Positions 1 to 64,000 of a stretch of DNA of 64,000 nt are shown here, piece after piece. A program made the position numbers and the translations under genes. Numbering within the stretch: the first letter of the stretch is position 1; each line of letters begins with the position of its first letter. Source of the DNA: an uncultured Eggerthellaceae bacterium (GTDB lineage: Bacteria; Actinomycetota; Coriobacteriia; Coriobacteriales; Eggerthellaceae); assembly GCA_905234785.1 (NCBI GenBank), contig CAJOIP010000003.1, positions 1 through 64,000 of the forward strand, written 5' to 3'. The notes beneath the pieces were generated by a model, which searched no databases, was not told the origin of the DNA, and saw only the letters and a list, made by a program, of their open reading frames with translations.

Positions 1-35
1 CTGTCATCCCGAGCGTAAGCGAGGGATCTCGGGGG
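1..35. repeat. Interspersed palindromic repeat (family A), copy at window edge
   Basis: The first bases read TGTCATCCCGAGCG, then AAGCGAGGGATCTC. This is the core of a repeat family that recurs in both orientations at 8808-8969, 10240-10600 and 12095-12132. It lies just downstream of the parB stop codon and may extend left of the window. A role in transcript ends or in nucleoid structure is possible but not shown by the sequence. Confidence 0.75.
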
Positions 36-76
36 TTGCCCGATTGGGGGACGTGCTGGTTATTGAGCAAGCGCTA

Positions 77-1147
77 TTAGTTATTCGTAATTAGCCTGAA
101 CAGACGCTCAAGATCGGTTTCGTCTTTGAACTCTATTTCAATCTTGTTCTTCCCGCCCGAACTCTTAATCTTCACGTTGGTGCCCAGCGTGTCCTTCAAC
201 GTGCGCGCCACGGTCTTGTACGACTTGGGCTGCGGCTCGCGAGCGGCAGACGACTCCTTCTTCGCACCTGAAAGCAGACGCGCAATCGCCTCTGCCTCGC
301 GCACGGAAATAGTGTCCTCTACGAGTTTGTCGGTCAGCTTGCGGCGCCCTTCCTTAGTGGGAATCGACAGGATGGCACGCGCGTGACCTGCAGTAATCTT
401 CTCTTCAAACAGAAGTTGCTGCGCATCTTCAGGCAACTCCAGCAAGCGCAGGGCATTCGCAATGGTCGAGCGCCCCTTCGATACGGCCTGGGCGACCTCC
501 GACTGCGTCATCTTGCCGCGTTCCATCATGCGGCGGTACCCATACGCTTCTTCAATCGGGTTCAAGTCGCTGCGCTGAATGTTCTCGACCAGCGCCAACA
601 CGATGGTTTCGTCGTCATCGACGTCCTTCACGCGGATGGGGACCTTCTTCATGCCCAGGCTCTTGCACGCCTGCCAACGGCGCTCGCCCGCGATAATCTG
701 GTATGCATCCCCGACAGGACGCACGAGAATAGGCTGCAGCAAACCATTCTTCTTAATGGAATTGGCGAGTTCTTCCAAATCCTCTTTCTTGAAGTTGGTG
801 CGCGGCTGATCGGGATTAGGGACGACGGAGTCAATGTCGACTTCCAAATCTCCCTGAGTTGCCTGCTCAACAGGCTGTTCAACCGCCTTCGCATCCTCTT
901 TGGTCGCAATGGTGGCCGGGGCTTCTACGACCCGCTCCACAACGCCTTTGATGGTTACGTGGTCTTCTTTGTTGGTGTAAATCTCCTCAGCTGGTTGTTC
1001 GGATGGTTCAACAGCTTGGTCTGCCTGCTCTGCAGGTTGTTCAGGTGCAGGTGGAACCGGTGCTTGCTCTTGCCGTACGGCTTCTTCAGGGGCGTCCCCC
1101 AGCAAAGAGCCCAGACCACGTCCCAAACCGCTTCTCGTTTTAGCCAC
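77..1147 (-). CDS. parB: ParB chromosome-partitioning protein (parS-binding CTPase clamp)
   Basis: ParB loads on parS sites, spreads on DNA as a CTP-dependent clamp and stimulates the ParA ATPase during origin segregation. The 356-residue product starts with GLGRGLGSLLG (about residues 7-17), the ParA-activating peptide typical of chromosomal ParB. A Glu/Pro/Gln-rich linker of about 85 residues follows; it is longer than in most homologues. The ParB core then has GERRW (154-158, CTP pocket) and ENIQRSDLNPIEEA (188-201), and a HTH lies at about 212-235. The C-terminus is a dimerisation domain. The start is GTG at 1147; the GTGGCTAA overlap with the parA stop (8 nt) indicates translational coupling. 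Two parS sites in this window are its expected targets. Confidence 0.96.
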   Translation of the reverse strand: MAKTRSGLGRGLGSLLGDAPEEAVRQEQAPVPPAPEQPAEQADQAVEPSEQPAEEIYTNKEDHVTIKGVVERVVEAPATIATKEDAKAVEQPVEQATQGDLEVDIDSVVPNPDQPRTNFKKEDLEELANSIKKNGLLQPILVRPVGDAYQIIAGERRWQACKSLGMKKVPIRVKDVDDDETIVLALVENIQRSDLNPIEEAYGYRRMMERGKMTQSEVAQAVSKGRSTIANALRLLELPEDAQQLLFEEKITAGHARAILSIPTKEGRRKLTDKLVEDTISVREAEAIARLLSGAKKESSAAREPQPKSYKTVARTLKDTLGTNVKIKSSGGKNKIEIEFKDETDLERLFRLITNN

Positions 1148-2120
1148 GATTCACCACTTCCTTTGCGAGTTCCGAATATGCTGCAGCGCCTTTGCCCGAC
1201 GGATCGTATTGCGTGATCGGCATGCCATAACTGGGTGCCTCTGAAAGCTTCACCGTACGGGGAATGATGGTTTCGAATACCTGATCGCCGAAGTAATTAC
1301 GCACCTCAGCAGCAACTTGGCGCGAAAGCGTCGTGCGTCCGTCGTACATCGTCAGCAGAATGCCGAAGATGTCGAGCGACGGATTTAGCCGTGTTTTGAC
1401 ACGTTTCATCGATTCGAGAAGTTTTGTCACACCTTCCAGCGCGTAAAACTCCGTCTGAATGGGAATGATCAGCTTATCGGCGCCGACAAGGGCATTCACC
1501 GTCAAAAGGCCCAGCGAAGGCGGGCAGTCGATGAAAATGTAATCGTACTTGCCGCGCATCGAGCCGACGGCATCTTTAAGGCGATTTTCGCGCGCCATCT
1601 CGGAAACCAGCTCGACCTCGGCACCGGCGAGGTTAATCGTAGCCGGTACCAGATCAAGCCCTGTGCAGACATCGGGAATGATGGCGTCCTGAATCGCAAC
1701 GTCATTCAACAGCACGTCGTAGATGCAAGCGTTCAGCTGGCCCTTTTCCACACCAAGGCCACTTGTGGCGTTACCCTGCGGGTCCAAGTCGACCAGCAAA
1801 ACCTGCTTGCCCTGTTCTCCAAGAGCCGCAGAAAGGTTAATAGCCGTCGTCGATTTCCCAACGCCGCCCTTCTGGTTAATGATGGCAATGATCTTCGTCA
1901 TGCCAACAACATGCTCGACAGGTTTCTTGTCCGCATACGTTTTGACAGGTTGCGAAACAGGCGCCGTTTTCTCTTCGGCGATTTCCTCAGTTTCAACTTC
2001 GGAAACAGCCTCGTCACCTGTTGGTTCCTCAGGCGTCTGAATTTCTGCTTCCTTAATCTCAACTGCGTTGATAGTCGGTTCTGCCTTTTTATCCCGTCTC
2101 AGACTATCGAAGATACCCAC
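1140..2120 (-). CDS. parA: ParA/Soj chromosome-partitioning ATPase
   Basis: ParA is a deviant-Walker ATPase that binds DNA non-specifically and, with ParB, moves or organises the replication origin. The motif NQKGGVGKST at about residues 82-91 is the deviant Walker A, and FIDCPPSLG is the Walker B region. An acidic extension of about 73 residues (Glu/Pro/Thr-rich) precedes the canonical start MTKIIAIINQKGG. The extension is likely real, because the upstream GTG at 2118-2120 is preceded by AGAAGGAGG with a 5-nt spacer, a near-perfect ribosome binding site. The gene is followed by parB with an 8-nt overlap. A parS site lies 49 bp upstream, so ParB spreading could affect its expression. Confidence 0.95.
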   Translation of the reverse strand: MGIFDSLRRDKKAEPTINAVEIKEAEIQTPEEPTGDEAVSEVETEEIAEEKTAPVSQPVKTYADKKPVEHVVGMTKIIAIINQKGGVGKSTTAINLSAALGEQGKQVLLVDLDPQGNATSGLGVEKGQLNACIYDVLLNDVAIQDAIIPDVCTGLDLVPATINLAGAEVELVSEMARENRLKDAVGSMRGKYDYIFIDCPPSLGLLTVNALVGADKLIIPIQTEFYALEGVTKLLESMKRVKTRLNPSLDIFGILLTMYDGRTTLSRQVAAEVRNYFGDQVFETIIPRTVKLSEAPSYGMPITQYDPSGKGAAAYSELAKEVVNRG

Positions 2121-2168
2121 AAAAGCCTCCTTCTAAAGCTTGCACAGCAGTATACAGTTGTAAGAAAC

Positions 2169-2186
2169 ATGTTTCACGTGAAACAT
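2169..2186. promoter_or_regulatory. parS: parS site 1
   Basis: The sequence ATGTTTCACGTGAAACAT is a perfect 18-bp palindrome that contains the canonical 16-bp parS TGTTTCACGTGAAACA (2170-2185). It lies in the short gap between the rsmG stop and the parA start. Confidence 0.97.
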
Positions 2187-2189
2187 GGC

Positions 2190-2870
2190 TCATTCAGAAA
2201 GAGGGTGCTTCTGCGCCATTCCTTCTTGACGCGGAAGCTTCACCTTGGGTTCTGCAGTTTTCTTAAATGTAAGAATGCGCCGTTGGTATTCATCGTTCAA
2301 CAGAAACGACCGATCTCCCACGAGCGACATTCCAACCATGTTTTGAACTCGCCGGGCTGCGGCTAGTTCTTCATCATCTACATTTGCTTTATAGCATATG
2401 AGCAGGCCATCTTTCATCAACAAGGGGCTTGCCAATTCCAACAACACCGGTAACTGTGACAAAGCACGGACAGTCAAAGCTACAAACCGCTTTGACTGTG
2501 TGCGAGCAAATAATTCAGCCCGCCCTGCATACGTTGAAATCTGGGGAGATAGCCCAAGTTCAGAGACAATCTCAGAAACGGCGTCCATCTTCTTTTTCCG
2601 AGCATCAATTAGCACAACTTCGCGCCCAGAGGCAATGGAAAGCGGAATCCCAGGGAAACCACCCCCAGATCCGAGGTCCCCGAACATTCCCTCAGGAGCA
2701 GCATTCAATTCTTCAAGCCCAGAAAGAGAATCTTCAACATGAAGAACCATGCCCTCGTCAACGGAGTCGATCCGGGTAAGGTTAACCCGCTGATTAGCCT
2801 CGATAACAAGCCGAAGATGCTCTTGAACAAGAGCCTGCTGCTTTGAAGACAGTGTCTCGAATACGCCCAT
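2190..2870 (-). CDS. rsmG: 16S rRNA (guanine527-N7)-methyltransferase RsmG (GidB)
   Basis: RsmG methylates N7 of G527 in 16S rRNA using S-adenosylmethionine; its loss typically gives low-level streptomycin resistance. The 226-residue length fits the family. The SAM-binding glycine loop GDLGSGGGFPGIPL sits at about residues 64-77, and the N-terminal helices and NLTR motif match the family. The C-terminus is about 15 residues longer than usual and basic. ATG at 2870 follows AAAGGGAAT. The long upstream gap and the terminator at 3244-3272 suggest rsmG has its own promoter, with parA and parB probably downstream in the same transcript. Confidence 0.95.
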   Translation of the reverse strand: MGVFETLSSKQQALVQEHLRLVIEANQRVNLTRIDSVDEGMVLHVEDSLSGLEELNAAPEGMFGDLGSGGGFPGIPLSIASGREVVLIDARKKKMDAVSEIVSELGLSPQISTYAGRAELFARTQSKRFVALTVRALSQLPVLLELASPLLMKDGLLICYKANVDDEELAAARRVQNMVGMSLVGDRSFLLNDEYQRRILTFKKTAEPKVKLPRQEGMAQKHPLSE

Positions 2871-2952
2871 CTATTCCCTTTAATCCACGTTTAGAGCGAC
2901 ACACCCATAATACCGCAACCCAACAAATAGAAAGCCACAGCCTCCCTATCCA

Positions 2953-2996
2953 TTCGATTTCCAAGGCGCGGGCAAAGCCCGCCCGCGGAAATCGAA
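2953..2996. repeat. Hairpin in the rsmG leader
   Basis: A two-tier inverted repeat: TTCGATTTCC (2953-2962) pairs with GGAAATCGAA (2987-2996), and inside it GCGGGC (2968-2973) pairs with GCCCGC (2977-2982) around an AAA loop. It lies about 85 bp upstream of rsmG. There is no T tract on either side, so it is not a standard terminator. Confidence 0.6.
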
Positions 2997-3035
2997 CATG
3001 CCCACAAAAGAGATCCTCGTGGTTCTAATAATGTA

Positions 3036-3237
3036 GTTTGCTCTCTGGACGGCCCTTTCGAAGCTTTCTGAGCGCGCCGCAGGAACCGCACTATTAAAGA
3101 GCATGGCAAGTAATAGTAAGCGGGATAACACATCAATAAGTGGTGAACGTCAGCCGCGTTGTCGCCATGCTCATAAGCGCGGTTATCGCGGCGAAAAAAG
3201 CGAAGTGTGCTTCGAAAGGGCCATCCAGAGAGCAAAC
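3036..3237. repeat. 202-bp element with 29-bp terminal inverted repeats
   Basis: The arm at 3036-3064 (starts GTTTGCTCTCTGG) is the reverse complement of 3209-3237 (ends CCAGAGAGCAAAC) with one mismatch in 29 positions. The 144-bp interior has no convincing ORF on either strand. I see no clear target-site duplication at the borders. It could be a decayed non-autonomous element or a structured transcript in the jag-rsmG gap. The rest of 2871-3303 holds the leader hairpin and the jag terminator. Confidence 0.6.
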
Positions 3238-3243
3238 GGACAG

Positions 3244-3272
3244 CAAAAAAGAGGCCCAGCAAAAGCCAGGCC
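3244..3272 (-). terminator. Rho-independent terminator of the rpmH-to-jag operon
   Basis: On the minus strand GGCCTGGC-TTTT-GCTGGGCC (3253-3272) forms an 8-bp stem with G-U pairs. It is followed by TCTTTTTT (3245-3252). It starts 32 nt after the jag stop codon. Confidence 0.8.
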
Positions 3273-3303
3273 ACTAAACAACAAAGGCGGTAGAAACCCC
3301 AGA

Positions 3304-3924
3304 TTACTTCACCGGCACCACAACAACATGCCGCGCAGCCCCTTCACCCTCAGAAGCAGTCTCTACACGCGGATCATCGCGCAACGCCACGTGCACGATA
3401 CGGCGCTCATACGGCGTCATAGGACGAAGTTTCACGCTGTGACCCTGAGCCGCAGCCTTCTTAGCAGAAGAACGAGCCAACGACTCGAGCTTCTGGCGCT
3501 GACGGTTCTTATAGCTTTCAACGTCGATGATCACCGGGAAGCGGAACCCAATCTTGCGCACGGTAATCGCAGAAATCAGGAATTGAAGGGCATCAAGTGT
3601 CTTCCCATGACGACCGATTAGTACTGCCAAGTCATCGCCGGTGATGTCGAGAATCAACTCTCCTTCATCACCTTCATACTCGTCAATCGTCACTTCTCCG
3701 ACATTGAAGTACTTCAGTACATCCTTCAAAGCAGCAATTGCAGTATCGGCAATCTCATCGAGCTGTTCATCAGACAACGCCATATCGTCATCATCATCGG
3801 TCTCTTCGACAAATTCTTCGACCGATTCATCTTCAGCAACTTCTTCTACGCCGTCCGCGTAATCCTCTTCAAGTTCTTCTTCTTCGACAACTTCGTCAAT
3901 GATCTCTTCCATCTCTTCAGCCAT
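3304..3924 (-). CDS. jag: Jag/KhpB-like RNA-binding protein (KH and R3H domains)
   Basis: Jag/KhpB proteins bind RNA and are linked to cell division and envelope synthesis; they are encoded next to yidC in many Gram-positives. Of 206 residues, the first 48 are extremely acidic (runs of E and D) and replace the Jag-N domain found in Firmicutes. A KH domain follows (about 75-140), with the GRHG loop at 104-107. The R3H domain (about 145-205) contains the R-x(3)-H element RRIVH (174-178). The ATG is preceded by ATAAGGAGT with a 5-nt spacer. It lies downstream of yidC in the same operon and ends at a terminator. Confidence 0.93.
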   Translation of the reverse strand: MAEEMEEIIDEVVEEEELEEDYADGVEEVAEDESVEEFVEETDDDDDMALSDEQLDEIADTAIAALKDVLKYFNVGEVTIDEYEGDEGELILDITGDDLAVLIGRHGKTLDALQFLISAITVRKIGFRFPVIIDVESYKNRQRQKLESLARSSAKKAAAQGHSVKLRPMTPYERRIVHVALRDDPRVETASEGEGAARHVVVVPVK

Positions 3925-3960
3925 TATGTACTCCTTATCTCAGGATTGAAAACAATCAGG

Positions 3961-3978
3961 ATGTTTCACGTGAAACAT
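3961..3978. promoter_or_regulatory. parS: parS site 2
   Basis: A second perfect ATGTTTCACGTGAAACAT palindrome, identical to site 1 and 1792 bp away. Its right edge touches the yidC stop codon. Two identical parS sites on one side of the origin fit chromosomal ParABS. Confidence 0.97.
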
Positions 3979-4781
3979 TACTTCTTTTTCTTCGGGCGCT
4001 TCTTGCGCTCCTTGCGCTCCACCTCAACGTGAACCGGCTTCACTTCAATGGTGGCTTCCTCTTCGGCATCAAGCTTCTTCTTCAGGTAGCTCATATACGT
4101 CTGCTGGAAGATGGTGGCGATGATGCCGGAAACACCCCAGAACAAAAGCACGCCAGCGGGGGAGCTCCAACTGACGAACAGCATCATGACGCCCATGATG
4201 ATGGACATCATGATCATCTGATTGCGCTGCTGAGAATCAGGGTTGTTCCTCTGTTGCAGCAACATCGGCAAGAACGTCGCGCCAACGAAGATGATGATCA
4301 GAATGCCGTAGGGAATGAACGGGCCAATGCCAAGTTCCCATGCTTCCGCAGGGTTCATCAGCAGATTGGGGATGATGTTGTAGAACGTAAACTCGTCGTA
4401 CTTCGGCAGCCATTCCTGAATGTTGCGGAGAACCTGGAACAACGCGATGAAGATCGGCATCTGAATGAGCATCGGCACGCAGCCAGACAGCGGATTGAAT
4501 TTGGCATCCGCGTACATTTGCTGCGTTTCCTGCTGCATCCTGACAGGATCGTCCTTGAACTTGTTTTGAATTTCCTGCAGTTTGGGCTGCATACGCTGCA
4601 TCATGACGCTCGACCTCGTCGAGCTGCTCATGAGCGGCAACATGATGATGCGGAAGATGATAGTGAAGACTATGATCGCCAAGCCCCAGTCATGAACCAA
4701 GAAATAAAATTTCTCGACCACCCAGGCAATAGCCCAAAGTATCGCCTCCCAAACACCTTGTATCTGATCGATTTCTGCCAT
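3978..4781 (-). CDS. yidC: YidC/Oxa1 membrane protein insertase
   Basis: YidC inserts and folds membrane proteins, alone or with SecYEG. The 267-residue product is the short Gram-positive form without the large periplasmic domain. A hydrophobic N-terminal segment with WGLAIIVFTIIFRIIMLPL carries the Arg of the insertase groove. A cytoplasmic helical hairpin follows (QRMQPKLQEIQNKFKDD), then three further hydrophobic segments and a very basic tail ending in KKRPKKKK. The ATG follows GAGGAAGGAA. There is no lipobox cysteine at the N-terminus, unlike SpoIIIJ. It lies between yidD and jag in the rpmH operon. Confidence 0.95.
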   Translation of the reverse strand: MAEIDQIQGVWEAILWAIAWVVEKFYFLVHDWGLAIIVFTIIFRIIMLPLMSSSTRSSVMMQRMQPKLQEIQNKFKDDPVRMQQETQQMYADAKFNPLSGCVPMLIQMPIFIALFQVLRNIQEWLPKYDEFTFYNIIPNLLMNPAEAWELGIGPFIPYGILIIIFVGATFLPMLLQQRNNPDSQQRNQMIMMSIIMGVMMLFVSWSSPAGVLLFWGVSGIIATIFQQTYMSYLKKKLDAEEEATIEVKPVHVEVERKERKKRPKKKK

Positions 4782-4816
4782 TCAAATTCCTTCCTCTATG
4801 TTCCAAAGAAGACTGC

Positions 4817-5071
4817 TTACGGCAAGGGGTCGTAGCCGTAAGGTCCTCCCGGATGACATTTTTTAAAGCGCTTCCAGGTCAGCACGAGGCCTTTCTTAAA
4901 ACCGTACCTTCTGAAAGCCATCAGCCCATACTCCGAGCAGCTGGGGACAAACCGGCAGCATGAGGGGAATTGGGGTGAAATGGCAAAGCGGTAGAACTTG
5001 ATGAGTGCAATGGCAATCTTGCAGGGAATGGATTCCCTGCGTGATTCATTATTTATGACTTCCGCGCTCAT
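4817..5071 (-). CDS. yidD: YidD membrane protein insertion efficiency factor
   Basis: YidD is a small cysteine-rich protein that aids YidC-dependent insertion. The 84-residue product has the family core FYRFAISP, the cysteine motif CCRFVPSCSEY and the C-terminal KCHPGGPYGYDP. It overlaps the rnpA stop by 4 nt (5068-5071), so translation is probably coupled. Confidence 0.95.
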   Translation of the reverse strand: MSAEVINNESRRESIPCKIAIALIKFYRFAISPQFPSCCRFVPSCSEYGLMAFRRYGFKKGLVLTWKRFKKCHPGGPYGYDPLP

Positions 5072-5403
5072 AGTTTTAGCAATCCAGCCTGTTCAACCCT
5101 GCTTTTCAAATGCGAAACCATGTCGGCATATACAGCCTCGGTTGCACCTTTGCGCGCTACGAACGCAACGTCGTATCCGGGAAACGGGCCGCCAACTTCA
5201 CGGCAAACTTCACGCATACGGCGCTTCGCCCTATTGCGCCACACCGCATTTCCGAGCTTTTTACCTGCAATAAAAGCAACACGACCATTGCGGTCGTGCT
5301 GTCCTTCGTTGCGTAACACTATTAAGCTCAGTTCCGGCGTGTTAATGCGCCTTCCCTCTTTGAAGAGGCGGGTTATCTCCGCGCTCGACTTGATCGTTTC
5401 CAC
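5068..5403 (-). CDS. rnpA: Ribonuclease P protein component
   Basis: RnpA is the protein subunit of RNase P, which matures tRNA 5-prime ends. The frame is open upstream to 5514, but that extension overlaps rpmH. The GTG at 5401-5403 gives METIKSSAEITRLFKEG and 111 residues, the usual family length. The RNR signature RNRAKRRMRE sits at 57-66. The upstream region (17 nt after the rpmH stop) lacks a clear ribosome binding site, so reinitiation after rpmH is likely. The order rpmH-rnpA-yidD-yidC-jag is the classic operon. Confidence 0.92.
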   Translation of the reverse strand: METIKSSAEITRLFKEGRRINTPELSLIVLRNEGQHDRNGRVAFIAGKKLGNAVWRNRAKRRMREVCREVGGPFPGYDVAFVARKGATEAVYADMVSHLKSRVEQAGLLKL

Positions 5404-5420
5404 GATCGGGGTAGTCGCAT

Positions 5421-5555
5421 TTAGACGGTCAGGCGCTTGCGCCCCTTGGTGCGACGACGAGCGAGCACGGCGCGGCCGCCCTTGGTGGCCATGCGAGCAC
5501 GGAAACCGTGGCACTTTGCACGCTTGCGAGTGTTAGGCTGATAAGTGCGCTTCAT
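5421..5555 (-). CDS. rpmH: 50S ribosomal protein L34
   Basis: Translation gives 44 residues, [18 protein letters not shown] at the start and [12 protein letters not shown] at the end, which is textbook L34. The ATG at 5553-5555 follows AAGGGAAAAGAAC. It is the first gene of the rpmH-rnpA-yidD-yidC-jag operon and is preceded by a strong promoter. Confidence 0.97.
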
Positions 5556-5644
5556 GTTCTTTTCCCTTCGTACGTTCTACGTTTTCCCTGTACTCGATTC
5601 CGAAGGAAAACGCGTATGTCAAGTGCTTCAAGAGCAACCGTTAG

Positions 5645-5672
5645 ATTATATAACGGCACGTCATGGGGTCAA
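5645..5672 (-). promoter_or_regulatory. rpmH operon promoter
   Basis: On the minus strand TTGACC (5667-5672) and TATAAT (5645-5650) are separated by 16 bp. This would give a 5-prime untranslated region of about 80 nt before rpmH. Confidence 0.75.
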
Positions 5673-5799
5673 TACCGAATTTTTTCTCCAAAACCTGCCT
5701 ACAACCGCGGCTTCATTGCCTCCAAACCACAACACCCTGTATTCTTCTTTTCCCATTCTTCAATATATAAGTTTTAATAGTGGTAGTAATAAACACCGT

Positions 5800-5870
5800 G
5801 GGTTTGTGGAAAACTCTCGAAATTGCACGTAATCCATCGTTTTCAACGTCTTAGAAAGCGTTGAAAACCC
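5800..5870. promoter_or_regulatory. DnaA-box-like motif and inverted repeat in the rpmH-dnaA gap
   Basis: TGTGGAAAA at 5805-5813 matches the TTTTCCACA motif found near dnaA. A perfect inverted repeat follows: GTTTTCAACG (5839-5848) and CGTTGAAAAC (5859-5868) with a 10-nt centre. The flanking 5870-5945 is AT-rich with homopolymer runs. In many chromosomes this gap holds part of oriC. Confidence 0.5.
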
Positions 5871-5961
5871 AGCCGTTTTTCCAGACCCAAAATTTCAAAA
5901 AAATTTTCCCACCCTTTTTACAACCTATCTTACTACCGTTGTTGAACGTCTTCTCCACAAG

Positions 5962-5989
5962 GCGAGGGCCCTAACATGCGGGCCCTCGC
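5962..5989. repeat. GC-rich hairpin
   Basis: GCGAGGGCCC (5962-5971) and GGGCCCTCGC (5980-5989) form a perfect 10-bp stem with an 8-nt loop. It stands directly beside the long dnaA hairpin. Confidence 0.7.
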
Positions 5990-5993
5990 TAAA

Positions 5994-6080
5994 GAATGAT
6001 GCGCGGGAGGGGAGCTTGTGCATCATTTTTTGTCCTCGCCTAGAAAAATGATGCACAAGCTCCCCTCCCGCGCATCATTC
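5994..6080. terminator. 37-bp perfect hairpin just downstream of dnaA
   Basis: The arm at 5994-6030 and its exact reverse complement at 6044-6080 (37 bp each) flank a 13-nt loop, 8 bp beyond the dnaA stop codon. The stem contains GGGAGGGGAGC. The tip has a T5/A5 pair, and no long T run follows. It probably ends dnaA transcription, but it is far longer than an ordinary terminator. Confidence 0.75.
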
Positions 6081-6088
6081 CCTTAAAG

Positions 6089-7570
6089 CTACATTTCCTT
6101 AATGCGGTGCTTAATGTTTTCGAGTTCTTCGCGCAGCTCGCGATTTTCCTTCATCTTCTCTTCGACGTTCGTCACCGAGTACATGATGGTCGTGTGGTCG
6201 CGCCCGCCAAAGTTCTTCGCGATGTAGTTATAGGGAAGGTCGAGCATGTGTCGCGCGAGGTAAATGGCGATTTGGCGTGCGTAAACTATTTTGCGCGAGC
6301 GCTTCTGACCGATGAGGTCGGAATGCGGCACGTCGTAATACCGCTCGACTTCCTTTTGAATGTCCGCAATAGTCAGCTTCTTCATTGCGCCGCCGGAGAA
6401 GTGGTTTTCCAACAGGCGCGAGACTTCCTCGCTTGTGATGTCCTGCTTGCCAAACGCGTTCATCGCGTAAATGACTTTGGTGACGGCACTCTTCAACTCA
6501 CGGATGTTTGAACTGGAATTTTCTGCGATGTACCGTTCGATTTCTTCGGGTAGCTTGAAGTCGTCTTGGCCGCTCGTTTGGCGATATTCCTCGACGAAGC
6601 TCTTGATGATTCCAAGTTTCGTTTCTATCTCCGGCGGTTGAATGTCGAAAGTGCCTCCCATGTTGAAACGGCTCTGGTAGCGCTCGTCCATGGTGATGTT
6701 CTTCGGCGCGCGATCAGCGGAAAGGACAACTTGTCGGCCCTCGTCGACAAGCGTGTTGAATATCTGAAACACGATGTCGAGCGTTTGTTCTTTTCCTTGC
6801 AAGAATTGGATGTCGTCGATGAGTAAAACGTCAGCTTCTTGGTAGCGGTTCTTGAACTTCTTGAAGCTCGATTTTTCCTTGTCATGTGCTACGGTCGCTT
6901 CGACATATCCGCTCAGGAAGTCGGCGGAATCGACGTACACCGTCTTCAGGTCGGGACGCGTCTCGTTCACGTAGTTTTGTATTGCGCGCATGAGGTGCGT
7001 TTTTCCCAAACCTGATTTTCCGTAAATGAACAGGGGATTCAGCATCAAGCGACCCGGTTCTTCAGCTACGGCGACTGCCATGGAATACGCCATGCGGTTC
7101 GACTCGCCGATGACGAAATTCTCGAATGTCAGCGTCGATGTGGGGGAGAGTTGGTTGTCTTCGTAAGCCTCTTCCCGGCTGCTTTCCACAGGTTCTTCGG
7201 CGACGGGGGAGGGGGCAGCTTTCTGAGCAGAGGGCTTTTCTGCAATCTGTTCTGCTACTGCCTTTTGCACCACTTCAGGCGTTTGATTGGCTTGGACAGG
7301 CGTTTCCTGGTTAATGTCAACCTCTATCGCCAAGGTGTAGTCCATGCCATACAGGTCGTGCAGCGCCTCTTTGATATAGCGTGAATAGTGCTTTTCGATC
7401 CACGTCTTGATGAAATCGTTATCGGCCGTCAGCATGAGGAAGCCATCGCTCATGGCCTGCGGCTGCAGGCGCGAGAAGAACGCGTTCATCTGCGAAGAGT
7501 CAATCGCATCGTATTCGACGATCTGGTCGCAAACGCTTTTCCACGCAGAGTTCAGTTCTTCGCTGTTCAT
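6089..7570 (-). CDS. dnaA: Chromosomal replication initiator DnaA
   Basis: DnaA binds DnaA boxes, melts oriC and loads the helicase. The 493-residue product has domain I (about 1-85), an acidic/proline-rich linker (about 86-145), an AAA+ domain with Walker A GKSGLGKT (184-191) and Walker B VLLIDDIQF, and a C-terminal domain IV with the DnaA-box-binding GGRDHTTIMYSV. The Walker A has KS where most DnaA have GV. The ATG at 7568-7570 follows GAGGTGA with a 4-nt spacer. The gene points the same way as rpmH, whereas in most bacteria it diverges from it. Its start lies inside the 3-prime end of the upstream ATPase gene. Confidence 0.97.
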   Translation of the reverse strand: MNSEELNSAWKSVCDQIVEYDAIDSSQMNAFFSRLQPQAMSDGFLMLTADNDFIKTWIEKHYSRYIKEALHDLYGMDYTLAIEVDINQETPVQANQTPEVVQKAVAEQIAEKPSAQKAAPSPVAEEPVESSREEAYEDNQLSPTSTLTFENFVIGESNRMAYSMAVAVAEEPGRLMLNPLFIYGKSGLGKTHLMRAIQNYVNETRPDLKTVYVDSADFLSGYVEATVAHDKEKSSFKKFKNRYQEADVLLIDDIQFLQGKEQTLDIVFQIFNTLVDEGRQVVLSADRAPKNITMDERYQSRFNMGGTFDIQPPEIETKLGIIKSFVEEYRQTSGQDDFKLPEEIERYIAENSSSNIRELKSAVTKVIYAMNAFGKQDITSEEVSRLLENHFSGGAMKKLTIADIQKEVERYYDVPHSDLIGQKRSRKIVYARQIAIYLARHMLDLPYNYIAKNFGGRDHTTIMYSVTNVEEKMKENRELREELENIKHRIKEM

Positions 7571-8180
7571 GGTTCACCTCGTTTTCCACATACTGGAAGA
7601 ACGAAAAGTATAACCGATGACGTGCTAATTGTGGAAAACTATTTCCATCAGGATGATGCGCCGCCACGTTCGTCTGCTTCGCGTTTTTGCGCACCAAGCT
7701 TACGGTGACGACCGCGCCCGACGTCAGGTTGTCTTCAATGACGATCGACCCGTCGCGGTCGTCGAGATAGTCCTTCACGATGGGAAAACCAGAGCCGACG
7801 CCGCGAATATAGTCCTTCATCGGCTCGATTGCCGATGAGAAACCGGGTTCTTGGGCCTTTTCCTTTTCCTGAATGCCCGGGCCCTGGTCGGCGAAGCGCA
7901 CGGTGTTTCCGTCATCGAGGATAGAAACCACGATTTCGCGGAACTGCGCATGAATGAAGTTTTCCGACACTTCGCGGATGAGCGTGTAGGGAATCTTCCC
8001 GCCGGCAAGTTTCGACTGCTCGTACACCGTGGTCGTCAGCTTTTCGATGAACTCGTTGGTCGGCGCCGGGTCGATTTTCGTAACGCGCGGTGCCGACTTC
8101 AAATCGTCGTACAAGGCCACGCGCGCTGTCGCGTTGACGAACGAGTAATCGAAATCGGTATGTTCAGCCACCGTAACCAT
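7500..8180 (-). CDS. GHKL/RsbT-like histidine-kinase-type ATPase (anti-sigma family)
   Basis: The product has 226 residues from ATG 8180. It carries an N box (REVSENFIHA), a G1 box DQGPGI and a G2 box GVGSGFPIV. These are the ATP-lid motifs of the stand-alone ATPase fold used by RsbT and SpoIIAB-type regulators; there is no phospho-acceptor or sensor domain. Its role is inferred as a switch protein or anti-sigma factor. The C-terminal 45 residues after VSLVRKN are unlike the family and are read through into dnaA, overlapping it by 71 bp, so expression of the two genes is probably coupled. The frame is open to 8249, but ATG 8180 stands 9 nt from a TATACT element, which favours a leaderless start there. 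Confidence 0.75.
   Translation of the reverse strand: MVTVAEHTDFDYSFVNATARVALYDDLKSAPRVTKIDPAPTNEFIEKLTTTVYEQSKLAGGKIPYTLIREVSENFIHAQFREIVVSILDDGNTVRFADQGPGIQEKEKAQEPGFSSAIEPMKDYIRGVGSGFPIVKDYLDDRDGSIVIEDNLTSGAVVTVSLVRKNAKQTNVAAHHPDGNSFPQLARHRLYFSFFQYVENEVNHEQRRTELCVEKRLRPDRRIRCD
7582..7638. promoter_or_regulatory. Inverted pair of DnaA-box-like motifs upstream of dnaA
   Basis: TTTTCCACA (7582-7590) and TGTGGAAAA (7630-7638) face each other just upstream of the dnaA start codon, inside the end of the ATPase gene. The placement fits autoregulation of dnaA by DnaA. Confidence 0.5.
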
Positions 8181-8189
8181 GGGTCTTGA

Positions 8190-8195
8190 AGTATA
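8190..8195 (-). promoter_or_regulatory. Putative -10 element of the ATPase-dnaA operon
   Basis: On the minus strand TATACT ends 9 nt before the ATG at 8180. There is no ribosome binding site, which suggests a leaderless mRNA. The same 9-nt spacing between TATAAT and ATG recurs at 19470. Confidence 0.45.
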
Positions 8196-8199
8196 TACG

Positions 8200-8720
8200 C
8201 TTCTTGAAAAAGGAAAAAGAATCTGCATGAAACGGAAAGAAGCGGCCACGTGCGATTTTCAAAGTTATCCCCAAACTATTCAGAAATAGTGGAAAACGTG
8301 GAAAGAAATGGAAAACAGAATTGGGAAATCCGATGAAAAATGTTGAAATCCTCGCCAACTGGGCGAATAAAACTTAACGCAGGTGAGGGGCTTGCTTATT
8401 TATCACTAAAACAAAGGAAATACCAGGTCGTCAGTTTCCAGGCTGTCTGAGCGATGGGTTTACGAAAACAGAATGAAGAAAAGTTAGCAGGTCAACAGCA
8501 TAATATTTGAAACCGGAAACGTGTTCTCGCTGGTAGAAAGCGAATTTGAAAATCTTCGAAATCGCCCTTGACAAACAGCGTGAAACTATTGTTTCCACAA
8601 TTGCATGCAGGCAAAACGGCACTTTTCCCCATTTTCCACAGTTTTCGACCGAACAAACGTGTTAATCCCGCCGTTTTTCCAAATAGCATTTGTAGCGTTC
8701 CATGAAGATAGGAAAACCAG
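8200..8720. other. oriC: Probable replication origin (oriC)
   Basis: This gene-free, AT-rich stretch lies exactly where transcription switches from leftward (everything left of 8180) to rightward (dnaN onward). It contains DnaA-box-like sites: TTATCCCCA (8265-8273), AGTGGAAAA (8288-8296), GTTTCCACA (8591-8599) and TTTTCCACA (8632-8640). AT-rich stretches around 8360-8420 and 8490-8560 could unwind. No ORF in it looks real. Confidence 0.65.
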
Positions 8721-8807
8721 CGAGAGTTATGCGAACTCATTTGAGGACGTGACACGTGGGCTCCTCTCGCATTACGGTAACGGGGGGTTATTGGTGTTAC
8801 TGCCTTA

Positions 8808-8969
8808 TGTCATCCCGAGCGAAGCGCGAAGCGCGAAGTCGAGGGATCTCCCCCGATGCAGCGGGGGAGATCCCTCGCTTACGCTCGGGATGACAGGGGG
8901 CGGCCGCTCGGGATGACAGGGGGCGGCCGCTCGGGATGACAGGGGGCGGCCGCTCGGGATGCCAAGGGG
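8808..8969. repeat. Family A palindrome plus 23-bp tandem repeats
   Basis: 8808-8895 is a long hairpin: TGTCATCCCGAGCG on the left pairs with CGCTCGGGATGACA on the right, with an inner GAGGGATCTCCCCC and its complement. The right end is repeated in tandem as a 23-bp unit (8882-8904, 8905-8927, 8928-8950, then a partial copy), each containing CGGCCGCTCGGGATGACAGG. Degenerate GGTGAGTACC repeats follow to about 9050. The region between oriC and dnaN holds nothing else I can support. Confidence 0.85.
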
Positions 8970-9088
8970 TAAATGCACGGGTGGCAATGGTGGGCGCTCG
9001 TGGCGACAATGGTGAGTACCCGGGACAATGGGGGTGAGTACCTGGGATGACAACTGTGGCAAAGCAAGCCGACAGCCTATCTTCACGC

Positions 9089-9094
9089 TATAAT
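9089..9094 (+). promoter_or_regulatory. dnaN -10 element
   Basis: TATAAT lies 35 bp before the dnaN start. No good -35 hexamer is visible at the usual distance. Confidence 0.55.
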
Positions 9095-9129
9095 GGCTTC
9101 ACTTCACGCCAATCAAAGAGGAGCAACGA

Positions 9130-10221
9130 ATGAAGCTCAGCATCAACCAATCCGAACTGCTCAACGCCCTGTCCATCGTGCAAAAGGGCATATCGGCGCG
9201 CTCTACGCTGCCGGTCCTTTCGGGCGTGTTCGTCGAGGCGCGCGGCGACGAAGTGTGCTTCCAAACGACCGACCTCGAGCTTTCCATCCAATACACCTGC
9301 TCGGCGCTCATCGAGGAGGAAGGCGCCACGGTTTTCCCCGGCAAGCTCATCGTCGACATCGTGAAGAACCTGCCCGACGCCGCCGTTCACATCGAAACGA
9401 CCGACGAAAACGCCGTCATTTCGTGCGATTCATCCTCGTTTTCCATCAAATGCCTGGCAGCAATCGACTTCCCGGCTTTCCCGCAAGTCCTTCCCGAACA
9501 GCAGATTTCGGTGCCGTTCGAAGCGTTTTCCACGATGGCGCGCAAGGTCTGCCGCGTCGTTTCCAAAGACGAATCCCGCGCCATTCTGACCGGCGTGCTC
9601 ATCGAGGTCGAAGGCCAGACGCTGAAGATGGTCGCCACCGACTCGTACCGCCTCGCCGTCACCGAAACGCAACTCGCAACCGCGGCCGACGAGTTCAACG
9701 CCGTGCTCGCCGGCGGGTTCGTCGCCGATCTGGCCGGCCTTCCGAAAACCGGCGAGGACATCTCCCTTGCCCTTGCGGAAAACCAGATCATCGTTTCGTA
9801 CGCCGGCACTGTGTTCATCAACCGCCGCATCGAGGGCAAGTACCCCAACTACAAGCAGCTCATCCCGCCGTCGTATGAGACGCGCTGCCTGGTCGACCGC
9901 AACGCGCTGCTCGCCGCGGTCCGCCGTGCGTCGCTGCTCGAGCACAACCGTTCGCAGGTGCGCTTCAGCGTGAACGCCGCCACCCAGACCATCCAGCTGA
10001 CCACGAGCCAAGACGTCGGGTCCACGCAGGAAATCGTGAAAGCCCAGGTGGAAGGCGCCGACGTGGAAATCGGCTTCAACAGCTACTACGTCGTCGAGGG
10101 CCTGTCCGCCATGGAATCCGCCGAGGTGTCGTTCGAGATTCAGGGCCCGCTGAAGCCCGGCATCATGAAGGGCTCTGCCGAGGAAAACTACCTCTATCTC
10201 GTCATGCCCGTCCGCCTGTAG
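9130..10221 (+). CDS. dnaN: DNA polymerase III beta sliding clamp
   Basis: DnaN is the ring-shaped processivity clamp of the replicase. The 363-residue length and the three repeated clamp folds fit; recognisable parts are MKLSINQSELLNALSIVQKG, TLPVLSGVFVEA and the C-terminal LYLVMPVRL that lines the protein-binding groove. ATG 9130 follows GAGGAG with a 6-nt spacer. It is the first rightward gene and is separated from dnaA by the presumed oriC, not directly behind dnaA as in most bacteria. No recF, gyrB or gyrA follows within this window, which is also unusual. Confidence 0.97.
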   Translation: MKLSINQSELLNALSIVQKGISARSTLPVLSGVFVEARGDEVCFQTTDLELSIQYTCSALIEEEGATVFPGKLIVDIVKNLPDAAVHIETTDENAVISCDSSSFSIKCLAAIDFPAFPQVLPEQQISVPFEAFSTMARKVCRVVSKDESRAILTGVLIEVEGQTLKMVATDSYRLAVTETQLATAADEFNAVLAGGFVADLAGLPKTGEDISLALAENQIIVSYAGTVFINRRIEGKYPNYKQLIPPSYETRCLVDRNALLAAVRRASLLEHNRSQVRFSVNAATQTIQLTTSQDVGSTQEIVKAQVEGADVEIGFNSYYVVEGLSAMESAEVSFEIQGPLKPGIMKGSAEENYLYLVMPVRL

Positions 10222-10239
10222 CTAGGGGTTTGACAGGCT

Positions 10240-10600
10240 GTAGCACCTTGCTTGCGCTTCGCGGAGATCCCTCGCTTCGCTCGGAATGACAAACGATAGC
10301 AGTCCTGAGTTGAGCGCGGCCGTCCCCCACAGACCGCCATCCCCCTTCTGTCATGGCGCTTCGCGGAGATCCCTCGCTTTCGCTCGGGATGACAAACGAC
10401 GACAGGCTGCAGCACCTCGCTTCGCTCGGAATGACAAACGATCGCAATTCCGAACAGAGCGAGGCCGTTTCCCCTTTCTGTCATCCTGAGCGGAGCGTGT
10501 TGGCGCCCCACAGGCTGTCATCCTGAGCGGAGCGTGTTGGCGCCCCACAGGCTGTCATCCTGAGCGGAGCGCCGTAGGCGCGGAGTCGAAGGATCTCCCC
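10240..10600. repeat. Cluster of family A repeats, including a 37-bp tandem repeat
   Basis: Several reverse copies (GAGATCCCTCGCTT ... CTCGGGATGACA or CTCGGAATGACA) stand at about 10264-10290, 10367-10395 and 10418-10441. A 37-bp unit starting CTGTCATCCTGAGCGGAGCG is then repeated head to tail (10478-10514, 10515-10551, third partial copy from 10552). A degenerate duplication of about 150 bp underlies the first half. The remainder, 10601-10811, holds a short TCGGGCTTTGCCCGA hairpin at about 10676 and the activase leader. Confidence 0.8.
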
Positions 10601-10811
10601 CGCTGCAACGTGGAATTGCAGACTATTCCCGGCGTTTCTCTTGCCATGAGAGGGGTTCCCGGCAGGTTAGGGATCTCGGGCTTTGCCCGAAATTTCTCTC
10701 AGTTCGGTGACGGGGGAGGGGTCTCGTGCGCAATTCTGTCGCACTTTCGTACAATTAGAAGGTTACAAGTAGCGACATTGTGTCGAATCTGACTGCAGAG
10801 AGGGCGCAGCC

Positions 10812-13800
10812 ATGAAATATAAAGGCCGTGATTACGTCGAAATCGTGTCGGAAGAAGAGCTCGCCGAGCGCGCAGCCAAGCTGCCACAAAACTGCAAGCT
10901 CCGCGCAGGCATCGACGTCGGTTCCACAACGGTGAAGCTCGCCATCCTCGACGAGCAAGATCAGGCGGTTTGGTCCATCTACCAGCGCCATCACTCCGAC
11001 GTGCGCGCCACCATCGCGCAAGTCCTGCAGGCGGCGGCCGACGCCGGCTACGGTGACGAGCCCATGACCATGGCCATCACCGGCTCGGGTGGCCTGCTGC
11101 TCGCGAAATGGCTCGGCGTCGAGTTCGTCCAAGAGGTCATCGCCAGCAAAACCGCAGTGGAAACCTTCATCCCCAAAACCGACGTCGCCATTGAACTTGG
11201 CGGCGAGGACGCCAAGATCATCTACTTCGGCCAATCCATCGAACAGCGCATGAACGGCACGTGCGCCGGCGGCACCGGCGCGTTCATCGACCAGATGGCC
11301 GCGCTGCTGAACACCGACGCCGGCGGCTTGAACGAGCTCGCCGCCAGCCACGAGACCATTTACCCCATCGCCAGCCGCTGCGGCGTCTTCGCGAAAACCG
11401 ACGTGCAGCCGCTGTTGAACGAAGGTGCGCGCAAGGAAGACATCGCGGCCAGCATCTTCCAGTCGGTCGTCACGCAGACGATCTCCGGCCTGGCGTGCGG
11501 CCGCCCCATCCGCGGCCACATCGCGTTCCTCGGCGGCCCGCTGCAATACCTTCCTGAACTGCGCAAACGCTTCTATGAAACGCTCAACCTCGATGACGAG
11601 CACATCATCGTGCCCGAAAACGCCCACCTGTTCGTGGCCAGCGGCTGCGCGGCGGCGGGCGCGGCTAGCGAAACCGTCACGGTCGAGAAGCTCAACGACG
11701 TCATCGCGCGCCTCGAAAATCTCGGCGACCTGCAGGGCTCCGAGGTCACGCGTCTGGCGCCGCTGTTCGCGAGCCAGCAGGAATACGATGAGTTCAAACA
11801 ACGCCACGACGCCGAGCGCGTCGAAACCGCCGATCTTTCCACCTACCAGGGAACGGCCTACCTCGGCATCGACGCCGGCTCGACCACCTTCAAGGCCGTC
11901 CTCATCAGCGAAGACGGCAAAATCCTCTGGACCCACTACGTCTCGAACAAAGGCGACGTCCTCGGCTGCGCGCGCACGGCTCTCAAAGAGCTGTATGCCG
12001 CAATAGGAGAAGCGGCACCCGAGACGCCCCTTCCAGAAGAAGCGGCACCCGAGACGCCCCTTCCAGAAGAAGCGGCTTCCGAGACGCCCCCTTCTGTCAT
12101 CCCGAGCGAAAGCGAGGGATCTCCGCGAAGCGATCAACCAGATAAACGTCCGCGCATCACCATCGGCCACGCCACGGTCACCGGCTACGGCGAGGGCCTG
12201 CTGCTGCAGGCGCTGCAGGTCGATTCCGGCGAAATCGAAACGGTCGCGCACCTGCGCGGCGCGCGCGAGATGCTGCCCGATGTCGAGTTCATCCTCGACA
12301 TCGGCGGCCAGGACATGAAGTGCCTACGCGTGAAGGACGGCGTCATCGACCACATCATGCTGAACGAGGCGTGCAGCTCGGGCTGCGGCAGCTTCATCGA
12401 GAGCTTCGCCAGCGGCTTGGGCCTCGACGTGTCCGAGTTCGCGGCCACTGCCATCGCGGCCGAGCATCCGGTCGATCTGGGCAGTCGCTGCACCGTGTTC
12501 ATGAACAGCCGCGTGAAGCAGGCGCAAAAGGAAGGCGCCACCGTCGGCGACATCGCCGCAGGCTTGGCGCTTTCGGTTATCAAGAACGCCCTGTTCAAGG
12601 TCATCAAGATCCGCGACCCGCACGACGTGGGCGAACACGTCATCGTGCAAGGGGGCACGTTCCTCAACGACGCCGTGTTGCGCTCGTTCGAGCAGCTTGC
12701 GGGCGTGAACGCCGTGCGCCCGAACATCGCCGGCAACATGGGCGCGTACGGCGCGGCCCTGCTTGCCCGTGACCGGTTCGCAGGCGGTACCACCATGCTG
12801 CTTTCGGCGGCCGAGCTCGATGCGCTGGCCCCGACGCATCGCACGGTGCGTTGCCAGAAGTGCTCCAACCATTGCCTTTTGACGATTAACGATTTCGGGA
12901 AAGGCCCCGACGGCAAGAACCGCCGCTTCATCACGGGCAACCGCTGCGAAAAGGGTGCGGGTGTCGTCGACGAGAGGGCCGACGTGCCGAACCTCTTCGA
13001 TTACAAGGCGCATCGCCTGTTCGACTACGAGCCGCTCGCGCCTGAAGACGCCCCGCGAGGGTCGGTCGGCATTCCGCGTGCGCTCAACATGTACGAGAAC
13101 TACCCGTTCTGGTTCACGTTCTTCACGAAACTGGGCTTCCGCGTCATCTTGTCCGACCCCTCGACGAAGAAAACCTACGAGGCGGGTATCGAATCCATGC
13201 CGTCGGAGTCTGTCTGTTATCCGGCAAAACTGTCGCACGGGCATGTCATGAACCTCCTCGACAAGCATCCCGATTTCATCTGGATGCCGTGTGCGAAGTG
13301 GGAACGCCAGGAAGACGAAGGCGCCGGCAACCACTACAATTGCCCGATCGTCGCTAGCTACAGCGAGGCGTTGCGCCTCAACGTCGACGAGCTGCGCGCG
13401 CCGGATGCGCCCGCGTTCCTCAACCCCTGGCTGCCCTATGACAAGAAGGACCACCTGAAGAAGCGCTTGCACTACGAGCTGTGCGACAACTTCAAGCAGA
13501 TCATCGGCAAGCATGCGGCGTGTCCGACCCGCGCGGAAATCGACGAGGCCGTCGAGGCGGCGTGGGCTGAAGACGCCCAGTTCAAAGCCGACATGCGCAC
13601 GAAGGGCGAAGAGACGCTCGCCTGGATGCAGAAGACCGGCACCCATGGCATCGTGCTGGCCGGTCGCCCCTACCACAACGACCCGGAAATTAACCACGCC
13701 ATTCCCGAGCTGCTCACCAGCTTCGGCCTGGCGGTGCTCACGGAGGATTCCATCGCGCACCTCGGCACACTCGAGCGCCCCATCCGCGTCGTCGACCAGT

Positions 13801-15512
13801 GGATGTACCACACGCGCCTTTATGCGGCGGCCAAGGTGGCCACCCAGCGCAAGGACCTCGACCTCATCCAGCTGAACAGCTTCGGTTGCGGGCTCGACGC
13901 CCTGACCACCGATCAGGTGCAGGAGATCCTCGAAGCCGCCGGCAAGGTCTACACCGTGCTGAAGATCGACGAGGTGTCGAACCTCGGCGCCGCGCGCATC
14001 CGCGTGCGCAGCCTGCTCGCCGCCTTGCGCGACCAAGTGAACGAAGAGCTTCCCCAAGTGCGCTTCAACCCCCTTGCGGAAGCGCAGCAAGGTGGGGAAA
14101 ACGCATCGGCGCCGACGGTTGAAGAAGAGCCGAACGTCGTTCCCGTGGCCACGACTTCCGTCGAACCCGCATCTGACGAAACATCCCCCGCAGGAGCTTC
14201 TTCCAAGCGCTCGCCAACCGCGGCAGAGCCGTCGATCGAAGAAATCATCTCCACCGAATTCCCGCGCGTCGAGTTCACCAAGGAAATGCGCGACGCCGGT
14301 TACACCATCCTGGCACCGCAGATGGCCCCGTATCATTTCGAGCTGCTCGTGCCCGTGTTCCACTCGTTCGGCTACAACATCGAGCTGTTGCCCGCGGTCG
14401 ACCACGGCGCGGTCGACGCGGGCCTGAAGTACGTCAACAACGACATCTGCTACCCGTCCATCCTGGTCACGGGCCAAATCATGGAAGCCGTCACCAGCGG
14501 CCGCTACGACACCGACCGTCTGGCCGTGCTTATTACGCAGACGGGCGGCGGCTGCCGCGCCACCAACTACATCGCGCTCATCCGCAAGGCGCTGAAGGCG
14601 GCCGGCCTCGGCCATGTGCCGGTCATCAGCCTGGCGCTGCAAGGCCACCTCGACGAGCACAATTCCGGCTTCGAAATCACGCTGCCCATGCTGAAGCAGG
14701 CGGTCTACGCGCTCAGCTACGGTGACCTGCTCATGATGGCGCTCTACCGCACGCGCCCCTACGAAGCCGAACACGGCGCCGCGCAGAAAATGTTCGACAA
14801 ATGGATGGACATTTGCCGCAAAGAGGTCCACGACGGAACGAATCGGCGTCAGTTCGCGAAGACGGTGAAGGGAATAATCGACGACTTCGACAACCTTCCG
14901 CTCGTAAACGACGGCGAAAAACCGCGCGTCGGCGTGGTGGGCGAGATCCTCGTGAAGTTCCACCCCACGGCCAACAACCAGGTCGTCGACGTCATCGAGC
15001 GCGAAGGCTGCGAAGCGGTCGTCCCCGGCCTCATCGAGTTCTTCCTGTTCGGCATCGTCGGCCGCATCTTCCAGAAAGACCCGCTCGGCCGCTCGACCAA
15101 GGGCGCTATCGGCGCGCGCGGCATCCTGAAGCTGCTCACCACCATGCGCAAGCCCATGCTCGACGCGCTTGAGAAATCGAAGCGCTTCGAAGCCCCGACC
15201 GACATCTTCACGCTGGGCGAATACGCCGAAGAGGTGCTTTCCACCTGCAACAGCATGGGGGAGGGCTGGCTGCTCACCGCCGAGATGATCGAGCTCATCC
15301 GCACTGGCACGCCCAACATTGTGTGCGCGCAGCCGTTTGCGTGCCTGCCGAACCATGTCGTGGGCAAGGCGGTCATCAAGGAGCTGCGCCGCCAGTATCC
15401 CGAAAGCAACATCGTCGCCGTCGACTACGACCCCGGCGCCAGCGAGGTCAACCAGCTCAACCGCATCAAGCTCATGATCTCGGTCGCCAAGGCCAACATG
15501 GAAAGCCAATAA
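10812..15512 (+). CDS. 2-hydroxyacyl-CoA dehydratase activase fusion (two BcrA/BadF ATPase domains, DUF2229, dehydratase-like C-terminus)
   Basis: This 1566-residue protein belongs to the acyl-CoA dehydratase activase-related family. Relatives use ATP hydrolysis at a [4Fe-4S] cluster to drive electrons into radical 2-hydroxyacyl-CoA dehydratases or benzoyl-CoA reductases. Two ASKHA ATPase domains are visible, with GIDVGSTT (33-40) and GIDAGSTT (352-359) phosphate loops and cluster-type cysteines at about C151 ([10 protein letters not shown]) and C521/C525 ([10 protein letters not shown]). A DUF2229 region follows, with C681-x2-C684-x3-C688 and C713 (GNRCEKG). After a Pro/Ser/Glu linker (about 1090-1150) comes an HgdB-like domain with NNDICYPS and [13 protein letters not shown] follows GAGAGGG. 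Residues 400-441 are a repeat-derived insertion in the second ATPase domain. The true substrate is unknown, and no dehydratase subunits lie nearby. Confidence 0.88.
12009..12132 (+). repeat. In-frame insertion: 30-bp triplication plus a family A repeat inside the activase gene
   Basis: Three head-to-tail 30-bp copies (12009-12038, 12039-12068, 12069-12098) encode [10 protein letters not shown] twice and [10 protein letters not shown]. The last runs straight into TGTCATCCCGAGCG ... GAGGGATCTCCGCGAAGCG (12095-12132), read as [13 protein letters not shown]. Both parts keep the frame. They lie between the first strands of the second ATPase domain and [14 protein letters not shown]. Confidence 0.9.
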
Positions 15513-15514
15513 CT

Positions 15515-15560
15515 GGATACCCGGCTCCGGGCTGGACGCCCAACCCGGAGCAAGGCGTCC
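15515..15560. repeat. Family B intergenic palindrome
   Basis: GCTCCGGG (15524-15531) pairs with CCCGGAGC (15544-15551); alternatively GGACGCC (15534-15540) pairs with GGCGTCC (15554-15560). The wording GGATACCCGGCTCCGGGCTG resembles the element after rsmI (16420-16475) and part of 17084-17133. Confidence 0.65.
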
Positions 15561-15578
15561 AACAAGGGAAGAGGCCGC

Positions 15579-16421
15579 ATGCCCGGCAAGCTCATAATCT
15601 GTCCGACGCCTCTCGGCAACCTCGGCGACATGACGCAACGCGCACTCGATGCCCTCCGCGCAGCCGATACGGTGTGCGCGGAAGACACACGCGTCACTGG
15701 CAAACTGTTGGCCGCGCTTGGCGTGGAGGGAAAGCGCCTCGAGCGCCTCGACGAGAACGTCATCGCCCAGCGCGCAGCCGAAATCACCGCGCGCATCATC
15801 GACGGCGAGACCATCGCTTACTGCACCGATGCCGGCATGCCCGGCGTGTCCGACCCGGGCCTGCGCCTCGTGCGCACGGCGCGTGCCGCCGGCGTGCCGG
15901 TCGACGTGTTGCCTGGACCCACGGCGGTTGCCACGGCGTACGTTGCCAGCGGCTGCATCGATCAAGCCTTTTTCTTCGGCGGCTTCTTTCCGCGCAAGGA
16001 CGTTGCCCGTCGGCAGCTGCTCGAGCAGTTGAAGCCGCTGCAAGCCGCGCTCATCTTCTACGAGAGCCCCAACCGCCTGGTTGGCGCGTTACGCGTCATC
16101 GCCGAAACACTGCCCTTGCGCGGCGTCGCCGTCTGCCGCGAGCTCACGAAGCTCCACGAGGAAGTCGTGCGCGGCCCGGCGCTTCAGGTCGCAGAAGAAT
16201 TCGCCCAGCGCGAAACCGTGAAGGGCGAGATCGCCATCGTCATCGACGGTCCCGGCAATGACGAGCGAGAAGCCGACGAAGCCGCCGCCACCGCCGAAGC
16301 CGCTACCCGCGCCCGCGAGCTAGCCGCCCAGGGCATGCGCCCCAAGGAAATCACCCGTCACCTGGTTGAAGAGTTCCACATCCCCAAAAACGCCGCCTAC
16401 AACATCGCCCTCCATGCCTAA
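15579..16421 (+). CDS. rsmI: 16S rRNA (cytidine1402-2'-O)-methyltransferase RsmI
   Basis: RsmI uses S-adenosylmethionine to methylate the 2'-O of C1402 in 16S rRNA. The 280-residue tetrapyrrole-methylase-fold protein has PTPLGNLGDMT (9-19), AEDTRVTGKLL, YCTDAGMPGVSDPG and LPGPTAVATA, all in family order. The C-terminal part (AAQGMRPKEITRHL ... IPKNAAYNIAL) matches the family's small helical tail. ATG follows GGGAAGAGG with an 8-nt spacer. It lies 66 bp after the activase and may share its transcript, although a palindrome lies between them. Confidence 0.95.
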   Translation: MPGKLIICPTPLGNLGDMTQRALDALRAADTVCAEDTRVTGKLLAALGVEGKRLERLDENVIAQRAAEITARIIDGETIAYCTDAGMPGVSDPGLRLVRTARAAGVPVDVLPGPTAVATAYVASGCIDQAFFFGGFFPRKDVARRQLLEQLKPLQAALIFYESPNRLVGALRVIAETLPLRGVAVCRELTKLHEEVVRGPALQVAEEFAQRETVKGEIAIVIDGPGNDEREADEAAATAEAATRARELAAQGMRPKEITRHLVEEFHIPKNAAYNIALHA

Positions 16422-16475
16422 CCTGGACACCCGGCTGCGGGCTGGATGCCCAGCCCGCAGCCGGGTGTCCAGGTT
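16420..16475. terminator. 26-bp perfect hairpin overlapping the rsmI stop codon (family B)
   Basis: The arm 16420-16445 (AACCTGGACACCCGGCTGCG ...) and its exact complement 16450-16475 leave a 4-nt loop. The stem begins inside the rsmI TAA. No T run follows, so it may stop transcription only weakly or protect the 3-prime end. Confidence 0.75.
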
Positions 16476-16495
16476 ATTGGTGTACCATCTCAACC

Positions 16496-17068
16496 ATGTC
16501 AGTCAGCGATCAACATCTCATGTTCGTCGACGACCTCGAAGTATGGGTTATCGAAAAGCCGCGCATCCACCGCATGTGCCTGCGTGTGCAGCCGCCCGAC
16601 GCCCGCATCGAGGTATCGGTTCCATACAGCCGTTTTGCGCCCACATGCGACGAGGAGGTCGCCGACTTCGTCCGCCGCAAGCGCACCTGGCTCGACAAGA
16701 CCGTCGCAAAAACGCTCGTCAGCCCCATGGCGCAAGCAGCAGCCGCCACGCCCGAACAGGTGAAGCAATGGCGCCAGGTGGTCGAGGCCTGCACTCCGCC
16801 GCTCGTCGCGGAATGGGAGCAGATCCTCGGCGTTAAGGCGGAAACCCTTGCGTACCGAAACATGAAAAGCCGATGGGGGAGTTGCCAGCCGACAACCGGC
16901 CGCATCTGCATCAATGTGCGACTGGCGCTCTATCCACCTAAATGCCTCGAATACGTCGTGGTCCACGAGCTCTGCCATCTACTAGTCCGTGGTCACGGCC
17001 CCGACTTCAAAAACCTCATGACCCGCGTCATGCCCGACTGGAAACAACGCCGCGCCAAACTCCGCTAA
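16496..17068 (+). CDS. YgjP-like zinc metallopeptidase domain protein (DUF45)
   Basis: The 190-residue product has the zincin motif HELCH (157-161) with a third ligand H167 in VRGHGPDF, and the family block RNMKSRWGSCQPTTGRICIN (121-140). That is the signature of YgjP/DUF45 proteins, related to SprT and WSS1-type proteases. The substrate is unknown. ATG 16496 lacks a ribosome binding site; a TACCAT 7 nt upstream could be the -10 of a leaderless transcript. The gene is convergent with the next one. Confidence 0.88.
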   Translation: MSVSDQHLMFVDDLEVWVIEKPRIHRMCLRVQPPDARIEVSVPYSRFAPTCDEEVADFVRRKRTWLDKTVAKTLVSPMAQAAAATPEQVKQWRQVVEACTPPLVAEWEQILGVKAETLAYRNMKSRWGSCQPTTGRICINVRLALYPPKCLEYVVVHELCHLLVRGHGPDFKNLMTRVMPDWKQRRAKLR

Positions 17069-17083
17069 CCAGCATGTTCGGAA

Positions 17084-17133
17084 GCCCGACCAGGCGCCAG
17101 ACGACCAACCCGGAGCAAGGTGCCCAATCGGGC
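17084..17133. terminator. Imperfect hairpin between convergent genes
   Basis: GCCCGA (17084-17089) pairs with TCGGGC (17128-17133), with inner GGCGCC/GGTGCC pairing. The segment also carries the AACCCGGAGCAAGG words of family B. It fills the 69-bp gap between two convergent genes. Confidence 0.5.
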
Positions 17134-17137
17134 AACC

Positions 17138-18250
17138 TTAGATCGAGTTCATCTGCGCCAGGACCACGTTGTACCAGTGTTCGGCGTTGGGCGGGCAGTA
17201 CTTGCAGGCAGCTTCCCACGAAATCGTGTAGCCATAGCCGCGCGCCAGGCCGCGCACATGCGCATCGATCGCCTCTTCCCACGAACCCCAGCTCTCGGCG
17301 CCCCAACCCCATGCGTTGTGTGGCAGGAAGCAGTATGCGCCCAGCGAGCTTTCCAGATACGCGATAGCCGGCGACCAGCGCGGGTCGACGCCGTAGTTCC
17401 ATGCGGCTTGGGCGAAAGCGCGCCCCTGACCGGCCAAGGGCGAGCCGTCCAAGTACGAATCGATTCGCGCGGCCCACGAGTTCACAAACGAGCTTTCATC
17501 GGTCGCCCAGTCGGCAGAATCGTTCACGATGGCGTCGGCCGCAGCAGCGGCATCGCCGACGCCGCCGCCAGCGCTTTCGCCGCCCCCGGCAGCAGCGCGT
17601 GCCGCCACATCGGCTTCCGCCTCCTGACGGGCCGCCTCGGCCGCCTTTCGCTGCGCTTCCAGCCGCGCTTCTTGTGCAGCCGTTAGCGCCCGCTCGGCAT
17701 CAGCCGCCCGCGCATCGGCGGCCGACTTCGCTTCCTCCAGCTCGTCCTCCTCGGCGTCGAGTTCCGCCTTTAGCTCGTTCAATCGCGCAATCTCCGCCAC
17801 GTTCGTCGTGGTCACCCGGTTCACGTAATCCAAGCTCGTCATGAAATCGAAGAACGAATCCGCGCTCAACAGCAAGTCGATAAGCCCAAGCCGCTGCTGT
17901 TCGAACTTGTACAGCTCGCGCGCCGCCGCATCGCTGCGCGCCTGCTGCAGGGGAATGGCCTCTTCCAGTTCGGCGATGCGCGCTCGGTTCTCTTCCAGCG
18001 AAGCACCCGCCGATTCCGCGGCTTCCAGAGCCTCGTCGTAAGCCGCCGCCGTGCGTTCCACTTCCAACTGGAAAGCGTCGGCCGAAGGATCGGTGTCGAT
18101 GTCTTCCGCGAAGGCCGTTTCGTAACGCGAGTGGAAGAGGGGAGAGGCGATGAAGCAAAGCGAAAGCGCCAGCGTCGCCAAGAGCGCGTCCGCCAGAACC
18201 GCGCGTGCGCCGTCGATGGCCCGCGCCAGATGTCGTGCGTTTTCTACCAC
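17138..18250 (-). CDS. Secreted PcsB/CwlO-like coiled-coil protein with C-terminal lysozyme-like domain (paralogue 1)
   Basis: The 370-residue product has an N-terminal hydrophobic segment (about 20-37, signal or anchor). A long coiled coil follows (about 55-215); it includes LLLSADSFFDFMTSLDYVNR, which resembles the hinge of PcsB/CwlO coils controlled by FtsEX. A Gly/Ala linker leads to a C-terminal globular domain (about 255-370). That domain contains RWSPAIAYLESSLGAYC, where E300 is in the position of a lysozyme/transglycosylase catalytic Glu, and NAWGWG. C307, C349 and C352 could form a disulfide. It probably cleaves or remodels peptidoglycan. The start is GTG 18250, the only one giving a signal segment; TATAAT lies at 18287-18292. 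A paralogue lies upstream. Confidence 0.75.
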   Translation of the reverse strand: MVENARHLARAIDGARAVLADALLATLALSLCFIASPLFHSRYETAFAEDIDTDPSADAFQLEVERTAAAYDEALEAAESAGASLEENRARIAELEEAIPLQQARSDAAARELYKFEQQRLGLIDLLLSADSFFDFMTSLDYVNRVTTTNVAEIARLNELKAELDAEEDELEEAKSAADARAADAERALTAAQEARLEAQRKAAEAARQEAEADVAARAAAGGGESAGGGVGDAAAAADAIVNDSADWATDESSFVNSWAARIDSYLDGSPLAGQGRAFAQAAWNYGVDPRWSPAIAYLESSLGAYCFLPHNAWGWGAESWGSWEEAIDAHVRGLARGYGYTISWEAACKYCPPNAEHWYNVVLAQMNSI

Positions 18251-18286
18251 GTTTGAGCTGCTTTCGATACCGCGTTTGCTTCATCA

Positions 18287-18319
18287 ATTATAAGAAACGG
18301 ATTCGTGCGAATCCGTTTC
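18287..18319 (-). promoter_or_regulatory. Promoter element and perfect palindrome before paralogue 1
   Basis: TATAAT (minus strand, 18287-18292) is followed upstream by GAAACGGATTCG (18294-18305), TG and CGAATCCGTTTC (18308-18319), a perfect 12-bp inverted repeat. It could be an operator in the -10/-35 spacer, or the end of the upstream paralogue's transcript. GC-rich degenerate CCGAGCCGCCCGG repeats fill about 18380-18450. Confidence 0.5.
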
Positions 18320-18453
18320 CCACATACAGAACGCAGAACCGCGAGGCGGGGGCCCTGCGCCGAGCGGCAATCTACACCCGGTTCCAGTCCGAGATGAGCC
18401 GCCCGGCCCAGCCCGAGCCGTCTGGTCCGACCCGGTCCGAGCCGCCCGGCCTG

Positions 18454-19470
18454 CTAAATCGACTTCATCTCGGAAGAGGTTTTCTCGTACCAAGAATCGG
18501 GAGACGAGCAGTATTTTTCCGCCGCCGCCTTTGAGATCGTGTATCCGTAGCCTTCGGAAAGCCCGCGTACGTGCGCGTCGATGGCCTCTTCCCACGAGCG
18601 CCACTCCGATGCAAGCCCGTAAGGGTCGGAATCGGCTGCGCCCCACCCCCATGCGTTATACGGCCGGATGCAGTACGCCCCTTTCGAGCTTTCCGTGTTC
18701 GCAATCGCCGGCGACCAGCGCGGGTCGACGCAGTAGCGCCACGAAGCCTGCGCGAAGGCAGCCCCCTGGCCATCGAGCGCCGACCCGGCCAGGTACGCGT
18801 CGATCCGCGGCGCCCATTCGGCCACGAACTCCTCTTCGGTTTGGTACCAATTGGCATCGTCGCTCAACGCGCCTTCGCCAGCTTGACCAGCGCTTTGCCG
18901 CGCCGCACGCGCCGCCTGCGCAGAATCGAGCGCCATCGAGGCCATGTTCATCACGGCATCCGATTCCGCTCTCGACGCCTCCAGCTTTTCGCGTGCCTGT
19001 TCCAGCCGGTCTTTCGCGTCCAGCAGCTCGTTGATCGTTTCCAGATTCTCGCGGCTCACGCTTTCGATGTATTTCGCCTGATCAACGAAGCCGTCGATCG
19101 TCTGCGAGCTCAAAAGCATCTCGATGATGCCATAGCGCCCTTGCTGCATCTTGTACAGCTCCCGCATCGCAGCATCGCTGCGCCTTTGCTGCTCGGGAAT
19201 CTTCGCTTCCAGCGCATCGGCTCGAATCTGGTTCGCGGCGGCCTTGAAATCGCTAACCAGCGCCACCGACCGCGCTGTCTCGTATGCGTCTGTCAGAATC
19301 TCGATTTCGGTTTTGTGTTCCGCCGAATCGAACCCGCCGGCAGGTGCGGCGTAAAGCGTATCGGCGGCTTCGGCGGAAGAGGCGGAAAGGGGGGCAAGGG
19401 GAATTGCGCCGCCAGCTGCCAGCGCTGCGCAGACAGCCCCGCACATACCTATATAGATGCCCCGTTTCAT
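18454..19470 (-). CDS. Secreted PcsB/CwlO-like coiled-coil protein with C-terminal lysozyme-like domain (paralogue 2)
   Basis: The product has 338 residues from MKRGIYIGMCG. A signal peptide (about 1-36, ending SSAEA-AD) leads to a coiled coil (about 55-195) with LLSSQTIDGFVDQAKYIESV. A lysozyme-like domain follows (about 215-338) with RWSPAIANTESSKGAYC (E260 in the catalytic position), NAWGWG and WEEAIDAHVRGL. The domain order and core motifs match the neighbouring paralogue, so the pair arose by tandem duplication. It has an extra loop, ADSDPYGLASEWR. The frame is open to 19977, but TATAAT lies 9 nt before the ATG at 19470, so a leaderless start is likely. ATG 19479 is an alternative. Confidence 0.75.
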   Translation of the reverse strand: MKRGIYIGMCGAVCAALAAGGAIPLAPLSASSAEAADTLYAAPAGGFDSAEHKTEIEILTDAYETARSVALVSDFKAAANQIRADALEAKIPEQQRRSDAAMRELYKMQQGRYGIIEMLLSSQTIDGFVDQAKYIESVSRENLETINELLDAKDRLEQAREKLEASRAESDAVMNMASMALDSAQAARAARQSAGQAGEGALSDDANWYQTEEEFVAEWAPRIDAYLAGSALDGQGAAFAQASWRYCVDPRWSPAIANTESSKGAYCIRPYNAWGWGAADSDPYGLASEWRSWEEAIDAHVRGLSEGYGYTISKAAAEKYCSSPDSWYEKTSSEMKSI

Positions 19471-19517
19471 AGGTTGCATATTATAAACGAGCATGTCCGC
19501 CCGGTTTCGAACCGTTG

Positions 19518-20435
19518 CTAATGTGCGAAGAACTTCTTCATGCTCTTGATCGTGATGAGCTCGTCGCAATCGGCGCCTTCGGGGGCGTCGGCGCGTTTTC
19601 GGGCCTTGCGCCACGGAGCCTGCGATCGCGTTTCCCGGCATAGGGCGCTGCCGCTTAAATCGCCGTACTTTTGGAAGACGAAATCGACCTCCGCCATGCA
19701 TTGCGCGTGAAGCTGGCCGGCATCGGCTTGGCTGTCGCTTTGGGCACCGACCGCGCCTGCGCTGCCTGCTCCTGAGCCACGCGACCGCGTGAACGTTTCC
19801 TGGATGCTGGCGAACGAATACGCTTCGCGAATGGGGCGGTACTCGGGCCCGTATGCGGCGGCAGTCGGCTGGCTGCTGAACAGGGGGTCGCCCAGGTGGG
19901 CCGTGCTCCACCCCTGTACCAGGTATACGAGGGCTTGTAACGCGTGCGGCGTCAGCTCGCCTTCCGCGAGGACGCACAGGCGGTCTGCGATTTCGAACAT
20001 GACCATGCTGTCGGGGCTCTGCTCGGAAAGAATGTCGTCAAGTGCATTGCGACTGCGCCGGTAAGCCACATCGGTGATGACGCCCTGGGCGCGCCCCCGT
20101 TCAAGCAGCCGGGCGAAGGCAGCGGGCTCTTCAAGCAAATGGCGCAGCTCGTTGGCGTGCTCTTGGTTGGGCGTGCATCCGTCGAGTAGCCGCGTATAGG
20201 TCAACTCGCCCCATCCGAGCAGCTTCGAGAGGGGCCTTTTCCCTATAGCGTACCTTCTGGGAATCTCCGCGATCTGTTCGGGTGTGATTCGCGCGGGCGG
20301 ATTTGGTTCGCGCGTGCTCGGCGAAGGCTCTGCCGGCGCACTTTCGGGCGCCTCGCCCTCTTCGCGAGCGGCCTTTCCCAAATCCAGCTTGGCGACGTTG
20401 CCGCGCTCTCGACGTGCTTTCTTCGCTTTGCCCAT
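19518..20435 (-). CDS. HTH plus Panacea (SocA/DUF4065)-type protein, antitoxin-like
   Basis: The product has 305 residues. After a basic/proline-rich N-terminus (1-48), a HTH-like segment (about 50-105) reads RPLSKLLGWGELTYTRLLDG, similar to MqsA/HigA-type antitoxin HTHs. A Panacea-like domain follows (about 145-275) with LTPHALQALVYLVQGWSTAH and YGPEYRPI, matching the LxKLxYYxQGW ... YGPV pattern of that family. Panacea proteins are known as antitoxins for many toxins, but no obvious toxin lies beside this gene. A strong GGGGGGAG site precedes ATG 20435, and GTATCA repeats overlap its likely promoter, which suggests autorepression. The domain assignment is by motif only. Confidence 0.65.
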   Translation of the reverse strand: MGKAKKARRERGNVAKLDLGKAAREEGEAPESAPAEPSPSTREPNPPARITPEQIAEIPRRYAIGKRPLSKLLGWGELTYTRLLDGCTPNQEHANELRHLLEEPAAFARLLERGRAQGVITDVAYRRSRNALDDILSEQSPDSMVMFEIADRLCVLAEGELTPHALQALVYLVQGWSTAHLGDPLFSSQPTAAAYGPEYRPIREAYSFASIQETFTRSRGSGAGSAGAVGAQSDSQADAGQLHAQCMAEVDFVFQKYGDLSGSALCRETRSQAPWRKARKRADAPEGADCDELITIKSMKKFFAH

Positions 20436-20456
20436 GCGCTCCCCCCGAGTTTGCTC

Positions 20457-20480
20457 GTATCAGAACGAGTATCATGATAC
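20457..20480. promoter_or_regulatory. GTATCA operator of the HTH-Panacea gene
   Basis: Direct copies of GTATCA start at 20457 and 20469, 12 bp apart. The second is half of the perfect palindrome GTATCATGATAC (20469-20480). On the minus strand TATCAT within it could be the -10, with TTCACC 17 bp upstream as the -35. A repressor here would block the promoter. Confidence 0.55.
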
Positions 20481-20535
20481 ATCTTGGGATGGCACGGGTG
20501 AAGAACACCCCGTCCGAAAAAGGCGTTTAGGGCCA

Positions 20536-22110
20536 TTAGGCCCAATACGGGGCGTACGCCTTGTACTTTGGGGCCGCTTCTGGATCGACGACGCGTACCA
20601 ATCCGCGCTGCGAGGCTTCTTTTATAAGCCGCGAAATCTGGGCGGAGTTCGATTCCTCCACGCCGAATCTCTCACGCAGGCTTCCGTTTGTCAGATATGC
20701 GCCGTGCGAGTACTGGTTGAACGCATGCCAGTAGGTGGCGATGAGCCGCTGTTCCGGCGTCAGGTCTTTGAATGGCTTGCTGGGGTGAAGCGTCACGCGC
20801 ACGCGCTTCGGGCCCTCCTCGGCGTGCTTGTTGGCCATGAGGGTGGAAGGCGCTTCGGGAGGCTTCGCGAGGAATTCCGTGTACGCCTCGACGGGTTTTG
20901 CGAATTGTAGCTGCTTCAGCTCGTGCTTCTCGCTTTCGCTGAACAATGGAATCGGGGCTTGGTGAAGGTCGCAGCTTTCGAGAATGGCGCCCCAACCGCT
21001 TCGAGGGGTGGGCCTTGTTCGGTATTGGCGCAGCAACTGGACAAGGGGGTTGCCCTCGCTGCGAATGGCGTCGTTTGCGATTTGGGGAAGGGGGGCGTCA
21101 AGCCTTCCAATGTTCGAAACCTCGATCCTGTCCGAAAACACCTCGACGAGCGGACCGGCGCCAGGCAGGTATTCGGGGTTCAGCACGAATGCGTTCGAGA
21201 GCAGGTCGCTTTGAATGTTGCGATCGAGAAGCTGGATGCTTTGGTGCGCAGCGGCGTTGGCGATGACTTCGCGCAATGCAGCGATGGGGTACAGCGCCGC
21301 TTTCGTTTGGTCGCCCGAAGCGGCGTCTTCCAGATGCGCGCGTATCCACAAGCATGCGGAATCGATCGACGCTGCGTAGCCGGTGTCGAATCGGCGAGTA
21401 GCAATCGCTTCGGCGCGTCCGATTCCGCGGTAGATGACGGCCTGTATGGCGAGGCGGTCGAGCGAATCGAACATGCGCAGATCGTGTCCCGTTGCGAGTG
21501 CCCCCAGGTTCGTGATGGTGGCTACCTCCCCTTGCGTCGAGAGCAGTTTCATGCGGCTGAGCATATCGACGATTTGCGAAGCCTCGTCGGGAATGGGCAG
21601 CGAGAGCGAGCGGTAGAGAGACTGCCAATCGAGAAGGTCGAGCGCATAGGACCGATTGAGGCTGTCGGTGGCTGCGCCATACCAGCCGTTGCCCGTTGCC
21701 GGTGTGGGTTGCGCCACGGGGGCGTGTCCATCGCCGTTCGCGTTGGGGGCACCGGCGAGCTCGATTTTCATGATGACGATTCGCTTGCCTTTGAACGTTC
21801 CCTCGGCAAACGCCGCCTTGCCAGAGCTCCGCACGGCGCCGCTCAGGTACTGCGCGTATGTCGCGCCCTCCAAGAATTCCACCTGGGGGTCGAACCTCGT
21901 CCCCCGGATCTTTTTCTTCTTTCGTGAAATGCCCCAAATGCGAAAGCAGGTGCGCGCGGAGGCTTTTAACGCCGATTCCGCCAGACGGCGCACGATGGCG
22001 GCTTCCTCGTGGATTTCGCCGAAGCGTGCGTTGAAGGACACGCGATCCTTCGATTTGCCGTCGTCGATTTCGAGCAGCCGTTCAACAAGTTTTGAGAATT
22101 TCGAAGTCAT
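20536..22110 (-). CDS. AlbA_2 plus HATPase_c_4 (RecG-like) regulator with C-terminal winged helix
   Basis: The product has 524 residues from MTSKFSKL. The N-terminal region (about 28-120) resembles the AlbA_2/Schlafen-like domain. The middle (about 275-390) has REVIANAAAHQS and VEVFSDRIEVSNIGRL, the hallmarks of the HATPase_c_4 domain of so-called ATP-dependent DNA helicase RecG-like proteins. The C-terminus (about 460-524) is a winged helix with NSAQISRLIKEASQRGLVR. Such proteins are thought to be transcription regulators or defence-linked; the function is unproven. ATG 22110 follows GAAGGGG and lies about 20 nt from the predicted transcription start, so the frame's upstream extension to 22200 is rejected. 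Confidence 0.7.
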   Translation of the reverse strand: MTSKFSKLVERLLEIDDGKSKDRVSFNARFGEIHEEAAIVRRLAESALKASARTCFRIWGISRKKKKIRGTRFDPQVEFLEGATYAQYLSGAVRSSGKAAFAEGTFKGKRIVIMKIELAGAPNANGDGHAPVAQPTPATGNGWYGAATDSLNRSYALDLLDWQSLYRSLSLPIPDEASQIVDMLSRMKLLSTQGEVATITNLGALATGHDLRMFDSLDRLAIQAVIYRGIGRAEAIATRRFDTGYAASIDSACLWIRAHLEDAASGDQTKAALYPIAALREVIANAAAHQSIQLLDRNIQSDLLSNAFVLNPEYLPGAGPLVEVFSDRIEVSNIGRLDAPLPQIANDAIRSEGNPLVQLLRQYRTRPTPRSGWGAILESCDLHQAPIPLFSESEKHELKQLQFAKPVEAYTEFLAKPPEAPSTLMANKHAEEGPKRVRVTLHPSKPFKDLTPEQRLIATYWHAFNQYSHGAYLTNGSLRERFGVEESNSAQISRLIKEASQRGLVRVVDPEAAPKYKAYAPYWA

Positions 22111-22136
22111 CAGGCGCCCCTTCAAAAGCAAGTTAA

Positions 22137-22164
22137 AGTGTATTGATATTCGAATTAAATGCAA
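22137..22164 (-). promoter_or_regulatory. Promoter of the AlbA_2/HATPase gene
   Basis: On the minus strand TTGCAT (22159-22164) and TACACT (22137-22142) are 16 bp apart. The region 22165-22290 upstream is very AT-rich, unlike its surroundings. 22290-22440 is GC-rich and holds no gene or strong structure that I can see. Confidence 0.55.
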
Positions 22165-22443
22165 GATGAAAGAGATAAGCCTGAAAAAAGAAAGAATCAA
22201 GTAATTAAAAAGCAGCTTAAAAAAAGTGAAAATCCGCTAAGAATCAAATGAATCTTAAATTCTGAATATAAAAAGCAAAAACGAAAGTTGCGGTGCCGAA
22301 TGACGCGGGACGCCTCGATCGTCGTGAAAATGCCGCCAAGCGTTGCCGCCGCCGGGTTCTGACGCCTTAAGTCGCCAGGCTAGATCGGCTGGGTCATCTA
22401 CGTCCTACCAGCGAAGATTTACGCCGGGAATCCAATTTTGTCG

Positions 22444-22471
22444 TTGAAATTGGACAAATAAACGCTATAGT
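22444..22471 (+). promoter_or_regulatory. Promoter of the lysine-rich winged-helix gene
   Basis: TTGAAA (22444-22449) and TATAGT (22466-22471) are 16 bp apart. A start near 22478 excludes the open-frame start at 22470 and supports the GTG at 22521. Confidence 0.6.
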
Positions 22472-22520
22472 GTTGCCAATTGCAATTGCACCACTTAAAC
22501 GAACCACGCAAAGGAATATT

Positions 22521-23702
22521 GTGTCCAGGCCCAAACGCAGCCGTAAATCAAAGTCGGGCGATTATTCGAGCGCGTCTTACAAGCTTCAACATATGAAGCG
22601 CTCGACAAATTGCTTCATCTTCACAATCCGAGACGACAAAGGGCGTATCTGCTCTGTTGCCCTGCGTCCCGACGCCATTGCCGGGATTCCCGATAAAGAC
22701 ATCCAGAGGGCCTCGAAGTTCTTACGCGACACGTCATTGGGCAAGAAATCGGGCGCGAAGCGTCGCGAAAAAGCCCTGAAGACGTTACGTCGGTTGACGG
22801 ACATTGCGCTCGAGGAGCTTTCCCAACTTGCCGACTTAGCCGAAAGCGGAGCCGCCGTCATAGCGGCGGGCGCCGATGCGGGCGCTCCGTACGAGAAGGC
22901 GAACGACAAGTCGGCCGGCAAGAAACATAAGGGCGGCAAGAAAGGCAAGCACGACAAAAAGGGGAAGGACAAGAAAGGCAAGAAGAAGGGTTCCTCGCAC
23001 GACAAGAAGAGGGGATCGAAGCATTCCGGCAAGGATCGCAAGGCGCGCAAGGACGCATATGTCGATGCCAACGACACGAGCCTCATCCCGCGCGAAATCT
23101 CGCAGAAGCTGGGCAAGAAGGCCACGAAGCGAATCGAGAAAATGCTGCGCTCCGCGATCGAGCGTGAACTTGCCTATATCCTGGAACAGGAAGCGCGGAA
23201 ATGGACGCGCCTGACCATCGAGACTGCGGGCATCGGCGAGCGCCGGCCCGCGGAAAGCAGGCGCGGAGAATCCGAGCCCGCGCCAGCCGAACGCCGCCGC
23301 CAGCCTTCCACGCAAGACAGCCCCTACGTTGCGTCAACCCTCTACGGCGATGAGAGGCGCAAGCCCGACGCCGAGTATGGCAGTCCGTGCGGTTGCGCAC
23401 TCGAAGGCGAAGCCGGCGATCCCGGAAGCTCCTCCATGTTGATGCGAGGCCTCTCCGTTTGCAAAGACGAGCAAGAGGAGAAGCCCCGCATAAGGGAAGA
23501 CGCCTTCGACGCGCCGAGCGCGAAGGAGCAGGCGGTCCTCGAGTTCCTGAGGAAGAACCCCACCGCCACGCAATCGAACATCGCTCAGGCGTTGTACATC
23601 TCGCGCAGCACAGTGGCCGATTACACCGCGTCACTGCAGGCGAGGGGCCTGCTGGCTCGCGAGGGGTCTCGCAGGGCGGGCCATTGGGTTATCCCCGTGT
23701 AA
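22521..23702 (+). CDS. Lysine-rich protein with C-terminal winged-helix DNA-binding domain
   Basis: I do not recognise a family for the whole 393-residue product. GTG 22521 follows AAAGGA at 6 nt and gives MSRPKRSRKSKSG. The first 110 residues look globular. A tract at about 133-175 is almost only Lys, Gly, Asp, Ser and His (KKHKGGKKGKHDKKGKDKKG is typical), resembling histone-like tails. A helical segment follows (EKMLRSAIERELAYILEQEA), then a low-complexity region. The C-terminus (about 332-393) is a winged helix: TATQSNIAQALYISRSTVAD. This end resembles the winged helix of AlbA_2/RecG-like regulators such as the divergent neighbour. A DNA-binding regulator is inferred. Confidence 0.6.
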   Translation: MSRPKRSRKSKSGDYSSASYKLQHMKRSTNCFIFTIRDDKGRICSVALRPDAIAGIPDKDIQRASKFLRDTSLGKKSGAKRREKALKTLRRLTDIALEELSQLADLAESGAAVIAAGADAGAPYEKANDKSAGKKHKGGKKGKHDKKGKDKKGKKKGSSHDKKRGSKHSGKDRKARKDAYVDANDTSLIPREISQKLGKKATKRIEKMLRSAIERELAYILEQEARKWTRLTIETAGIGERRPAESRRGESEPAPAERRRQPSTQDSPYVASTLYGDERRKPDAEYGSPCGCALEGEAGDPGSSSMLMRGLSVCKDEQEEKPRIREDAFDAPSAKEQAVLEFLRKNPTATQSNIAQALYISRSTVADYTASLQARGLLAREGSRRAGHWVIPV

Positions 23703-23788
23703 ACGTTGAGCGCCGATCGGCTTTGCGACGGGCAGGCGCGCGGCGTTTTCGCGCGTGTGGCGCGTAACGTCGGAATCGGGCGTGTTGA

Positions 23789-23794
23789 TATAAT
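23789..23794 (+). promoter_or_regulatory. -10 element upstream of the Glu-Pro linker membrane protein
   Basis: TATAAT lies 62 bp before the ATG at 23857. There is no strong -35. Confidence 0.4.
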
Positions 23795-23856
23795 CAGGCG
23801 GAGGTCGCAGGACAGCTCGACCACCTGCCGAATGCCTGGAAGGACAGGTTCGTCAT

Positions 23857-25116
23857 ATGAGCGAGAAATCCCAGAATAACGGGCAGTCGAAGCAAACTCC
23901 GCTCAAGACGCTCGTCATCATGCTCGTCGTGGCGGTGCTGTTGGGTGGCGTCGCCGCCTTCGCGATCATCCAGCAAAAGGCGCCTGCCGGAACGCAGGAC
24001 CAGGCGCAGCAGGCAGCATACGTCGAAGCCACGGTCGATCAGGTTCAGGCGCGCCAGCCGAGCGGCGACTACGTGTCGCTTTCCGCGACGCTCGAGCGCA
24101 TGGATTCGTCGCAGTCGCGCTATTGGGCGTTGTTGAGCGGCGGAAAGCTGCTGTTCGTTCACAACGAGGATGACACGCGCTTGTACAAGGGTTCGGCTGC
24201 GAGCGATTATCCGGCGTTTGCCGACGCGCAGGGCTTCTTCGACGGGCTGAAGGAAGGCGATGTCAGCCACGTGCGCGTGTCTGCAGACGATGGCGACTAC
24301 CTGCTGAGCGCCACGAAGTTCTTGTTCCAAAACAGCGAATACGAGATATGCCTGGTGAACAGCGTTGATGCGCTGGGTGCTGGATGGTTCGGGCCCGAAG
24401 GGGGCTTCGACTGGCTGCTGTATTGCGCTCTAGCCGCCATGCTGGTTGTCATGGTGGCGGCGCCCACGATCGTTGCGACTCGTCGAGTAGCCGCACAACC
24501 GAAGATGGAGCCAGAGCCCGCCCCAGAACTGGAACCCGAATCCGAAGCTGAACCCGAGTTGGAGCCAGAGCCCGAGCCGGAGCCTGAATCCGAGCCGGAG
24601 CCTGAACCCGAGCCCGAGCCGGAAACAGAACAGGAACCGGAACCGGAGCCTGAGCCCGAGCCAGAACCGGAGGCGGAACCAGAACCGGAACCCAAACCGG
24701 TGCCAGAACCGGAGCTGGAACCCGAGCCCGAGCCCGAACCGGAACCCGAACCGGAGACCGAGCCTGAGCCCGAGCCCGAGCCGGAGCCGGAACCCGAGCC
24801 CGAGCCCGAACCAGACCTAGAATGCCTCACACGCCCAGCCGACGATCTCGAGCGCTATCTGCACAGCATGCTGTCTGCGGGCGTTGCGGGCACTATGGTG
24901 CGCGTGTCGTGCGCCAGCGAATCGGATCGCGCATTCACCCTTCGGCATGCGGTCGACTTGCGCGAATCGCTGTTGGAATGCTTCGACATGGGCGATGGCA
25001 CCCTGACGTTCGTTATGGGCGGAGACGCGGAATGCGCTGCGGCAGATTGGAAGCCGGCTTTGGACGAGCGCGGCCTGCGCATCCTCGCCCTCGTGCCCGT
25101 GACGCTCGAGCCATAA
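23857..25116 (+). CDS. Two-pass membrane protein with extracytoplasmic domain and long Glu-Pro linker
   Basis: The 419-residue product has a transmembrane helix at about 17-38, a presumed outside domain of about 145 residues (40-183), and a second helix at about 186-207 followed by positive charges (ATRRV). The next stretch, about residues 218-322, is almost purely Glu-Pro dipeptides with rare Ala, Thr, Ser, Lys or Leu. Such a tract is stiff, extended and strongly negative. A C-terminal domain of about 97 residues follows ([17 protein letters not shown] ... [14 protein letters not shown]). Its GGD and helix-strand pattern hint at a degenerate GGDEF-like fold, but this is weak. It looks like a sensor that transmits from outside to the cytoplasm. 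A perfect terminator follows. Confidence 0.65.
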
Positions 25117-25147
25117 TCCAAGAAACCGAAAGCGGAATAACCCTCTA

Positions 25148-25188
25148 GGCGCTTCCTCGAGCAACAGCACGAGGAAGCGCCCGTTTTT
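25148..25188 (+). terminator. Rho-independent terminator
   Basis: GGCGCTTCCTCG (25148-25159) and CGAGGAAGCGCC (25170-25181) form a 12-bp stem with a 10-nt loop, followed by CGTTTTT. Confidence 0.95.
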
Positions 25189-25773
25189 GAATCATGGCAT
25201 GGATCCGCAATGGTACGTTAAGCGCGCAACGGTACGCCGCGATTGCAACGCGTTGGGGTGGGGTGGACAATGCGGTTTGGGGTGGCATTGCGCCGCGTGA
25301 CGCAGCTGGGGGCCACAGGATGCTGCACAGCCGCCAGTGGCTATTTGACGGCTGTCGTTTTTGTCGGAATTTTTTTGATGGTAGAGGCCCGAATGCCCAC
25401 GTGAGCGGCCTTCTGGCATAATCGAGTCAGTCCGATAGCGTCAAAAATGTAATGCAGGTACAATCGGTGTTTACCCTGATAAAACATACTAAACCCGACT
25501 AACTGCTCGACAAGAAGAGGCGTTTTTCGGCTCTCGCCACCCTCTGGGCATGCGGATAAGCTGGGGAAACGCGGCCCTTCTACGGGTCGGTAACGGTTGC
25601 TTAACGCGGGGATTTCCAGCAAAAAACAGCGCTTTATCAGCGAAAACGAATGATATAAAGGCTCCATGTATGCTCGCATAGGTGCGTTCACGTGCGGTTA
25701 TGCCCGTAAAAGGCGCCGTACGCGGCACGAAATGCAATGCGAATGCGTTGACAGCAGCGGGAAGCGGGTCACA
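25189..25773. other. Upstream region of the giant surface protein
   Basis: This 585-bp stretch holds no convincing gene. The giant reading frame is open from 25666. TATAAA at about 25652 could be a -10, giving a leader of about 110 nt. I looked for a known riboswitch between 25430 and 25770 and found none I could support. Confidence 0.4.
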
Positions 25774-28700
25774 ATGAAAGAGAAAAGCAGCCGGATCAAA
25801 GCAAACCTGTCAATGGCTCGGGGTTCCCAACCCCCGCAGACGCCCGACCAGAACGTGGTGTTCGGGTCGTCAGCCAAGCCCGAGGGCTTCGTGGAAACAT
25901 GGAAGAAGGCCTCGCACTTATGGCGATGGCGAGCCGTCCTATGCCTATTCATGGCGTTGTTGTTAGCGATGATGCAGCCATCCGGCAACGCCCTCTATCG
26001 CAGCTGGGGTGCCGCCGGCGAGGACCTGGCTAACTCGCTGAGCGCCTATGCCGGCGACAACGGCCTGGCAGTTGGCACGGCTAGCTTGCGGACTGGAGAA
26101 GGCGCGACAACTGAGGGAACCCCGCTGACCATCAATTCGTCTTCGACGGCGCATTTTCTTCCTAGCTGGGAATACGCATTTGATCTGGAAAATTACCGCA
26201 TAAAGACGGGAAGCACGACGATCAACAGTGTCGAGTATGCTGTTTTTGGCGCGTTGCAGAGTGGGCGAGAGTGGGCGAAGCCGTTCACTGGAAATCTGAC
26301 TGGCGAGGCCCATGTCGTTACAGCTACGCCGACAGCTGCAAATCATCAGTATGGTGCTTTAAGCCTGCTTGAAAACACGAGCAGCTATCAGTCTGCTGAT
26401 TATACGAACGGTGAAGCGGTTGAGTACACCCATACGTTTGGTTCGGGCGTGAACGTTCCGAAAACCATGTTCTGGTATATGGGCTACAAGCCCTACTCCT
26501 GGATTGCTCCAAACATGAAGTCGCTCACCACCGCCACTCCCGGCGTGCTTGAAGGTAGCACCGATAGGGTCAACGTGTTGGCGCCTTTCGGCGACATTAC
26601 CTATAACGGCGTCATGGACATGACCAAATACGCAACGACGGTCGCTTACAACAGCAATGCCACCTCGAGCACTCTGGACAAGTACTTTTACGGATCATGG
26701 GATGCTGCTAGTGATTACAGCGTGCAAGTATTCATGCCGGCAACGAAAGCATCCAACTCTCCAGTGAGTATTGCAACGTTTAGCGATCTCAGCTGGGATT
26801 CGACAGTAAACATTTATGACGCCTACTATGCAACAGATGCTGGAAAGCAAGGCGGCTGGGATGCAGAGCGCGAAGAGGTCGTGGGAACCTACTGGTATCT
26901 GCTCACGAAGACGAATCTTTCATGGCTTGTATATACGGTTTCGAACAGCGAGCTAGGTTCGCAGACAGGCACTGTTTTCACTGGCAATACGCCGACGCTG
27001 GGTGAGATTGCAAACCCGCATAGTCTAACCGATGCGCAGTACGACCCTGCTTACTGGAACAACAAGTACGGTGGAACCAGTGGGGCGACGTCTTCTACCT
27101 TGGGCCTTTATCCCGGATTGTCCATTTCGTACTATGCCAACGGAGGTACGGTGACAAATGAGGCGGCTACGCGTACCATCCAGCCGCTCAGCATGAACGG
27201 CGGCATGTATGATGCCGGAACAAGTTCGACGAATTGGGATTTGCGTGCGAAGACGAACATTCCGTCTGCCTGGCGCACGGTTAAGGCAAATCCGGCTGAT
27301 GTGGGCATTTCCGCTGTCGATGCCGAGGGTAATCAGCTCACGTTTTTGGGTTGGGCTGACAGTCCGACTGCTGATGCTCCTACGTATACGGCAGGCCAGA
27401 GTCTGACGGACGCGAACGGGGACATAACCGACTCCGTTGCGCTTTATGCGGTGTGGGGTGCTTCGTACGATGTTACGGTTACTCCTGAATACACCGATGC
27501 TTCGGATAACACGACGACTGGAACGCCGATAACCATCAAAGATGTTCCTCAGGGGACTGCGTTGAGCGATATTACGTTCGATGGAAGTACGTATGTTTAC
27601 AGCACCGCAGGAGATGCCTCTGAGATGACTGCGGAAGGCTTGGGATTTGCCCTTGACGGCTATACCGTTAGCGGATGGTCGGGAAGCGGAATTACCGGCA
27701 CGGTGGCAGAGCTGCCTAATGATGTCAGGGTTTCGGGCGATATGACCCTGACATTAAGCTTTGGCGCAACAAGAACAGTGAGTTTCTGGGATGGGGACAC
27801 GCTGTTGGATACGGTTCAGGTAGCCAAGGGCGATAAGGTTGCTCGACCTGAAGATCCCACCAAGGAAGGCTTCACATTTGTGGAATGGTGCGCCGACAGC
27901 CAGCTTACGACGGCGTTCTCGTTCGACGGAGCCATAACGGCCAACACCAACGTGTATGCAAAATGGGACACCAAGATATGCGTAGTCACCCTCGACGCGA
28001 ATCCGGCTGATGGTGATTCTGCAGCGCATCCTGGGCATTTTGGCGATAGCGTGCTCGACACAACTCAGCAGCGTCTTGTCCAATACGGGGGCTCGCTTGA
28101 TCTGGGCTCGATCATCGCCCCCGTCAGGATGGGATACAGATTCATTTATTGGGCCGTCGATGGCACGCAGGTGCCCGGTGGTACGCTGACGAATGTAACC
28201 GACGACGTTACCGTGAGCGCCGAATGGGAGATTTTGGAATACGACGTCACGTTTGATGGAAACGGCGGCTATGTCGATAGCGGCCAGACTCAAACTCAGG
28301 TTGTGAAAGAGGATGTGGCGAACATCACCGACACTTCTTACAACCTGGCGACTTCCGGAGTGTCGCCCAGTCGTACCGGATATGATTTTGCGGGCTGGTA
28401 CACAATGCCAATCGGCGGCGACTTGGTCTATGACCCAAATGCGTCTCCCGCAATGTCGACCACCATTCAGGTGACCGATGATACCTGGCTGTATGCTCAT
28501 TGGAGCGAGAAATCAACCGAGCATCCAGACTCGTTCGAATTGACGCTCTATGCTACAGATTCAATGGGTTTCTTCTACGAAGATCCCGACGAAGAAGGCT
28601 ACGATCTCTTCACGAAAACAATCACGGTTAATTATGGTGCTTCGGTGGTTGATTCGTTCCCAGGCGGGGAATCGGCTCTGGAATCATGGTTGAGCGAAGA

Positions 28701-31700
28701 CGAAAATGACGATAACACGAATTACATCGATCCGAGCGATGACCTTGACGGGTACTCGCTTGGATGGTGGACGGATGACGAAGGAACAGAGACTCTTGTA
28801 GGATTGCGATCGGCTATTACGGAAGACTACGGGGCGCTTTATTCGATTCAGGGAAGAAAGGGCGCTTCGAGCGGCACCTACTACTACTACGTTACATTCA
28901 ACTCAAACAACACTGCTGCTACGGCAGAGCAGCAACTTGTCAGCTCGGATGCAGACCTGTTGGTCTCGACAGCGACTGTGCCGGCTGCAGATTCCGGCAA
29001 GGTTTTTGCGGGTTGGTATACCGCGAATATTGGAGGCATCAGGGTCTCCACTGTTAAAGCTGTGGAGAGCGACCCCGACCAGACTTCTGGCAATCCGTAT
29101 GAGATAGATGAGAATACAACGCTATATGCTCATTGGGACGACTTGAGCTACACGGTCCGCTTCATGGATGGGACGAGCACGTTGAGCACAGCCTCTGTAA
29201 TCGCGAATCAAACGGTTAGCAAGCCCTCAGACCCAAGTAAAGTGGGATACGTGTTTGATGGTTGGTACACGACATCCGCCCTTACGACCCCGGTGAATTT
29301 CAGCGCTCCCATAACGGAAGACACCATGTATTTCGCGAAGTGGACTCCTGCTTCCGTTACCTATACCGTGCGATTCTATGATGGCAGCACCGAGCTGTCG
29401 ACTTACACTACAGCGGTTAGCGAAGGCGGCAAAGTGGCCCGTCCGGCGATTGACCCAACCAAGAGCGGCGTGGTCTTTGACGATTGGTATACGACCGCAG
29501 CTCTGACGACAAAGTTCGATTTCGATAACACCCCCATTAACAGCAACACCAATATTTATGCTGGCTGGAATGAAAAGTGCACAGTCACGTATAAGAGCCA
29601 AGATGGAAGCACGACAATCACGAGCGTTGATGTTGCAAAAGGCACCGTGTTAAACACCCTTGCGAACGCGCCGAAGCGAAACGGATACTCGTTCGTCGGG
29701 TGGTACACGGCGGCTGAAGGCGGTGATGCGGTCACGGCGCCTGTGACCATTTCGTCGAACGTTACCTATTTTGCCCGTTATAGCGCCGACTCCTACACCA
29801 TTACCTGCAATTTGGATGGCGGCACGCTGGCAACGGCTAATCCTGCTAATTACACGGTTGAGTCCGAGCCCATAACGCTGAACGAGCCTTCCAAGGACGG
29901 GTACACGTTCACGGGTTGGAGCGGCACTGGGCTTACCGGCAGCGCTAACAAAAACGTCACTATTGCGACCGGCAGCACGGGGAACCGCACGTATACGGCG
30001 CATTACTCGAAAGAAACCTACACGATCACCTACGATCTCGGTGGCGGATCGTTGGCTTCGGGCGTCACCAATCCGAGTAGTTACGATGTGGAATCGGGCG
30101 CGATCACGCTGAACAACCCGACGAAGGCAAACAGCCAATTTGCGGGCTGGACGGGCACGGGGCTGACGGAAGCCACAATGACGGTGGTCATCCCGGCTGG
30201 CAGCTCGGGCGACCGTGCGTACACGGCCACCTGGGCTGACAACCCTGACCATACGGTCACGTTTAATTGGAATAACGGCAGCACGCCGGCGACGACGCCT
30301 GTAACGCAGAACTCGGGCACGTTCGAGGCGCCTGCGAGCTCTAGTGCGCCTACGCTTTCCGGTTATAGGTTCGTGGGGTGGTCGTCGACCCAGATCGATA
30401 AGGATTCTGCAACGCGCACGGACTATGCAGGCGGTGCTTACACATACACACCCGTTAGCTATTCCACCGAGATGACCGACGACCAGGTGTTCTATGCGGT
30501 TTGGGAACCGGTGGTGGTTGTGGAAGCAACCAAGGCCAGCGGCAGCCCGTCGAGCGCTAATGTGACTTCGACCAAATACAGCGTCGGCGCGGTGACGGGT
30601 AAAGTCGCGAACGGAAACACATTCTCGGCGACGTTTACGGCTTCGCCGACTGACCTGTCGGGCAATGCGCAATTCTACCGGTGGTCAGATAACGTTGGCG
30701 CCGAACAGCAAACGTCGGCGAGCATAACGGTCGGGCCGGGCAATCTTGCTTCAAACGCCTCGAAGGACCAGTATGCGGCAACGACATTCACGGCGACCTT
30801 CCAGCCCGTGCACACGATTACGTTCAAGCTGGGCACAGGCGCGGCGTGGAGGGATGGCACGACTGGCGACAAGACTCTGAAGAAGGTCGACAGCGACTCC
30901 CTGGCACTTTCGGAATTCCCCTTAACCGATCCGCTCGAAGGCTACAGCGGCACCGTGCAATGGGGTTCCCTGGTGGCTACGGTCACGGAAGACGCGACGT
31001 ACACCGCGACATACAACGGGCTCACGCCCGAGCTGACGTTCAAGCTGGCAGATGGCGTCGATTCCAACGAATATCGTCTATCGACCAGCACTGCCACGGT
31101 CGCGTACGATCACGCCATGACCGCGAGCGAGTTCCCCGTGCTGCAGAAGAAGAAAGGCACGAATTGGGTGACGGTTACTACGGCGAATGACGCTCGTTAC
31201 ACGGGCGCGCTGACGTGGTCGCCCACGCTCGAGGTTGGCACGACGATCAAGGCCGACGGCGTGTACACCGCCACGCCTGTCGAACAGACCAAGACGGTGA
31301 AAGTAACCGTGGTGAACGGCAAGTTCGCCGACAACACGACGACGCACTCGTATTCAAACGTCGCCTACGGTGCCAGCACGAATGCCATTGCGAACCTCGT
31401 TTCGGACGTGAATGGCATCGTTGCCAACACGGGCTACGACAAGAACAGCAAGACGTGGTCGGGCAACGTTGACCCGACGGCCTCGGGCACGAAGGTGGAA
31501 CCGTCCGAGCCGGGCGAAGTCGTGTACCAGCTGACGCTCGGTTCTGAAAAGCACACGGCAACGTTCGAGCTGAGCGCCGATTCGCTCTACAGCGATGCGC
31601 AGCTGAGCGGTGCCCTGACGGTTCCGAACGTCGAATACAACAGCACGATTTCGGCGACGAATGGCAGTTACGCGCTTCCGACGTTGGCCAAGAAGTCTGG

Positions 31701-34700
31701 GACGGATGCAGCCTACAATCAGAAATACGGCAGCACCCCCTCTGTCACGTGGACCATCAAGGGCACGAGCACCACGGTGGCCGATCCGCTGACGTACACC
31801 ATGACGGCCGACACGACGTTCGTGGCCACGCCGGTTTTGGCAGACGTGACCATCACGCTGGTCAAAGGCACGGGTATGGCAAAATGGCCCGATGGAACGG
31901 CGGATAACAGCAAGACGTTCACCGTGAAATACGGCGACAACCTTTCGACGCACATCCCCGACATGTCCAAGGCTTTGGCCGCAACTGGCTACAAGCAAAA
32001 TTCCGGCACGTGGGATGTCGATCCGACGGTTGTGACAAACTTTGCGGGTGCGAATACCACATTCACGTACTCGTATTCAGCGGCGAAGGCCGACACGCTA
32101 AAGATTGTGAACGGCACATGGGATGGCGTGAACGACACCAAGACGGTGGACAACAGCGCAAGCGACAGCGCGACGATAACCGCCGATTTTGTGAACAGCA
32201 TCGTCACCAACGTGCATCCGAACAACGGTTACACTCCCGTGGGCTATTGGAGTACGGACCCCTCGGGCGAGGCCATCACGGGTGGCGCGACGTACACGTA
32301 CACGCTGTACGAAGCTTGCACGGTGACCTTGAAGGTCGAAAACGGCACGTGGTCCGACGGAACGACCGCGGATATCGTGTACACGGTTCCGAAGAGCCTG
32401 GCACTTTCGCAGGGCTACCTGTCGAGCAGCTTCAGCACCAAGTTCAGCCAACCAAGCGTTCAGGCGAATGCAGGATGGTCTACTACCGGCGATAATGCCG
32501 GCTGGTATCTCAATTCCGCGTCGTCTCCCGTTGGCACCAGTTTGCCTGCAGTTACACCTGTGAACGCAAACCAGGTGTACACGTACAAGATGGCTGTCGG
32601 ACAGGCTGGTTATACCATCAACGTGTACAAGCAAAACGTTTCGGGTAACACGGTTTCCACCGACCCGACCACGGGGTACACGAAAGACAACGCGTTGAGC
32701 ACGACCGCTACGGCGATGACCGGTTCGAACATCAACTGGAAGAACACGTTCACCATGCCCACGGGGTTCAGCTATTCGACGATCAACGCGCAGCCCAGCT
32801 CGGGCGATACCGTGACGCTCGATGGCGATGCGAGCAATAACGTGTGGAACGTGTATCTCGACCGCAACCAGTACAAGGTTACGTACGACTGGGGCAGCAC
32901 CGACATCCCCGCCGGAATGATCCTGCCGACTGACACCAACGACTATTATTTCGGCGCAACAGTGCCGGTTCAGTCGGTTGGCAGTGTTCCGGCAGGTTAC
33001 ACCTTCAGCGGATGGATAAGCTCGGCTACGTCGTCGACGGTCAGCGGAACGACCACGATGTCGACAGCGGGCCTGACGCTGACGGGCGCATGGAGCCGGG
33101 GTACTGTGCCGGTGAAATTCGACTTCGGCGCTGGCATGTCAGGTGACGGAAGAACGATTGACGGCCAGACGACTGCAAAGACCGTGAACGTGAAAGTTGG
33201 CGACACGGTTACATTCCCCACGGCAGCTTCGACTGCAACTTCGGAATTCCGCCGCTGGACGACTAACCAGTCATCTGCGGAAACAGATGCAGTTGACAGC
33301 GCGAGTTTTGTGGTGACATCCGAATGGTTTGGCAACCATCCAAGTGGCATAACCTATTATGCATGGTGGACTGACAAAGCCGTCATACGCTACTTACATG
33401 ACGATGAGAATGTGGCCACCTTCGAGGTGCCGGCAACAGCGTATGTAGAGACAGCGGGAACGGTGCCCGCTCCGCCGACGGAATCGCACAAGACGGGATA
33501 CATCTTCAAGGGATGGACCGTGCCTGCTGGAACGAAGTATTTGGATGGCAGCACCGTTCAGACACTCGCTAGCGATACGGTGATTACCTCTACAAACGAT
33601 TTGTACGGCAAGATCATCGGCAAGGCGCCGCAGAGCTCGATCGACTTCGTGGCTACGTACGAAGGCTTGGATCACACGCTGACCATCGCTGCATCAACGG
33701 TTGGCACTGACGTGACCGAAAACACGTACACGGTGCCGACTGGCTTGAAGACCGGCAGCGACGTTAAGCTGCCGAGTCGCGCACAGCTGAAGAAGACAGG
33801 CTATACGCTTGCGGGCTTCAACGTTGTTTGCACGGATGACGATTCGGGCGCTGGTTATGGCGAATCGAGAGAGATTAACGGCACCACCTATCCACACTTC
33901 CTCGAGCCGGAGGCAACGTTCGAGGTTCTGTGCACCAGCACCTCTGATACGCAACTCAGCACGCCGCATAGCATCACCGCTACGCCGATTTGGACGGCGA
34001 ACACGCATACGGTTACGGTGCGTTTCGTCGCCGACGAGGGCACGCCGACGTTGCCGTCTACCGTAACGGTCGACAGCAATGCGCATGCGCTCACGTTCAC
34101 GGTTCCTTACGGAAGCACGTTCTCGCTTTCGAACACGTCGTCGGCCACTGAAGTGACGGGCTATAACTTTGCCGGTTACGAGGTTACCGCGGGTGCATCG
34201 AGTGTCAGCACCGAAACGGGCACGAACGGAAGAGGCGATACCTACTCGTTCATAATGGGCAACGAGAACGTCACGGTTACCGGCACTTACAAAATTAAGA
34301 AATACGAGCTGCGCTACAGCGTGCCGGGTACGTACGCGGCCTCTTCTGGGTCGATTGCGCTTTCGCCGGCAAGTCCGCAAACGGTAAGCTACGGCGCCAA
34401 CGTCGATACGACTTTGAGTGGTGTGACGGTTAGCGGCTACGATGGGCAGAAGTATACGAATGCCATCACCTGGACAAAACCCGCAGGGCTTACAACCGCA
34501 GGTAGCGCCGATCCCGAGACGAGCGGCGCGGTTGCAGGCACCAAAGGCTATTACACCATCACGGGTGATTTGGCTGAACGCAAGTACAGCATTACCCTCA
34601 CCGTTGAAAACGGCACGTATAACAACCAGTCGGCGAAGCAGACGCTCACATTGAACGTGACGTATGGCACGACTATTTCCGATGCTTTGAAGGCTGCGGG

Positions 34701-37700
34701 CTTCGATTCGACCAAATTGGTTCCCACGGAAACGACTGCCATGGCCGTATGGTCGCCTTACGATCCGACTGCCACCGCAAACTCCGGTACACAGGTTACG
34801 GGCAACGTTGACTTCACGGTCACGTACACGCCGTCGTACACGGTGAAGTTCGTTATGGTTGGAGGCACGTGGGATGGGACGAGCGCCACAACCGAATATC
34901 AGGTTATGCAAGGGCAGACGCTCGCAAGTGCAGGCAAATCCATCCCGACGCCCGACTCAGCTTATCGCACGACGTCAACCGGTTATGCGACGACTGGCTC
35001 TTGGGATTCGCTGCCAGCTGACACCCTTCCCATAATGGCCAATCAGACTTACACGTACACGTGGGACAAGGCGAATGTTGGCTATACGGTCGAGAAGTAC
35101 TATCAGCAAATCAGCAACCTCAATTCCTACCTCATGGACAGCAGCAAGACCGTTTCTGGCAGTGCGCCTTACCTGAGCACTGTGTCGACGGCCTCCCTTG
35201 GCGCAGACGCTCAAGCTGCGAACGCCATCTACGGGGATACGCCGGTGGATAACGTCTCGTCCATTTCGTCCATCGAGGTGAGCGATACGGCTGCCAGCAA
35301 CAGGCTCATCCTGTTCTACGACCTGATCGACGTGAGCTACTCGTACACGTGGACAGGCGATGCGCCGTCGACGGCTGCGCTTCCGAGCGCCGGCTCGGTG
35401 AAATACGGCAACTCGTTCGAGGTTGCGGCTGCACCTGCCAACGACGAGAACAAGGTGTTCTCGGGTTGGAAGGTCGAAAGCACTCCCGTAGCCGACCTGA
35501 ACACCGCGGATTACACCTATTCCGGCGGTCGCCTTACGTTGAAGAGAGATGTCGTCCTCTCCGGCGAGTGGACCACGGCGGAGCGCATGGTGAAGTACAC
35601 GATCGACCCGACAGTAGACTCCTCCTCCTATGGATCGCCCGATAACAGCACGAGCAACATCGAAAACGGCGCGGTTGCCATTTGGACGAGCGCTGACGAG
35701 ACGATTCCGACTTCCGGCACCGACGTCCTCGTCATTTCGTCGTCCATGACCCCGATCACCAAGCTGGTGAACGACAACGCGCTTGCCCCCACGGCCAAGC
35801 GCGGCGTGACGAGCACGGCTATCGATCCCGCCGTGACGGCGACGGTTGATGGCACGGTCAAGACCTATGTCTATAGCGACAAGTACGCGTTCTCGCACTG
35901 GACGTATCACGTGGGCGACGATACCACGGAACAGGGTCCGATCGGCGATCCAAGCGAAGTGCGCGTGACGGGCGGCGACTACACGTTCACGGCCCACTTC
36001 AAACTGAAGACATCGACTATCACGTACAGCGCGGGCGACAAGTGCAACCCGCTGTCTGGCGAAGAGGGCAAGACCGTGTTCACCGGCGTGAAGTTCGGCG
36101 AGCCCATTCCTTGGCCGGTGGGCGATGGAAACGATGGAATTTCGGCCACGAACACGCGCAATGCCAGCGTGCAAAGCGATCTGAGCGAGTCGTACACGGT
36201 AGATTCCCCATACTGGCAGTCGAGCCCGTCGGGCTTCTGGGCAACGGTGGAAACAAGCGGGCTTGTGAACCAGGCTTACGAGCCGACCATCGCGTTCACA
36301 CCGGTCATCAAGGAAAAGCCGTACGAGGTCTACTTCTACCTGACGCCCGAATCGACGCCTCTTCCGGAAAGCGTCACACCGAACGTTGCAAACGGCACGG
36401 GGGGCGGCGACGCGAACGGTCCGACGTATTCGGAAAGCGTGTTCAAGAACTTGAAGGGGGCGTATTCGACCATAGCTACACCCACTTCGACGAATGCCGC
36501 ATTCAATGGCTGGAAGGTGGGTTACATCGGCGGCACCGTGACGGCGAAGCCGGCCACGGTCGAAGAGATCGCCACCGCATACGCGGCCGCGAAGGGCACG
36601 CTTTCGGGCGACTTCACGGTGAGCCAGGCTGTCAGCCTGTCTGGCGCCGATAAAGCCAAGAGCAACAAGCTGCTCGTGTTCGCTGCATGGACCGCAAACC
36701 CGACCAACCTGGCGTACCACAGCCTGAACCCGGTGACGGGCGACAAGACGTTCACGAAGACGGTCGGGCTGAGCGTTGGCGACAATGAAACGGTGGAAAG
36801 CAACACGACCATTGCAACTGCCGCATCTAACAACGACGTCAAGACGTCGTTCAGAAGCGCGACTGGCTACACGTTCCTCGGTTGGGCGGCAACGCAAGAG
36901 GCTGCACGGAGTTATGTGCCGCCAAGCGGTGAAGATCCGGATACGACGCTCATTGCGGCGGGCGCATCTTACGGGCCGCTTGGGGCTATCGACACCAACG
37001 CGCTATGGGGCGTTTGGAAGCCGAATACCTTCACGGTGAAGTGGCTTGACGCGGCGAATAACGAAATTGCGGAATCGACTGTCAGCGTGGCTTACAGCGC
37101 AACAGGCTACCTTAACGCACCCGAAACATCCGCAGTCACCTCCGACGCGAGTGCTGTCGTCCAAAGCTGGACCTCCAGTACGGGCGACGTGTTCGCTGGC
37201 GATGTTGCGGGTGGAACCCTGACGACGAAACCCCAGACCGATGGCGCCGTCGTCACGATGACGCCGAGCATTCCCGGTTCGGTGACGCTGACCTATGCGG
37301 CTGGCGACGGCACCTTCACGGTGGGTAGCGGGTCCGAAGCTAGTACGGCGACCACATGGCCGGAAACGAAGGCGAAGTCGCTGGACGGCTTCACGACGGC
37401 ATCGTTCGACTTGGATGCCGCGGCTACCAGCCTGAATCCCACGAGGGCCGGCTACGAGTTCAAGGGCTGGTCGACCGATGGCACCGTTGCAAATGTCATC
37501 ACCACGAGCACGGGTGACTACCGAATCAGTTCCAACACGGTGCTGCGTGCTGCGTACGCACCGGTGCGTGTGCAGTACAAGGTTCAGCGCTATTACGAGC
37601 AGACCAAGGGCGCGCGCGATTACGAGCCGGGCACGGAGGCAGACGACCAGTACACGCTGTGGGCTGATACAGGCATCGAAATTCAGGGCCTGACGGGCGG

Positions 37701-40700
37701 TTACGACGCCGAGACTGGCGGCAGCCAGGTAACGGTGAGCGCAACGAGCGGCGTGGTGGCCAACACGTACAAGGGCTACAGCTATAACGCGACGCAGACA
37801 GGAGCCACGACCGTCACACCGGCTGCCGGCACCGTGCAAGAAGTGGCGCTTTACTACGATATCAAGGACTACACGGTGACGTATTCGTTCAGCGGCCTGG
37901 AAGATGGCGATGCCGCTAAGTACGCGCCCAATCCCGCGAGCGTGTCGGTGCAATCGGGCCAGACGTACGAATTCGCTGCTGTGCCTGCTGCACCCACCGG
38001 TTACAGCAGCCTGAAGAGCGCTTGGCAGTACACGACGAAGAATGGCGCTAGCGCCACGGGCGATGCGGCTGGGCAGATTACGGTGACGGGCGACACGGTC
38101 GTGTACCTGCCCCTGCAGATTCGCACGTTCACGGTCACCTACGCCGTGGATCCTGCCGCTCCGTACAACAGCGCTTGGAAGGTCGATCCGGGTTCGGCGA
38201 CGACCGAGCAAGTAACTGCAGGCCATACGCCGCAAAACGCGGATACGTACCAAACGCAAACAAGCCAAACGGTTGGCGACTGGGCCCCGATCGGCTGGTA
38301 TGTGAGCCCGTATCACGAAGGCGACACGCCTGTTAACCCGGCGGGCTACACCGTGATGGGCGACGTGATGTTCATTGCGGCATACGCCCAGGTGCAAACG
38401 GTGTCGTACATGCAGGGCAATCATCCCAAGACGCCGTTCAGCAGCTTGTTCACCAAGACCATCTTCGACGGCACGGTGCTGACGACGGCGACGTACGATG
38501 TGACGAAGGTCGCGCTGGCATACAAGGCGACAGGCCAGGTTGCCGACCTGAGCAACCTCGAAGCCGAAGACGGTTACGAGTTCACCGGCTGGAGGGTCGA
38601 GAACCTGTCCAACGGCGAGATTTTCAATAACGTGAAGCCGGGCGATGCGAACTGGCCGTTCAACGGTGAAACCGCCAGCGCCAGCTACACGCTGACGGCG
38701 CAGTGGCAGGAAAGCGAGCAGGATATCACGTTCCTGTATGGCGATCATGCTGCAGGTGGAAACGAAGCCAATGCCGCGTTCACGACCGTGAGCGGCAGGA
38801 CGAATACGCAAGCGACGATTCCGGCTGGTCCGGAAGCGGTCGCGAACTACGCTTTCGACCAATGGACGCGCGTGTCGGGCAACGGCCTGCCCACTCTCAA
38901 GCTGGAAACCGAAACGAGCAAGTTCACCGTTCCCACGCTGGATACGGTGTACGAGGCCACGTATATACCCGAGACATCGGATATCCAGATTACGACCGAC
39001 GGCAACGGCACGGTGAGCCGTGACAGCATTAAGGTCGACAAGGTCGAAAACGAAGATGCTGTCACCGGCTACGATGTGAAGCCCACGGCGAAGCCCGGGT
39101 ATCATTTCGCGGGCTGGACAAAGGATAACGGCAACAACGAGTACGTCGCGTATGCAGGCGATGCAAATGGCACGATTGCCGAAGACGGCACGCTGACGGT
39201 GAAGGCCGATGGCGATGGCGTGCTGAACAATGCCAAGTACAAGGCCACGTTCGCCAAGGATACCTATGCGGTCACGTTCGTGAACGCGGAAGGCGATGCG
39301 AGCGGCCCGACGGGCACGTATTCGGTGTCGTATGGAACCGATCCTGCGGCCACGAGCCTGAATGTGGAACATGGCAGCACGATTGGCAACAGCATTACGA
39401 TTGCCGACCTCGAGGGAGCGGGCGGTGCGACGTTCGCCGGCTGGTCCTACACGATGGGCGGTGCGGAGGTTTCGCTCGAAAACGCGGGCCTGACGACGCG
39501 GGATAGCTACAAGACGCTGACCATCACGGGCGCCACCGAGCTCAAAGCGCATTGGGTGTATTCGGCTGCCACGCTAACGCTGAGCAAGGGCACGGCCGAA
39601 GGCGTGACGGGTGCGGCCTCCGGTTGGCCCGAAGCTGCCGGAAAGCATATCGGCGAAACCGTGAACCTGGGCGATGTAAGCAACACGCTCGCGCGCGAAG
39701 GTTACGAGCAAATCGGCTGGTCCACGACTGATGGCGCCACGACGCCCGATTACGATATGGATGACGACTACACCTTCACGGCTGCATCGGCCACGATGTA
39801 CCCGGTGTGGTCGCGCGGCACCGTCGAGGTGGTGTATCACGCCAATTACACGCAGCTGTCGAGCACTGCCAACCCGGCCGACGACACGACTAGCGTCCAG
39901 GTTGCGTATGGCGCCACCGATGCCACGGCGGCAGCTTGCAGCTTCAGCCCCATTTCGTATCAGCGGGCCGACGACAACGTGGTCGTTCCCGCCGAAGCGG
40001 TGGAACTGAAGTACTGGAGCACCACGCCGGCCGATCCGGGCGAGGGCGCCGGCACGACGTATAAGGAGGGCGGCACGCTTGACGCCACGAACCTCGAAGG
40101 CCGGCTGGACCTGTTTGCCATCTGGCAGGACAAGACATTCGAGATATCGTTCGACGGTAATGGTGCGACGAGCGGCGGCAACCCCGCTTCTGTAGCGGTG
40201 AAGTACGGCAAGTGGGCGGCAATTCCCGCCAATCCGTACCAGAAGACCGATTACACCTTCGCTTACTGGTACGTTGCCGATCCGGGCGAAGGCCTGGCCA
40301 AGGCTGGCAATTCCACGGGCGAGGCTACATCGTATGAATTCCGGGCCACGCACGACCTGACGTTCCAGGCGCATTGGAACATTCTGCCGGGCCTGGTGAA
40401 CACGATTACCGTGCAGCTGTTCGACCAAGATGGCAACCTGTACTTCGGCGGTGCGAATGGCGCAAAGCAGACGGGTTTGACTATCAACGCGCAGCCGTTG
40501 AAGGATTTCAACAACCCGCTGGTCGACCCACAGCACTTCGAATTCAAGGGCTGGTACACCAACAAGCGGTTGATGACGTACGCATCCGCCACCATCCCGT
40601 TCCCCCTGAACTCCAATGTGACGGTTCGGAACATATTTGACGCCGATGCGGGCAACATGAAGGATTATGCCAGCATTTGGTCGGATGACGATTTCACGCC

Positions 40701-43700
40701 GACATACCAGGGCGGCAATGGCACGCCCATCGTGAACCTGTACAGCAAGGTCGTGCAAACAGGTTATTCGGTCGTCTACGACCTGAACGAGCCTGGTGGG
40801 TACAGCACAGGAAACGCCATGCCGACCGACGAATTCGAAATTGGCACAGACGAGTTCGGCGATCGGAAGGAATTGGGGCGCAAGGTCGATTCTGACTATG
40901 TGAAGACGATTTCCTCGAATCCGTATACCGCTTCGTATCCTGGATACACGTTCCTGGGTTGGGTGCTGAGCGCTGACGCTCCGGCAAACACGTATTCGAC
41001 TCTCGACGCAGCTGCCGCGAGCGTGAGCGGTACGGCTCTGGGTTCCAATTACAGCGTGGCGAGCGGGACGCTCGATCAGAACGGGACGGGCGCTGTCACG
41101 CTGCATGCCGTCTGGAAGCCCGAAGGCTACACTGTGAAGTTCTACAACGTGTACGAGGGCGATGGCGTGCTGAATCCCACGGACGCCACCGCATACGACA
41201 CCGTGAGCCAGGTGTCGTGGGTCACGCCCATCGGCCTGAGCAGCTCGGACAAGGAGCTCACGACGGATTCGCTGTATCCCGGAAGCGTGGATTACGCTTT
41301 CGTCGGCTGGTATGTGAAGAAAGGCACAGACGAGCAGGCCGTCACGTTGGGCACCGACACGCTGGGCAGCCTGTACGGCACGTACGGCAACGGCGACAAG
41401 ACGCTGAGCGTGTTCGCGAAGTGGAGGCGCGTCGGCGTGAAGCTGATCTATTCGGCTGGCTCCGACAACACCGTGAACACGAACGGCCTGACCGAGCCCG
41501 GCGCGGCGTTCGCCGAGGAACTGGTCCTCGTTTCGCCGACGGTCTCGACGAGCAAGACGCTGGCGATTCCGAGCGGTAACGACCGCTTCACGAAGCCCGG
41601 CTACACTCACACGGGTTGGGTCGATGCTGAATCTGGCGGCAATGCGATAACGAAAGTGACGTTCCCCGCGGGCACCGTCGACAACGTCACCGTGTACCCG
41701 CTGTTCGCCGCCAACACGTATTCAGTCCGTTACGTGTATGCGTCCGGCGATTTGAACATGGCTGACCTGACGAGCGCCAAGACGGCTTCGGGCGATAGCC
41801 TGAGCACCGTGAGCGGCCTGGGCTACGCAAGCGCAAACGGCGTGTTCGTCGATTCAAATTACGCATCCGACCCGGCGTTGCCCGGCTACACGTTCGGCGG
41901 TTGGTACAGCGATGCCGAGCTGACAAGCCAGGTGAAGGCTCCCAACGATAGCGCGACCGACACGTCAGGCGTCACGGTGGCCTCGCTCATGACCGCGCAG
42001 GGCGTGACCGATGCGAACAATGCTCAGGTCAACCTGTACGCCAAGTGGATTCCCAACGCCTACACCGTGACCTACGATCTGGGCGGCGGCACGTTCGACG
42101 GCGCGAGCTCCATTGACGCGACGAACGTGACCGACTACCAGAAGGCCGTTGATGGTCTGGTGCCGAACCCGAGCGGTCTGATGAAGGAGCACTACCAGAA
42201 TCCCAAGTGGCATCTGACGGGCACATACAGCGGACGCACGTACGACGCGGTCGTCGGCACCGAGCTGACGACGTACAAGCAGCTGGTGGACGCGTATCAC
42301 GAGGCCACGGCTGCGGCAGGCGCCCGTGAGGTGTGGGCTGTTGACGATCAGAAGGTCGTCCCCATCACCTACGAGATCGAATCGGCGTACTCGCAGCATG
42401 CGCATCTGGTGGGTGCCGACATAGCCGACACGACCACCAGTAGCTACACGATTAACGTGGGCGAGGCCGATGGCACGCTCGATGGCGATGGCAGCACGCC
42501 TGCCCCCGCCATCACGGCGGTTGGCGATCCGGCTTACGCGGTGACCGGCTGGTACTTCGACGAGGTTGCCGAAGGCAATCGCTTGACGAACAGCGCCAGC
42601 TTCACGTTGGCCACCAACGGGGGCAACGACCTTGGCACTCAGGGCGGCACGTATTACGTGCCCGCCAAGTACGTTGCCGGCATCCATGCGGGCAACGTGT
42701 CGACGGTTGCCGTGTTCCGCTATGCGGGCACCGATGGCGTCTACCATGAAGACGGCTCGCTGGGTTCGCACACCGCGACGGTAACCGATAGCCTGACGGT
42801 CGACACCACGATGGCGGTGGCGGACTACCTCAGCCAAGGCGAGGAGACGGGCTTCACGTACGACGGCAAGGCGAGCGACATCGTCGTATCAGCCGATGCC
42901 GCGGCCAACGTGTTGAACATCGATTACAACCGCAACCAGTACAACGTCAATTACGAATGGGCCTTCGAAGCGCCTTACGCGGGCGGCATCATCATGAAGC
43001 CGGCGAAGCCCGCTGCGACGCCCGTGTACTACGAGGCAGACTTCAGCATTCCCGGAGCGCCCGAAGCCACGGTCGCCGGTTACACGTGGGACGGTTGGTA
43101 CGATAAGGATCCGACGACCAACGCCGACGCCGTGAAGCTGTCCGGCAGCTTCACGATGCCCGCTTCGGAACGTACGCTGTACGGCTACTGGGTGCGCTCG
43201 TCGTACCAGGTGGAATTCGAAGGCGTGTACGAATCCGACACCGACGCGCTGGCAGGCCAGAACGCGCTTGGCGACCCGTACAAGCTGACGAAGCGCAACG
43301 AGGGTGCGGGCAACGTCGAGGTCACCTCGGGCAAGTCGGTGGCCGACGCCGTGAGCGGTTTTGCGATTTACCTGCGCGACGTCGACACGGATGCCGTCGA
43401 TAGCGACACGGCGCAGATTCAGATCGATTATCCGGGCGATTCTGCATACGTCACCTGGATGTTCGAGAAGGACGGCACCGTGTACTCGACGGTCGACCCG
43501 GTGAACGAGACCATAACGCAGGACACCGTGTTCTACGCCGTTTCGTCGCCTGCACAAGTCGTTGCGTACATGAAGGGAGAGCACGGCACGTTCGGCACCC
43601 TGAACGGCACCACGCGTTCGGTCGACATCCCGGCCAATTACGACGTTGCCGACTTCCTGTACGACAGCGCGTATACCTACACGGGCGAAAAGACCAATGA

Positions 43701-46700
43701 GACACTGTCGAAGGCGGCGGGCCCGCTCGAGGCCGATGCCGCCAACAGCGACAACTTCGGCAAGCCCGTGGGCGAACCGGGTTGGAAGTTCACTGGCTGG
43801 CAGTGGCAGTATTCCGATGGCGATGCCATCGTGACGGGGTCGAACGTGGGTGTCGAGGACCCGCTGCACGACCTGACCGCCAAGACTGGCACGGCCCTTC
43901 CCGCCACGCTGAACACCAGCGTCATGTTCACGGCCCAGTGGGCGCCGTCCTCGTCGCTGCTCGTGTTCGACCTGAACGACGATGAGACGATCGCCGCTTC
44001 GTGGGTCACGGAGGGCTACGACGATCCCGACGGGTATCGCCACGATACGAACGAGGAAGTTGCGCTTCCCGCGGCTTCGGACGTGAATCGTCCTGGCTAC
44101 ACGCTGACAGGCTGGCTGTGGACGGTCGAAGGCTCGGATTACGAGTACAGCGGCACGTTCACAATGCCAGGCGCGTATCATGATACAAAGACGGTGTTGA
44201 AGGCGAAGTGGACTGTCGATCCGATTACGGTTTCGTACGCTTCGGCCGACAACAACAAGGGCACGGTTACGCCGACTGCCGATCCCGTGCTGACGACGGC
44301 ATTGCCCGAAAGCACGGAAGGCGCCGGATCGGTTGCCACCCCGAATGGCGGCTATACGTTCGACGGCTGGTTCAAGGGCAGCGTTGACGAGGCCAATCGC
44401 GTTTCCAGCGCAGACGAGCCCACGTTCGTGCCGCAGCCGGTCGATGCCGCGGCTGGCCGCTACGAGTCGGCCGCCTACGTGGCATCGTTCAAGCCCGTCA
44501 AGCTGAGCGTGCAGTTCGCCGTGGCCGAGGGCCAGGAGGAAATGGGCAGCATCGTCGATCCCGACGGCGCCGCTCCGTTGGCCGTCGACTACAAGTCGTC
44601 GCTCGCGTCGATGGGCGGCATCTCCGCGCAGCCGAACCTGGGCTACGAGACCGCATCTGGTGCTTACTGGTCTTACAGCTGGACCGACGTGGCCACGGGC
44701 AAGGTCGTTTCAGGCATCACGGCCGACCCGACCGACTCCAGCCTGCTGATAACCGGCGATGCCACGTTCGTGGCGCACTTCGTCGCCAGCCAGGGTGATT
44801 GGACGGTCGAATACGAGGCGGACGGCCCGGGCTACAACGCCGCGGGCGAAAAGATCGCCGATGTGAGCAGCGCTTCGGTGTTCGCTCCGGTGAAGCGCCT
44901 GTTCAACGAGGCCAACCTGGATGCGGGCAATGTGCCTGTTGCCACGGGTTACGATTTCGCGGGCTGGTACGACGGCGATACGCTGGTTGCGTCCGATGTC
45001 AAGTACAGCCAGCTGGCTGACGGCATCGACGACGTGCTGGTGACGTTGGGTGCCCGCTACACCGAGAAGACCGGCTTCAGCGTCGTGTTCGATTCGAACG
45101 CCGACGAGAGCGCCGTCGACGCCGCACCTGTCAATACTGCGGCGCAGCCGAACGGCAACAAACTGACCGGCCTTACCTGGACCACGACGGTGAACGGCGC
45201 CGGCCTTGCATCCAGCGAGGCCACGAACGTGTTCACCATGTTGAATCCGACGTGGGATGGCCATACGTTCCTAGGCTGGACTACTGTGGCCGACAACGCC
45301 GATGCCGACGTGATCGACGGGCTGGCATACGACGACGACATGCAAGCGGGCCTGACGTACGAGCAGCTGGCCACGATGGCCGGCGTGGGTGACTCGCCGA
45401 AGACCGTCACCGTGTACGCCAAGTGGCTGGCCGACGACTTCAGCGTCGTGTACCGCGATTCCGAGGGCGTGCCCGAGGCCGAGCGCCATGCCGACGAGGT
45501 CGTGGGCGATCTGGCCATCGGCGCCTCTGTCAACCACAAGGCTTGGGACGACAACGACAAGCGCGCGTTTGCGGGCTGGACGTACACGGATGCTGCAGGC
45601 AATGCGAAGGCCGTGACGAGCGAAACCACTGTGGCCGATCTCGTGGCCGACGGGGCCGTTCAGGACGGGGCGAGCTTCGTCATCTCGGCCACCTGGAACG
45701 ACAAGCGTTCGTACAAGACCGTGTACGTCACGTACGACCCGATCTTCGACGAGGCCACGGGCGAAATCGCCGGTTACGCGATGAACCCCGAGGCCAACGA
45801 GAACGGCACCAACGAATGGATTGACGACAAGGAAAGCCACCCGCAGTTGACGAGGGGCGAAGGCGTGGCTGCTCCGGGTGACCAGGTGCTTCCGTACTTC
45901 CTGGTGAACGCGGCGTACGGCACCAACGACGAGATTCCCGGCTACGTGTTTAACGCGACCGTGGCGAGGGAGATCACCTCGAGCGAGGGTCAAATTGCCT
46001 GGTGGGATCCCTATGTCATGGAAGACGCTGACGTGGTGTTCCGCATTCCGGTTATCAGCGAGGCGAAATACAAGGTCAAGTACGACATGAACGACAACGT
46101 CGGCGCGTATCCGGGCGGCGAGATCGCGGCCGACCAGGCATACTCCGATAGGGAGGTTCGCACGTTCACGACGCCCGACAACATTCCCGATGCGGCAGAT
46201 GTCGACGAAGAGTACGCGCCCACGCGTCCGGGCTTCACGTTCGCCGGTTGGTTCAACCAGCCTTCCGACGACGACGGCGAGTTCGTTTCCGACGTGGTCG
46301 TCGAGGCCGACCACGCCACGAGGTACGGCGACCTTTCGGTTGACGAAAACGGCACGTGGAGCTATCCGGCCGAGGAAAGCGACGGCTACCGTTACATTAC
46401 GCTGTACGCCAAGTGGATCGAAAACAAGCACACCGTGCAATACGGCGTCGGCGACGAGGAGATTGCGAAGGGCGTCACGATCAAGCTGGCCAGCGAGGAC
46501 GACGATGCGTACAGCACCGAGGCTCGCTCCGAGACAATCGGCGCCGCTTCGGGCGACCTGTTCACAGCCGATGCCACCGGCAAGCTGGTGCGCGGCGGCA
46601 TGGCGAACGGCGCGGTGGCCAAGGTGAACGATCGTGGCTACACGTTTGATGGCTGGTACGTGATCAGCGGCAATGGCGACGCCAACCTGCGCGATGTTCT

Positions 46701-48033
46701 GAGTGCGGCAAACATGCAGGCTTCCAGCATGAGGGCTGCTTCGCTTGCCGATGTTGCCGGCCAGGTGAACACGGTTCTTGCCGCGGCTTCGACGAGGGGT
46801 GCCGTCATGAAAGCGGCGGCGTCTTCCGACGAGGCGCTGTACACGACCAACACGACCGTACTGCCCGGTGTGAACGGATCGAACGTGTTCCCCGGCGCGA
46901 ACAAGGACGACGCGAACGATCCCGACGCAGACGATGTCATGTATGTGGCCCGCGTGACCGAGAACGCTCCGGCAACCATCGTGATGTACCCGAACGGAGA
47001 CGATGAACCGTCTGTGTCGTACACGCAGCCCATGGGCACGTACTTGGGCGAAACCGAAGGCGAATCGGGCTGGGGCGAGAACCTGGGCGGTTTGCCCACG
47101 CCTGATCCAAGCGAGGATAAGGTGTTTGAGGGCTGGAAGCTGGCGCCTGGCACGACCTATGAGGACGCCGACGGTGTCACGCATGTCGTTCCGGAAGAGG
47201 GAATGGTCATCGACCCCGATGACGACATCGCGAAGCGCATCGTTGTAACGCAGGAGCTTGTCGATAATCCGCCGACGCCCGTGTGGACCGAGGAAGAGCC
47301 CAACCCGCCGGCCGAGAAGGTCACGCTGTCCTTCGACGGCGGCAAGGGCACCGGCGCCACGGGCTCGGTCGACCCGATCACCGACGAGGCCGGCGCGACC
47401 GTGACCCTTCCCGCGAACGGCTTCACGCGCGAGGGCTACACCTTCGCCGGCTGGGGCACCGACGAGACCGGCAAGGGCGAGGGCGGCGTGCTCGCGGCCG
47501 GCTCGGACTACACCATGCCCGACGCGGACTCCACGCTGTACGCTCAGTGGAAGGCCAACGAGGCGCCGGCTGTGAAGTCGACCGTCACGTTCTCCGCTGG
47601 CAAGGATTCCAGCGTTAAGGGGTCGGTCGACCCGATCGAGGCCGAGGTGGGCGACACGATCAAGCTGCCCGCGAACGGCTTCACGCGCGAGGGCTACACC
47701 TTCATCGGCTGGGGCTCCGACGAGACCGGCAAGGGCACCGGCGATGTGTTCGCACCTGGTTCCGATTACGTCGTGACCAGCAGCGAGGTGGCCCTGTACC
47801 CGCAGTGGAAGGCCAACGAGAGCCAGGACGACCCGAACAAGGGCAAGACTGACAACAACTCGAGCTCTAATGATTCGACGGCGACGAAGCCGGGGTCCAA
47901 GTCCTCCAACTCGACGAGCTCGGTCAAGACGGGCGATATGCTCGGCATGACCGCAGGCGCTCTGGCGAGCGTGTCATTGCTTGCACTGGTTGTGCTCCTG
48001 TTCGTCAGGAAGCGTCGTCGCGCTGACGACTAA
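25774..48033 (+). CDS. Giant secreted Listeria-Bacteroides-repeat protein (7419 aa), membrane-anchored
   Basis: A single uninterrupted frame. ATG 25774 (MKEKSSRIKANL) is preferred over 25666 because it starts closer to the signal; GGGAAG lies upstream. An extended signal peptide has a hydrophobic core at about 54-67 (VLCLFMALLLAMM). A head region of about 400 residues follows, then about 67 Trp-centred units by my count, mostly of the Listeria-Bacteroides/InlB-B type (for example GYDFAGWYT ... LYAHW). A variant type has NGTW-DGT motifs. Four MucBP-like units (YYxQ ... YYD) start at about residues 2280, 3103, 3931 and 5640. The C-terminus has SSVKTGD, a hydrophobic helix and RKRRRADD, like a sortase tail without LPXTG. 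An adhesin or cell-surface stalk is inferred. Base composition is lower in GC in the first 4 kb. Confidence 0.9.
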   Translation: MKEKSSRIKANLSMARGSQPPQTPDQNVVFGSSAKPEGFVETWKKASHLWRWRAVLCLFMALLLAMMQPSGNALYRSWGAAGEDLANSLSAYAGDNGLAVGTASLRTGEGATTEGTPLTINSSSTAHFLPSWEYAFDLENYRIKTGSTTINSVEYAVFGALQSGREWAKPFTGNLTGEAHVVTATPTAANHQYGALSLLENTSSYQSADYTNGEAVEYTHTFGSGVNVPKTMFWYMGYKPYSWIAPNMKSLTTATPGVLEGSTDRVNVLAPFGDITYNGVMDMTKYATTVAYNSNATSSTLDKYFYGSWDAASDYSVQVFMPATKASNSPVSIATFSDLSWDSTVNIYDAYYATDAGKQGGWDAEREEVVGTYWYLLTKTNLSWLVYTVSNSELGSQTGTVFTGNTPTLGEIANPHSLTDAQYDPAYWNNKYGGTSGATSSTLGLYPGLSISYYANGGTVTNEAATRTIQPLSMNGGMYDAGTSSTNWDLRAKTNIPSAWRTVKANPADVGISAVDAEGNQLTFLGWADSPTADAPTYTAGQSLTDANGDITDSVALYAVWGASYDVTVTPEYTDASDNTTTGTPITIKDVPQGTALSDITFDGSTYVYSTAGDASEMTAEGLGFALDGYTVSGWSGSGITGTVAELPNDVRVSGDMTLTLSFGATRTVSFWDGDTLLDTVQVAKGDKVARPEDPTKEGFTFVEWCADSQLTTAFSFDGAITANTNVYAKWDTKICVVTLDANPADGDSAAHPGHFGDSVLDTTQQRLVQYGGSLDLGSIIAPVRMGYRFIYWAVDGTQVPGGTLTNVTDDVTVSAEWEILEYDVTFDGNGGYVDSGQTQTQVVKEDVANITDTSYNLATSGVSPSRTGYDFAGWYTMPIGGDLVYDPNASPAMSTTIQVTDDTWLYAHWSEKSTEHPDSFELTLYATDSMGFFYEDPDEEGYDLFTKTITVNYGASVVDSFPGGESALESWLSEDENDDNTNYIDPSDDLDGYSLGWWTDDEGTETLVGLRSAITEDYGALYSIQGRKGASSGTYYYYVTFNSNNTAATAEQQLVSSDADLLVSTATVPAADSGKVFAGWYTANIGGIRVSTVKAVESDPDQTSGNPYEIDENTTLYAHWDDLSYTVRFMDGTSTLSTASVIANQTVSKPSDPSKVGYVFDGWYTTSALTTPVNFSAPITEDTMYFAKWTPASVTYTVRFYDGSTELSTYTTAVSEGGKVARPAIDPTKSGVVFDDWYTTAALTTKFDFDNTPINSNTNIYAGWNEKCTVTYKSQDGSTTITSVDVAKGTVLNTLANAPKRNGYSFVGWYTAAEGGDAVTAPVTISSNVTYFARYSADSYTITCNLDGGTLATANPANYTVESEPITLNEPSKDGYTFTGWSGTGLTGSANKNVTIATGSTGNRTYTAHYSKETYTITYDLGGGSLASGVTNPSSYDVESGAITLNNPTKANSQFAGWTGTGLTEATMTVVIPAGSSGDRAYTATWADNPDHTVTFNWNNGSTPATTPVTQNSGTFEAPASSSAPTLSGYRFVGWSSTQIDKDSATRTDYAGGAYTYTPVSYSTEMTDDQVFYAVWEPVVVVEATKASGSPSSANVTSTKYSVGAVTGKVANGNTFSATFTASPTDLSGNAQFYRWSDNVGAEQQTSASITVGPGNLASNASKDQYAATTFTATFQPVHTITFKLGTGAAWRDGTTGDKTLKKVDSDSLALSEFPLTDPLEGYSGTVQWGSLVATVTEDATYTATYNGLTPELTFKLADGVDSNEYRLSTSTATVAYDHAMTASEFPVLQKKKGTNWVTVTTANDARYTGALTWSPTLEVGTTIKADGVYTATPVEQTKTVKVTVVNGKFADNTTTHSYSNVAYGASTNAIANLVSDVNGIVANTGYDKNSKTWSGNVDPTASGTKVEPSEPGEVVYQLTLGSEKHTATFELSADSLYSDAQLSGALTVPNVEYNSTISATNGSYALPTLAKKSGTDAAYNQKYGSTPSVTWTIKGTSTTVADPLTYTMTADTTFVATPVLADVTITLVKGTGMAKWPDGTADNSKTFTVKYGDNLSTHIPDMSKALAATGYKQNSGTWDVDPTVVTNFAGANTTFTYSYSAAKADTLKIVNGTWDGVNDTKTVDNSASDSATITADFVNSIVTNVHPNNGYTPVGYWSTDPSGEAITGGATYTYTLYEACTVTLKVENGTWSDGTTADIVYTVPKSLALSQGYLSSSFSTKFSQPSVQANAGWSTTGDNAGWYLNSASSPVGTSLPAVTPVNANQVYTYKMAVGQAGYTINVYKQNVSGNTVSTDPTTGYTKDNALSTTATAMTGSNINWKNTFTMPTGFSYSTINAQPSSGDTVTLDGDASNNVWNVYLDRNQYKVTYDWGSTDIPAGMILPTDTNDYYFGATVPVQSVGSVPAGYTFSGWISSATSSTVSGTTTMSTAGLTLTGAWSRGTVPVKFDFGAGMSGDGRTIDGQTTAKTVNVKVGDTVTFPTAASTATSEFRRWTTNQSSAETDAVDSASFVVTSEWFGNHPSGITYYAWWTDKAVIRYLHDDENVATFEVPATAYVETAGTVPAPPTESHKTGYIFKGWTVPAGTKYLDGSTVQTLASDTVITSTNDLYGKIIGKAPQSSIDFVATYEGLDHTLTIAASTVGTDVTENTYTVPTGLKTGSDVKLPSRAQLKKTGYTLAGFNVVCTDDDSGAGYGESREINGTTYPHFLEPEATFEVLCTSTSDTQLSTPHSITATPIWTANTHTVTVRFVADEGTPTLPSTVTVDSNAHALTFTVPYGSTFSLSNTSSATEVTGYNFAGYEVTAGASSVSTETGTNGRGDTYSFIMGNENVTVTGTYKIKKYELRYSVPGTYAASSGSIALSPASPQTVSYGANVDTTLSGVTVSGYDGQKYTNAITWTKPAGLTTAGSADPETSGAVAGTKGYYTITGDLAERKYSITLTVENGTYNNQSAKQTLTLNVTYGTTISDALKAAGFDSTKLVPTETTAMAVWSPYDPTATANSGTQVTGNVDFTVTYTPSYTVKFVMVGGTWDGTSATTEYQVMQGQTLASAGKSIPTPDSAYRTTSTGYATTGSWDSLPADTLPIMANQTYTYTWDKANVGYTVEKYYQQISNLNSYLMDSSKTVSGSAPYLSTVSTASLGADAQAANAIYGDTPVDNVSSISSIEVSDTAASNRLILFYDLIDVSYSYTWTGDAPSTAALPSAGSVKYGNSFEVAAAPANDENKVFSGWKVESTPVADLNTADYTYSGGRLTLKRDVVLSGEWTTAERMVKYTIDPTVDSSSYGSPDNSTSNIENGAVAIWTSADETIPTSGTDVLVISSSMTPITKLVNDNALAPTAKRGVTSTAIDPAVTATVDGTVKTYVYSDKYAFSHWTYHVGDDTTEQGPIGDPSEVRVTGGDYTFTAHFKLKTSTITYSAGDKCNPLSGEEGKTVFTGVKFGEPIPWPVGDGNDGISATNTRNASVQSDLSESYTVDSPYWQSSPSGFWATVETSGLVNQAYEPTIAFTPVIKEKPYEVYFYLTPESTPLPESVTPNVANGTGGGDANGPTYSESVFKNLKGAYSTIATPTSTNAAFNGWKVGYIGGTVTAKPATVEEIATAYAAAKGTLSGDFTVSQAVSLSGADKAKSNKLLVFAAWTANPTNLAYHSLNPVTGDKTFTKTVGLSVGDNETVESNTTIATAASNNDVKTSFRSATGYTFLGWAATQEAARSYVPPSGEDPDTTLIAAGASYGPLGAIDTNALWGVWKPNTFTVKWLDAANNEIAESTVSVAYSATGYLNAPETSAVTSDASAVVQSWTSSTGDVFAGDVAGGTLTTKPQTDGAVVTMTPSIPGSVTLTYAAGDGTFTVGSGSEASTATTWPETKAKSLDGFTTASFDLDAAATSLNPTRAGYEFKGWSTDGTVANVITTSTGDYRISSNTVLRAAYAPVRVQYKVQRYYEQTKGARDYEPGTEADDQYTLWADTGIEIQGLTGGYDAETGGSQVTVSATSGVVANTYKGYSYNATQTGATTVTPAAGTVQEVALYYDIKDYTVTYSFSGLEDGDAAKYAPNPASVSVQSGQTYEFAAVPAAPTGYSSLKSAWQYTTKNGASATGDAAGQITVTGDTVVYLPLQIRTFTVTYAVDPAAPYNSAWKVDPGSATTEQVTAGHTPQNADTYQTQTSQTVGDWAPIGWYVSPYHEGDTPVNPAGYTVMGDVMFIAAYAQVQTVSYMQGNHPKTPFSSLFTKTIFDGTVLTTATYDVTKVALAYKATGQVADLSNLEAEDGYEFTGWRVENLSNGEIFNNVKPGDANWPFNGETASASYTLTAQWQESEQDITFLYGDHAAGGNEANAAFTTVSGRTNTQATIPAGPEAVANYAFDQWTRVSGNGLPTLKLETETSKFTVPTLDTVYEATYIPETSDIQITTDGNGTVSRDSIKVDKVENEDAVTGYDVKPTAKPGYHFAGWTKDNGNNEYVAYAGDANGTIAEDGTLTVKADGDGVLNNAKYKATFAKDTYAVTFVNAEGDASGPTGTYSVSYGTDPAATSLNVEHGSTIGNSITIADLEGAGGATFAGWSYTMGGAEVSLENAGLTTRDSYKTLTITGATELKAHWVYSAATLTLSKGTAEGVTGAASGWPEAAGKHIGETVNLGDVSNTLAREGYEQIGWSTTDGATTPDYDMDDDYTFTAASATMYPVWSRGTVEVVYHANYTQLSSTANPADDTTSVQVAYGATDATAAACSFSPISYQRADDNVVVPAEAVELKYWSTTPADPGEGAGTTYKEGGTLDATNLEGRLDLFAIWQDKTFEISFDGNGATSGGNPASVAVKYGKWAAIPANPYQKTDYTFAYWYVADPGEGLAKAGNSTGEATSYEFRATHDLTFQAHWNILPGLVNTITVQLFDQDGNLYFGGANGAKQTGLTINAQPLKDFNNPLVDPQHFEFKGWYTNKRLMTYASATIPFPLNSNVTVRNIFDADAGNMKDYASIWSDDDFTPTYQGGNGTPIVNLYSKVVQTGYSVVYDLNEPGGYSTGNAMPTDEFEIGTDEFGDRKELGRKVDSDYVKTISSNPYTASYPGYTFLGWVLSADAPANTYSTLDAAAASVSGTALGSNYSVASGTLDQNGTGAVTLHAVWKPEGYTVKFYNVYEGDGVLNPTDATAYDTVSQVSWVTPIGLSSSDKELTTDSLYPGSVDYAFVGWYVKKGTDEQAVTLGTDTLGSLYGTYGNGDKTLSVFAKWRRVGVKLIYSAGSDNTVNTNGLTEPGAAFAEELVLVSPTVSTSKTLAIPSGNDRFTKPGYTHTGWVDAESGGNAITKVTFPAGTVDNVTVYPLFAANTYSVRYVYASGDLNMADLTSAKTASGDSLSTVSGLGYASANGVFVDSNYASDPALPGYTFGGWYSDAELTSQVKAPNDSATDTSGVTVASLMTAQGVTDANNAQVNLYAKWIPNAYTVTYDLGGGTFDGASSIDATNVTDYQKAVDGLVPNPSGLMKEHYQNPKWHLTGTYSGRTYDAVVGTELTTYKQLVDAYHEATAAAGAREVWAVDDQKVVPITYEIESAYSQHAHLVGADIADTTTSSYTINVGEADGTLDGDGSTPAPAITAVGDPAYAVTGWYFDEVAEGNRLTNSASFTLATNGGNDLGTQGGTYYVPAKYVAGIHAGNVSTVAVFRYAGTDGVYHEDGSLGSHTATVTDSLTVDTTMAVADYLSQGEETGFTYDGKASDIVVSADAAANVLNIDYNRNQYNVNYEWAFEAPYAGGIIMKPAKPAATPVYYEADFSIPGAPEATVAGYTWDGWYDKDPTTNADAVKLSGSFTMPASERTLYGYWVRSSYQVEFEGVYESDTDALAGQNALGDPYKLTKRNEGAGNVEVTSGKSVADAVSGFAIYLRDVDTDAVDSDTAQIQIDYPGDSAYVTWMFEKDGTVYSTVDPVNETITQDTVFYAVSSPAQVVAYMKGEHGTFGTLNGTTRSVDIPANYDVADFLYDSAYTYTGEKTNETLSKAAGPLEADAANSDNFGKPVGEPGWKFTGWQWQYSDGDAIVTGSNVGVEDPLHDLTAKTGTALPATLNTSVMFTAQWAPSSSLLVFDLNDDETIAASWVTEGYDDPDGYRHDTNEEVALPAASDVNRPGYTLTGWLWTVEGSDYEYSGTFTMPGAYHDTKTVLKAKWTVDPITVSYASADNNKGTVTPTADPVLTTALPESTEGAGSVATPNGGYTFDGWFKGSVDEANRVSSADEPTFVPQPVDAAAGRYESAAYVASFKPVKLSVQFAVAEGQEEMGSIVDPDGAAPLAVDYKSSLASMGGISAQPNLGYETASGAYWSYSWTDVATGKVVSGITADPTDSSLLITGDATFVAHFVASQGDWTVEYEADGPGYNAAGEKIADVSSASVFAPVKRLFNEANLDAGNVPVATGYDFAGWYDGDTLVASDVKYSQLADGIDDVLVTLGARYTEKTGFSVVFDSNADESAVDAAPVNTAAQPNGNKLTGLTWTTTVNGAGLASSEATNVFTMLNPTWDGHTFLGWTTVADNADADVIDGLAYDDDMQAGLTYEQLATMAGVGDSPKTVTVYAKWLADDFSVVYRDSEGVPEAERHADEVVGDLAIGASVNHKAWDDNDKRAFAGWTYTDAAGNAKAVTSETTVADLVADGAVQDGASFVISATWNDKRSYKTVYVTYDPIFDEATGEIAGYAMNPEANENGTNEWIDDKESHPQLTRGEGVAAPGDQVLPYFLVNAAYGTNDEIPGYVFNATVAREITSSEGQIAWWDPYVMEDADVVFRIPVISEAKYKVKYDMNDNVGAYPGGEIAADQAYSDREVRTFTTPDNIPDAADVDEEYAPTRPGFTFAGWFNQPSDDDGEFVSDVVVEADHATRYGDLSVDENGTWSYPAEESDGYRYITLYAKWIENKHTVQYGVGDEEIAKGVTIKLASEDDDAYSTEARSETIGAASGDLFTADATGKLVRGGMANGAVAKVNDRGYTFDGWYVISGNGDANLRDVLSAANMQASSMRAASLADVAGQVNTVLAAASTRGAVMKAAASSDEALYTTNTTVLPGVNGSNVFPGANKDDANDPDADDVMYVARVTENAPATIVMYPNGDDEPSVSYTQPMGTYLGETEGESGWGENLGGLPTPDPSEDKVFEGWKLAPGTTYEDADGVTHVVPEEGMVIDPDDDIAKRIVVTQELVDNPPTPVWTEEEPNPPAEKVTLSFDGGKGTGATGSVDPITDEAGATVTLPANGFTREGYTFAGWGTDETGKGEGGVLAAGSDYTMPDADSTLYAQWKANEAPAVKSTVTFSAGKDSSVKGSVDPIEAEVGDTIKLPANGFTREGYTFIGWGSDETGKGTGDVFAPGSDYVVTSSEVALYPQWKANESQDDPNKGKTDNNSSSNDSTATKPGSKSSNSTSSVKTGDMLGMTAGALASVSLLALVVLLFVRKRRRADD
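47410..47703 (+). repeat. Recent duplication of the last two repeat units
   Basis: A 36-bp stretch starting CCCGCGAACGGCTTCACGCG is identical at 47410-47445 and 47668-47703. The flanks (GACGAGACCGGCAAGGGC) also match. The other units of the gene are far more diverged, so this pair is the youngest. Confidence 0.85.
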
Positions 48034-48050
48034 TGTGCCTGACATACAAA

Positions 48051-48087
48051 AAGGAGGGGCGGCAACATCGCGTTGCCGCCCCTCCTT
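48051..48087 (+). terminator. Strong hairpin after the first giant gene
   Basis: A 16-bp perfect stem (48051-48066 with 48072-48087, AAGGAGGGGCGGCAAC and its complement) has a 5-nt ATCGC loop. The T tail is short (TTGTAT), but the place and strength fit a terminator. Confidence 0.8.
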
Positions 48088-48702
48088 GTATCATGGATAA
48101 ACTACAGCTTGTATTGACAACTGCTTTCTCAAGCCATCCATCGAACCTCTCAAGATCCACTGATAGCCACCCTGAAACATACCGTCATAATCGTATCAGA
48201 AATACAAAACATGGCCTTACCACAGTAGTCGCCCTGTACGATTTGTTGCCGTAATGTGCTCGTTACCTTTCTGTTGCTTAAGTTGTGAATTCAAAAAAGC
48301 ACAATATATTGTATTGATGATATGTATAACACAAGATGATGTGTTAAATAGGTACCAATTTGCCATAATTCCTGATGAGAGGGCAAAACCGACAGTTGAT
48401 GTACAAAAACTAGCCCTAGAATCCCAGCTGGGTTAAAAGCCGTTGCGGCGCGTTTGCGGCTTCAAATCGATGCCAGGGTGGCCGATTTGGTACATGGGGT
48501 GAGCATGCAAAGCGCCTTTTTTCCACAGAGCGTGGAAATGCGCAGGTCAGATGCGAAAGTGGGTCATTTGGCCGATTGCCTTGGGTAGGGCGAGCGCATG
48601 AGGGAATCCGGCATAGATCGGGTCCTTTTTAGGATGGTCTATGCCCTGGACGAGAGATGAAATCCCCATGTCATGGCGAATCGTATCGCCAAAGGGGTGT
48701 AC
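48088..48702. other. AT-rich intergenic region and leader of the second giant gene
   Basis: 48100-48430 is unusually AT-rich and has no gene I can support. Within the leader, GGCATAGA (48610-48617) and TCTATGCC (48638-48645) form a hairpin with inner TCCT/AGGA pairing, 57 nt before the start codon. It might be an operator or an mRNA structure affecting translation. Confidence 0.5.
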
Positions 48703-51700
48703 ATGCATCGAATCGAACATCGGACTCAGACGGGCTGGCTGGCACTGTTCACGGTGCTCGTGGCCTTGGCTTTCGTCCTGACGCCGGGTGCTGCGTTTGC
48801 GGCGGCCGCGTCCGATGACGCAGCCGATCCGGCTGTTACCGCCGATGCCGATGCCGGCGCCTCCGCTGCCACCGAGAATGCGGCGGATGTTCCGGTGGCG
48901 GAAGCGACGATCGATGCGGTCGAAAATACAACCCCAGAATATGATACAACGATACAAAACGAATCGGCCGATAGCCCTGGCGATCCCGCTGCCAATTCCG
49001 GCGTGGGAAGCATCTCGGAATCTGATGCCGGAGGGCAATCAGGAGGCGATGCGCAAAAGGCGGGCGATAAGCCCGGTGGGGCCGAGAAAGCCTCGACAAT
49101 CAAAGTAAGGTTCAATGGAAACGGCGGCTCCGGAGCCGCCGTTGAACTTGTATACGATTGTATATCCGATACAATCGTGAATCTGCCGACTGCGGGCGAC
49201 ATCAGCCGCGACGGTTACGTGCTGGTCGGCTGGTCCACATCGGCGGGCTCTTCCCCCGATGCCGCCATGGCGCCGGGCGCTGCGTACACGGTGACGCAAG
49301 ACGCGGCTTCCGACGGCAGCATCACGCTGTACGCGGTGTGGGCAAAGGTGGCCACCGTATCGTACACGAAGTCGTCGATGAACGCCCAGAGCACAACTCT
49401 TCGCGCGGCTGCCGACGGCGACGACGGCCCCTACAGCACGATGCAGCGTTTCCCCAGCAACAAGAACGTGTACTGGACGTTCAGCGAATCCACATCGACG
49501 CTCACGATCAGCTACCTGAACGTCGAGGACCTGGCCATTTACGAAAGCGACTCGGCGCTTCCCTGGAAGACGAAGGTTGGCGCTGCCGACATCCTCCACG
49601 TGGTGGTGGCGCACAACGCTGCAGCGGCTAACCGCTATATCAAACCCTCGAGCATGCAGTCATGGTTCCAAGGATACACAAACCTTCAAAGCTTCGATGG
49701 AGCCGCATTGGATGTATCGGAGGTACAAAATTTTTCCAACCTCTTCGATGGATGTTCGAGTCTGTCCGAAGTGAACGTAGCCGGATGGGATACGTCGAAT
49801 GGCACGAACTATGCGAACCTGTTCAGGAACTGCTCGAGCCTGGAAACGCTCGACCTGAGCGATTGGACGATCAAGGGCAATAATAAAGCCAAGGCGTTCG
49901 AGGGCGCCACGAAATTGACGACGCTGACAGCGCCGAAGACCGTGAACCTGGTCAACACCGGCTTCGCAGAGCTGGCAAGCCGTGTCGACACGGCGGGCAT
50001 ATGGCGGGCGACCATCAATGGCAGTGCGTGGGAGGGCAACACCGCGAGCCTCATAAATCGTATACTAGATACAATGCCGAATACAACGTACACGTTCGAA
50101 TTCGATTCGTATTTCGGTTCCAACACCGACAAGAATGTCCGCTGGAAGTTCACGCCGAGCACCTCGACGCTCGAGATCTCCATTAAGAGTTCGTCGGACT
50201 CGAACACGGTGACCGAATCGGCGAGCGCCCTTCCGTGGTTGGCCTCGGTGGCGACGAACCTGATCAGGCACGTTGTGTTCACGGGCAATAACGGTGTGCT
50301 CGTGGCCCCGGCGACGATGGAATCGTGGTTTGCCGATTACGTCAATCTCGAATCGTTCGACGGCAGGGGAGCCGACGTATCGGGCGTTTCCAGCTTCAAT
50401 TCCATGCTATCGGGCGATAACAGCCTCATGGAAATCAACCTGTCCAATTGGACGATGAACGGAACGACGACGAATACGCTCGCGGGTTGCACGACGCTGT
50501 TCACGATGGTGCTGGGCAACGGGGTCGTGTTGAAGAACACGGGCCTATCAGATTTGAGCACGAGAACCGATCGCAAGGGCCGCTGGGAGGCTTCTGATGC
50601 GAATTCCTGGTTCGGCACATCGGCCAACATGGAGGCGCGTTTCGCCACGACATCGACAAACTACGGCACGCTGACATACTCGTGGGCCGTGGGCAAGCAA
50701 GGCGGCCGCTTCGCCAACGAATACGCATGGTGGACCTACGAGAAGAACCTCGTGACGAACAAGGGCATTCTGACGTTGGGCGTGGACGAAGCGTACACGG
50801 GCGGTTCCGGAACCATTAGCTATTTAGTTACCGAAGATGGCGAGCACGTGCCGTGGATCACTGCGGTCGACGCCGTCAGCATCAACCAAGTCGTCATCGA
50901 AAACGCTCTGGCTCCCGCTACGTTGAACGGCTGGTTCAAGGATTACGTGTATCTTGATACATTCGATGGCACGAACATGAACGTAACCCAGACGGCCGAC
51001 TACCGCAACATGTTCAACGGAGCCACGATGCTGGCAACGGTGAACCTGACCGGTTGGGATATGCGCACGCAGAGCAGCGGAAGCCAGCGCGCCGGCATGT
51101 TCACGGGCTGCGAGGCGCTGGCCACGCTCGTGTTGCCGACGAATGCCGTGCTGGCCGACACGGGGCTCGACGACACGCTGACCAAGCGCACGCCCAAGCA
51201 GGGCTCGTGGCAGATCGACGGCGATCCCGATGCGTGGTTCGGCACGAGCAGCGACTTGGCGGGCCGCTACCCCGTGGGAACGGCCGTCTCGGCCGAAAAC
51301 AACACGACGACGACCTATGCGTGGGTCCAGGGGTTGGCGTCGGGTCGCTTTGCCAATACTAATATATGGTGGAAGCTCGACCCGAACGACTTCCTGGGCG
51401 GCTTGCTGACCATCGGCGTGGACAAGACCGAAGCCGAAGGCGGCGACGTCACCGTCAGGAACATGACGGCGCTCACCACCCCGTGGATCCTTTCGCAGGG
51501 CATTGACGTGCGTTCTCGCGTGCACAGCGTGAAGATCACAGGCGGTGTGAGGCCCATCGACACCTCCACGAACAAATCGCTCGCCAACTTCTTCAAGGAC
51601 TACACGAATCTGAGCGAATTCGACGGCGAGGGCCTCGACGTCAGCGAAGTGACGTCGCTCGCCAGCTTCTTCGAGAACTGCACGGGCCTCAGCTCGGTCG

Positions 51701-54700
51701 CGGGCATGAGCGAGTGGAACACGCATAAAGTCACCTCGCTGGGCAAGATGTTCTATGGCTGTAGCCTGCTGTTCGCGCTGCCCGACATGTCCGGCTGGGA
51801 CGTGAGCGACGTCGCCGACTTCTCTTACATGTGCTACGGTGCGCGCAATATCACGCAGTGCGTGTCGATGGCCAACTGGGATCTGACCAGCGCCGAGACG
51901 TTCCAGGGCATGTTCGAGGGCATGACCGAGCTGCTGACGCTCGATATCTCAGGATGGGTCATGCCGCAGGGCAAGACGCGCGAAGACATGCTGACGAACG
52001 TACCGAAGCTGAACCTGTTCTCGGTCGGCAACGGCGTTATCCTGAGCGATACGGGCCTCACGGGCGAAGCGGGGTCTTCGCGTGCCGATACGGCCGGCAC
52101 CTGGGAGCGCACCGGTGAAGGATCGACGGGTGCGGGTAAGTGGTTCGGAACGACGACGAACCTGATCGCCCGTTATTCGAAGGCCGAACGTTACGCCAAG
52201 GCCGCTGCGGCCACGCCGGTGAAAGAGCCCATGAGCTACAAGTGGGTCGTCGGTTTGTACCGCGGGCGTTTCCTCGACAACGACGATGCCTGGTGGGAAT
52301 TCGACGTGAGTATCAACGAGTTGAAACTGGGCACGTCAAATGCGGGTTCGAGCGGAATCATCGTGAATGTGACGAAGGACACGGTGCCGTGGAAGGGCAT
52401 CCTGCCTACATACTATATAGGTATTATCGATCGCATCGTCGTGGAAAGCGGTGCGAACCTCGTTCCCGTGAACATCGACAACTGGTTCACGGAATACACG
52501 AGCACGACGTACGTCGACGTCTCGGGCCTGAGGCTGTACACGGAAAACTCGAACCACCCGAACCTGGTGGGCTTCTTCAAAGACATGAAGCGCCTGGCCA
52601 CCGTGAAGGGCCTCTCGAATTGGGCAAGCGACATGTCGTCGGTAACCAGTCTTGCGAGCATGTTCGAGAACACGATCATCACGCAGCTCGAAGGCGCCTC
52701 GACATGGCAGACGGGCAACGTCGTGTCGGTTGCGGACATGTTCAAGGGCTGCAAGAGACTCATCGACCTTTCGGGTGTTTCCGGGTGGAACGTGGAGAGG
52801 GTCACCAATTACAGCGGCTTCGTGAACGGCGCGACCAGCCTCCGCACGCTTGATATCCACGAATGGAATATGAAGCCATACGTGAACAGCACTCCCACGA
52901 ACACGAGCGGCATGTTCACCGGCTGCAACGGCCTGCAGAGCATTACGCTTGGCGAGAACGTGTTCCTCGAGGGCACGTCGTTCGCCGACGAAGATTTGCC
53001 CGAGCGTTCGGGCAAGAAGGGTTCGTGGCTGGCGACGACCGGCGATCCCGCATGGTTCGGGTCGACCGACAACCTTGTCGCGCGTTATCCCAAGGCGAAA
53101 GGCGCAAATGGAAACGCGGCCGGCACCATGACCTACACCTGGACGTCGGAACTGCGCGGGCGCTTCGCGAGCAACGACGACGCATGGTGGACGTACCGCG
53201 GCGGCGTGCTGACAGTGGGCGGGTTGGCCAGCGTTTCCGACAAGGCGGTTTTCGAGGACGAAGATTCGGTCCCGTGGCTGTACGCTATTTCCGAAAACGG
53301 CGGCGACGATAGCCGCGAGCTGGTGACAAGCCTGGTGTCCTCGGCGACGACGACCATCCAGCCTGAAAACCCCGCCGGCTGGTTCGCGGGTTACACCAAC
53401 CTTCTGACCGCCAATGTCGACGGCTTCGATTGGTCGAAGCTGGACGGCACGAAATCGGTGGCCCGCATGTTCGCCGGCGACACCTCCCTGACCACGGTGA
53501 CCAACCTGGGTTCGTGGAACTCGCATGGCTTGTCGAACGCGAAAGACTTCACGAGCATGTTCGAAGGCGACTCGTCGCTGATTACGCTTTCGGGCTTGTC
53601 TTCGTGGACGACGCTCGCGGCCACCAATATCTCCGCAATGTTCAAGGACTGCACCAGCCTCGAATCGTTCGTCGATGGGACCAATTGGAACGTGTCGGCT
53701 GTCACGAAGTTCGACAACTTCCTGAACGGGGCCACGTCGCTCAGGACGCTCGACATTGCCGGCTGGAACATGTCGACCGATGCTGGCACGACGCGCACGG
53801 GCATGCTGGCCGGATGCGAGGCGTTGCGCACGGTGACGTTCGGCAAGAACGTGGGCCTGGAAACGGCTGGCTTCACGTCGAGCATGACAGGCCTCACGAT
53901 TAACGACGGCTCGTGGGTGAGCAGCGACGGCTCGTGGTTCGGTTCGACCGACAACATCGTGGCGCGTTACAGGAACGCGCACACCGGCGTGGGCTTCAAG
54001 ATCAACAAGAACGTGACGTACGTATGGACGCCCGGCAAGCTTTCGGGGCGTTTCCCCTCGAATGACAACGCCTGGTGGACTTACAACAAGGACACGAAGG
54101 TGTTGACCATCGGCGCCGATACGAACACATTCGAAACCAAGGTCGTTACCGAGGTGGTCACGGACGATAAGAACGAGCTGCCCTGGACGAAGCTGACGAT
54201 TTCCCGCTACGTCGGAGAGACGGAAGAGGAGGAGGAAATCTGGGAAGACAGCACGGTGCCCGAAGAGGTGCTCACCGTCGTGGTGCAAGACGGCATCGAG
54301 CCGCAAAGGGTTGCCCGCTGGTTCGAGAACTACAGCGCCATGACGACGCTGAACCTGTCCGGCCTGGATGCTTCGCTCATGTCGGGCGCCCATTCCTCGG
54401 CCGACGTCGAGGCGAACTTCGCAGGCGTGCTGAGGGGCGACACGTCGCTTACGACCCTTACGCTGCCGACCGGCATGTACCTCACGGGCTCGGGCCTTTC
54501 CGATGTGGTGAGCACGCCCACCCGCGCCGCCACGGAAGGCCGTTGGCTGTACTCGCAGAACGGCTCGGACATCTGGTTCGATTCGTCCGCCGAGCTTGAG
54601 TACCGCTACGGCACCGCAGACGCCATGACCGCCCGCTATGCCAACACCGTGGTCACCACGGGCGGCGCGACCAACCATCCGGCCTCCACGATCACCTACA

Positions 54701-57700
54701 CGTGGGATACCTCCAAGCTGGGCGGACGCTTCCACAGCAACCAGAACGCCTGGTGGACGTACGTCGCCACAACGGAAGACGAAACGCATGTGGGCACGCT
54801 GACCATTGGCGGTTCCACGAGCGGCGTCAGCGTGCGCGTGACCGAAGACGCCTCGAACGCCACGCCCGACCTGCCTTGGACCGAGGCCGTGAAAGATGCA
54901 GACAACAACGATGTCACGCGCGTGCCCGATTACCAGCACGCCATCACGGTCATCCAGACGCAGGGCAACATCGAGCCCACGAGCATGAACGGCTGGTTCG
55001 CGGGCCTCTTGAGCTTGAACGACTTCAACGGCCGCAACATCACCACGGCGTATGCGACGTCGATGAAGGACCTCTTCCGAGGCGACATCAGCCTTACCAA
55101 TGCGCATATCCGCAACATCGAGTACTGGAACACCGCGCAGGTCACGAACTTCTCGGGCATGTTCGCCGAGATGCCGCTCGTCACCAGGCTCGAGTTGTAC
55201 ACGTTCGACACGACTGCAGGCCTGGACTTCAGCGAGATGTTCTACAACGACGAGAACCTCGAAGTGCTCGTGCTGGCTTCGGGCAACGACGTGTGGGACC
55301 TGAAGACCGCCACTCAAAGCGGCGGCAACACTGTGCGCGACCCGCACAACATATACATGCACGACATGTTCTCGGGCTTGGCCTCGCTGAACCAGATCAC
55401 CGTGTCGGGCAAGATGCTGTTCAGCGTGGGAACCAACGACCCGAACAACCAATCAGGCCTGAGCAACTCGCTCGTGGAGCACACTGCCAAGAAGGGCACG
55501 TGGGCTAACAGCAACGACCCGCATGCGACGGGCATCTGGGAGGGCTCGACCGACAACCTGGCCGCGCTGTACACGCTTGACCTGCCGTCTTCTGGCACCA
55601 CGTACGTCGTGACGTACTATTGGAACCCCGGCAAGCTGCTGGGCCGCTTCAACACGAACACGAACGTGTGGTGGCGCTTCGAAAAGGAGCAGGGCGAACA
55701 GGCCGGCACGCTCTGGATCGGCGTGGACGACACCGACGTCGATGCCACGGTCAAGGTGACCGAGACGGGCGCCACGCTGCCGTGGCGCGAGCTCATCGAA
55801 GATGCGGGCGAGCTTTCGGAGAACCGCATCAGCGTGTTCTACTCGCATGTGAACGACGGCGTGGTCACGCTGACGAACTTCAAGGATTGGTTCAAGGACC
55901 ACACGCTGCTCACGTCGTTCGACGGTTCGGGCATCAACTTCTCGAAGGTCACCTCCTTCGAAAGCGCGTTCGAGAACTGCACGCATCTGACAACCGCCAC
56001 GGGCTTCGGCACAAGCGGCAGCGGTGCGGGCACGAACGGGCATACGCTCACGTCGGTGAAGAACATGTTCTCGGGCGACGTGCTGCTCGAAACGGTCGGC
56101 AACACGTCGAATTGGGACACGTCGAATGTCACGGACTTCTCGGGCGCATTCTACAACTGCGCCGTGCTCGGCTCGCTGAACCTTGCAAGCTGGAACATGG
56201 TGAACCAGGCCGGCGCCGCGTCGGACAACGCCGCGAGCCGCACGAACATGTTCGCGGGCTGCTACGGCCTGCGCGAACTGTACTTGGGCGAAAACGTCGT
56301 GCTTGCCGGCACCGGCTTCACGAGCGAGGGTTTGAAGAAGTCTGACCCGCCGAACAGCGTGCCCTTCAGCGACTACGAAGCGGCGCTCGGCCTGATCGAC
56401 GGCATGTGGGAGCAGGTGAACAGCACGGACGACGTGCTGTGGTTCGATTCGACCACGGGCCTCGCGAACCGCTACGCCTACAACCAGGTGAAGTACACCT
56501 GGTCAGACGGCTCGAAGACCTACACGTCGCGTCCCGAGGGCACGCTGCATTACGTGTGGACGAACCAGCGCGTGGGTGGCCATTTCGCATCGAACACGCA
56601 GGGCAACGCATGGTGGCGCTTCCATAAATCCGACGCCAGCGCCGGCTTGCTCGAAATCGGCGTCGACGGCGACGGCACGCCGCTTTCGGGTCAGCGCGCC
56701 ACGAGCAACGGCGGCAGCGCCGGCACGTTCGAGACCGTTTCGTTCGACCGCACCATCCGGGTGGCGGCCGCGAATTTGCCGTGGCGCCTGAACGATGTGG
56801 CATCCACCTGGATCGACATCACCAACGACGACACCTACTACCGCACCGACAAGTTCACCTACCTGGACACCATAACCAGCGTGACCACGGCAGGCGGCAT
56901 CGCGCCGAAGGTGACGATGGAAGAATGGTTCAAGGACCACTCCATCACGAGCTTCAATGGCAGCGGGCTGGATATGAGCCAGGTCGAAACCATGAAATCG
57001 CTGTTCGAAGGCTGCTCGAGCCTGACCAGGGTTTTGGGCACCGACGCATGGACGACCACCAGCCTGAACGACGTGTCGCGCATGTTCTGCGGCGCCACCG
57101 ACCTTTCGCAGCTGTCGTCGGTCAGCACTTGGAACACCTCCAACGTCACCGATTTCTCGTACATGTTCTATCAGGTCAGGTCCCTGGCAACGGTGAGGGG
57201 CATGGGCGAATGGAACACGGCGAAGGCGACGACGTTCGACTACATGTTCGCCACACGCGAGCTGCCGACGCAGGCGTCTTCGTTGGAAAACGAGGCCTAC
57301 GCGCCCACGGCGTTCCAGTCGCTCGACTTCGACAAGTGGGACATGCAGGCCAACAGCGGCCGCGGCGGCACGCGCGGCAGCGCGCCTTCGGCTGTGGGCT
57401 TCCTGAACGGATGCACCAACCTGAGCACGGTGAAAGTGGGCAACTACTTCAGCACGACGGCCTACGGCCCCGAACGTTCGCTGACGCTGAACTACACGCG
57501 TTCCTCGGAAGACGTCGGCTTGGGCACGAGCGAATGGTACGTGTTCACCCCGAATGCGGACGTGGTCTACATCAGCCTGACGAACCTGATCGACGAGCGC
57601 CCCGTCGATCCGACGAGCCCGGATGATGAGAATTCCGGCGAGGAGTCGGGCGAGAATTCCGGCGAGGAGTCGGGCGAGGATCCCGACGATGATTTCGTCG

Positions 57701-60700
57701 AGTTTTTCGAACTGACGGCCGGCAAGGGCGACACCACGGTGTATGCGTACACGTGGGACAAGAATTCAGAGAGGCCCGAACTCATATCGCTTCAGGGCGT
57801 GGAATGGATTCGTTTCGCCCTGACGGCGTACCCGTGCGGTTTCTCGGCCGCGGTCATGACGCACGGCGCCCTGTACGAGGCGCGCGGCTCCGAAACGACC
57901 GACATGGTGGGCGCAGGTTCCTGGGTGCACGCGGACGGCCGCAAGGTGGCGTGGAACGAGATCCTGGCTTACGCGGCCCAGAATAACTCGGCTGGCACGT
58001 ACACGTTCACGAACGGCGTGATCGCCGGCCGGTTCGCCTCGAACCTGAACGCATCGTGGGAATTCAGCAGCGCGACGGGCGCGCTGGCGCTGCACGGTTC
58101 GGGCATGGTGAGCGAGAAGGGCAACACCGAGGCGGTCGACAACATCGTCAGCGGCGACAACGACCTCGTGCCGTGGGACTTCCTGCGCAATTTCGGCGTG
58201 CTCGGCGGCAACTTCAACAACCAGTCGTACATCACGTCCATAACGGCCGACGGCACGTTCACGGTGAAGTTCCCGGCGCATTGGCTCTCGGCTAATCCGA
58301 ACGTGGAATCGATGGTCCTTTCCGGCATGCAGATAGACGCTGCAGCCACCGACATGACGCACATGATGAGCCTGAACCCGCAGCTCGAGACCATCACGGG
58401 CCTCGACAGCTGGGATGTGAGCCGCATCGAATCGCTGAACAGCCTGTTCATGGGCGATACCGAGCTGGCAACGGTGACGCGGCTGAACAGCTGGGACACC
58501 AGCAACGTCACCGATTTCAGCCACCTGTTCGACGGCGATGCCGCCATCACGTCCGTCGCGAGCGTGGCCAATTGGAACACGGCCAAGGTCACGGACATGT
58601 CGTACACGTTCGCCGGCACGTCCATCGAATCGCTCGACAGCCTGACGCGCTGGGATGTCGAGAAAGTCACCGATTTCTCGCACATGTTCGAATGCGCGCT
58701 CAGCCTGTCCGACGCGTCTGGCATCGGCAGCTGGAAGGTTGGCAAGACGTACGATGTCGACCTCACCGCCATGTTCTCGATGCTGGACGCTTCGGGCGAC
58801 CAGCAGACGACCGCGCTTGCCACATTGGACCTTTCGGGTTGGAAGATGCGCGGTTCGAACACGAAGATCAAGGACATGCTGGCCGGCTGCAACAACCTGG
58901 CCACCATCATCCTGACAGGCGACGACAAGCTGTACGGCTCGGGCGCGTACGACGACACGGGCTTCAACAACGACCTGAACGACCATGACATTTCCGACGG
59001 CCGCTGGATCCGCAACGATTCCAACTGGTATGACAACACGTTCAACCTGGCCAAGATCTACAGCGACACGGTAATGTACCCCGGCAAGTACACGTACCGC
59101 TGGTCGACCGAGCAGCCTGGCGGCCGCTTCCTCACGGGACCTGGTGCGCAGAACGCCTGGTGGCGCTACGACCGCACGCAGAACACGCTGTTCATCGGCA
59201 CGACCGCCAACGTGTACGGCACAAGCTTCCAGGTTGACGACGCGTATGACAACCTTCCGTGGAAGCAGTTGCTGACCAACGACGAAACGCCCATCAAGCA
59301 CATCTCGATCGCCGGCGGCATCCAGCCCACGCATCCGACGTACTGGTTCCAGAACTACGAAGACCTGCTCGACGTGGACGGCGCGGGCCTCAACCTGTCG
59401 GCTGCGGTCGATGGCAAGATCGACGGCATCTTCGACGGCTGCTCCTCCATGACGCGCGTGACGAACGTCGAGTTCTGGAAAGACTACATCGCGGCGAACG
59501 TCACGTCGTTCGCAAACCTGTTCAGGGGCTGCGAGTCGCTGGAGCGCATCGACGGCATCGACCAGTGGACTGACACGAGCAACGTGACGATCATGGCCGG
59601 CATGTTCCAAGACACGAAGAAGCTCGGCGATTATTCCGGCATGACCCCACAGCGCTACCTCGGGTTCCTCACGCTGTTCAGGACCGAGAACGTCGAGGAC
59701 TTCAGCAACATGTTCAACGGTTGCACGGTGCTGACGACGCTCGACCCGCTGACGGATTGGGATGTGAGCAGCGCCACGAACATGCAGGGCATGTTCGCCA
59801 ACTGCACCGCGCTCACCACCACGACGCATCTGAACTGGGATGTTTCGCACGTCAACAACTTCTCGAGCATGTTTGAGGGCGACGATCACCTGGCCACGGT
59901 CGACCTTTCGAACTGGGTCATGCAGAAGACGTCGGGCACGCCCGATGCGCCAGTGTATTCGACGCCGCTCATCAAGGACATGTTCACGGGCTGCGCGAAC
60001 ATCGACACCATCATCCTGGGTGCCCAGTCGGTCCTGTGCGATACCGACCTGGCCACCACGAACACGAGCGGCTTCAGCGATGCGCTGACGGGCCGCACGG
60101 CCGCTGACGGCGGTTGGCGCATCGACGGCGGCGTGTGGTTCGACTGCACGGGCAACTTGGCCGAACGCTACAAGTACGGTCATTCCCAGTCCACGACGAG
60201 CACCTACCTATGGCAGGAAGGCGAGGTCGGCGGCCACTTCCTCACCGACAACAACAGCGTATGGTGGCGCTACTACGCTGACGACAAGCGGCTCGAAATC
60301 GGCATCGACCAAGGCGCTTCGAACTTCGTCGTGACCGATAAGCGCAAATCGTACGTAGCCGATTCGGCGGACCCGAGCGCTTGGAACTTCACCGACAACA
60401 GCCTGCCGTGGTTCCGCTACGGCATCGTCACCACCACGAACACGAAGAAGTTCGTTGTGACCGGCCCCGTAAGCATCGTGAACCCGAACAATTGGTTCGC
60501 GGCTTTCACGGGTCTCGAGGAAGTCGACATGTCGCTCGCCGACGTGTCGCTCGCGTACAGCTTCGCGTACATGTTCTACGGATCGGGCCTGAAGAAGTTC
60601 ACGGGTGCGGCCGATATGAATTTCGAGAGCGCGACATCGTTCCAGTCGATGTTCCAGAACTGCACGGCGCTCACGACGCTCGCGGAGGTTTCGGGCTGGA

Positions 60701-63700
60701 GGTTCCCGCTGGCGACGAATTTCCAGGACATGTTCCGCAATTGCCAGCAGATGACCACCTATGCCGCTGCGATGAACTGGAGCTTTACCGCCGCGACGAA
60801 CGTGTCGGGCATGTTCCGCTACAACATCAGGCTGAAGGACACCGACGGCATCGCGTCGTGGGAGCTCACGACCGTCGAGAACTTCAGCGACATGTTCAGA
60901 GAAGACGCCGCGCTCGAACGGGTCGATATCAGCAAGTGGACCATGACCCAATACATCAAGAACGGCGCGCAGACGAACCGCACGCTTTCGAACATGCTGA
61001 ACTTGGCGCGCGACACCTCGGTGTTGTCGTCGCTGCAGTCCATCACGCTCGGCAGCGCGTCGGTGCTGCCCGGCACGGGTTTCGGCGAACTGACGAACTT
61101 CGCGATCACCCTGGGCCGATGGGGGCTGGCCGACTTGTCATGGTTCGGCAGCACGGCGGTTCTCGTGGGCCATTACCCGGTTACCGGCTGCAGCCGCGGT
61201 GCGCAGACCTTCTACTGGGATGGCGACCATCTGGGCGGCTACTTCGATGACGGCACGACCACCTGGGCCACGACCACCTGGTGGACGTTCGACCGCACGG
61301 GCGAAAACGTGGGCTTGCTCACCATCGGCGCCCAAGACGTGCCCAACAAGGACATCACGGTGACGGCGGCTAATGTGCCCTGGAAGCACATCTCGGGCTT
61401 CAGCATCAATTCCATCACCAAGGTGGCCGGGCAGAACTACCCCGTCATCAAGAACCCGTCAAGCTGGTTCCAGAGCTATCCGAACCTGAAGTCGTTTGAC
61501 GGCACCTACATCCGCGTGACAGGCGCCACCGACCTCTCGAACATGTTCAGCAACAACGCGAACCTCGACACCATAACGGGCCTCCACGACTGGAACACGT
61601 CGTATGCCCAGACGTTCGCCAGCATGTTCCAGAACGACACGAAGATTACTTCGCTCGACCTGACGGGCCTGAACATGCGCGCGGCCACCTCTGTTGCCAA
61701 CATGCTGGCCGGCTGCACGGGCCTTGTGCGCCTGAAACTCGATAACGGCAGCGTGCTGGGCGCCAACCCGTCGAACGGCGCAGCCGATGCGGGAGTGAAC
61801 AACAACCTGCGCGGCCGCAGCCACATCGAAGGCGTCTGGTACCTGAACCAGTGGGTCGACGACGGCCAGGATTGGCTGTGGTTCGGATCGTCGCCCGACC
61901 TGACCGAGCGTTACCCGATAGGCGGCAACACGCACGGTTCCGACATGGAATACATCTGGGACAGCTCGTATCTGGGCGGCCGCTTCGGCAACCCGTATGC
62001 GTGGTGGCGCTACGACCGTCCCACCCGTACGCTGACCATCGGCAGTATCTACGGGCGCCAGGAAATCACCGAGAAGTGGAACGAGCAGCCGTGGGTCCTG
62101 AAGGGCACCGTGAACCCCATGGACGTCGTGAACGTGAAGTCGCGCAACGCCATCGCGCTTCCCTCCGATGCGTCGTACTGGTTCTCGGCGTACAATCCCA
62201 CGACGGGCGAATCGGGCCAGGTCATATTCGGCCCCGGCTCTGATTATTCGGGCAGCACCTCGCTCGACTTCACGAGCCCCTCCGTTTCAAGTTCGAATTC
62301 GTTCGTGTCGGGCAATCGTTGGAACTACTACTACAGCGGCGACGACATCACCGCGACGGCCGCGAACACGCTGAAGGTGTACCCGAAGGGCGGCGGCTCG
62401 TCGTATTCCAAGGGCGCGTCCGTCACGCGTTCGCTAACCTACAACAACGGCACGAACGTCGTTTACAACAACGCCTACAGCCTGGCTGCCGGCACGTACA
62501 CGCTGACCACCATGTGGAAGACGGACAGCAATCTGACTTACTACACCACGTCGGGCCATTCCAACAACTTGCTGTTCGTGGCCAGCGCCCAATACGTTGG
62601 CTCCCTCGATAGCAGGGTCATAGCGAACTCGCGCATTTCGTTCCCGGCAGGCACCCATTCCGATTGGGTGTATGCCACCACGACGTTCACGATTTCCACG
62701 GCTGGTTCGTATTATCTCGAGATCTACACGGGCAGCCTGGTCGACTATGGCACGTACATCTTGCAGTTCAAGGACCTGTACCTGGCCAAGGGCTCGCGTT
62801 ATTCGAACCTGCGCACGTTCGACGGTTCGGGCATTTCCATGTCGAGCGTCACGAACGCGACCGGCTTCTTCCGCGACGACCGCGCCCTGAATTCCATAAC
62901 GGGCACGAACGGCTGGGAGATGACGAACGTCACGACCACCTCGGCCATGTTCCTGAACAACAAGTCGCTGACGAACCTGGCGAACCTCTCGGGTTGGTCC
63001 TTGTCGAAGGACGCCAACTTCAGCAACATGTTCAACGGCTGCACGGCCCTGACGAACAGCAGCCTGTCCTCGCTTACGAATTGGACCACCTCGGCCGCGA
63101 CGAACTTCGCGAACATGTTCTACAACTGCTTGGGCGTGACGTCGAACGAGGCGTTGAACAAGTGGAACACGGCGAAGGTGACCAATTTCAGCCAGATGTT
63201 CTACAACGTGCCCCTGCGCACGCTCGACGTTTCCGGTTGGGATATGCAGGCGACGACGACCAACGCCAACATGGTGAACAGCCAGTACCTGAACAAGGTC
63301 ATCGCCGGCGGCGGTTCGTACCTCACCACCTCGTCGGGCCTGAGCAACAGCCTGACCAACCACAGCGCGAAGAACGGCATGTGGGTGCTGACGAGCAACA
63401 ACACGACGAGCTTCACCGACGCCGTGCTGCAGTCGGCCATATGGTTCGACGACACCTCGTACCTGGCGGCGCGTTACCCGAAGGCCACGTCGTTCACGCA
63501 GAAGCTCACCTACATTTGGGACACCGCGCACGTGGGCGGCCGCTTCAGGAGCTCGCAAGCAGCCTGGTGGTACTACACGAAATCCGATCACAACCTGCAT
63601 TTGGGCACGAACGGCGTCGACAGCCCCGCCGAAGTGACCGAAGATTACCTGTCGCTGCCCTGGCTTAGCGTGTTGAACGAGTCGAGTGGCGGCGTGTATT

Positions 63701-64000
63701 CGATTTCGGCCATCACGGCCATCAAGACGCATGGCAAGCTCATCCTACCCGCCAATGCGCAGCAGTGGTTCTCGTCGTACCGTTGGGGCGGCAACACCAC
63801 ACCGCTGACGTATGGCGAGGGATCGACCGTCGACCAATCGAAGGTCGGCAACTGGACGCAGTACAGGCGCTACCACAACGACTCGTATTACAACCGCTCG
63901 AGGAACGGCGCCTACGTGTCGTTCGGTTCTGCGGGCGGGGAAACGTTCACGGTTCGCACGCGCGGCGCATGGGAAGGTGGCTACATTCCCGTGACGCTCA
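48703..64000 (+). CDS. Giant secreted DUF285/BspA-like repeat protein with recurring WW-LPW modules (partial, at least 5099 aa)
   Basis: The frame is open to the window end. ATG 48703 follows AAAGGGG at 6 nt; in-frame ATG 48673 is an alternative. The signal peptide is MHRIEHRTQ then LALFTVLVALAFVLTPGAAFA. An acidic Ala-rich stretch and one Listeria-Bacteroides repeat (VRFNGNGGSG ... LYAVW, about 127-208) come next. The rest alternates DUF285-type leucine-rich blocks (WDTSNVTDFS ... MFxGCxxLxxLxL), as in BspA-like proteins, with about 16 copies of a module holding GGRF, AWW, LxIG and LPW. Each block closes with a WFGSTxxLxxRY cap. An acidic linker (EESGENSGEESGE) lies at about residues 2971-2995, and an extra domain lies at about 4498-4700. 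The role is inferred as an adhesin; the anchor lies outside the window. Confidence 0.88.
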   Translation, partial: MHRIEHRTQTGWLALFTVLVALAFVLTPGAAFAAAASDDAADPAVTADADAGASAATENAADVPVAEATIDAVENTTPEYDTTIQNESADSPGDPAANSGVGSISESDAGGQSGGDAQKAGDKPGGAEKASTIKVRFNGNGGSGAAVELVYDCISDTIVNLPTAGDISRDGYVLVGWSTSAGSSPDAAMAPGAAYTVTQDAASDGSITLYAVWAKVATVSYTKSSMNAQSTTLRAAADGDDGPYSTMQRFPSNKNVYWTFSESTSTLTISYLNVEDLAIYESDSALPWKTKVGAADILHVVVAHNAAAANRYIKPSSMQSWFQGYTNLQSFDGAALDVSEVQNFSNLFDGCSSLSEVNVAGWDTSNGTNYANLFRNCSSLETLDLSDWTIKGNNKAKAFEGATKLTTLTAPKTVNLVNTGFAELASRVDTAGIWRATINGSAWEGNTASLINRILDTMPNTTYTFEFDSYFGSNTDKNVRWKFTPSTSTLEISIKSSSDSNTVTESASALPWLASVATNLIRHVVFTGNNGVLVAPATMESWFADYVNLESFDGRGADVSGVSSFNSMLSGDNSLMEINLSNWTMNGTTTNTLAGCTTLFTMVLGNGVVLKNTGLSDLSTRTDRKGRWEASDANSWFGTSANMEARFATTSTNYGTLTYSWAVGKQGGRFANEYAWWTYEKNLVTNKGILTLGVDEAYTGGSGTISYLVTEDGEHVPWITAVDAVSINQVVIENALAPATLNGWFKDYVYLDTFDGTNMNVTQTADYRNMFNGATMLATVNLTGWDMRTQSSGSQRAGMFTGCEALATLVLPTNAVLADTGLDDTLTKRTPKQGSWQIDGDPDAWFGTSSDLAGRYPVGTAVSAENNTTTTYAWVQGLASGRFANTNIWWKLDPNDFLGGLLTIGVDKTEAEGGDVTVRNMTALTTPWILSQGIDVRSRVHSVKITGGVRPIDTSTNKSLANFFKDYTNLSEFDGEGLDVSEVTSLASFFENCTGLSSVAGMSEWNTHKVTSLGKMFYGCSLLFALPDMSGWDVSDVADFSYMCYGARNITQCVSMANWDLTSAETFQGMFEGMTELLTLDISGWVMPQGKTREDMLTNVPKLNLFSVGNGVILSDTGLTGEAGSSRADTAGTWERTGEGSTGAGKWFGTTTNLIARYSKAERYAKAAAATPVKEPMSYKWVVGLYRGRFLDNDDAWWEFDVSINELKLGTSNAGSSGIIVNVTKDTVPWKGILPTYYIGIIDRIVVESGANLVPVNIDNWFTEYTSTTYVDVSGLRLYTENSNHPNLVGFFKDMKRLATVKGLSNWASDMSSVTSLASMFENTIITQLEGASTWQTGNVVSVADMFKGCKRLIDLSGVSGWNVERVTNYSGFVNGATSLRTLDIHEWNMKPYVNSTPTNTSGMFTGCNGLQSITLGENVFLEGTSFADEDLPERSGKKGSWLATTGDPAWFGSTDNLVARYPKAKGANGNAAGTMTYTWTSELRGRFASNDDAWWTYRGGVLTVGGLASVSDKAVFEDEDSVPWLYAISENGGDDSRELVTSLVSSATTTIQPENPAGWFAGYTNLLTANVDGFDWSKLDGTKSVARMFAGDTSLTTVTNLGSWNSHGLSNAKDFTSMFEGDSSLITLSGLSSWTTLAATNISAMFKDCTSLESFVDGTNWNVSAVTKFDNFLNGATSLRTLDIAGWNMSTDAGTTRTGMLAGCEALRTVTFGKNVGLETAGFTSSMTGLTINDGSWVSSDGSWFGSTDNIVARYRNAHTGVGFKINKNVTYVWTPGKLSGRFPSNDNAWWTYNKDTKVLTIGADTNTFETKVVTEVVTDDKNELPWTKLTISRYVGETEEEEEIWEDSTVPEEVLTVVVQDGIEPQRVARWFENYSAMTTLNLSGLDASLMSGAHSSADVEANFAGVLRGDTSLTTLTLPTGMYLTGSGLSDVVSTPTRAATEGRWLYSQNGSDIWFDSSAELEYRYGTADAMTARYANTVVTTGGATNHPASTITYTWDTSKLGGRFHSNQNAWWTYVATTEDETHVGTLTIGGSTSGVSVRVTEDASNATPDLPWTEAVKDADNNDVTRVPDYQHAITVIQTQGNIEPTSMNGWFAGLLSLNDFNGRNITTAYATSMKDLFRGDISLTNAHIRNIEYWNTAQVTNFSGMFAEMPLVTRLELYTFDTTAGLDFSEMFYNDENLEVLVLASGNDVWDLKTATQSGGNTVRDPHNIYMHDMFSGLASLNQITVSGKMLFSVGTNDPNNQSGLSNSLVEHTAKKGTWANSNDPHATGIWEGSTDNLAALYTLDLPSSGTTYVVTYYWNPGKLLGRFNTNTNVWWRFEKEQGEQAGTLWIGVDDTDVDATVKVTETGATLPWRELIEDAGELSENRISVFYSHVNDGVVTLTNFKDWFKDHTLLTSFDGSGINFSKVTSFESAFENCTHLTTATGFGTSGSGAGTNGHTLTSVKNMFSGDVLLETVGNTSNWDTSNVTDFSGAFYNCAVLGSLNLASWNMVNQAGAASDNAASRTNMFAGCYGLRELYLGENVVLAGTGFTSEGLKKSDPPNSVPFSDYEAALGLIDGMWEQVNSTDDVLWFDSTTGLANRYAYNQVKYTWSDGSKTYTSRPEGTLHYVWTNQRVGGHFASNTQGNAWWRFHKSDASAGLLEIGVDGDGTPLSGQRATSNGGSAGTFETVSFDRTIRVAAANLPWRLNDVASTWIDITNDDTYYRTDKFTYLDTITSVTTAGGIAPKVTMEEWFKDHSITSFNGSGLDMSQVETMKSLFEGCSSLTRVLGTDAWTTTSLNDVSRMFCGATDLSQLSSVSTWNTSNVTDFSYMFYQVRSLATVRGMGEWNTAKATTFDYMFATRELPTQASSLENEAYAPTAFQSLDFDKWDMQANSGRGGTRGSAPSAVGFLNGCTNLSTVKVGNYFSTTAYGPERSLTLNYTRSSEDVGLGTSEWYVFTPNADVVYISLTNLIDERPVDPTSPDDENSGEESGENSGEESGEDPDDDFVEFFELTAGKGDTTVYAYTWDKNSERPELISLQGVEWIRFALTAYPCGFSAAVMTHGALYEARGSETTDMVGAGSWVHADGRKVAWNEILAYAAQNNSAGTYTFTNGVIAGRFASNLNASWEFSSATGALALHGSGMVSEKGNTEAVDNIVSGDNDLVPWDFLRNFGVLGGNFNNQSYITSITADGTFTVKFPAHWLSANPNVESMVLSGMQIDAAATDMTHMMSLNPQLETITGLDSWDVSRIESLNSLFMGDTELATVTRLNSWDTSNVTDFSHLFDGDAAITSVASVANWNTAKVTDMSYTFAGTSIESLDSLTRWDVEKVTDFSHMFECALSLSDASGIGSWKVGKTYDVDLTAMFSMLDASGDQQTTALATLDLSGWKMRGSNTKIKDMLAGCNNLATIILTGDDKLYGSGAYDDTGFNNDLNDHDISDGRWIRNDSNWYDNTFNLAKIYSDTVMYPGKYTYRWSTEQPGGRFLTGPGAQNAWWRYDRTQNTLFIGTTANVYGTSFQVDDAYDNLPWKQLLTNDETPIKHISIAGGIQPTHPTYWFQNYEDLLDVDGAGLNLSAAVDGKIDGIFDGCSSMTRVTNVEFWKDYIAANVTSFANLFRGCESLERIDGIDQWTDTSNVTIMAGMFQDTKKLGDYSGMTPQRYLGFLTLFRTENVEDFSNMFNGCTVLTTLDPLTDWDVSSATNMQGMFANCTALTTTTHLNWDVSHVNNFSSMFEGDDHLATVDLSNWVMQKTSGTPDAPVYSTPLIKDMFTGCANIDTIILGAQSVLCDTDLATTNTSGFSDALTGRTAADGGWRIDGGVWFDCTGNLAERYKYGHSQSTTSTYLWQEGEVGGHFLTDNNSVWWRYYADDKRLEIGIDQGASNFVVTDKRKSYVADSADPSAWNFTDNSLPWFRYGIVTTTNTKKFVVTGPVSIVNPNNWFAAFTGLEEVDMSLADVSLAYSFAYMFYGSGLKKFTGAADMNFESATSFQSMFQNCTALTTLAEVSGWRFPLATNFQDMFRNCQQMTTYAAAMNWSFTAATNVSGMFRYNIRLKDTDGIASWELTTVENFSDMFREDAALERVDISKWTMTQYIKNGAQTNRTLSNMLNLARDTSVLSSLQSITLGSASVLPGTGFGELTNFAITLGRWGLADLSWFGSTAVLVGHYPVTGCSRGAQTFYWDGDHLGGYFDDGTTTWATTTWWTFDRTGENVGLLTIGAQDVPNKDITVTAANVPWKHISGFSINSITKVAGQNYPVIKNPSSWFQSYPNLKSFDGTYIRVTGATDLSNMFSNNANLDTITGLHDWNTSYAQTFASMFQNDTKITSLDLTGLNMRAATSVANMLAGCTGLVRLKLDNGSVLGANPSNGAADAGVNNNLRGRSHIEGVWYLNQWVDDGQDWLWFGSSPDLTERYPIGGNTHGSDMEYIWDSSYLGGRFGNPYAWWRYDRPTRTLTIGSIYGRQEITEKWNEQPWVLKGTVNPMDVVNVKSRNAIALPSDASYWFSAYNPTTGESGQVIFGPGSDYSGSTSLDFTSPSVSSSNSFVSGNRWNYYYSGDDITATAANTLKVYPKGGGSSYSKGASVTRSLTYNNGTNVVYNNAYSLAAGTYTLTTMWKTDSNLTYYTTSGHSNNLLFVASAQYVGSLDSRVIANSRISFPAGTHSDWVYATTTFTISTAGSYYLEIYTGSLVDYGTYILQFKDLYLAKGSRYSNLRTFDGSGISMSSVTNATGFFRDDRALNSITGTNGWEMTNVTTTSAMFLNNKSLTNLANLSGWSLSKDANFSNMFNGCTALTNSSLSSLTNWTTSAATNFANMFYNCLGVTSNEALNKWNTAKVTNFSQMFYNVPLRTLDVSGWDMQATTTNANMVNSQYLNKVIAGGGSYLTTSSGLSNSLTNHSAKNGMWVLTSNNTTSFTDAVLQSAIWFDDTSYLAARYPKATSFTQKLTYIWDTAHVGGRFRSSQAAWWYYTKSDHNLHLGTNGVDSPAEVTEDYLSLPWLSVLNESSGGVYSISAITAIKTHGKLILPANAQQWFSSYRWGGNTTPLTYGEGSTVDQSKVGNWTQYRRYHNDSYYNRSRNGAYVSFGSAGGETFTVRTRGAWEGGYIPVTL
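49155..49177. promoter_or_regulatory. Inverted repeat inside the start of the second giant gene
   Basis: CGATTGTAT (49155-49163) and ATACAATCG (49169-49177) form a perfect 9-bp inverted repeat with a 5-nt centre. It is the clearest of several GATACAA words (48943, 48951, 49168, 50068) in the first 1.4 kb of the gene. Confidence 0.4.
49432..63670 (+). repeat. Array of about 16 WW-LPW modules alternating with DUF285 blocks
   Basis: Module starts are near 49432, 50090, 50671, 51308, 52232, 53128, 54015, 54690, 55610, 56549, 58000, 59090, 60205, 61204, 61947 and 63508. The pattern is aromatic-x-W, 5-9 residues, G-(G/R)-(R/H)-F, 4-7 residues, (A/V)-W-W-x-(Y/F), then L-x-(I/L)-G and finally (L/V)-P-W. 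The first two copies and the eleventh lack the WW pair. Spacing is about 200-520 residues. Confidence 0.85.
62194..62803 (+). other. Extra domain inserted between module and leucine-rich block
   Basis: Residues about 4498-4700 separate WFSAY from NLRTFDGSG, which are adjacent in other units. The insert is rich in Ser, Thr, Tyr and alternating strands (AGTYTLTTMWKTDSN, AGSYYLEIYTGSL). That is the look of a beta-sandwich carbohydrate-binding or galactose-binding-like fold. The fold is inferred from pattern only. Confidence 0.55.

Follow-up and report, generated by a model that had tools for sequence, protein, structure and literature searches.

The window analysed here, the whole stretch of 64,000 nucleotides (C3:1-64000), ends within a very long open reading frame that starts at position 48673. 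When adjoining stretches of the same contig are joined, which is the source of all coordinates beyond 64000, the frame spans C3:48673-111948 and encodes 21,091 amino acids without an internal stop codon. A preliminary description of this DNA had proposed a surface protein of more than 5000 residues, a size that the full frame bears out. The N terminus of the predicted protein carries a putative hydrophobic leader of the AxA type (translation read by eye), and a single B-repeat of the Flg_new family lies between this leader and the first repeated unit (Table 1). The next gene after the stop is metG.

Layout of the giant protein

Residues from about 250 to 9,200 hold approximately 27 repeated units, of which 16 begin in the window and 11 more downstream. 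Each of the 16 opens with a segment bearing WW and LPW motifs (hereafter WW-LPW), which is followed by WFxxYxNL, by DUF285 repeats and by a closing W(F/Y)GST..L..RY..TYxW element. The WW-LPW segments start at frame residues 266, 489, 685, 898, 1206, 1504, 1800 and 2026 (units 1-8) and 2332, 2646, 3127, 3495, 3863, 4202, 4443 and 4964 (units 9-16). Successive starts are 196-538 residues apart, in good agreement with the regular building block of 200-520 residues described earlier.

The count of about 16 copies likewise holds. When each segment was left out in turn and scored with a profile built from the remaining 15, all 16 yielded 29-80 bits. The best of 200 shuffles per segment reached 5-13 bits, and the repetition is therefore far beyond chance. 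The length first given for the segment, about 60 residues, was too short, as the core from GGRF to just before WF is variable and extends over about 70-117 residues. WW is replaced by VYW in unit 1, VRW in unit 2 and ASW in unit 11, and the WF motif is present in nearly all copies, the exceptions being FF (unit 4) and WL (unit 11).

Some units carry additional segments. LRR1 of unit 15 is interrupted by a beta-rich insertion without a Pfam match (Table 1), and LRR1 of unit 16 by a second one that starts near 63790 and continues past the end of the window; each comprises roughly 190-200 residues. Further beta-rich insertions lie downstream at residues of about 7318-7478 and 8480-8610, and only the former exhibits weak similarity to CBM_4_9 (E 0.006) and BetaGal_ABD2. 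These insertions look like carbohydrate-binding jelly rolls. At the junction of units 10 and 11 (about 57490-57940, residues 2941-3090), an acidic stretch rich in Glu and Asp (ENSGEESGENSGEESGED) and an odd, beta-looking segment take the place of the closing element.

After unit 27, approximately 12,000 residues with many Flg_new/Flg_new_2 (InlB-type) B-repeats extend as far as the stop. One 4,000-residue piece of this region gave Flg_new matches above the cut-off (PF09479, PF18998) in 10 stretches, with E 1e-61 and 205 bits. The C terminus ends in ...FAKWGKA* after a B-repeat and lacks a sortase signal (LPXTG-type motif plus membrane stretch), and none was found in the three forward frames between the giant's stop and metG. 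The C termini of two relatives are LPXTG-like (LPRTGD in genome G303 and TPRTGD in G041), and in both a hydrophobic stretch and a basic tail come after the motif.

Directly upstream of the giant lies a second very long frame (25666-48033, + strand, 7,455 aa), which contains many Flg_new/InlB-type B-repeats, has no DUF285 match and terminates in KTGD, a membrane stretch and a basic tail. Elsewhere in the window, dnaA occupies 6089-7570 (- strand), and the replication origin may therefore lie close to the beginning of the contig. A 1,566-aa protein with BadF/BcrA-type ATPase and DUF2229 domains (CoA-enzyme activase) is encoded at 10812-15512 (+ strand).

Table 1. Features of the giant frame located in the window
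Feature	Position	Strand	Basis or remark
N-terminal part of giant surface protein	48673..63999	+	5,109 of 21,091 aa in window
Signal-peptide-like N terminus (HRIEHRTQTGWLALFTVLVALAFVLTPGAAFAAA)	48703..48807	+	read from translation
Single Flg_new (PF09479) repeat near N terminus, residues 144-221	49102..49335	+	Pfam match
Putative N-cap 1 (variant VYW..ALPW)	49435..49662	+	profile; LRR1 'WFQGYTNL' starts 49663
Putative N-cap 2	50104..50325	+	profile, leave-one-out
Putative N-cap 3	50692..50931	+	profile, leave-one-out
Units 3+4 in tandem	50680..52257	+	second AlphaFold2 query
Putative N-cap 4	51331..51588	+	profile, leave-one-out
Composite unit 4 (N-cap, LRRs, C-cap)	51319..52257	+	AlphaFold2 query
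Example of putative C-cap, unit 4 (GKWFGTTTNLIARY...MSYKWVVGL)	52135..52257	+	profile comparison, AlphaFold2
Putative N-cap 5	52255..52482	+	profile, leave-one-out
Putative N-cap 6	53149..53379	+	profile, leave-one-out
Putative N-cap 7	54037..54318	+	profile, leave-one-out
Putative N-cap 8	54715..54993	+	profile, leave-one-out
Putative N-cap 9	55633..55887	+	profile, leave-one-out
Putative N-cap 10 (with insertion)	56575..56925	+	profile, leave-one-out
Putative N-cap 11 (divergent, ASWEF..LVPW)	58018..58281	+	profile, leave-one-out 29 bits
Putative N-cap 12	59122..59343	+	profile, leave-one-out
Putative N-cap 13	60226..60492	+	profile, leave-one-out
Putative N-cap 14	61243..61464	+	profile, leave-one-out
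Putative N-cap 15	61966..62178	+	profile, leave-one-out
Beta-rich insertion of ~190 residues within LRR1 of unit 15	62215..62793	+	carbohydrate-binding-like by eye
Putative N-cap 16	63529..63765	+	profile, leave-one-out

Relationship of the WW-LPW segment to BspA-type LRR proteins

The repeats between the opening and closing elements belong to known families. Matches to PF03382 (DUF285; 235 and 298 bits, cut-off 25) and TIGR02167 (76 and 121 bits, cut-off 30) lie above the respective thresholds, and LRR_5 (PF13306) stays below its gathering cut-off (25.3 vs 27.7 bits). The WW-LPW segment had been reported as not recognizable as a named domain, and profile searches likewise assigned it to no Pfam or NCBIfam family: hmmscan of each module returned scattered chance matches, none of which was common to two members. 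A profile of 26 modules found nothing meaningful among PDB sequences (best E 0.04, the designed LRR protein OR464), phmmer with a single unit gave no match, and a scan of IMG/VR with a 900-aa stretch revealed no relative. A direct HMM search of known proteins with the closing element was weak (best E 0.004), and its relationship became clear only in profile-profile comparison. Because direct searches yielded neither a named family nor a solved structure, the homology described below rests on profile-profile comparison and on intermediates.

Searches of plasmids with tblastn detected BspA-family surface proteins of Enterococcus, Lactococcus, Bombilactobacillus, Ruminococcus and others, and these Bacillota proteins share the unit layout of the giant around one DUF285 block. 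In proteins of Enterococcus, Lactococcus, Bombilactobacillus and Lactiplantibacillus that are annotated as BspA-family or other surface proteins, the counterpart of WW-LPW precedes the DUF285 block. When these N-terminal elements and those of the giant, both cut before LRR1, were compared by HHalign, the result was 95.8% with E 7.6e-9; the closing elements (ending in TYxW) gave 95.1% with E 3.1e-8. Crossed controls pairing N- with C-terminal elements yielded 0.3% and 0.1%. The Bacillota elements used here were chosen by eye from the tblastn matches and thus form a non-random set, and each HHalign E-value refers to a single comparison. By hmmscan, they too are without a Pfam or NCBIfam name.

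The same element is connected to the LRR_5 branch. With either cap profile, an R. albus LRR_5 protein outscores every one of 1,000 shuffles, and phmmer with its cap retrieves the solved LRR protein 4h09 (E 2.7e-10), which carries the LRR_5 version of the N-cap (LTDDGVLTISGTGAM..IPWYKDRDRISEVRV). The cap is therefore common to the LRR_5 and DUF285 branches. It was not recognizable by eye in DUF285 proteins of C. jejuni and L. reuteri or in the long E. gilvus protein WP_114525818, and so is not universal.

The preliminary description had also interpreted WFxxYxNLxxFDG as a joint between WW-LPW and the DUF285 block. The motif itself is real, but the N-cap profile, in its second half from WF onward, repeatedly matches internal DUF285 repeats of several known proteins. 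WFxxYxNLxxFDGxGLDvS thus corresponds to the repeat pattern MFxxCxxLxxLDLSxWDTS; the 'joint' appears to be LRR 1 of the domain, and the idea of a linker was dropped.

These findings suggest that WW-LPW caps the N-terminal end of a BspA-type (PARCEL/DUF285) LRR domain, and that the giant is an adhesin-like protein composed of such capped domains in tandem followed by B-repeats, a reading to which we assign a probability of about 0.83. The sequence profiles and the predicted structure described below show each unit of 200-540 residues as one complete capped LRR domain, with the WFGSTxxLxxRY element, noted earlier as a closing cap, as its C-cap.

Alternatively, WW-LPW might be an independent beta domain, a spacer or a lectin-like module with its own ligand that alternates with DUF285, much as had been proposed from the first reading of the DNA. 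Its size, its conserved tryptophans and the lack of a family name are compatible with this, as is the presence elsewhere in the giant of insertions resembling carbohydrate-binding domains, one with the CBM_4_9 match noted above. However, the same element caps BspA proteins with a single LRR domain as well as the LRR_5 protein of solved structure, it directly precedes the LRRs in the Bacillota proteins examined that carry it, and the unit is predicted as a single rigid body. A free-standing folding or ligand-binding unit is consequently improbable, given both this homology to the pre-DUF285 segment of BspA proteins and its folding with the LRR. Under the cap assignment, some caps may nevertheless have acquired a binding role, since those of the giant are longer and more variable than the Bacillota ones.

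The assignment gives an N-cap role to an element of DUF285- and LRR_5-type BspA domains that is already widespread in bacteria, yet unnamed in family databases. Now that the element has a structural role, profile models of the N-cap and C-cap would help to delimit surface proteins currently described by bare DUF285 matches.

Predicted structure and comparison with known proteins

Structure prediction of a single composite unit, as suggested in the preliminary description, gave one confident body. For unit 4 (313 aa, 58-row alignment), the AlphaFold2 model has a mean pLDDT of 92.4 and a pTM of 0.90, with strands at residues 7-10, 16-21, 29-34 and 45-47, followed by the LRR, a strand at 260-265, two helices and a final strand at 305-311. 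The model of units 3 and 4 together (526 aa; pLDDT 86.8, pTM 0.83) places the C-cap strand 210-217 adjacent to strand 220-223 of the next N-cap.

An LRR solenoid fold is supported by VIA-align matches to BspA-type LRR structures (Z 14.2-10.6), values that in repeat folds indicate LRR architecture and not function. The best four were 6mlx (Z 14.2, rmsd 3.3, 194 residues), 4h09 (Z 12.9, rmsd 3.2, 189 residues), 4fd0 (Z 11.8, rmsd 3.7, 212 residues) and 4fdw (Z 11.4, rmsd 4.8, 224 residues), all bacterial BspA-type LRR proteins, and unrelated LRRs rank below, near Z 10. In its alignment to 4h09, the single-unit model is set in a different repeat register, so that no cap-to-cap superposition is claimed from this match; the two-unit model places residue 4 onto chain residue 0 of 4h09, at high rmsd.

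On the basis of model confidence, strand order and homology, the N-cap would consist of two or three beta strands and seal the LRR solenoid at its hydrophobic end, with the conserved WW and LPW tryptophans buried on the LRR end. LRR number 1, 'WFxxYxNLxxFDGxGLDvS', would follow directly. At the other end, the putative C-cap 'GxW...WFGSTxxLxxRY...TYxW' would pass by its final strand into the next N-cap almost without a linker.

This plan resembles that of BspA-family DUF285/PARCEL proteins (PF03382, TIGR02167), which are secreted surface proteins. Examples from Enterococcus wangshanyuanii (WP_088271896) and Lactococcus garvieae (WP_197911523) comprise an N-cap (W.fD..tgtLTI.sG...sPW....I..I.f.g.v.ap), PARCEL LRRs and a C-cap (GxW...s..dL...Y...TYvW). 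Whereas family members are usually about 500-1,300 aa long with a single capped domain, the giant has 27 in 21,091 aa, longer caps and beta-rich insertions inside some units. A tandem arrangement is found in the Enterococcus sp. CR-Ec1 plasmid protein WP_101699627, which has at least three complete units and a further, truncated one, with C-cap to N-cap junctions as in the giant. Unlike the giant, it is far shorter and its caps are nearly identical, which points to recent duplication. The Eubacterium ventriosum protein EUBVEN_01088 (PDB 4h09, LRR_5/BspA type), a top structural match, shares a version of the N-terminal cap but has a single domain with LRR_5 instead of DUF285 repeats.

Listeria InlB follows a plan of a capped LRR head and then Flg_new-family B-repeats. 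The giant is similar in this overall layout, a likeness from which no internalin membership is claimed, but InlB has another LRR class, other caps, one head and a different anchor. InlA and InlB were only weak structural matches (Foldseek E 0.02-0.2), without a sequence match.

The most probable role of the giant is that of an adhesin bearing numerous LRR heads. Its N-terminal LRR units, arranged head to tail, would present variable faces to ligands from the host, from plant fibre or from microbes, and the B-repeats would serve as the stalk of a many-headed fibrillar adhesin. Fibrillar adhesins have an architecture of heads, stalk and anchor (PMC9210967), a description that the putative heads and stalk, together with the anchor seen in relatives, would fit. 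PARCEL proteins have been described as surface-diversifying repeat proteins with horizontal spread (PMC2996958).

Distribution and conservation of unit order

Among 397 genomes of the order, the module profile detected eight (E<=1e-12), representing several families and genera. Carriers include Parafannyhessea umbonata KHGC19, a rumen Denitrobacterium, an uncultured Olsenella (RUG161), an Eggerthellaceae MAG from roe deer jejunum and a Coriobacteriia MAG. Seven of the eight have array frames of 6,927-21,095 aa; the only match in G105 lies in a 490-aa frame, and additional matches in G101 fall in a 1,022-aa frame. The giants thus constitute a rare class of Coriobacteriia surface proteins, several of them from ruminant gut samples.

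For most of units 1-14, the best match in another genome is the unit of the same number (13/14 in G303 and in G106, apparently P. umbonata KHGC19, 12-13/14 in G041 and 12/14 in G004), and five-genome clades were formed at 8/14 unit positions. Judged by these matches, colinearity of units 1-14 is largely maintained across families, and the same-position matches and position-wise clades indicate that most of the array is older than the divergence of these genes. Neither metG, tatD and dnaA nor the genes just upstream were found in the stretches retrieved around the giants of other genomes; gene neighbourhood is not conserved there, and no synteny argument is made.

A recent tandem expansion, in which simple repeat growth lengthened the protein and the order of units was not selected, is an unlikely account of the array. 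Several of units 15-22 do match one another better than units of other genomes, with own-genome best scores of up to 253 bits, and look like a local expansion in this protein; Bacillota relatives, moreover, often have one unit. The same-numbered pairing and the clades of units 1-14 nevertheless argue against such growth for most of the array. That several genes were fused into the giant frame by an assembly error, as its extreme length in an 83-contig assembly might imply, is hardly credible given its 21,091 uninterrupted codons and comparable frames of 11,000-15,000 aa elsewhere, including the one-contig genome G303 (15,227 aa) and the isolate P. umbonata KHGC19.

What is new relative to known BspA-type proteins is the scale, with approximately 27 capped domains and 21,091 residues in one protein, and the conserved unit order. 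Tentatively, and with more doubt than confidence, we propose that about 20 ancestral capped LRR units form an ordered receptor array, each keeping its position across Coriobacteriia families for a different ligand, such that one gene would specify a fixed multi-ligand panel on a B-repeat stalk. Since unit order is kept across families, whether the array serves one ligand or many is testable unit by unit in cultured P. umbonata.

Two further observations concern the relatives. P. umbonata KHGC19 encodes two giants on its contig 11 (13,173 and 11,804 aa), the second of which is divergent and non-colinear. In G031, a 1,200-aa protein contains recurring N-cap-like PW segments, each accompanied by no more than one or two LRRs, and possibly represents a minimal form of the composite unit.
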